Positions 1 to 23,735 of a DNA stretch of 23,735 nucleotides are shown piece after piece. Location of the stretch: positions 1-23,735 of the IMG/VR virus record IMGVR_UViG_3300033141_003686; one strand, 5' to 3'. Under the pieces are notes generated by a model that saw nothing but the letters and a program-made list of their open reading frames with translations, made no database searches and was not told the origin of the DNA. Each line of letters begins with the position of its first letter. Positions within the stretch are counted from its first letter, which is position 1. The position numbers and the translations under genes are program-made. This stretch comes from a virus.

Positions 1-437
1 TTTGTGCCTGGTTTCCATGGATCATGATTAACACCACGAAAATGTCCACCATTTGGTGTTAATATTTGTAAGATTAATTCATCGGCTGGAAAACGATCCC
101 CAAATGATTTTTTACCACGTGCTTCTTCCCATGGCATATAGATTCGTCCTGTATAGACTAATTTATATTCTGTATAACCTAACATTATTAATGCTTCATT
201 TGTTACTCGTGCATGATCCCAAACAAAAGAACCTTTTCTGTTTTTATTTCTTTCATTTGACAAAACAGGAATTAACGGATCGTAAGAAGTAGCTAATTCA
301 TGTAAACAATCAACAAGAATTAAAAATTTATCTCGTGTTAATTCCCATCCTGCTCGTTCTTCAGCGATTGTAACTAATTCGCAAAGTAAGCAACCATTAC
401 GATAAATATGTCCTGAATAATCAGTTTGATATTTCAT
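1..437 (-). CDS. Putative cysteine peptidase-like protein, DUF261-like; endolysin candidate (3' end outside window)
   Basis: An open frame begins at the ATG at 437-435 and continues off the left edge, giving 145 residues in the window. Its ATG overlaps the TGA of the XhlA-like gene (ATGA), so the two are translationally coupled. An early Gly-Cys (G15-C16, with C19 three residues on) is followed by a late G-G-H-F segment (H132) and a second histidine (H138). This Cys-early, His-late layout is what papain/C39-fold peptidases show. The N-terminal pattern D-Y-x(6)-N-G-C-L resembles DUF261 proteins as remembered from Borrelia. The position directly after a holin-like gene suggests it cuts peptidoglycan peptide bonds during lysis. 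That role is inferred; a host-modifying or unrelated protease is possible. No signal peptide is seen. Because the gene is incomplete, cell-wall-binding domains could lie beyond the edge. Confidence 0.55.
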   Translation of the reverse strand, partial: MKYQTDYSGHIYRNGCLLCELVTIAEERAGWELTRDKFLILVDCLHELATSYDPLIPVLSNERNKNRKGSFVWDHARVTNEALIMLGYTEYKLVYTGRIYMPWEEARGKKSFGDRFPADELILQILTPNGGHFRGVNHDPWKPGT

Positions 438-688
438 ATATTCCCTTTCAATAATAATGTAATCGTAGAAGCAATAATTGCAAGTAATAAACTTACTAAT
501 AATCTTACTACCCATCTATTATTTTTTTCTAAATATTTAACTCTTTCTTGTAAACCATTTGTTAGAATTGCATTTAACCTATTAACTGCTTTTGTAGTCT
601 CTTTAATATCATCTTCTAAAGTACTAAATCTTGGAGCACAAAATAATTCGTAAGTTTTAATATGCTCTTTTGGATCTTCTTTACTCAT
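434..688 (-). CDS. XhlA-like holin/haemolysin component (84 aa)
   Basis: This small protein has a soluble N-terminus, a predicted helical/coiled-coil stretch (about residues 24-56) and one C-terminal membrane helix (about 59-80) followed by a short K-G-N-I tail. The length and layout match the XhlA family, which sits in the cytoplasmic membrane and helps holin and endolysin release in PBSX-like phages. The ATG overlaps the TGA of the upstream gene (ATGA), and its own TGA overlaps the start of the peptidase-like gene. That makes a compact lysis cassette. No separate multi-span holin is visible in the window, so this protein could be the only membrane lysis factor here or could work with one encoded further left. 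The family assignment rests on topology, size and position, not on an invariant motif. Confidence 0.65.
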   Translation of the reverse strand: MSKEDPKEHIKTYELFCAPRFSTLEDDIKETTKAVNRLNAILTNGLQERVKYLEKNNRWVVRLLVSLLLAIIASTITLLLKGNI

Positions 689-1062
689 TTTATTTTACCT
701 TCAAATCTTAGATAAAACTCTTGGTAAGCACCTTCCCAATTCATTTGAACAGGATAAATATATGGAATTATAGGATGTGTACAATAATGTTTAAATCCTA
801 ATTCCACATATTTATATTTAATTCCTGCATTAAATAAGAAACCATCACGCCAAGGCCAAAATGAAATACCTTCTTTATTTTTCCAAATATATGTACGAAT
901 TGATCCACCAATAAATAGTAGATCAAAAAGAAGAGCCTCGCCTTCAATTTCAACATACAAAGATTGATCAAAAACAATTTCTATTGACGGATTATACATT
1001 ACAAATTCATCTATTGGAATAATACCTAATTCTAAAGCAAATGCAAAAATCAACCAATTCAT
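685..1062 (-). CDS. Conserved-looking beta-rich phage protein of unknown function (125 aa)
   Basis: I do not recognise this family with certainty. The first 20 residues are hydrophobic (M-N-W-L-I-F-A-F-A-L-E-L-G) and could be a short signal or first strand. The rest alternates polar and hydrophobic residues in strand-like blocks rich in aromatics, ending in a strand-like segment with a charged tail (L-R-F-E-G-K-I-K). This pattern recalls a small outer-membrane beta-barrel, but it could equally be a tail-tip or fibre-associated protein. It lies between the tail fibre gene and the XhlA-like gene, three bases after the fibre stop, with an AAGGTG ribosome binding site. It therefore belongs to the late operon. 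A barrel reading would fit a Gram-negative or spirochaetal host, but this is speculation. Confidence 0.6.
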   Translation of the reverse strand: MNWLIFAFALELGIIPIDEFVMYNPSIEIVFDQSLYVEIEGEALLFDLLFIGGSIRTYIWKNKEGISFWPWRDGFLFNAGIKYKYVELGFKHYCTHPIIPYIYPVQMNWEGAYQEFYLRFEGKIK

Positions 1063-1064
1063 AA

Positions 1065-2645
1065 TTACACCTTATATTCTATAATTACCCAGCCTCTATT
1101 GTAGCTGGTAGAATCAAATATTGTATCATCAAACAAACCCCCTGTTCCACGCATAAGTGTAATATCCGTATTACTAATGGAGTTAATACCACCTTGACTT
1201 TGTCCGCTTGAGTAGACATCCAAGGGATATATGAACGTTCCTAAATCATGGCGAATTAATACTGAGACAGTTCGAATATCACCGACCGTAATACCATGAG
1301 CAACATTTATCCAATCCGTTAAGTCCATGTTCCAGTCGCCGATTTCTATTGATACTTGCGTTATGCGATCTTTTACAATAAGAATATTTTTATTGATAAA
1401 CCCCCCACTACTATTGCGATATACACAACCAATTACTCTATTATTTCCGCTATATAAACCTTGCTTAGAATCACTCCAAACACCTGTACCTCGAGTTATA
1501 AAAGAAGCTGTATATGTTGTTCCTGATGGTGTTAATAAAATATCATACCAAGTACTATTTGATGTACTACCTGAGATTGTTATTGCAGAAGGATTGGTAT
1601 ATAATTGACCATTAATTTCACATGATCCATTAGCTGCTATTTGTGGTTGAGCATTATTATCCCAATTTGTAAGGATAAGTGCCATATGTGATTTGAATAA
1701 ACCTATTTGTCCTGATCCTGTTCCCCAATTTATATGCTCTTCATCAATAGAATTAGTTTTATAGTGCCTACTATCTAATTGATCGTTTCCAATATGCCTA
1801 TCAAGTACAGCATTATTTTGAACACCAGAAAGATTAATTAACCGATTAAAAATTGTCTGTAAAGCTGCTCGAACAAAACTTGTATTAGCAAGATTCGTTG
1901 ATGTTCCACCTGTAGGCGAACTTGTAACAGCAGTACCTAATGGTAACACATCTGCATCAACATCTCCTGCATTTACTCCCAAATCGAGTTCTTGCTCCCT
2001 AACTGCATTATTACCTATATGTCTATTTACAACTGCTCCATTCTGGACACCCGATAAATCTTTTAATCGATTAAAAACTTCTTGAATTGCAGCACGTACA
2101 AAACTACTATTAGCAAGATTCGTTGACGTACCACCTGTAGGTGAACTTGTAACGGCTGTACCTAGCGGAAGTACATCTGCATCAACATCGCCTGCTGCTA
2201 CACCAAAATCTATATCTGCTGCTCTTATATTACCTTTTCCGTCTATATTCCAAGTAGAAGTTGTACCGATAATTTTTAATACTTCATATTGATTAACAAG
2301 TGTATAACTTGCAACACCATTTATTGTTTCTCCACCTTCACCATCAATTATAACATTATTTGCAGCAACAAGTTTAACAATCCAAATCATTTTATTTTGA
2401 TTAGTTGCAAGAGTTGGTAACGTTATAGTAATATCCCCAGATGTAGAATCAACAAGAATAATCGGATTCCGATCTGTATCTAATATAGTATAATTAGCAT
2501 TTTTATTTAAAATATCCCTAAATGTTTTTACTAAATTAAGAAACTGAACTTTTTTATCTACGTTTCCTATTGTTCTAATATGAAGTAAATCAGTATTTAC
2601 AAGAGCAGTGGACTCAACTAAATCGCTTAAAAAATAATCAGCCAT
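1065..2645 (-). CDS. Tail fibre / receptor-binding protein with tandem 75-aa repeats (526 aa)
   Basis: The order suggests a fibre: a short N-terminal attachment part, a low-complexity repeated shaft, and a Gly/Ser/Thr/Asn-rich C-terminal part. Residues 61-135 are beta-rich with many T/I/V strands. Residues 146-220 and 221-295 are a near-perfect tandem duplication of a 75-residue unit sharing the stretch A-G-D-V-D-A-D-V-L-P-L-G-T-A-V-T-S-S-P-T. Residues after about 310 form an Ig-like or jelly-roll C-terminus ending in strands typical of fibre tips. The gene follows the hub protein after an 11-nt gap with a GAGGT ribosome binding site, the usual place for an adhesion fibre. The protein likely sits at the tail tip and touches the cell surface; the receptor is unknown. 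No enzymatic motif was seen. Confidence 0.7.
   Translation of the reverse strand: MADYFLSDLVESTALVNTDLLHIRTIGNVDKKVQFLNLVKTFRDILNKNANYTILDTDRNPIILVDSTSGDITITLPTLATNQNKMIWIVKLVAANNVIIDGEGGETINGVASYTLVNQYEVLKIIGTTSTWNIDGKGNIRAADIDFGVAAGDVDADVLPLGTAVTSSPTGGTSTNLANSSFVRAAIQEVFNRLKDLSGVQNGAVVNRHIGNNAVREQELDLGVNAGDVDADVLPLGTAVTSSPTGGTSTNLANTSFVRAALQTIFNRLINLSGVQNNAVLDRHIGNDQLDSRHYKTNSIDEEHINWGTGSGQIGLFKSHMALILTNWDNNAQPQIAANGSCEINGQLYTNPSAITISGSTSNSTWYDILLTPSGTTYTASFITRGTGVWSDSKQGLYSGNNRVIGCVYRNSSGGFINKNILIVKDRITQVSIEIGDWNMDLTDWINVAHGITVGDIRTVSVLIRHDLGTFIYPLDVYSSGQSQGGINSISNTDITLMRGTGGLFDDTIFDSTSYNRGWVIIEYKV
1761..2210 (-). repeat. Tandem 225-bp coding repeat (two units) in the tail fibre gene
   Basis: Unit 1 is 2210-1986 and unit 2 is 1985-1761, each encoding 75 residues. 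The first third of each unit is almost identical in protein. The DNA has drifted mostly at third positions, so the duplication is old enough to have silent changes but is kept in frame. It probably sets shaft length. Confidence 0.85.
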
Positions 2646-2656
2646 TTTTTACCTCT

Positions 2657-5600
2657 TTATTGTTTGGCATAAATATCTAAAGCTATTTCACCGTCAATAG
2701 CACGTTGATCTATCTCTGTTATTATACTATCAACTTTTTCCCCAAATACAGCATCAACAAAAAAACCCAAAGAAGATAATGTGTAATTACTTTGTTTTAA
2801 AAGTAATTTAGCATACTTATACATATTCGCCGATGCTTCTATTCGGTCAATATAAAATGTTGTTACTGTATTTGAATTTATATAAATTCTTATTTTTTTA
2901 ATTGACGTTATCCCTGCTAATGCTAAATGTCTAACTTTCATAAATCCGTCACTCACTTTTAAAAACCCATCACTTACTTTCATAAAACCTAAATCTGTAA
3001 CTTCTTCTATTGACGATTCTATTTGCGCCCATTCATCTGTAATTTGTTTAGCTTCGATTTCAACTTGTGCATCATCTTTATCAATAAAAACTAATTTTAC
3101 AGAAATAGCTGTAGTAAGAAAATAAATATAAAATCGTAAATTAACAGGAAAATACAGTATTTCATCTAATGTATATTCAACATAATCACCTAATGAACCA
3201 TCTGCTGTAATAAATTTTAATGAACGTAAACCAGTTAATACTTTATCAGTTGAAACAGAAAATGTTGTTACAGTTAGATTACCTGTATCCCATCCTGTAA
3301 GCGTATCACATTCTGCTAATAATTGCCAATAGTAATCACGTTTATTTGCTAATCCGTAAAAACCAAAAGAAAGAGGATTTGTTACTACTAAATCTTTAAT
3401 TCTTACTCGTTTACTCGGATAAGCAAATTGGTTTATAATCGAATTAGAAATATTTTGAATTGTAGTATTATCTGCATAATCAGGAAAAATCATTTTCTTT
3501 TCAAATATTCCTAATCTTCCTTGACTTTCTGTATCTTGATAAGTTGCTACATATTCCGTTGAAAATCTATCAGCTAATTTGGTTCTAAAAGCAAGAATTT
3601 TATTAACGACTTCAGAACCTTTCTTATCAACTTTAGGAGATTGATAATCATATCCTTCAAAATATGTCTCTTGTGAAGTAGTATTTATTTCTTCAAAAAC
3701 TAATTCTCTTTCATTATCAACATACCATCTATATTTTGTAGTATCATAATCATAATTAGCTATTTTTAATAATTCGGAAAAAACATCGAAGAGATTTTTA
3801 TCTTTAAATTCTATAGATATATCATTAATAATAGGAACATCAATTTTAGCAGCATTATAATAAACACCTACTGAAGTTCCCAAATATGTTGTTCCTATGT
3901 CATCTATAATAAAGGACAATGTTTTAGTAATATAAGTGACATTTATAATTTTTTCTGTTAATTTCTTTGAAAAACCGCTTCCTTCAATTTTAAGAATTAA
4001 ATCAGTTTGATCCTTTTCAGGTAAGTTTATTATATAACCTATAAACCAAAGAGTACCATTTATATAAAAATAACATTCTGATCCACCACTAATTGGTATA
4101 TCATAATCTCGAGGTATTTCAAAGGAGAATTTTTCAACGCCACCAATTTCTTTTTCAACTACTTCAGCTTTTAAAAGCGAACCCGACGAATCTGTATCAG
4201 AAAGAAAACCTATCAGATCACCACTAATAGAATATATTTTTAATTGAATACCCGTTTGTGGTTTTATCCCCCCAGGATGTTCATACAAGAATTTAATTTC
4301 ATCCTCTGTCAATACTCTATTGTATATTCGTGGTTCATCTATGAGACCTTCATATCTAAATCCACTACCGTCATGATAAGCACCCCATGCTATATTACCT
4401 GTATTGGAAATATTAAATGGAAGTGTACTAATATCTCCTTCAACAGCATCTTTAATTCCATTCATATAAGCATAGAATTTATCAATAGTTCGATTTATTA
4501 CAAGTACGATATGATTCCAAAGCGTATCAAAAGGAGCTGCATTAAAATCAGCAGCTACATTAACTCCACTATAATAAAAATTCGCTCGTAATTGATTATC
4601 TGCACTATATGATCGTATCATTAATCTGTTATCAAAATTTTGATACTTTACAAATATACATCCATTACTTAGAGGAACTGTATCCTTACTCTTCATCCAA
4701 AATGAAATACTAAAATCCCCATATCCAACCATATTCAACGGATAATTATTTCCACAATCAACACGTTCATCGGTACCTGGAAAATTAATAGCTCCTGCTG
4801 ATTTACCTTTTACCCAAGTAGGAGCAGTGCCTTCTAATGTACCGTCATTTAATTGTGCTGATCCATCAAAAGCATATATTCCATTCTTATCATTAAACGA
4901 CCAGTAACCTAATAATCCGTCAATTAATCCATCTGGATGTTCATATAGAAAGTTTATTTCTTCTTGTGTTAATGCATAGCTATATATTCGACATTCATCA
5001 AGGAGACCTTCGTAAGGAAATAAACCATCATGTCTTGCTCCCCATAATAAATTACCTGTATTTGAACAATCGGTAGGAAGAGTACTTAAATCCATAGTTG
5101 GTATATTGGCAAGTTGTGCATCAAAATACACTGTTGCTAAATTAGTAGTGCGATTTACTACAATAACAACATGATGAAATATAGAATCAAATGGTCCTGG
5201 ATTAAAATTAGCATGAACTAAAACACCACCCTTTTTTATATAAACTCTTAACTCTACACTAATTCCATTTGAAAATAATCCAATTTCATTATCCGAATTT
5301 TGATATTTACTGAATAAATATCCATAATTTAAGGGTATTTCATCTTTACTCTTCATCCAAAAACTTATACTAAAATCCCCATTACCGATACGATCTAATG
5401 GAGGAGCATTTCCGCAATCAACACGTTCATCTGTACCAGGAAAATTAATACATTTTTTTACTTTTCCTGTCACTCTTGTTGGTGCTGTTCCCTCTAATGT
5501 TCCATCATTTCCTTCACCAGACATATCAAATACAGTTGCGCCATTTGGTTCATCCATCGGCCAATATCCAATTAATCTATTATAATCTTGAACTTTAATT

Positions 5601-6079
5601 TCGTCGAAGTATGCTTTATCCCCTATATTTGCAGTTGAATATATAACGACTATAATTCGAACACCAGTAGTATCAGTATGAATTTGATGAATTATCTTTA
5701 ATTGTTCCCAAGTATCATTTAAAGAAGCATAATCTGTAAAATAATGCCAGCTACCACTATAATAAGTACCAATTTGTAAATAAACTTCAGCAGGAGTAGT
5801 TCCTGCAGGAACATAAACTTGTGTTCTAAAAATATATGTTTGTCCAGGAATAAATCCGTACAATTTATTTTGATCCTCAGCAGGATGAAATATAGCAAAA
5901 GCTGAACCAGCACCAGCACCACTTGTTTTAGTTAATAAAAAAGAATAACTACCAGAATATTTTTGAACATTACTTCTTACCCATGTAGAATTATAAAATA
6001 CTGGCGGATATCCTTGATCTTTTAAATGAGGATATATTGTTTCTTCACAAAGTCCATTAACAACTTTATTGTTATACAT
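2657..6079 (-). CDS. Tail hub / tip protein with two LamG domains and carbohydrate-binding-like modules (1140 aa)
   Basis: This mosaic protein follows the distal tail gene, its ATG overlapping the previous TAA by 8 nt. Residues 25-166 look like a jelly-roll carbohydrate-binding module ending Y-F-D-E-I-K-V. Residues 168-384 and 388-604 are two LamG (concanavalin-like) domains, an internal duplication spaced 220 residues, each with identical I-N-F-P-G-T-D-E-R-V-D-C-G-N and G-D-F-S-I-S-F-W-M-K-S-K-D. Residues 611-915 resemble the Gp18/PblA-like tail hub fold (I-G-Y-I, D-L-F-D-V-F). Residues 917-1083 look like another jelly roll inserted before the last 55 hub-like residues. The hub domain would seal the tail tip and guide the tape measure. 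The LamG and jelly-roll modules would bind host glycans. The domains are recognised by pattern only. Finding the adhesin modules in front of the hub is the unusual part. Confidence 0.75.
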   Translation of the reverse strand: MYNNKVVNGLCEETIYPHLKDQGYPPVFYNSTWVRSNVQKYSGSYSFLLTKTSGAGAGSAFAIFHPAEDQNKLYGFIPGQTYIFRTQVYVPAGTTPAEVYLQIGTYYSGSWHYFTDYASLNDTWEQLKIIHQIHTDTTGVRIIVVIYSTANIGDKAYFDEIKVQDYNRLIGYWPMDEPNGATVFDMSGEGNDGTLEGTAPTRVTGKVKKCINFPGTDERVDCGNAPPLDRIGNGDFSISFWMKSKDEIPLNYGYLFSKYQNSDNEIGLFSNGISVELRVYIKKGGVLVHANFNPGPFDSIFHHVVIVVNRTTNLATVYFDAQLANIPTMDLSTLPTDCSNTGNLLWGARHDGLFPYEGLLDECRIYSYALTQEEINFLYEHPDGLIDGLLGYWSFNDKNGIYAFDGSAQLNDGTLEGTAPTWVKGKSAGAINFPGTDERVDCGNNYPLNMVGYGDFSISFWMKSKDTVPLSNGCIFVKYQNFDNRLMIRSYSADNQLRANFYYSGVNVAADFNAAPFDTLWNHIVLVINRTIDKFYAYMNGIKDAVEGDISTLPFNISNTGNIAWGAYHDGSGFRYEGLIDEPRIYNRVLTEDEIKFLYEHPGGIKPQTGIQLKIYSISGDLIGFLSDTDSSGSLLKAEVVEKEIGGVEKFSFEIPRDYDIPISGGSECYFYINGTLWFIGYIINLPEKDQTDLILKIEGSGFSKKLTEKIINVTYITKTLSFIIDDIGTTYLGTSVGVYYNAAKIDVPIINDISIEFKDKNLFDVFSELLKIANYDYDTTKYRWYVDNERELVFEEINTTSQETYFEGYDYQSPKVDKKGSEVVNKILAFRTKLADRFSTEYVATYQDTESQGRLGIFEKKMIFPDYADNTTIQNISNSIINQFAYPSKRVRIKDLVVTNPLSFGFYGLANKRDYYWQLLAECDTLTGWDTGNLTVTTFSVSTDKVLTGLRSLKFITADGSLGDYVEYTLDEILYFPVNLRFYIYFLTTAISVKLVFIDKDDAQVEIEAKQITDEWAQIESSIEEVTDLGFMKVSDGFLKVSDGFMKVRHLALAGITSIKKIRIYINSNTVTTFYIDRIEASANMYKYAKLLLKQSNYTLSSLGFFVDAVFGEKVDSIITEIDQRAIDGEIALDIYAKQ
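2927..2989 (-). repeat. Triple 21-bp coding repeat (heptapeptide G-F-M/L-K-V-S/R-D/H)
   Basis: Residues 1031-1051 of the hub protein are three copies of a heptapeptide: GFMKVSD, GFLKVSD, GFMKVRH. The DNA copies differ at a few bases. They fall inside the inserted jelly-roll-like module and look like a slippage-type tandem expansion. Confidence 0.85.
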
Positions 6080-6863
6080 AATCTCGTTCTCGCCATTTAA
6101 TATTTACGTCGCAAGCTGCATTAGGTACAATCTTTAAAGTCGATGAACCAACGGGGAAATTAAAAAATCCCGTTCCGTCAGCAATAGAAGCTATTCTATT
6201 TAAATCACCGATTTTCAAAGTACCTTTTTCACAATCTAAAATCATAGTTAAATATGTTGAAGTACCAAATATAGAATCATTTATTTTTATCCCTGTTCTT
6301 GTTTCATCAATAAATGCTTCTATTTGTGAAACTGCAACTGAAGCAGTAAAAGTAAAAATAGGGCAAACCGGTAAAAAACCATTATTTGTAATAGCTATTT
6401 CATTAACCGTTACAGATAATGGTTCATCTTGACTTTGTTGAGTAACATCTTCCCAATAAGGGGTAATTAATCTTAAACTTGCACTAATATCACTTGATAA
6501 TTTATGAGCGCCTTTATCATATTTAATATTTATATCTTCTATATTAATAAGTGTTCGTCTATCGTTTGTTTTATCAATCAAGTAAACTGCTTTTTCTAAC
6601 CATTTTATAAATTCATTCTCAGCAGCTCTATAATCAGTATCTAGTGGAAAACTACGTATTAATTGTAATCGAGTATTACTACTTTTTAATCTTGTTACCC
6701 CAAGTTTTACTGCTCCTGGTAAAGCAGAATTCTCGACTATTTTACTATCAAAACGGAATCTATCCGACGGAAATGTTACAGAACTTTTAGCAGGTTCAGT
6801 TATACTTGATCCACTTAGTTCGTATTCATTTTCGTCTATGTCTTGTAAAGCATATTCTATCAT
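6072..6863 (-). CDS. Distal tail protein, Dit-like (263 aa)
   Basis: The gene lies between the tape measure and the large tip protein, exactly where Dit proteins are encoded in siphoviruses. Dit forms the ring joining the tail tube to the tip or adhesion device. The protein has a split layout: an N-terminal part (about 1-135) with the typical L-x-R-x-F-P-L-D/T-D-Y-R-A-A-E pattern, then a beta-sandwich (about 150-260) with T-N-N-G, a D-C-E-K-G-T-L-K turn and a closing strand before N-I-K-W-R-E-R. The size (263 aa) suits the Dit family. The ATG overlaps the tape-measure TGA (ATGA) and its TAA overlaps the next ATG by 8 nt, so it is translationally coupled on both sides. The assignment relies on order and fold pattern. 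Confidence 0.7.
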   Translation of the reverse strand: MIEYALQDIDENEYELSGSSITEPAKSSVTFPSDRFRFDSKIVENSALPGAVKLGVTRLKSSNTRLQLIRSFPLDTDYRAAENEFIKWLEKAVYLIDKTNDRRTLINIEDINIKYDKGAHKLSSDISASLRLITPYWEDVTQQSQDEPLSVTVNEIAITNNGFLPVCPIFTFTASVAVSQIEAFIDETRTGIKINDSIFGTSTYLTMILDCEKGTLKIGDLNRIASIADGTGFFNFPVGSSTLKIVPNAACDVNIKWRERDYV

Positions 6864-9475
6864 CTTGCTAACCTTAATTCTTTACCAAGATTTTCAGATA
6901 CCTGCTCAACAATATAATCTAAATCCATTTCACTATTAATATTTGCGCCTTCAAATGAAACATTTATTATTTGAGGAGAACCACCAGCACGGGCAATTTC
7001 ACGTGAAATATCCGCAGGGATTACAATTGTTCCACCAGGAAGATTAAGGATTTCTCCACCACGTTCATTAATCCTTGTTAATCCTGAAGCTGTACCACCT
7101 TCTTGCATAGCTGGTACAAATTTTTGTCTACTTATCATCGCTATTTGAGCGGCAGATAATGTTACTGTTAATCCTGTCATAACTCCAGCAAATATAGGAC
7201 CAGCAATAGGTCCTAATTTAGTAGCAGCTTTCCACCATCCCATTATTGCCGATGCAGCATCTGAAATTACCCCAATTATTCTATTCTTTTTATCTGCTTC
7301 AAAAACTTGTTTTGCTAAAGCATTTTTCTTATCTTTATATTCTTTATCGAGTTTTTCTTTTTCTGCATTAAATTCGTCTTCAGATATGATTTGATTATCA
7401 AAGTTTTGTTGTAGTCTTGATAATTCTGCTTGATACCATAAATCCAATTCAGCTTTTTGATTTTCATAATATTGTGAACGTATAGCAGCAATCCCACTAA
7501 AAGTAGTAGAAGTAACTGAAGTTATAGTATCATAAGCCAATTGAACTTTTTCAACTTGTTTATCCCAATTATCTGACCAAAGTTTACGACTAGTACTAGT
7601 ATAAGTTTGTAAACTGATTAATCCATTATTAAAAGAAGTTTGAAGTACATTTTGTAATTCTTTATATGTTAATTTACCTTTATCTATTAATTCGTCCCAA
7701 AAATCAAACCAAGTATATTTTTCTTGTTCCCGACTTTCTTCAGTATCTGTAGTTATTGTATCATTTCCCTCTTTTATACCTTCGCTTAATAATCCCATTT
7801 GTTCAAGAATTTCACCAACAAAAGCTTCTTGTCCAGTTAATAATTCACCCCAATTTGCTTTTACATAACTATTCCCAGTTTCAAAAGCAACAGAAACTTT
7901 TCCTGTTAATTCTGTTGCCAATTCTTCTGTTTCGCCTGAAAATTCTTTTACTTCTCCACGAACTGTTTTAAATATCGCACCAATACTTTCAATATAACTT
8001 TTTCCTAATGACGTAAAAGCTTGACCTGCAGTTCTTGCTTGATCTTTAACATCTTGCCACTCAGCTTCACCTTTTAAAAATGCAAAGAATTTTCCCACAA
8101 CTCCAGCAGATTCTTGTATAGCTGTAATCCAATCAGCAAATATTTTGATTGAATTAGTAATAGCAGTTCCTAAAACAGTAACACCGGAAATAACAAGATT
8201 AACAACAACAGACAAAAGTTTCATAGCACCAGCACCGCCAGTTGTTTCACCAAAAACTTTTGCTAAGGATTCTTTTAATGCACCCCATACTTCTGTAACC
8301 GCAGATTTTACTGCTGCAAATAAAGGTGTAACTATTCCTTTAATTAATTCAAACGCACCAGCAACACCTCCAGCAATATTAGCTATAAGTTCCATCCCTT
8401 GAGAAGACATAACAAATGCTAACATCCCTTGAGCAGCAGAAGTAGCACCAACTGCTAATTTATCGACAAAATGTTTTCCTATATTCCCAACGGGTACCAT
8501 TAAATTTGCAATAGCATTTTTAAAAGTAATAAATGTTTTTTCTTGTTTATCAAATGCTACTTGAGTTACACCAGCAGCATTTTCCATTTCTGCTAATACT
8601 CTTGTAAATTCTTCTCCACCAACACCCGTTAGTGCCATAGCACCACGTAAAGCACGAATATTAGGAAGTAATTTTGACATTTCTGCAGCATCGCCACTAG
8701 TTGCTTCTTCAACTAATTTTAATGCACCAGCTAAACCTTCAGCTTTAAGAAATGCACTACCAGATTCATATCCCATTTCAGTAAGTTTATTTATCATAGC
8801 TTCTGAGGGTTTTAAAAATGCGTTAACAATAGCGTTTAATTGAGTTGTAGCAACATTAGCATTTACGCCTTGTTTTGTCATAGCAGCTAAACCAGCGGCT
8901 AATTGTTCTAATTCTATTCCAGCTGAAGCGTATAAAGGAATAGATGTACCAATTGAAGCTGCTAATTCTTCGCCAGTTATTTTTCCAAATTTAATTGTTT
9001 GAAAAAATAAGTCTGAAGCTTTTGTAGTATCCATTGTTGCTTTACCATATGCATTTACTGCAGTTGTTAAAACATCTACCGCAGTAAATGTATCTGTTAA
9101 AGCAGCTTTACCAAACATAGCTGCGTCAGTTGTTATTTTCATAGCTTCTTCTGCAGTTGTTGCACCAGCAGAAAAAGCTTGATATAATCCTTCGGTTAAT
9201 TCAGTTGCTGTACCTAATTCTGGATTTAATAATATTATTTGTTTCGATAATTCTTGCATATTGACTTGAGTTGTGTCAATAAGAGTAGCGACATTTGACA
9301 TAGCTTTTTGGAATTCATCGCCAGCTTTTACAGCAGAAACAAACGCAGCAGTAAAAGCAGCAGCTATTGCTGCTCCAGCAACAGTTGCGCCTTTAGAAAT
9401 AGTCTTTAATCCACTCTTCCAGTTTTTTGTATCTAATTTAGCTTCGCCGTAAATCGCACCTGCTTTAAAAGCCAT
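6860..9475 (-). CDS. Tail tape measure protein (871 aa)
   Basis: This is the longest tail-module gene in the usual tape-measure slot. Residues about 25-50 form an Ala-rich hydrophobic stretch. Residues about 55-265 match the TP901-type tape-measure core (PhageMin_Tail), with the E-L-T-E-G-L-Y-Q-A-F-S-A-G and G-V-N-A-N-V-A-T-T-Q-L-N-A-I segments. Several further hydrophobic segments follow, then a charged coiled coil (about 675-735). The C-terminus has the G-G-E-I-L-N-L-P-G-G-T-I-V-I-P-A motif usual at tape-measure ends. The protein measures tail length and enters the cell envelope during DNA injection. At the common ratio of about 0.15 nm per residue the tail would be near 130 nm, which is a rule-of-thumb estimate. 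The start has an AGGAAA site and overlaps the upstream chaperone frame by 11 nt. Confidence 0.92.
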   Translation of the reverse strand: MAFKAGAIYGEAKLDTKNWKSGLKTISKGATVAGAAIAAAFTAAFVSAVKAGDEFQKAMSNVATLIDTTQVNMQELSKQIILLNPELGTATELTEGLYQAFSAGATTAEEAMKITTDAAMFGKAALTDTFTAVDVLTTAVNAYGKATMDTTKASDLFFQTIKFGKITGEELAASIGTSIPLYASAGIELEQLAAGLAAMTKQGVNANVATTQLNAIVNAFLKPSEAMINKLTEMGYESGSAFLKAEGLAGALKLVEEATSGDAAEMSKLLPNIRALRGAMALTGVGGEEFTRVLAEMENAAGVTQVAFDKQEKTFITFKNAIANLMVPVGNIGKHFVDKLAVGATSAAQGMLAFVMSSQGMELIANIAGGVAGAFELIKGIVTPLFAAVKSAVTEVWGALKESLAKVFGETTGGAGAMKLLSVVVNLVISGVTVLGTAITNSIKIFADWITAIQESAGVVGKFFAFLKGEAEWQDVKDQARTAGQAFTSLGKSYIESIGAIFKTVRGEVKEFSGETEELATELTGKVSVAFETGNSYVKANWGELLTGQEAFVGEILEQMGLLSEGIKEGNDTITTDTEESREQEKYTWFDFWDELIDKGKLTYKELQNVLQTSFNNGLISLQTYTSTSRKLWSDNWDKQVEKVQLAYDTITSVTSTTFSGIAAIRSQYYENQKAELDLWYQAELSRLQQNFDNQIISEDEFNAEKEKLDKEYKDKKNALAKQVFEADKKNRIIGVISDAASAIMGWWKAATKLGPIAGPIFAGVMTGLTVTLSAAQIAMISRQKFVPAMQEGGTASGLTRINERGGEILNLPGGTIVIPADISREIARAGGSPQIINVSFEGANINSEMDLDYIVEQVSENLGKELRLAR

Positions 9476-10138
9476 GTCGTTTCCTATTTATTAATTTATC
9501 AAACACGGTTTTTGGTTCATTCTGTTTTTTTAATTTTTCAAATACTGTTAATTTATCAAAATTCATTTCATCATCTATTTCTTTAATACGCATTAATTTT
9601 TTTCTTCTCCAATTTATAAAAATTGATCTTCCTTTTTTAAATCCTAATCCTTGAATAGCACCTAATAAATCTGCTTGTTCAAGTTGATCCATTATTCTTC
9701 TTTTCTCTGTTTCCCCTATTAATTCCTTAATAAATTCATTTAAATCTTCACCATATTCTTGAACTAAAAGAACTGCCCCTGCAAGAGGGATATTTACTTT
9801 AATAAGCGATATTATTGCTTTAAGTTCTTCGATTTTTTTTTAATACCGCCCACTGTTTGTGCAACATAAACAAGTATTTCATTCAAAGTACCAAAGTCAA
9901 AATTATCTAAAAACCATCTAGCATTTTTAGGATAAATATATGATAATTCTGTTGCTAATATTTCAAGTGGGGATTTACTTTTATCCCCAGCTTCTTCTTC
10001 TAATTTTTTCCATTTTTCAGTTATATTTAATGCAACTGTTCCACTAATTATTTCAGTCGGTTCAAGAGTAATTTCTTCTCCAGATAATGTAGTTAACTCT
10101 AAAACTAAATCTGGTTTTTCTGCTACGAATTTTTCCAT
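9465..10138 (-). CDS. Tail assembly chaperone, -1 frameshift fusion product (gpG-T type, about 224 aa)
   Basis: The short chaperone frame carries nine A's near its end (9841-9833), read in frame as AAA AAA AAA followed by T. A -1 slip on A-AAA-AAA enters a frame that stays open for 122 more codons to a stop at 9465-9467. I checked this frame codon by codon. The predicted fusion is 102 residues of the first frame plus 122 of the second. This mirrors lambda gpG/gpGT and the equivalents in most siphoviruses, where the rare long form bridges the tail tube protein and the tape measure. The second frame also has an internal ATG at 9692, so ordinary ORF callers would report a separate 75-aa gene at 9465-9692. 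That start has no good ribosome site and is probably not used. The end overlaps the tape-measure start by 11 nt. Confidence 0.8.
9812..10138 (-). CDS. Tail assembly chaperone, short form (gpG type, 108 aa)
   Basis: This is the abundant zero-frame product between the major tail protein and the tape measure. It is a small, acidic, helical protein with an E-K-W-K-K-L-E-E-E core and a lysine-rich end (K-K-K-S-K-N-L-K-Q). In lambda-like systems this protein binds the tape measure and holds it soluble until the tube polymerises around it; it is not in the finished virion. The start is supported by an AGGAG site eight bases upstream. The end of the frame contains the slippery run used to make the longer form. 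There is no diagnostic sequence motif, so the call rests on position, size and the frameshift signature, which together are strong. Confidence 0.82.
   Translation of the reverse strand: MEKFVAEKPDLVLELTTLSGEEITLEPTEIISGTVALNITEKWKKLEEEAGDKSKSPLEILATELSYIYPKNARWFLDNFDFGTLNEILVYVAQTVGGIKKKSKNLKQ
9833..9841 (-). other. Slippery site for -1 ribosomal frameshift (nine A's)
   Basis: On the minus strand, ATT is followed by nine A's and then TCG. The zero-frame codons AAA-AAA preceded by A form the canonical X-XXY-YYZ heptamer. I could not confirm a stimulatory stem or pseudoknot downstream; the following sequence is AU-rich. Confidence 0.8.
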
Positions 10139-10158
10139 TCTTTTCTCCTATTATAATT

Positions 10159-10216
10159 TTTGGTATAATGGAAGATGAGCGTCGGTCCCGATCCCCAGAG
10201 CTTCCATTATACCAAA
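10159..10216 (-). other. Long hairpin (16-bp perfect stem, 26-nt GC-rich loop) after the major tail gene
   Basis: The arms 10159-10174 and 10201-10216 are perfect reverse complements (TTTGGTATAATGGAAG and its mate). They enclose a 26-base loop that is far more GC-rich than its surroundings. On the minus strand the hairpin starts seven bases after the major tail protein stop and ends before the chaperone ribosome site. No U-tract follows on either strand, so it is not a standard intrinsic terminator. It could stabilise the 3' end of the tail-protein message, attenuate transcription into the chaperone, or be the scar of a small insertion. Confidence 0.7.
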
Positions 10217-10223
10217 TTATTTT

Positions 10224-11168
10224 TTATGCTCCAGCCCAAGGAGTACACGGATATAATTCTATACCCGGATACAAGTTCGGTACTGCCTCTTCGTCTTGAA
10301 TTGCATGTTCTGAAATACTTAAATGAATAATGTCGTCACCGTCAGCAAATGTTGCTGCTGGGAAAGTTAAAGTGATTTTCTTTGTTGGATCATCAATAAC
10401 TCCTGCTGTTGCAAGTATATATTCTCCATTCACTCTTGCAGCCCAGTGTGCTTCGACAAATGAACTTTGAAAATCAAATACTTCATTAAAAACTACTTCC
10501 ATAGTAACAGCATCCGTTGCTATAGCAGAAACGATTTCTGGACCTTCTTTATCTGGCCAAACAATTGGAGTAACATCTTCAGCAGTTGGATCACCCCAAT
10601 AACCAAAAGCTCCACCTTCATTTCTTGTTAATGCTGCAAGTTCAGCTGCAGTAAATGTGTGATATTTGATTCTAAATTCTACCGGAAGATTTCTTTGGGT
10701 ATCAACTCCCCAATTAACTAGATCACCTGATATAATTGGGATTACATGATAAAAGTTTAAAATATGTTCTAGATCAGTAAAAGGTACACCGTATTCATCA
10801 ACAGCGGCAACCTTCATAACTCCTGCTTCATTATCCAACATAGATTTAAAAATACTTCTACCTAATACTCCACCATCATCTGCTGCCGGTTCTGAAGATT
10901 CAATTCCACTCATAAGTAATTTAACAAGTCCTGTTGAAATTTCTCCAAATGTGGCATTTAAAATATAGTCTATCCCTGTTTTTATATGATCTGCAGCTTT
11001 TGTACCGTCTTGCTGATACATAATATCTTTAATATCTTGATCGGGTACTAAAGTTGTATCAGCAGTAGTTTTACCAAGATCATATCCTTTAAATCCAATT
11101 TGTACTACTCCAAGGGGACCTATAAAAAGTTTTGAATTTCCCGTAAATACTGTTCCACCTAATCCCAT
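10224..11168 (-). CDS. Major tail protein with C-terminal Ig-like domain (314 aa)
   Basis: The gene sits between the tail terminator and the tail chaperone, the fixed place of the tube protein. Residues 1-195 look like a tube protein of the gpV/Hcp-like fold: Gly-rich N-terminus (M-G-L-G-G-T-V-F-T-G-N-S-K-L-F-I-G-P), a middle loop segment, and the P-V-E-F-R-I-K-Y-H-T-F strand typical of such proteins. Residues about 208-295 (starting G-P-E-I-V-S-A and rich in T/V/F strands) look like an Ig-like or SbsA_Ig-like decoration domain, which many siphovirus tube proteins carry outside the tube. Translation starts at an ATG after a perfect AGGAGGT site. It is followed by a large hairpin, which fits the need for high, isolated expression of this abundant protein. 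Confidence 0.85.
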   Translation of the reverse strand: MGLGGTVFTGNSKLFIGPLGVVQIGFKGYDLGKTTADTTLVPDQDIKDIMYQQDGTKAADHIKTGIDYILNATFGEISTGLVKLLMSGIESSEPAADDGGVLGRSIFKSMLDNEAGVMKVAAVDEYGVPFTDLEHILNFYHVIPIISGDLVNWGVDTQRNLPVEFRIKYHTFTAAELAALTRNEGGAFGYWGDPTAEDVTPIVWPDKEGPEIVSAIATDAVTMEVVFNEVFDFQSSFVEAHWAARVNGEYILATAGVIDDPTKKITLTFPAATFADGDDIIHLSISEHAIQDEEAVPNLYPGIELYPCTPWAGA

Positions 11169-11178
11169 ACGTTACCTC

Positions 11179-11568
11179 CTAACTAGTAATGATGATTAAA
11201 TTAAACGAGAACATTTCCATATTTTCCTCATTTGTTCCTAAATATCCAGGAGTTTGTATTGGCGATATTTGATAAGTTTGTATCGCAGGATATACAATTC
11301 CTTCTACGGTTACTTTAGGAAGCAAAAGCCCAATTTTATTTTTTAATAAATTATAAACACTGTCAATATTAGATTTAGCTATACTTACATTTTTCCCCCT
11401 CGATAAAATTTGCACAGTCCAGTCTGTTCTATTATACCAGTGTTGTGGTTCTCCACCAGTTTCACTTATCATTACTTCATCTTGATTAGAGTCAGGACTA
11501 AAACCATTTACTACGAAGTTAATAGTTGGAAGATTTACAATTAAATGTTGAGCCAAATTATAAATCAT
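11179..11568 (-). CDS. Tail terminator protein, Minor_capsid_3-like (129 aa)
   Basis: A 129-residue protein encoded just before the major tail protein. Tail terminators (lambda gpU-like, Pfam minor capsid 3 in Gram-positive phages) cap the tube and dock it to the head. The sequence fits: an N-terminal helix (L-A-Q-H-L-I-V-N-L-P), a central R-T-D-W-T-V-Q-I-L-S-R strand, the helix A-K-S-N-I-D-S-V-Y-N-L-L, then Q-T-Y-Q-I-S-P-I-Q-T-P-G-Y-L-G and a final M-F-S-F-N-L-I-I strand. The pattern is close to that family's. The ATG overlaps the TGA of the previous gene (ATGA). Ten bases separate its end from the major tail gene. Confidence 0.78.
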   Translation of the reverse strand: MIYNLAQHLIVNLPTINFVVNGFSPDSNQDEVMISETGGEPQHWYNRTDWTVQILSRGKNVSIAKSNIDSVYNLLKNKIGLLLPKVTVEGIVYPAIQTYQISPIQTPGYLGTNEENMEMFSFNLIIITS

Positions 11569-12047
11569 AATCCAGTTTCCTTCTTAAATTCCATTCCAAT
11601 TACTTTCATCAAATTATTTTTGTCTCTCTGTAAATGCTTTTCTAACCATTTATTTCCTGCATTTCCTGCTTGTATTGTAAATTTTCCCCAACCACCTTTC
11701 CATTCATGCATTTTTGTAGCATAATCAGTATTCCATGCCCAAGTAATAATAAGTGGCGTAATAGCTGCATAACTTATTGCAGGTGTTGGTTCTTCTGGCG
11801 CTCCAGGTTTAATATTAATTGGAAATGTAGTTACCAATTTATTCCCCACAAAAGCAGAAGATGATCCTCTTAAAACACCCCAACGAATAGGAGGAGTTCT
11901 TTTTTCTAATTTACTTCCAGTATTCGCCCAGGTAAGAAATTGAATTGCAGCTATTTCCATAGCCTTTTTAAATGCTTGAGGACTTTGACGTTGTAATTTT
12001 TTTAAAGGGGCAAGTTTCATAGTCATTTTAAGATTTCCTTTTATCAA
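11565..12047 (-). CDS. Tail completion / head-tail joining protein, HK97 gp10-like (160 aa; TTG start)
   Basis: The position between head closure and tail terminator and the content (A-M-E-I-A-A-I-Q-F-L-T-W-A-N, R-W-G-V-L-R-G-S, then Y-A-x-K-M-H-E-W and a K-W-L-E-K-H-L C-terminal helix) match HK97 gp10 family proteins, which join finished tails to heads. The start needs care. The TTG at 12047 overlaps the upstream TGA (TTGA) and has a perfect GGAGG seven bases before it, so I prefer it. An ATG at 12026 with a weaker AAGGA is the alternative and would remove seven residues. The stop overlaps the next ATG. Confidence in the role is fairly high because both order and motif pattern agree. Confidence 0.78.
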   Translation of the reverse strand: MIKGNLKMTMKLAPLKKLQRQSPQAFKKAMEIAAIQFLTWANTGSKLEKRTPPIRWGVLRGSSSAFVGNKLVTTFPINIKPGAPEEPTPAISYAAITPLIITWAWNTDYATKMHEWKGGWGKFTIQAGNAGNKWLEKHLQRDKNNLMKVIGMEFKKETGL

Positions 12048-12361
12048 CTTAAAACCTCCAAATGACTACCGCCAAAAGCACCAATTTGTGAAATAGATTT
12101 AATATTTCTATCTTTATCTATTACTGCAATTCCGTTCTTTCTTGTTACTTTAATTCGATCTCCTTCTTGAACATTTGTTGTATATGGAAGAACTATTTTT
12201 CGTGCTGGTTTAATAGGTTGTCCGTCAGAACCATATATGATTTTATCATCTTCTTCTATGTACGCATCTGATAAAAACGGTGTTCCAGCAGTTTCAGTTC
12301 TGAAATTTGCATCTCTTGTAATGGGTGTTATTTGAACTTGATCTGTCAAATAAATATTCAT
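12044..12361 (-). CDS. Head closure / head-tail connector protein (105 aa)
   Basis: A 105-residue, mostly beta protein encoded between the minor capsid protein and the tail completion protein. Its layout suits SPP1 gp16-like head closure proteins, which plug the portal channel after packaging. There are alternating strands, a long loop with D-G-Q-P-I-K-P-A-R-K-I-V-L-P, and a closing segment (E-G-D-R-I-K-V-T-R-K-N-G-I-A-V-I-D) as seen in that small barrel fold. No catalytic or metal motif is seen. Its ATG overlaps the upstream TGA (ATGA), and its own TGA overlaps the TTG start of the next gene. The assignment is mostly by gene order. Confidence 0.62.
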   Translation of the reverse strand: MNIYLTDQVQITPITRDANFRTETAGTPFLSDAYIEEDDKIIYGSDGQPIKPARKIVLPYTTNVQEGDRIKVTRKNGIAVIDKDRNIKSISQIGAFGGSHLEVLS

Positions 12362-13254
12362 GCTACTTTAATTCCTTGAGCAATTAATCCACTTTCAAAA
12401 GTAGGATACATTAAATGAAGACAATTAGGATGGAAGGGTGGAACATCCATTAATGGAGGAAATACTGGATGTTTTCCTCTTATTGAATAAATGTTTCCTT
12501 CAAATGGGATACAAATTGGAGTAGTCGTATTATGTGAGGATATTTCAACAAGATCAGTACCATAATTTTGTGCTTGAACTAATGTTGCTTGAGAATGTGC
12601 TTGGTGAAATTTTGTTCGTGCTATCATTTCTGCATAATAATGGGGACGATATTTATATTTTCCTGCTTGAACAAAATGTCTTTTATCAATCATTTTCCAT
12701 GCAGGAGATTCAAACATGGTTTTTAATAGTGTCTTTGCTTGTCGTAAATCCCCCATTTCAAAACCTACACCAACTGCAATATTTACAAAGGATTCATTAA
12801 TTAAAGTTTGCTGAGAAGCAATAAATAAATTCTTAAGTAATCGTCTTCCTGATAAAGACGATGATAAAAAAGATTCAACCCCACTGTTGTATAATCCAAA
12901 TATGATTTGTGTACTTGCACTTGAAGATAAAAGTTCTGTTAAACCTTTTTTACCAGTTTCAATAATTGCTTTAGTCGCACTAATCCTTTGACTAATCAGC
13001 TTCAGACTTCTTTTGTATCTTGCAGGAATTTGAATTTTTGCCCAATCAGTAAATAATATATTCATTTCTTTATATAAAGCATTTAATTTAACAGATTGCG
13101 CTCGCCAATACGCTGTAGACATTTTAGCATTTGCCATAGAATTAATCATTAAACGATAAATGTCATCTTCAACTTTTTTAAGTTTCTTAGCAAGTGGTAA
13201 ATATCGTTTTTTAAAATCTGCTTCAAAAGCAGCAACTTCAGCTCTCGTTATCAT
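12358..13254 (-). CDS. Head morphogenesis / minor capsid protein, Mu F-like or Phage_min_cap2-like (298 aa)
   Basis: The N-terminal two thirds are helical. Residues about 200-287 carry the signature of Mu gpF/SPP1 gp7-type proteins: an A-R-T-K-F/E-H-Q-A-H-S-Q-A motif, then S-H-N-T-T-T-P-I-C-I-P-F-E-G-N-I-Y-S, and finally F-H-P-N-C-L-H. The Cys and His residues of this end are the family's likely metal-binding set. These proteins are few per virion, bind portal and help head assembly and DNA ejection. In many phages the gene sits directly after portal; here it is downstream of the capsid and one connector gene, a less common place. It overlaps the preceding connector gene by 17 nt and its stop overlaps the next ATG. 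Confidence 0.8.
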   Translation of the reverse strand: MITRAEVAAFEADFKKRYLPLAKKLKKVEDDIYRLMINSMANAKMSTAYWRAQSVKLNALYKEMNILFTDWAKIQIPARYKRSLKLISQRISATKAIIETGKKGLTELLSSSASTQIIFGLYNSGVESFLSSSLSGRRLLKNLFIASQQTLINESFVNIAVGVGFEMGDLRQAKTLLKTMFESPAWKMIDKRHFVQAGKYKYRPHYYAEMIARTKFHQAHSQATLVQAQNYGTDLVEISSHNTTTPICIPFEGNIYSIRGKHPVFPPLMDVPPFHPNCLHLMYPTFESGLIAQGIKVA

Positions 13255-13681
13255 AATAGCCCTTTAATTCTGCAATCACATTTTCCCCAATATATGTTTT
13301 TAATGCACCGATAATATAATTTGGAATTTGTAATTTATTAATATTTAATTTTTCTCGTTTCTGAGAAAGTTTAAATTCTTCTACACCAGTAAACATAGCT
13401 GCTCTTCTCTGATTTAATGCATTATAATGTTCAAGTAAAAAGAAAGCAGATTCTATTTGAGCATTCTTAACATTATCGTCGGTCAGACTTGAAGACAATT
13501 CCAACTGTGGCGCATTTAACAACCAGTAATAAGCACTTATTAAGAGACTTGACTTACTCACCTCTCCTGAAGCACCTGATTCACTAAGTTCAAACCAGTC
13601 TTCAGCATTTATCCGATCTGTTAAATACGTATCAGCTTCAAGAATTGTCGCCCAAGAATTCTGACCGACGATTAATGCCAT
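13238..13681 (-). CDS. Head-tail connector adaptor, DnaT-like/gp6-like (147 aa)
   Basis: The first gene after the major capsid gene. The sequence starts M-A-L-I-V-G-Q-N-S-W-A-T-I-L-E-A-D-T-Y-L-T-D-R, the pattern of the phage proteins often annotated 'putative DnaT-like ssDNA binding protein'. These are now generally seen as adaptor proteins that dock on the portal ring. The rest is helical (K-S-S-L-L-I-S-A-Y-Y-W-L, A-Q-I-E-S-A-F-F-L-L), as in HK97 gp6/SPP1 gp15 adaptors. The start has an AGGGGA site. I prefer the adaptor reading over any DNA-replication role because every neighbour is a virion gene. Confidence 0.75.
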   Translation of the reverse strand: MALIVGQNSWATILEADTYLTDRINAEDWFELSESGASGEVSKSSLLISAYYWLLNAPQLELSSSLTDDNVKNAQIESAFFLLEHYNALNQRRAAMFTGVEEFKLSQKREKLNINKLQIPNYIIGALKTYIGENVIAELKGYYDNES

Positions 13682-13693
13682 AATTATTTCCCC

Positions 13694-14749
13694 TTATACA
13701 AATGATAATTCTGCTGTTTGATCTGCATCTGCTACGATTGCACCAAATGCAGTCCAGTAAGTTCTTAATTCATTCAAAGTCTCGATATCTTTTTCACTCA
13801 ATCCAAGCTCCCGTAAATATACGGCATTCTGAATTTTATTTCCAGGAAACACCATTATTGCTTTATTTGCAGATATTTGTGTATTCCAAGTAAACTTTGG
13901 AATTACATTATATTCTACAATTTGTCCAGCAACTGAACCTGACGCTCCTGCTTGACGACCACGAATAACATCCGTGGAAGTTGCACGTAGAGCCTGCATA
14001 ATACGAGATTTCAATAAAGGAGATGCGTAAATTAGCATAGGAGCATTAGCGGTATCTCCATACCCTTTTTCTTTACAACTATTACCAATCGTTTCATATC
14101 CTTTATTAATTGTTGCGATATCCCTTTCTACAATTGGGTCTGTTGTTACACCTTGCCATGTAATTGGAATTGTAGCTGCAGCAGTTGCTAACAAGCCATA
14201 ATGTGTATCCGCCCACAGTATATTCAATTTAGCACGAACCTGTTGCATCATATCAATAAATGCATAAAGTTTTTTACCTTCAATCATTTCCCAAGTAATA
14301 CCAATACCCATACCATATTTTGCAATTCTTGCACTGGTTTTTTCTCCAGTGATGCTATAGAATTTTATTTTTCCACCTTCTGGAATTAGATCAAATGTAA
14401 AACCAGCTGATACGTCAACGATCTCCCATTCCAATTGACCTTTTCTTAATTGAATTCCTTTAAATGATTCTTGCCATAGCGTATCAAACACCGGCATAGG
14501 TTGTGTTACATTAAATACATCTTTTGTTAGTGTAGGCAAATCACTTGATCCAGCAAATGCCTGTATAATCTTATCTTCTTCATTTTTTACAGCAACAGTT
14601 TGCATAAAACTTTGAATTGATTTATGAAAAACTATGCTTTGTTCTTTTCGATTTAGTACAATTCCTTTTTTCTTATCCAAAACATAATCGTCATCTGGAT
14701 TTTCATACATGTGCATGAATAGGTCAAATGCTCTATCAAGCTTAACCAT
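13694..14749 (-). CDS. Major capsid protein, HK97 fold (351 aa)
   Basis: The gene occupies the major capsid slot after protease, scaffold and decoration genes. The 351-residue protein reads like an HK97-fold capsid protein: a charged helical N-arm (about 1-60), an E-loop-like segment with F-K-G-I-Q-L-R-K-G-Q-L-E-W-E, a spine region with A-R-I-A-K-Y-G-M-G-I-G-I-T-W-E-M-I-E (common in the Mu-major-head/encapsulin-like branch), and a beta-rich P-domain end (N-K-A-I-M-V-F-P, L-R-T-Y-W-T-A-F-G-A-I-V-A-D-A-D). It has a GGAGG site 12 bases before the ATG. The upstream protease may trim the N-arm, but no cleavage site is obvious by eye. Confidence 0.88.
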   Translation of the reverse strand: MVKLDRAFDLFMHMYENPDDDYVLDKKKGIVLNRKEQSIVFHKSIQSFMQTVAVKNEEDKIIQAFAGSSDLPTLTKDVFNVTQPMPVFDTLWQESFKGIQLRKGQLEWEIVDVSAGFTFDLIPEGGKIKFYSITGEKTSARIAKYGMGIGITWEMIEGKKLYAFIDMMQQVRAKLNILWADTHYGLLATAAATIPITWQGVTTDPIVERDIATINKGYETIGNSCKEKGYGDTANAPMLIYASPLLKSRIMQALRATSTDVIRGRQAGASGSVAGQIVEYNVIPKFTWNTQISANKAIMVFPGNKIQNAVYLRELGLSEKDIETLNELRTYWTAFGAIVADADQTAELSFV

Positions 14750-14775
14750 AATTTATTAATCCTCCTAAATGATGT

Positions 14776-15108
14776 TTATTCTTTTCCTTCGATTAATGTT
14801 TCATAAAGAGGGAGATAGTCAAGAAGTAATTCACCTTTCTTTTCCATCTCCCTTAATTGAGTTTTCACTTTCTCGATAATGACCTCCCGAATTCCCTCGA
14901 ATTCAATTTCTTTATCTGGTATAGCACCTTCATTCCAAATTAATTTCCCATTTGGTTGAGGTTGAAAGTTTATAGCAGCATGTTCTTCTTTTGTAAAGCT
15001 AAGCTCTTCACGTAATTCTCGAATAATTTTAATTGTGGTTAAATCTCCTTTATTACCAAGAAGTCCTAAAAGAGACAATCTGTTAAGGACTGAAAGTTTC
15101 ACTCGCAT
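14776..15108 (-). CDS. Unknown small protein in the capsid operon (110 aa)
   Basis: I do not recognise it. The protein is mixed-charge and helical, with L-S-V-L-N-R-L-S-L-L-G-L-L at the start and I-R-E-V-I-I-E-K-V-K-T-Q-L-R-E-M-E-K-K in the last third. No membrane helix or metal motif is seen. It sits between the decoration and major capsid genes with a strong GAGGAG site, so it is clearly expressed with the capsid. The F-T-K-E-E-H-A-A-I-N-F segment is common in small phage proteins placed in head operons. A head-assembly helper is a guess from position only. Confidence 0.65.
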   Translation of the reverse strand: MRVKLSVLNRLSLLGLLGNKGDLTTIKIIRELREELSFTKEEHAAINFQPQPNGKLIWNEGAIPDKEIEFEGIREVIIEKVKTQLREMEKKGELLLDYLPLYETLIEGKE

Positions 15109-15131
15109 TTTGCTCTCCTCTAATTTATTTC

Positions 15132-16136
15132 TTATGCCACAAATGCTCTATCTGTAGCCATCGGAATATAATAAGCTGTTCCATTTACATTAATTTTCAA
15201 AGTAGCGTCAAATACGATATTAGTACCGCTATCAAGAGTAATTGTACTTGAATCAAATAGACCATCACTTGTGTTTGCAACTCCATCAATATGGAATACA
15301 AAACCATGATCGTCTAATTCAGTTTTTGCTCCACCCCAAACTCCCATTTTTATAAATGCTACAATATGCCCATCGGAAAGTTCTGCATTTGTTGGAACAT
15401 TTATTTCTGCATCAAGGGCATAAAGTGCTCCACCAGGAGTAACCTTCCCAGGAACATTCATTTCTGCGCAAATCGCTGCCGCCATCCCTAGTCTTGCATC
15501 CCCCGAGGAACCAAAGTCTATACGGCCAACAATTGCGTTTATCCATGCACCAGTTTGTTTTGCTGTAGTAATATTTACTCTAAGTGCTTCTGCAATACCC
15601 GATCCTTCCATATCAGCAAGTATTGACAAATCAATATTTGCACATCTAATTGTACCGGTTACTGCAGCAGTTGAAGTGAGTAATTGAATAAGTGGATCAC
15701 TAGCAGCAATTTTATAAGGAACTGATACCGTTCCGAGTAAATATCCTCGTTGAACGGGATAATAATCTCGAAAAACAATATCACCTGTTGCGTCTCCAGA
15801 AGCAGCTGCTTTTTTCGCTTTTCCTACAAGTTTTCCACTTCCGTCATTTACATTTGTAAATTCATTTGTTGCTGAGAGCCAGAAAATAGCATCACCAGCT
15901 GCCCAAACTTCTCCAGATTTTTTAGTTACAGTTACAATTTCTGCTTGTATAATTGACGTAGCTTCTTGATTAGGAATATGTACTCCTGCTGCAGTTCTAA
16001 GACTATCGGTTATATAAAATCCAAGTGTTTCTGAAAATGTACCATGAGCTTCCATTTGCCCAGAGCTTTTAAGAGCTGCTGGTAGGACTCTTATTTCATG
16101 GTAAGTTTTAGACATTACTTCACATTCTTTTGCCAT
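15132..16136 (-). CDS. Capsid decoration/cement protein with DUF2190-like N-terminus (334 aa)
   Basis: Residues about 50-125 fit DUF2190 capsid-cement proteins: G-V-x-I, G-D-A-I-F-W, then N-V-N-D-G-S-G-K-L-V-G-K-A-K-K-A-A-A-S-G-D and D-I-V-F. DUF2190 proteins usually stop near 110-130 residues and stud the outside of the head. Here about 200 further residues follow, Gly/Ala-rich and beta-like (S-G-D-A-R-L-G-M-A-A-A-I-C-A-E-M-N-V-P-G, I-V-A-F-I-K-M-G-V-W-G-G), which may be a projecting head-fibre or surface-binding domain. The gene lies between scaffold and capsid, the usual cement-gene place. The first ATG lies one base after the TAG of the protease gene; M8 is a possible alternative start. 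Confidence 0.75.
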   Translation of the reverse strand: MAKECEVMSKTYHEIRVLPAALKSSGQMEAHGTFSETLGFYITDSLRTAAGVHIPNQEATSIIQAEIVTVTKKSGEVWAAGDAIFWLSATNEFTNVNDGSGKLVGKAKKAAASGDATGDIVFRDYYPVQRGYLLGTVSVPYKIAASDPLIQLLTSTAAVTGTIRCANIDLSILADMEGSGIAEALRVNITTAKQTGAWINAIVGRIDFGSSGDARLGMAAAICAEMNVPGKVTPGGALYALDAEINVPTNAELSDGHIVAFIKMGVWGGAKTELDDHGFVFHIDGVANTSDGLFDSSTITLDSGTNIVFDATLKINVNGTAYYIPMATDRAFVA

Positions 16137-16137
16137 A

Positions 16138-16626
16138 CTAATCTACCCCCAATTCTTTTAGTGCTTTTTCTGCCATAGTTTTATCTTCATCTTCTTCACT
16201 TTCATTACTTGTTTTTTTAGTATCAGTTAATACTTCTGCACCAAAAAGTTTAGCAGTTTCAGCGAATTCTTTTTTTGAATTTTCTATAAATTCTTTAATA
16301 CCATCATCATCAAGTTTTTCCAATAATTCTGGTTTAAATTGTTTTGTAATGAATTTCTTTTGTTTATCCGTAAGGTCTTCCATAAAAGTTTCAAGTTTTG
16401 CTGTAGCTTTAGTTATATCTAATTGTCGAATTGCTTCTTTACTTTTATTTTGAATATCAGCATTTTCTTTTTTCAATTTCTCATTTTCAATTTTTAATGT
16501 TTCATTATCAGTAAATATTTTGCTAAATGTCCTATCATTTTTTATTTCCTCTATATTATACAATTGGTGAGGGAAAATATTCATTTGACGAACTGCTGCT
16601 CTAACCTCTTCAAAAGTTAATGCCAT
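16138..16626 (-). CDS. Nested scaffold protein, internal in-frame start (162 aa)
   Basis: Codon 190 of the protease gene is an ATG at 16626-16624, preceded by GGAAGGAGAAAGAT. This is one of the best ribosome binding sites in the window. The product would begin M-A-L-T-F-E-E-V-R-A-A-V-R-Q-M and hold the coiled coil and acidic tail without the protease part. In lambda the scaffold Nu3 is made from an internal start in the C protease gene, and many phages share this design. It lets the cell make many scaffold copies and few protease copies. The frame was checked: 567 bases separate the two starts. Confidence 0.78.
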   Translation of the reverse strand: MALTFEEVRAAVRQMNIFPHQLYNIEEIKNDRTFSKIFTDNETLKIENEKLKKENADIQNKSKEAIRQLDITKATAKLETFMEDLTDKQKKFITKQFKPELLEKLDDDGIKEFIENSKKEFAETAKLFGAEVLTDTKKTSNESEEDEDKTMAEKALKELGVD

Positions 16627-17193
16627 ATCTTTCTCCTTCCTTCTCAGATTTTGCCCACTCTCGTTAAAACACTGAACTGTGCCTAATCTTAATGCTCCTG
16701 GAAAAGCAGGACTTTCTGTATCACTACTTGCAAGAGCAATTCCCGATATTTCATTTACATCCCCAACTATATTTTCATTATCTGTATAAACATCTGCTTC
16801 CATAGAACATATATCCATTTCCTTTACTTTTTCTTCATCCGGAAAATGGCCGATAATGATATGTGAAAGACGTCCACCAATTTCTTTTACAAAAGATGAA
16901 AGAACTTCTCCAACTGGAGTACGTCCTTCTTGTGCATTAGTTTCACCATGACCAAGAAAAAATTTTGTTCCTTCTTTAATCTTTTCCGCTATCCTCCGAA
17001 TTACCGCTCTCGGCCACTTCAGAACCTGATTTCCTTCCCCGAGAACTTTCGGACGACTCATTCCTTCGTGAGCTAATGTATACGCTTGAAGAATTCCTTT
17101 CCCTTTCAACTTTTTTAGTTTCTCTTCCGGAATCGCTTTTTTTAAGTCTTCGGGGTTTAGGTTTAGCTCCAAGGCTTGTATATATATTTTCAT
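16138..17193 (-). CDS. Prohead protease-scaffold fusion (351 aa)
   Basis: Residues 33-170 look like the herpes-assemblin/HK97-type prohead protease fold: G-I-L-Q-A-Y at the first strand, F-L-G-H-G-E-T-N (H82), R-T-P-V-G-E-V, S-H-I-I-I-G-H-F and D-I-C-S-M-E-A-D-V (S130). H82 and S130 are the likely catalytic pair. From M190 on the protein is a highly charged coiled coil (about 225-275) typical of scaffolds, ending with E-S-E-E-D-E-D-K. The protease would cleave scaffold and capsid during maturation in the prohead. An internal ATG with a strong ribosome site splits the two parts (separate entry), as in lambda C/Nu3. The gene start at 17193 lies inside the previous frame, which it overlaps by 218 nt. 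An AAAGGGGA site precedes it. Confidence 0.8.
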   Translation of the reverse strand: MKIYIQALELNLNPEDLKKAIPEEKLKKLKGKGILQAYTLAHEGMSRPKVLGEGNQVLKWPRAVIRRIAEKIKEGTKFFLGHGETNAQEGRTPVGEVLSSFVKEIGGRLSHIIIGHFPDEEKVKEMDICSMEADVYTDNENIVGDVNEISGIALASSDTESPAFPGALRLGTVQCFNESGQNLRRKEKDMALTFEEVRAAVRQMNIFPHQLYNIEEIKNDRTFSKIFTDNETLKIENEKLKKENADIQNKSKEAIRQLDITKATAKLETFMEDLTDKQKKFITKQFKPELLEKLDDDGIKEFIENSKKEFAETAKLFGAEVLTDTKKTSNESEEDEDKTMAEKALKELGVD

Positions 17194-17440
17194 TTGCCAT
17201 CCCCTTTAAAAACAAATCTTCAAGATATTGTGTTAGTAATGTTATTGTTTCACTATATTTTTCTTTTGGTATATTTATTGTAATCACTCCATTATGAGCA
17301 AATGGAGGATCATCCTTTTTTACTACATCTAAATAATTTATTTCAATTCTTACATTTTGTCCTAATTGAAAAATTTTTGCATATATTCGTTCTCCTTCAG
17401 GACTAGAAACTTTTAATGGACGTGCATAACTCGATACCAT
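16976..17440 (-). CDS. Unknown protein with long out-of-frame overlap onto the protease gene (154 aa)
   Basis: Residues 1-80 look like a normal compact protein (V-S-S-Y-A-R-P-L-K-V, Q-N-V-R-I-E-I-N-Y-L-D-V-V, A-H-N-G-V-I-T-I-N-I-P-K, then an amphipathic helix). From residue 81 the frame overlaps the protease start and becomes an odd Ser/Arg/Glu-rich tail (S-S-R-R-N-E-S-S-E-S-S-R-G-R-K-S), as expected when one frame shadows another. The overlap is 218 nt and the protease is in the +1 frame relative to this one. Its ATG overlaps the upstream TAA (TAATG). I do not recognise the family. Either the tail is a real overprinted segment, or a frameshift or sequence error joins the first 80 residues to the protease. 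Confidence 0.6.
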   Translation of the reverse strand: MVSSYARPLKVSSPEGERIYAKIFQLGQNVRIEINYLDVVKKDDPPFAHNGVITINIPKEKYSETITLLTQYLEDLFLKGMANENIYTSLGAKPKPRRLKKSDSGRETKKVERERNSSSVYISSRRNESSESSRGRKSGSEVAESGNSEDSGKD

Positions 17441-17610
17441 TATTTTACCTTTTTAAGTCTTTTGTTTTCTGCTTCAAGTTTTTTAATTTCAGCTAGCCAT
17501 TCACGTTTTTCTGTATCATCTTCTTTTTCAGGTTTAAGTAACGTTTTATATTTTTCAGGATTCTTTCTCATTAAATAATCGTCAACTGTTATTATCACAT
17601 TTTTAGGCAT
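17440..17610 (-). CDS. Small charged protein downstream of portal (56 aa)
   Basis: The frame starts at the ATG at 17610-17608, two bases after the portal TGA, with a GGAAGGAGA site. It encodes 56 residues ending in a lysine-rich helix (E-W-L-A-E-I-K-K-L-E-A-E-N-K-R-L-K-K-V-K). Its TAA overlaps the ATG of the next gene (TAATG). The C-terminal half is a predicted leucine-zipper-like coiled coil. The tight spacing and coupling on both sides argue that it is a real gene. The function is unknown; small coiled-coil proteins in this slot could help portal or scaffold assembly. Confidence 0.72.
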   Translation of the reverse strand: MPKNVIITVDDYLMRKNPEKYKTLLKPEKEDDTEKREWLAEIKKLEAENKRLKKVK

Positions 17611-17611
17611 A

Positions 17612-18943
17612 TCATTCTCCTTCCTCTAATTGTTGTTGGCCCGTATCCATAATTTTTTCTTTTTCTTTTTCTTCTTCATTTTCTAATGCTCTTTTCGTTT
17701 TTAAAGGATCAATTCCTGGAAGCATATTACGATAATCATCAATAGAAATTGCCTCATCCATATATGCAATTTGAAGTCCTTTTACTCTATTAAGGAATTC
17801 ACCAAAATTAATTAACGGGAGTCGAACTTCAAAATTATAATTCAATTTTGAAATATCTTCTCCTCCAGCATCAATGTACAATTCTTGCGCTTTTATAATC
17901 ATATTATAAAGTGAATTTTGCCAAAATTGACGTTCTAAAATTGTTGCATTTTTTATGAGTTCATATAATGTTTCTGCTGTTGACCTATTCGACATTAAAT
18001 CAACGTATCCTAACCAGTGAACGGGAACACCCGTTACAGAAGAAATAGTTTTTATTGATGCTACCATCTCGGATGTTAAATTTTCATGCGCTCCTGTTTT
18101 TGGTACTTTATATTCAAATTCAGCAGAACCAATAACTGCATCTCCAATTTTCCATTTCTTCTCATTAAGTTGAGATTTCAAAGACGTTGTTTCAGTTGCG
18201 GTTTTCGTTTTCCAAGTCGGTGTAATTCTTGCAAATATATGATTATTCCTTCTCATATCTTTAATAGCACGATCATAATTCTCCATATCCGTAAGAACTA
18301 CGCCGATTTTTGTACACGGCCCTTCTGTATTTCCATCATCTCCACCAGTTCGAATATAGATAAAATTCCGTAAATTTGCTGATTGCCACCCAAATTCTTT
18401 TTTAACTACAATATCAAGAACTTCGTCCTTTAATCGTGGATTTTTGAATACTGGTTTAAAAGGTTCTTTTATTGTATACGGAAACCTGATTATTTTTATA
18501 AAGAGCGATTTATCGAACCATTCAGAAGGTTCAAGAACAAATAATGCATGACCGGCCATTTCTGACCCTTTTACTGCATTAATGAAATTCGGTCCTTGTA
18601 AAAGATTACGAGCAAGAAGTGTTTCTATCCAATTTGAGGTTTGTTCATCTTCACAACTAATAGAAATACCTTCTCCCGCAATAAAAGCAGTTCGAAGATC
18701 AACAACCGCACGAACTTGCTGATTACCAAATGATGAAAGAGCATTATATTTTCGATAAGTTTCCGTCACTTGCGATTCATAAGTATTATAAACGTTAATT
18801 GTTCCTGGAACTGAGACATTAAATCGAACTCCAGTTAATAACGATTCAATCATAACATAGTTACTTGCTCCTTCAGTTCCTTGAATCGCTATTTCCCTTA
18901 TGAATCGTTTAGTTGGTTTTTTCTTACGTTTAAACCACGCCAT
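17612..18943 (-). CDS. Portal protein (443 aa)
   Basis: This is the gene expected after the terminase. The protein begins with a basic stretch (M-A-W-F-K-R-K-K-K-P-T-K-R-F). It has the portal wing and stem features: V-E-x-L/V-D-L-R-T-A-F-I-A-G-E-G-I, the helical clip region with W-I-E-T-L-L-A-R-N-L-L-Q, and the conserved segment I-S-S-V-T-G-V-P-V-H-W-L-G-Y-V-D-L followed by S-N-R-S-T-A-E-T-L-Y-E-L. That last segment recurs in portals of this branch. Twelve copies form the ring through which DNA is packaged and ejected. The acidic C-terminus is usual. The gene starts three bases after the previous gene ends. Confidence 0.88.
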   Translation of the reverse strand: MAWFKRKKKPTKRFIREIAIQGTEGASNYVMIESLLTGVRFNVSVPGTINVYNTYESQVTETYRKYNALSSFGNQQVRAVVDLRTAFIAGEGISISCEDEQTSNWIETLLARNLLQGPNFINAVKGSEMAGHALFVLEPSEWFDKSLFIKIIRFPYTIKEPFKPVFKNPRLKDEVLDIVVKKEFGWQSANLRNFIYIRTGGDDGNTEGPCTKIGVVLTDMENYDRAIKDMRRNNHIFARITPTWKTKTATETTSLKSQLNEKKWKIGDAVIGSAEFEYKVPKTGAHENLTSEMVASIKTISSVTGVPVHWLGYVDLMSNRSTAETLYELIKNATILERQFWQNSLYNMIIKAQELYIDAGGEDISKLNYNFEVRLPLINFGEFLNRVKGLQIAYMDEAISIDDYRNMLPGIDPLKTKRALENEEEKEKEKIMDTGQQQLEEGE

Positions 18944-18946
18944 AAC

Positions 18947-19303
18947 TTATTCGTCTACTTCTAATCCAAAAATATTTAAACTTGCTTGCAAAGATGCAGC
19001 ATCACTTATAGCTACTAAATCCCAACCAGATAACATTTCAACAGGCCAATTAGGAGAAAATGGAGATGATGGAAAAACTAATGTAGTTGCCCCAACTTTA
19101 ATTGCTCCAAAACAAGATAGTACTTCTTCATTATCATCCCTAATACAACCCTTAACGCTTCCAACTGCTCCACCATCAGTTTCTAGTATTGCGGAAATTA
19201 AATAAAATATTTTATTTTCTGGTACTGTATAGACAACAACTGTTTCATTCTCTGCCGTTGCTTGTAAAAGTATTTGTGTTCTTGGCCCATGAAATTCCAT
19301 CAT
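18947..19303 (-). CDS. Unknown small beta-rich protein between terminase and portal (118 aa)
   Basis: I do not recognise a named family. The protein is strand-rich with polar turns: T-V-V-V-Y-T-V-P-E-N-K-I-F-Y-L-I-S-A near the start and P-V-E-M-L-S-G-W-D-L-V-A-I-S-D near the end. That pattern is common in small virion beta-sandwich proteins, including fibre-tip and head-decoration types. It has no membrane helix and no metal ligands. It starts eight bases after terminase with a GGAG site and ends four bases before the portal gene, so it is co-expressed with packaging genes. A virion role is likely but not proven. Confidence 0.6.
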   Translation of the reverse strand: MMEFHGPRTQILLQATAENETVVVYTVPENKIFYLISAILETDGGAVGSVKGCIRDDNEEVLSCFGAIKVGATTLVFPSSPFSPNWPVEMLSGWDLVAISDAASLQASLNIFGLEVDE

Positions 19304-19310
19304 ATTCTCC

Positions 19311-20600
19311 TTACGAAAAGATATTATGAGTTAGAGTTTCTATTTTATCTGTCCCAAGTCGTATATTATAATATGTCAATACAAGAGCGTCAGCTCTATC
19401 AGGAGATTTATGGATCGCAGTTGAATGTTCTTTAAACTTGTCTTTTGATTCAATCTTCGTTACTTCATATCCTCGACGTCCAGACAAGTATTCATATTTT
19501 CGTTGAATAAGCTGATTACGAAGTTCTTCATCATTCGGAATATCCGCTTGTTCTGAAAGATCCCGAAATTGAAAATACATTTCTGTAACAGCATCTTGAT
19601 AGTGTTCCGTGTCAACCGGATTTCCACCAAAATTAATTCGATTTACTAACCACCCATCTTGTTCTAGGTAATCTGCAATACCTTTTCCTAAATCGCCATT
19701 ATCAATATTAATTAAAATATCTTTATATCCTGTAAATGCTTTTAAATGTCGAACGGTTGTCGGTTGATCTTGATATCTTGAAAAATACTTATCAATAATC
19801 TTTAAACCATGCCTTTTATAAAAAACTATTTCATCCCCCCCTTGATGAGCAATATCTGCTCCTACTGCTATATCTCCTTTTGGATCAAGGATAGTATTTG
19901 CAATTGCTATATCGACAAGTTCAGAAGGACAAACAAATAAATCGCCTGCTGCTCGAAGTTCACCTTCCCAAATATGACGTGCTTCTTCTTCATTTCTTCG
20001 ATAATCAGAATCTTTTTCCATTATCAAAGATTTAGTAAACCAAGGATTATCTTTCCAATTTAACCAGAGTACTTCTGCATTTGGATCTTTATTAAGAATA
20101 TAGTCAATATAAACTGCATCTGTTTCATAACGAGGATTAAAATCCCACCAAATTACTGAATTATTTTTACGTATTGTCGGACGAAAAATATTTATTGATC
20201 TTCGAGAAATAGATTGCGCTTCAGCAACCCAAGCAATATCCGCACCTTCAAGAGATTGAATTGTATCAGCATTATAATCTTGCAATCCGTGGAAAATAAA
20301 TTTTGTTCCATTCTGGCCTTCGATTTCAAATTTTCTAATACGATAAAATCCTTGAAGTTCTTTGTTTTTAATCGTATCATCTAAGAGTTTCTTAACACTA
20401 TGTTCGATTGATTTTTGAACTTCACGAACGCAAACAATAAATTTAGATTCAGCCATCCCTTGAGCAAGAAGAATTCTTGCAATACTCCAACTGGCGCCCT
20501 TCCCTCGACCTCCGACAATTATCCTATGACGTTTATCAGATTTGAGAAGTTGTTCATAAACTTTCCCTACAATTGGTAAATCAATTGTCTGGATCGGCAT
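19311..20600 (-). CDS. terL: Terminase large subunit, PBSX/Terminase_3-like (429 aa)
   Basis: This is the packaging motor and nuclease. The ATPase half has Walker A G-G-R-G-K-G-A-S-W (residues 30-38), Walker B-like A-D-I-A-W-V-A-E-A (120-128, catalytic E127) and a W-W-D-F-N-P coupling segment (151-156). The nuclease half has three acidic sites in the expected order: G-A-D-I-A-H (D249), I-N-I-D-N-G-D (D300) and S-P-D-R-A-D-A (D401/D404). The length is normal for the family. The ATG overlaps the small-subunit frame by 20 nt and has a GAGGGG site. The protein binds the small subunit and portal and cuts concatemeric DNA. Confidence 0.95.
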   Translation of the reverse strand: MPIQTIDLPIVGKVYEQLLKSDKRHRIIVGGRGKGASWSIARILLAQGMAESKFIVCVREVQKSIEHSVKKLLDDTIKNKELQGFYRIRKFEIEGQNGTKFIFHGLQDYNADTIQSLEGADIAWVAEAQSISRRSINIFRPTIRKNNSVIWWDFNPRYETDAVYIDYILNKDPNAEVLWLNWKDNPWFTKSLIMEKDSDYRRNEEEARHIWEGELRAAGDLFVCPSELVDIAIANTILDPKGDIAVGADIAHQGGDEIVFYKRHGLKIIDKYFSRYQDQPTTVRHLKAFTGYKDILINIDNGDLGKGIADYLEQDGWLVNRINFGGNPVDTEHYQDAVTEMYFQFRDLSEQADIPNDEELRNQLIQRKYEYLSGRRGYEVTKIESKDKFKEHSTAIHKSPDRADALVLTYYNIRLGTDKIETLTHNIFS

Positions 20601-20919
20601 CTGGAACTACCCCTCGAAGTACGACAGATTTAGGAATATCATCTTTCTCTATAATCTTATTTGTTTGAGAAAAATAATTCGGAAAACGACGCTCAAGCAA
20701 CCAAGTTGACATACGAGGATTAATATCTGAATGTGTCGCAATATTTGTTAAATGGCGACTAATAAAATTCGCGTCCATTTCTGCAATCATTCTTTTTATT
20801 GCAGGATCATTTTCGAGTCCTTCTATTTCCTCGAATTCGTATCCTGCAAGAATAGCTGCAGATTCTAACGGAACACCAATTTCAATTTGTTCGCGCAAAA
20901 TCCGGATATCCCCCATCAT
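20581..20919 (-). CDS. terS: Terminase small subunit (112 aa)
   Basis: The gene directly precedes the large subunit and overlaps it by 20 nt, the usual terS-terL pairing. Residues 5-30 (I-L-R-E-Q-I-E-I-G-V-P-L-E-S-A-A-I-L-A-G-Y) look like a small-terminase helix-turn-helix that binds the packaging site. The middle helices (M-I-A-E-M-D-A-N-F-I-S-R-H-L-T-N-I-A) would form the oligomer. At 112 residues it is slightly short for the family. The start is odd. The two ATGs at 20919 and 20916 have no ribosome site, and a promoter-like sequence ends only four bases upstream, so translation may be leaderless. A TTG a few codons in, after GGGGG, is an alternative. Confidence 0.8.
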   Translation of the reverse strand: MMGDIRILREQIEIGVPLESAAILAGYEFEEIEGLENDPAIKRMIAEMDANFISRHLTNIATHSDINPRMSTWLLERRFPNYFSQTNKIIEKDDIPKSVVLRGVVPDADPDN

Positions 20920-21296
20920 ATATATAGTATCGCATATACTGCAATTTGTAAACCCTAAAATGAATTTAGATATTCGAATTTATAAAACGATTTTGAACAA
21001 TATATCATACTGATATCTCCACAATAGATTAACGTAGCGCGACGTTCAACAAGAAGTTCATATAATTATATGAAAACCAAGATATCGTGTTGCCACGTTG
21101 GTTTATAGTGATATTCGATAAATCTTTGCTATATATGCATATATACCACTTATAGGACAATATTTTTCAAAACCCCTGTTTCCTCTGTGGCGGTCTGAAT
21201 TAAAATAATTGTTTATACTGTATAGACTTATAATATAGGGCTCGCAGTGAACACTGAGTAAACTCCTATTTGAAAAAAAGAAAAAAAAATTTCTTC
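20920..21296. promoter_or_regulatory. Palindrome- and repeat-rich gap next to terminase (candidate packaging/control site)
   Basis: This 377-bp stretch has no gene. It holds inverted repeats at 20926-20940 (AGTAT/ATACT), 21002-21016 (ATATCA/TGATAT) and 21031-21046 (AACGT/ACGTT). It also holds an 18-bp perfect palindrome at 21057-21074 and a 16-bp perfect palindrome at 21130-21145. One copy each of TGCCACGTTGG (21091) and TGTTTCCTCTGTGGCG (21177) recur inside the neighbouring NUMOD gene. Position beside terS is where cos or pac sites usually lie, so binding sites for the small terminase are a fair guess. An operator region for the divergent halves is the alternative. Confidence 0.5.
20924..20952 (-). 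promoter_or_regulatory. Putative sigma70 promoter for the terminase operon
   Basis: On the minus strand TTTACA (20952-20947), a 17-base spacer and TACTAT (20929-20924) match the -35/-10 layout. The -10 box ends four bases before the terminase ATG, so the transcript would begin about at the start codon. Confidence 0.5.
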
Positions 21297-21386
21297 TTAA
21301 TTTAGGTTTGGTGTTTCCTCTGTGGCGCCGGTTTTTAATTCATTATACTGTAATGAATTAGGGCCTGGACAGTCCTGCCACGTTGG
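21177..21386. repeat. Diverged direct repeat (TGTTTCCTCTGTGGCG blocks) spanning the NUMOD 3' end
   Basis: The 16-mer TGTTTCCTCTGTGGCG occurs at 21177-21192 and 21312-21327. TTATACTGTA follows at 21213-21222 and 21343-21352, and AGGGC at 21237 and 21360. Together they form an imperfect direct repeat of about 65 bp. The shorter TGCCACGTTGG at 21091-21101 recurs at 21376-21386. The right copy encodes the last residues of the NUMOD protein; the left copy lies past its stop. Confidence 0.7.
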
Positions 21387-21899
21387 ACGCGTTAGGCAGT
21401 TTTCGGCCAAGGTTTTACCGCTTGCGGGAATAAGAAAGTCTTTTACTACGGCGGGATCAAAATCTTTAGTGTAAATAATAAGAGCTTTATCGCTTGGATG
21501 ACGATTATATAAATATCGAACAACAAGTCTTTTATCTATCCCAATATATTTGGCTGCTTTAGAAGCAGTACTACATATTTTAAGAAAATTCCCTTTTTTA
21601 TCGAAAATAAAGAATTGCATTTTATGGGGGGATAATCGCGTAGAACGTTTAAATCGTTCTTCTTGTTTACGAATTTGTTCTTTTCTTTTTTTATCTATTT
21701 TTGCTTGTCGTGCGCCGAGGTCTATACAAGTAGTAACACGATACCCCCGAACAGAACGAGTTGGATTATTAAGAACTTGGGAAAAACATGACGAATGAAT
21801 ATTTAACGATTTAGCTGCTTCATGCATCGATTCAAATTCAAGTTTTTCGTTGGTTTCTTTATGAATAAGAGTAATCGGAATTGCTTGTTTATTATCCAC
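21297..21899 (-). CDS. NUMOD-type DNA-binding protein without nuclease domain (200 aa; GTG start)
   Basis: Residues 8-56 (I-T-L-I-H-K-E-T-N-E-K-L, M-H-E-A-A-K-S-L-N-I-H-S-S-C, R-G-Y-R-V) and 94-146 (F-I-F-D-K-K-G-N-F-L, A-S-K-A-A-K-Y-I-G-I-D-K-R) are two NUMOD1-like helix-turn-helix modules, joined by a lysine/arginine-rich linker (66-86). Such modules bind DNA in phage HNH and GIY-YIG homing endonucleases. No HNH, GIY-YIG or LAGLIDADG motif is seen, so it is either a free-standing regulator or the remnant of a homing enzyme. The last 25 residues (P-G-P-N-S-L-Q-Y-N-E-L-K-T-G-A-T-E-E-T) overlap a repeat and a hairpin and may be a recruited tail. The GTG start has no ribosome site and sits seven bases after a -10-like TACAAT. 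Confidence 0.65.
   Translation of the reverse strand: MDNKQAIPITLIHKETNEKLEFESMHEAAKSLNIHSSCFSQVLNNPTRSVRGYRVTTCIDLGARQAKIDKKRKEQIRKQEERFKRSTRLSPHKMQFFIFDKKGNFLKICSTASKAAKYIGIDKRLVVRYLYNRHPSDKALIIYTKDFDPAVVKDFLIPASGKTLAENCLTRPTWQDCPGPNSLQYNELKTGATEETPNLN
21336..21360. repeat. Hairpin (10-bp perfect arms) near the end of the NUMOD gene
   Basis: TAATTCATTA at 21336-21345 pairs with TAATGAATTA at 21351-21360 across five bases. It closely resembles the hairpin at 22154-22178 on the other side of the gene. No U-tract follows on the minus strand. Confidence 0.7.
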
Positions 21900-21906
21900 A
21901 ATAAGT

Positions 21907-21935
21907 ATTGTATCATAGTTTTTCCTCCCTGTATA
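21907..21935 (-). promoter_or_regulatory. Putative sigma70 promoter for the NUMOD gene
   Basis: On the minus strand TATACA (21935-21930), a 17-base spacer and TACAAT (21912-21907) lie seven bases before the GTG. This would again give a leaderless message. A GGGAGG between the boxes leads instead to an ATG at 21916 that opens a 37-codon frame overlapping the gene out of phase, so the true start is unsettled. Confidence 0.4.
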
Positions 21936-22072
21936 CCTCTAAAATAAATTTAGAAATTTTTATTTATAAATGAAAATTAGGCGTATCGTAACGTTTGTTA
22001 ACCCTTTTTGATTGTTGCATTTTTCCCCACTTTAGTGAGAAGAAGTTTCCCAAATTGTCGCTCTTTGACCCA

Positions 22073-22107
22073 TTTTTTTGCACTTTTTGAGCTTTTTGTC
22101 GCATTTT
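22073..22107. promoter_or_regulatory. Phased T-tracts, probably curved DNA
   Basis: T-runs at 22073-22079, 22084-22088, 22093-22097 and 22104-22107 have centres about 9-10 bases apart, matching the helical repeat. Such phasing bends DNA. The tracts lie in the control region between the two divergent transcription units. The wider stretch 21,990-22,140 is pyrimidine-rich on the plus strand and holds no gene. Confidence 0.45.
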
Positions 22108-22153
22108 GCCTCACTCGTCGTTTTTCTTTGAATCGTCTAATTCAAACTGTTGT

Positions 22154-22178
22154 TAATTCGTTACTATGTAACGAATTA
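22154..22178. repeat. Hairpin (11-bp perfect arms) in the divergent control region
   Basis: TAATTCGTTAC (22154-22164) pairs with GTAACGAATTA (22168-22178) around TAT. It is a sister of the hairpin at 21336-21360 (shared TTAATTC-N-TTA and TAA-N-GAATTA). No U-tract follows, so an operator or mobile-element end is likelier than a terminator. Confidence 0.7.
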
Positions 22179-22193
22179 TGAGCTTCTCTTACT

Positions 22194-22229
22194 TTGGCAA
22201 ATGGCACAGTTATTTCATATACGTATATG
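22194..22229 (+). promoter_or_regulatory. Weak promoter-like boxes with a 14-bp palindrome (candidate operator) for the small-gene operon
   Basis: TTGGCA (22194-22199), 18 bases, then TATACG (22218-22223). The -10-like box sits inside the perfect palindrome CATATACGTATATG (22216-22229). This is the only plus-strand candidate I could find ahead of the structured leader, and the boxes are imperfect. Confidence 0.35.
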
Positions 22230-22504
22230 TTCGAAAGGAAAAACGGAAACCGGAGGCTGGATTGAAAGGCTGGATGGATTTCCGAAACAGAGAAGGAAGA
22301 TCAAGGGATCGGGGGATAGCACGGCGCGAGGTTCGAATCTCGCTGGCACCGGTCAAGGTGGCTAAGATTCACGGGAATCAAGGTTAACACCGAGCAAGAA
22401 TAGCTCCGATAGGTAGATCAAACCTCCTAATTCGAAACCGGCGAAAGCCGGTCGATGAGGATTGCGCGACCTTATCCTGAAGATGAAAGCGCGGGAGGTT
22501 CAGA
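22230..22504 (+). promoter_or_regulatory. GC-richer structured RNA leader that can hide the ribosome site of the first small gene
   Basis: The stretch after the phased T-tracts is markedly GC-richer than its surroundings and folds into a chain of hairpins by eye. GCGAG/CTCGC closes a GTTCGAAT loop (22326-22343). GATTC/GAATC lies at 22366-22379, GAGC/GCTC at 22392-22406, ACCGGC-GAAA-GCCGGT at 22437-22452 and AGGAT/ATCCT at 22458-22478. AACCTCC (22421-22427) can pair with GGAGGTT (22494-22500), which contains the ribosome binding site of the gene at 22505. CCTC within the first strand could instead pair with GAGG at 22457-22460, freeing the site. Two exclusive folds are what riboswitches, thermosensors and attenuators use. 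The start is arbitrary and the folding is by eye only. Confidence 0.5.
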
Positions 22505-22660
22505 ATGCTTTGGATTTGCACAGTTTGCGGGCACGAAGTTATTTCAAACGAAAAACCGGATCCGATTCGTTGGGACGATCGGCATGTTTGCTACTTTAAG
22601 CAAGTGACGAACGAAGAAGCGAAAAAGATTCGGAAACGAACGAAATACTTTGGAAACTAA
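22505..22660 (+). CDS. Small Cys/His protein, zinc-ribbon-like (51 aa)
   Basis: The ATG at 22505 follows GGGAGGTT at the proper distance. The 51-residue product starts M-L-W-I-C-T-V-C-G-H-E, a C-x-x-C-G-H knuckle, with a later H-V-C-Y and a basic C-terminus (E-E-A-K-K-I-R-K-R-T-K-Y-F-G-N). The arrangement could hold one zinc ion, as small phage zinc-ribbon proteins do. Codons are GC-richer than in the next two genes. It is the first gene of the row, and its ribosome site can be masked by the leader. No function can be assigned; small phage proteins of this sort often bind nucleic acids or host factors. Confidence 0.7.
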   Translation: MLWICTVCGHEVISNEKPDPIRWDDRHVCYFKQVTNEEAKKIRKRTKYFGN

Positions 22661-22662
22661 AT

Positions 22663-22702
22663 CCACAGGGAACGATAAATAAATTATCGTTCCCATTCGT
22701 GG
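22663..22702 (+). promoter_or_regulatory. Intergenic RNA processing-like hairpin, element 1
   Basis: It begins two bases after the previous stop. CCAC (22663-22666) pairs with GTGG (22699-22702). Inside, GGGAACGATAA (22668-22678) pairs with TTATCGTTCCC (22684-22694) around a five-base loop. The junction is asymmetric: A on the left, ATTC on the right. The ribosome site GGAGGT follows about 20 bases later. An upper stem, an internal loop heavier on the 3' side and a lower stem resemble phage RNase III sites. Confidence 0.65.
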
Positions 22703-22730
22703 TGAACAAATCTTTTTACGGAGGTATGAA

Positions 22731-22928
22731 ATGAGATCATTTTCAAAAGAAATTCGAAAACACGGTAAACCAATCGAACTTCATCCTGGACTAAATTCTA
22801 AAACTCGTTTCGTTATTTATTCAGATAATGAAATTTGGGAGTTTACTCGTTTTAGAATTGGCGGAGGAAAATGGAATTGGATAGGTATTCGTGTTGGAGG
22901 AGCGGTAAATCAACTTTATCGAAAATAA
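22731..22928 (+). CDS. Unknown small basic protein (65 aa)
   Basis: The ATG at 22731 follows GGAGGT; an earlier ATG in that site hits a stop after one codon. The product is 65 residues, basic and aromatic: F-S-K-E-I-R-K-H-G-K-P-I-E-L, then a strand-like middle (F-V-I-Y-S-D-N-E-I-W-E-F-T-R-F-R-I-G) and G-G-K-W-N-W-I-G-I-R-V-G-G. I do not recognise it. The strand-turn-strand pattern with a charged start suits a small nucleic-acid-binding or host-inhibitor protein, but nothing is diagnostic. It is flanked on both sides by similar RNA hairpins. Confidence 0.65.
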   Translation: MRSFSKEIRKHGKPIELHPGLNSKTRFVIYSDNEIWEFTRFRIGGGKWNWIGIRVGGAVNQLYRK

Positions 22929-22971
22929 CCTCACAGGGAATATTACTATATGTAATATTCCCTTTCGAGGT
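22928..22971 (+). promoter_or_regulatory. Intergenic RNA processing-like hairpin, element 2
   Basis: The outer stem ACCTC (22928-22932) pairs with GAGGT (22967-22971) and takes in the last base of the previous stop codon. The inner stem AGGGAATATTAC (22935-22946) pairs with GTAATATTCCCT (22952-22963). The junction has AC on the left and TTC on the right. The tail GAGGTGAACAAATC matches element 1, while the stem sequence is different, so the structure is conserved and the stem sequence is not. Confidence 0.65.
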
Positions 22972-22999
22972 GAACAAATCTTATTTTGGAGGTAATTGT

Positions 23000-23278
23000 A
23001 TGATTAAAACATGGGTAGGACCGAGTGACAAAAATAATGAAATGATTGAACAACTTAAATCAGGTGTTCATTTACTCGTTATTAATGCCTCGACTCTTGA
23101 ACAAGTGATAATTGCTACTGTAATCAACGGCGTATGCAGTTGTGATTATTTCACGGTTGGTGATAATGAAGATGTTTTTCATTATACACCTCACGAAATT
23201 GACGAACATCAAGAAAATGTTTCCGTTCAAGATTTGCTTGAAGCTGATTGTACATTTATTGTCAAGCAATTCATTTAA
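23000..23278 (+). CDS. Unknown acidic small protein (92 aa)
   Basis: The start is the ATG at 23000, eight bases after a perfect GGAGGT, not the earlier in-frame ATG at 22871 that would overlap the previous gene. The 92-residue product is acidic: it has a hydrophobic centre (V-H-L-L-V-I-N-A-S, Q-V-I-I-A-T-V-I-N-G-V-C-S-C) and an acidic, histidine-bearing end (F-H-Y-T-P-H-E-I-D-E-H-Q-E-N). Three cysteines are present but are not spaced as a zinc finger. No family is recognised. An acidic compact protein in an early-gene-like cluster could be a decoy or inhibitor of a host nucleic-acid-binding protein, which is only a guess. A hammerhead ribozyme starts at the first base after its stop. Confidence 0.7.
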   Translation: MIKTWVGPSDKNNEMIEQLKSGVHLLVINASTLEQVIIATVINGVCSCDYFTVGDNEDVFHYTPHEIDEHQENVSVQDLLEADCTFIVKQFI

Positions 23279-23330
23279 CCCACCTGATGAGCTCGGATGA
23301 GCGAAACCGGGATTTATTCCCGGTCGTGGG
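23279..23330 (+). ncRNA. Type I hammerhead ribozyme (self-cleaving RNA)
   Basis: All core elements of a hammerhead are present and in order. Stem I strand CCCAC (23279-23283) is followed by core CTGATGA (23284-23290), stem II GCTC/GAGC with loop GGAT (23291-23302), core GAAA (23303-23306) and stem III CCGGGA/TCCCGG with loop TTTAT (23307-23323). Then come T (23324) pairing with the last A of GAAA, C (23325) as the cleavage nucleotide, and stem I strand GTGGG (23326-23330). Cleavage is predicted between 23325 and 23326. Stem I is the open stem, hence type I. Hammerheads of this sort are known in phages. Here the ribozyme lies directly between the stop of the 92-aa gene and the ribosome site of the next gene, taking the place that hairpins have in the other gaps. 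Confidence 0.9.
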
Positions 23331-23337
23331 AAACCAC
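23326..23337 (+). promoter_or_regulatory. 5'-end hairpin formed after hammerhead cleavage
   Basis: GTGG (23326-23329) and CCAC (23334-23337) close a GAAA tetraloop right at the predicted 5' end of the downstream message. The same GTGG bases form stem I before cleavage, so the two folds compete. A terminal hairpin can shield the new 5'-hydroxyl end from decay. Confidence 0.55.
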
Positions 23338-23362
23338 AAATTAATTTTTATGGAGGTGCGAT

Positions 23363-23536
23363 ATGAAGAGTGGTAAAGCTAAATTCCAGACTTTGGTGAA
23401 TGCGTTTCCCGGACGGAAGATCGGGATTGCGCGGATCAAGAAGTACACCGGATTGAGTGAAAAATCAATCGCGATGTATACCAGCTGGAAATGCTACGGA
23501 AAGTTTCGCAACGGCAAACTTTGCGTAACTACTTAA
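23363..23536 (+). CDS. Small putative winged-HTH-like protein (57 aa)
   Basis: The ATG at 23363 follows GGAGGT. The 57-residue basic product reads K-I-G-I-A-R-I-K-K-Y-T-G-L-S-E-K-S-I-A-M, which has the spacing of a helix-turn-helix (first helix, T-G-L-S turn, recognition helix). A short hairpin (Y-G-K-F-R-N-G-K-L-C-V) follows, as the wing of a winged helix would. A role in transcription control is plausible. It is the one gene downstream of the hammerhead, so its message would begin at the ribozyme cut. Codons are GC-richer than in the two genes before it, hinting at a separate origin. Confidence 0.65.
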   Translation: MKSGKAKFQTLVNAFPGRKIGIARIKKYTGLSEKSIAMYTSWKCYGKFRNGKLCVTT

Positions 23537-23542
23537 AGCACG

Positions 23543-23575
23543 CCACGATCAGCTCCCTAACGGGAGCTTTCGTGG
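23543..23575 (+). promoter_or_regulatory. Intergenic RNA processing-like hairpin, element 4
   Basis: Outer stem CCACGA (23543-23548) pairs with TCGTGG (23570-23575). Inner stem AGCTCCC (23551-23557) pairs with GGGAGCT (23562-23568) around TAAC. The tail GTGGTGAACA matches elements 1 and 2, and AGGAGGT follows closely. No U-tract follows, so an intrinsic terminator is unlikely. Confidence 0.65.
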
Positions 23576-23596
23576 TGAACACATAGGAGGTACAAA

Positions 23597-23735
23597 ATGA
23601 TTGTCAAATGTAGTTGGTGCAAACAAATAATCGAAGAAAAAACACCGTATGACGATTGTTGCATTTCTCACAGTATTTGCAAATCTTGCAACGACAAACA
23701 GTTTTTTAACTTCAAAGAATTGTTTTGGGGGATTG
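23597..23735 (+). CDS. Zinc-finger-like small protein (3' end outside window)
   Basis: The ATG at 23597 follows AGGAGGT, and 46 codons are visible before the edge. The sequence has C-S-W-C-K near the start and C-C-I-S-H-S-I-C-K-S-C later, i.e. two C-x-x-C pairs with an S-H-S-I-C-K-S-C unit. That resembles the S-H-G-I-C-P-x-C zinc-binding unit found in several small bacterial and phage proteins. It is expected to bind zinc; its partner is unknown. It is the fifth gene of the plus-strand row and is again preceded by a processing-like hairpin. Confidence 0.7.
   Translation, partial: MIVKCSWCKQIIEEKTPYDDCCISHSICKSCNDKQFFNFKELFWGI

Follow-up and report, generated by a model that had tools for sequence, protein, structure and literature searches.

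A type I hammerhead and core-less hairpins with a similar boundary occupy the gaps of a phage small-gene operon

The early operons of phage T7 are processed by RNase III at hairpins located between the genes, and cleavage by this enzyme is usually independent of sequence. In the T7 R1.1 RNA a single phosphodiester is cleaved, and the products are 47 and 13 nt long (PMC4858673). Phage operons with a hammerhead ribozyme in gap after gap have already been published (Perreault et al. 2011, PMC3088659); the proposed role of such prophage clusters is to divide long transcripts into messages of one gene each, they cleave in vitro, and the cluster of A. tumefaciens does so in E. coli as well (PMC3088659). 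Cleavage by a hammerhead leaves a 2',3'-cyclic phosphate and a 5'-hydroxyl (PMC6155905). Several ribozyme classes have been described near small phage genes of this kind (PMC6155905, PMC4604425), and pistol, twister sister and hatchet were found near hammerhead and twister (PMC4604425, PMC6155905). An initial annotation of the locus described here held that no known system mixes a self-cleaving ribozyme with protein-processed hairpins at equivalent places in one operon. The first half of this claim overstated the novelty (PMC3088659, PMC6155905, PMC4604425), since hammerhead punctuation of phage operons is known; the mixing of a hammerhead with core-less counterparts appears to be new.

The window, i.e. 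the whole stretch of DNA analysed, is a linear virus record of 23,735 bases. Its minus strand carries (3-20919) genes including that of the terminase large subunit and others whose products resemble those of phage structural genes, while at least five small genes (51-92 aa) form an operon that runs along the plus strand from position 22505, the last gene being truncated by the contig end. No clear family match was found for these small genes in domain and family searches. The first (22505-22660, 51 aa) shows a weak zinc-ribbon resemblance (PF21349, E = 0.0013, below the cut-off), and is followed by genes encoding 65 aa (22731-22928), 92 aa (23000-23278) and 57 aa (23363-23536), and by the truncated gene 5 (23597-23734), all on the plus strand. 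A protein search with genes 2 and 4 and a DNA search with the entire stretch returned no relatives.

Several further features were observed elsewhere in the window. A repeated unit, TGTTTCCTCTGTGGCG and then a palindrome around TTATACTGTA, is present twice between the divergent operons (21177-21230 and 21312-21360) and may represent regulator or phage-promoter sites. An ORF on the minus strand (21297-21899) encodes a NUMOD1 domain (E = 3e-10) and has weak matches to HNH-endonuclease families; a nuclease domain was not found in it, and a truncated homing-endonuclease relic or a DNA-binding protein are candidate readings of its sequence. The region 5' of small gene 1 (22200-22504, plus strand) is structured and contains GCGAGGTTCGAATCTCGCTGGCACC, which is similar to a tRNA in its T-arm and 3' end. 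The region, in which no tRNA was called, is possibly an attachment site or a tRNA relic. A long, near-perfect inverted repeat, TTTGGTATAATGGAAG...CTTCCATTATACCAAA, is located between late genes on the minus strand (10139-10223; z = -6.7).

Each of the four gaps between the small genes (70, 71, 84 and 60 nt long; 22661-23596, plus strand) holds a predicted folded RNA. In order, these are a hairpin, a hairpin, a type I hammerhead and a hairpin, numbered here as elements 1 to 4, and they were found where the initial annotation had placed them. All four begin 0-6 nt after a stop codon, and in all four the cut, or the boundary equivalent to it, lies 25-37 nt before the next ATG. This geometry matches that of the phage hammerheads surveyed below, whose median distances are 7 nt from the upstream stop codon and 28.5 nt to the next start (81 hammerheads, among the matches listed). 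The operon is of the hammerhead-punctuated type: its hammerhead lies between small genes, close behind a stop codon and ahead of a ribosome-binding site.

The hammerhead (23279-23330, plus strand; predicted cleavage at 23325/23326) has a complete core, in which every residue checked is present: CUGAUGA, GAAA with the A15.1-U16.1 pair, and GUC. Its predicted fold comprises an open-ended stem I of 5 bp, a stem II of 4 bp and a closed stem III of 7 bp. One instance of the full motif is present in the window, against none in 60 dinucleotide shuffles. An Rfam search reported no match of the window hammerhead to RF00163, and its score against Hammerhead_HH9 (21.8 bits; E = 0.29 for the whole window, E = 0.02 for the operon) falls below the gathering threshold of 52, which is a cut-off on the score and not a structural feature; the core is complete. 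Neither an extended stem I nor a clear pseudoknot was seen on inspection of the sequence. Since stem I has only 5 bp and a tertiary-contact loop is not recognisable, the activity of this ribozyme could be slow. The downstream cleavage product is predicted to carry a 5'-terminal hairpin, GTGG-GAAA-CCAC (23326-23337, plus strand), which re-uses the 3' strand of stem I. As in the clusters of Perreault et al. (PMC3088659), in which hammerheads flank single genes, and as in phage L210 of our survey, where eight successive gaps (1340-6860, plus strand) hold hammerheads with nearly constant stem I and leader and a variable stem III, the structures follow one another from gap to gap; however, the catalytic core is present in one of the four gaps of the window, whereas the other three contain core-less hairpins with the same boundary sequence.

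Element 1 (hairpin 22663-22702, with its tail 22663-22708, plus strand) lies 2 nt after the stop codon and consists of CCAC-A, a stem of 11 bp and ATTC-GTGG, then TGAACA. Element 2 (hairpin 22929-22970, with tail 22929-22976, plus strand) directly follows the stop codon and reads CCTC, a stem of 11-12 bp and TTTC-GAGG, then TGAACA. Element 4 (hairpin 23541-23577, with tail 23541-23581, plus strand) is composed of CGCCACGA-TC, the stem-loop AGCTCCC TAAC GGGAGCT, and T-TCGTGGTG, and overlaps the tail TTCGTGGTGAACA. Compared with dinucleotide shuffles, all three fold strongly (z = -4.8, -7.2 and -6.4 for elements 1, 2 and 4, respectively). The exact tail TTCG(T/A)GGTGAACA occurs three times in the window, each time in one of these hairpins, and no copy with 1-2 mismatches is present elsewhere in it. 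The stem sequences differ with pairing kept, as had been claimed: five pairs of the lower and upper stems distinguish elements 1 and 2, each being changed on both sides. A covariance model derived from the first two elements matches element 4 in a search within the operon (E = 6e-4, E-values of such home-made models being rough). According to the predicted folds, the helices comprise 15-17 bp in total. The 3'-heavy internal loop that the initial annotation ascribed to all three hairpins is present in elements 1 and 2, where the lower stem has 4-5 bp, but not in element 4, which folds best with 8 bp in the lower stem and an internal loop of 2/1 (5'/3'). The leader tails 3' of the hairpins were unstructured on folding.

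The catalytic core motif CTGANGA...GAAA is absent from the gaps of elements 1, 2 and 4, and Rfam assigned the hairpins to no family at E<=1 (window) or E<=2 (operon), chance matches aside. They resemble the ribozyme-associated phage neighbourhoods (PMC4604425, PMC6155905) in that different structured RNAs are found near the same kind of small genes, and differ from them in having neither an Rfam match nor a visible catalytic core. Like T7 RNase III sites (PMC4858673), they are hairpins with internal loops between genes, putatively early ones in the window, that would separate messages. In contrast to those sites, the window helices are, as predicted folds, shorter and inconsistent in their loop asymmetry, a 13-nt tail is conserved, and one gap holds a ribozyme.

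As the initial annotation proposed, the boundaries of the three hairpins (22699, 22967 and 23572) align with the cut position of the hammerhead (23326). The sequence TCGTGG and its partner CCAC are the same in the hammerhead as in elements 1 and 4, and TCGTGG has only two occurrences outside the elements on the plus strand of the window. The annotation further stated that all four elements end alike. This is true of the three hairpins, which have the exact tail; the hammerhead has only TC-GTGG and CCAC in common with them, the similarity of its downstream spacer to those of elements 1 and 2 being weak (dinucleotide-shuffle p = 0.035 and 0.32, respectively). A common origin of the hammerhead and the hairpins is plausible, and the weak similarity of the remaining leader keeps it short of proof. 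The description of the modules as interchangeable draws support from the layout and in part from the shared TCGTGG/CCAC, not from activity.

The initial annotation also suggested looking for the tail with variable stems in related phages. The hairpin family was not found in other phages, either by tail searches of IMG/VR or by comparing the hairpin models with 80 hammerhead loci, so that the evidence for its conservation comes from three copies, all on a single contig. The search with TCCCNTTCGWGGTGAACA yielded 13 stretches, which were rejected as relatives because they look like coding DNA, and the search with the tail plus GGAGG yielded 42, fewer than the approximately 80 expected by chance and likewise rejected. 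One pair from the tail search (L136/L141) was dropped, its leader hairpin being unrelated.

A search with the terminase identified 22 loci (56-89% identity), most of them too short to reach the operon; in the closest relatives, L017-L019 with terminases 79-89% identical, the operon end is missing from the sequences. Among 84,980 genomes only distant prophage terminases were detected. One relative of 43.6 kb (G016, locus L097; terminase 64% identical to that of the window) ends in a near-identical repeat and is therefore probably circular. In its syntenic divergent operon, the gap before a small gene contains a complete hammerhead, 28 nt before the ATG, with an Rfam score of 24.3 against a gathering threshold of 34. 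A strong plain hairpin, AGGCTGTC...GACAGCCT (L097, 388-414), precedes this hammerhead in the same gap. Another relative (G013, locus L103; terminase 69%) has five copies of a three-way-junction RNA, every one of them in a small-gene leader (10796-10844, 11315-11365, 11653-11703, 12427-12479 and 13448-13496, plus strand). In the four copies of the model 98% of cells are paired, 11 of the 15 pairs change on both sides, and the loops DTWAG and TTCAA are kept; the fifth copy was recovered by this four-copy model at E = 2e-6, and a truncated one (E = 1) lies at the contig end of L030 (1-22, minus strand) in the matching position. Rfam gave no meaningful match for this RNA, which, judging from the sequences, is undescribed and fully covarying. 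Elsewhere among the relatives, the corresponding gaps are either empty or occupied by terminator-like hairpins. The structures of G016 and G013 indicate that the gaps of small-gene operons tend to be structured in this phage group, the kind of structure differing from phage to phage. The G016 helicase and a G013 gene, used as search baits, retrieved only themselves or a distant match, and the model of the G013 element, like the hairpin models, found nothing in the 80 hammerhead loci.

Phage hammerheads were surveyed by scanning IMG/VR for one common form of stem II, which gave at least 120 stretches. From the loci kept, together with the window and G016, at least 88 type I hammerheads could be folded, at least 81 of them with distinct leaders (window, L097 and L155-L232); the survey covers a single stem II form, and related phages in it are not independent. 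The downstream product can form a 5'-terminal hairpin in 27 of 81 cases, compared with 13.4 +/- 3.2 for shuffled and 10.4 +/- 3.1 for swapped leaders (among the matches listed). After weighting by stem I family, the observed value was 12.1 against 6.65 +/- 1.67, a level reached in 1 of 300 shuffles (among the matches listed). The refolding group includes the hammerheads of the window (GTGG-GAAA-CCAC) and of G016 (AGTG...CACT), and the test set contains these two, which prompted the idea. The refolding draws a second time on the 3' strand of stem I and may be what drives release of the 3' product and shields its end.

The survey also supports the occurrence, in the sequence of an unrelated phage, of the same mixture of a ribozyme and core-less hairpins in one operon. 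Phage L219 (IMGVR_UViG_3300025889_003204), whose proteins, in the set tested, show no similarity to those of the window, carries on its minus strand (reverse-complement coordinates 4310-8970) an operon of small genes lacking known function. One gap contains a hammerhead (predicted cut GTGTC^TATAGC; enzyme strand GCUAUA-CUGAUGAGUCC...GGACGAA-ACAC), and there are eleven core-less sites. Nine of these lie in gene leaders, in which unrelated simple hairpins are followed by GTGTC-T(A/G)TAGCA(A/T)TAGGAGGCTA and then ATG; in the other two, GTGTC-TAT(A/G)GC is retained, but not with the ribosome-binding site of the nine. Overall, the eleven sites read GTGTC-T(A/G)T(A/G)GC, with GTGTC unchanged throughout. 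With G-U allowed, each of the eleven hexamers forms all six pairs with the 5' arm of the hammerhead, and GTGT pairs with the other arm; the part kept in every site is therefore the substrate strand of the ribozyme. No such sites exist on the opposite strand of L219, and in the other survey phages core-less sites occur at chance level (19 versus 14, among the matches listed). L215 has one core-less sibling beside two hammerheads. The hammerhead gap of L219 resembles an ordinary gap of this phage to which the enzyme strand has been added upstream. Rfam gave no meaningful match for L219, and two-strand folding predictions did not return the hammerhead form. Conservation of the substrate strand could reflect descent, a conserved nuclease site or trans-cleavage, and the L219 operon is a candidate for a natural trans-acting or shared-site hammerhead.

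We consider it fairly probable that the gaps of the window punctuate a polycistronic transcript into one-gene messages by means of a self-cutting hammerhead and core-less hairpins acting as structural boundaries. In such an early-type phage transcript, each mark would separate the message of one small gene from the next. At 23279-23330 the type I hammerhead would cut the RNA itself (23325/23326). The other three marks would be counterparts of it, with a lower stem like stem I (CCAC/GTGG), an upper stem like stem III and the boundary TTC-G(T/A)GG, but without the CUGAUGA-stem II-GAA core, and would most likely serve as structural mRNA boundaries. Protection of the upstream message at its 3' end may be the role of the hairpin, and that of the conserved TGAACA may be to lead into an unfolded, accessible ribosome-binding site. 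Once the hammerhead has cut, folding back of the new 5' end (GTGG-GAAA-CCAC) would favour product release, hinder re-ligation and protect that end. We see a small chance that the hairpins are still cut, as core-less copies of the substrate, by the lone ribozyme in trans in L219 and by a protein at TTC-GTGG in the window. Direct action of the window hammerhead in trans on the tails of the other gaps is a different matter. The eleven L219 sites, with their unchanged GTGTC, their full pairing with the arm of a single hammerhead, their absence from the opposite strand and the chance level in other phages, speak for such action there, but two-strand predictions miss the hammerhead form even in L219, and the arms of the window hammerhead do not match the tails: CCCAC meets the GAGG of element 2 with an A-A mismatch, and stem III beyond the A-U pair does not pair with TTC. 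The change from CCAC/GTGG to CCTC/GAGG in element 2 keeps the local stem and breaks pairing with the ribozyme arm, and trans-cleavage within the window, which we hold to be extremely improbable, was therefore rejected.

The initial annotation took the hairpins for RNA-cleavage modules like phage RNase III sites, and a host or phage enzyme of the RNase III type could cut them at TTC-GTGG, so that cleavage by protein and by ribozyme would alternate along the operon. The succession of upper stem, internal loop and lower stem, a boundary aligned with the hammerhead cut, a tail conserved while the stems vary and the processing of T7 early operons at intergenic hairpins all agree with this. The helices are nevertheless short (about 15-17 bp in total, the lower stem of elements 1 and 2 accounting for 4-5 bp), the internal loop of element 4 is 2/1 and not 3'-heavy, and an enzyme that usually ignores sequence would not explain the 13-nt tail; the claim found no specific support, and we rate such processing as unlikely. 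The hammerhead minus its 22-nt core has the same outline (CCAC-A-stem-TC-GTGG) as the hairpins and the same TCGTGG and CCAC, and L219 and L215 likewise have core-less siblings beside hammerheads, all of which would fit inactive remnants that lost the core and were kept solely because they can fold and include the leader of the following gene. A neutral remnant, however, would lose both the pairing of its differing stems and the identical tail, and GTGTC is unchanged in the eleven L219 sites, so we think an origin of this kind unlikely to account for the hairpins. Plain devices of translation or transcription (terminators, attenuators or insulators of the ribosome-binding site), unrelated to the ribozyme, would suit the location between stop codon and ribosome-binding site, the unstructured tails and the terminator-like hairpins in such gaps of some relatives. 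No T-run follows the stems, no intrinsic terminators were called in elements 1, 2 and 4, leaving a promoter or terminator reading unsupported by the terminator search, and the tail and boundary in common with the hammerhead would go unexplained; we find this possibility, too, doubtful.

If operons of this type exist, gaps with and without the core, having the same boundary, geometry and leader, would allow a direct comparison of what cleavage adds, and would thus address the question of why phages carry hammerheads. L219 permits a sharp test, as its eleven sites conserve exactly the strand that the lone ribozyme would bind. The findings also suggest that searches for ribozymes with covariance models overlook the majority of related elements in operons of this kind. 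Should the shared-boundary reading be true, repeated copies of its own cleavage site would let a natural ribozyme, or a ribozyme together with a nuclease, process an entire operon.
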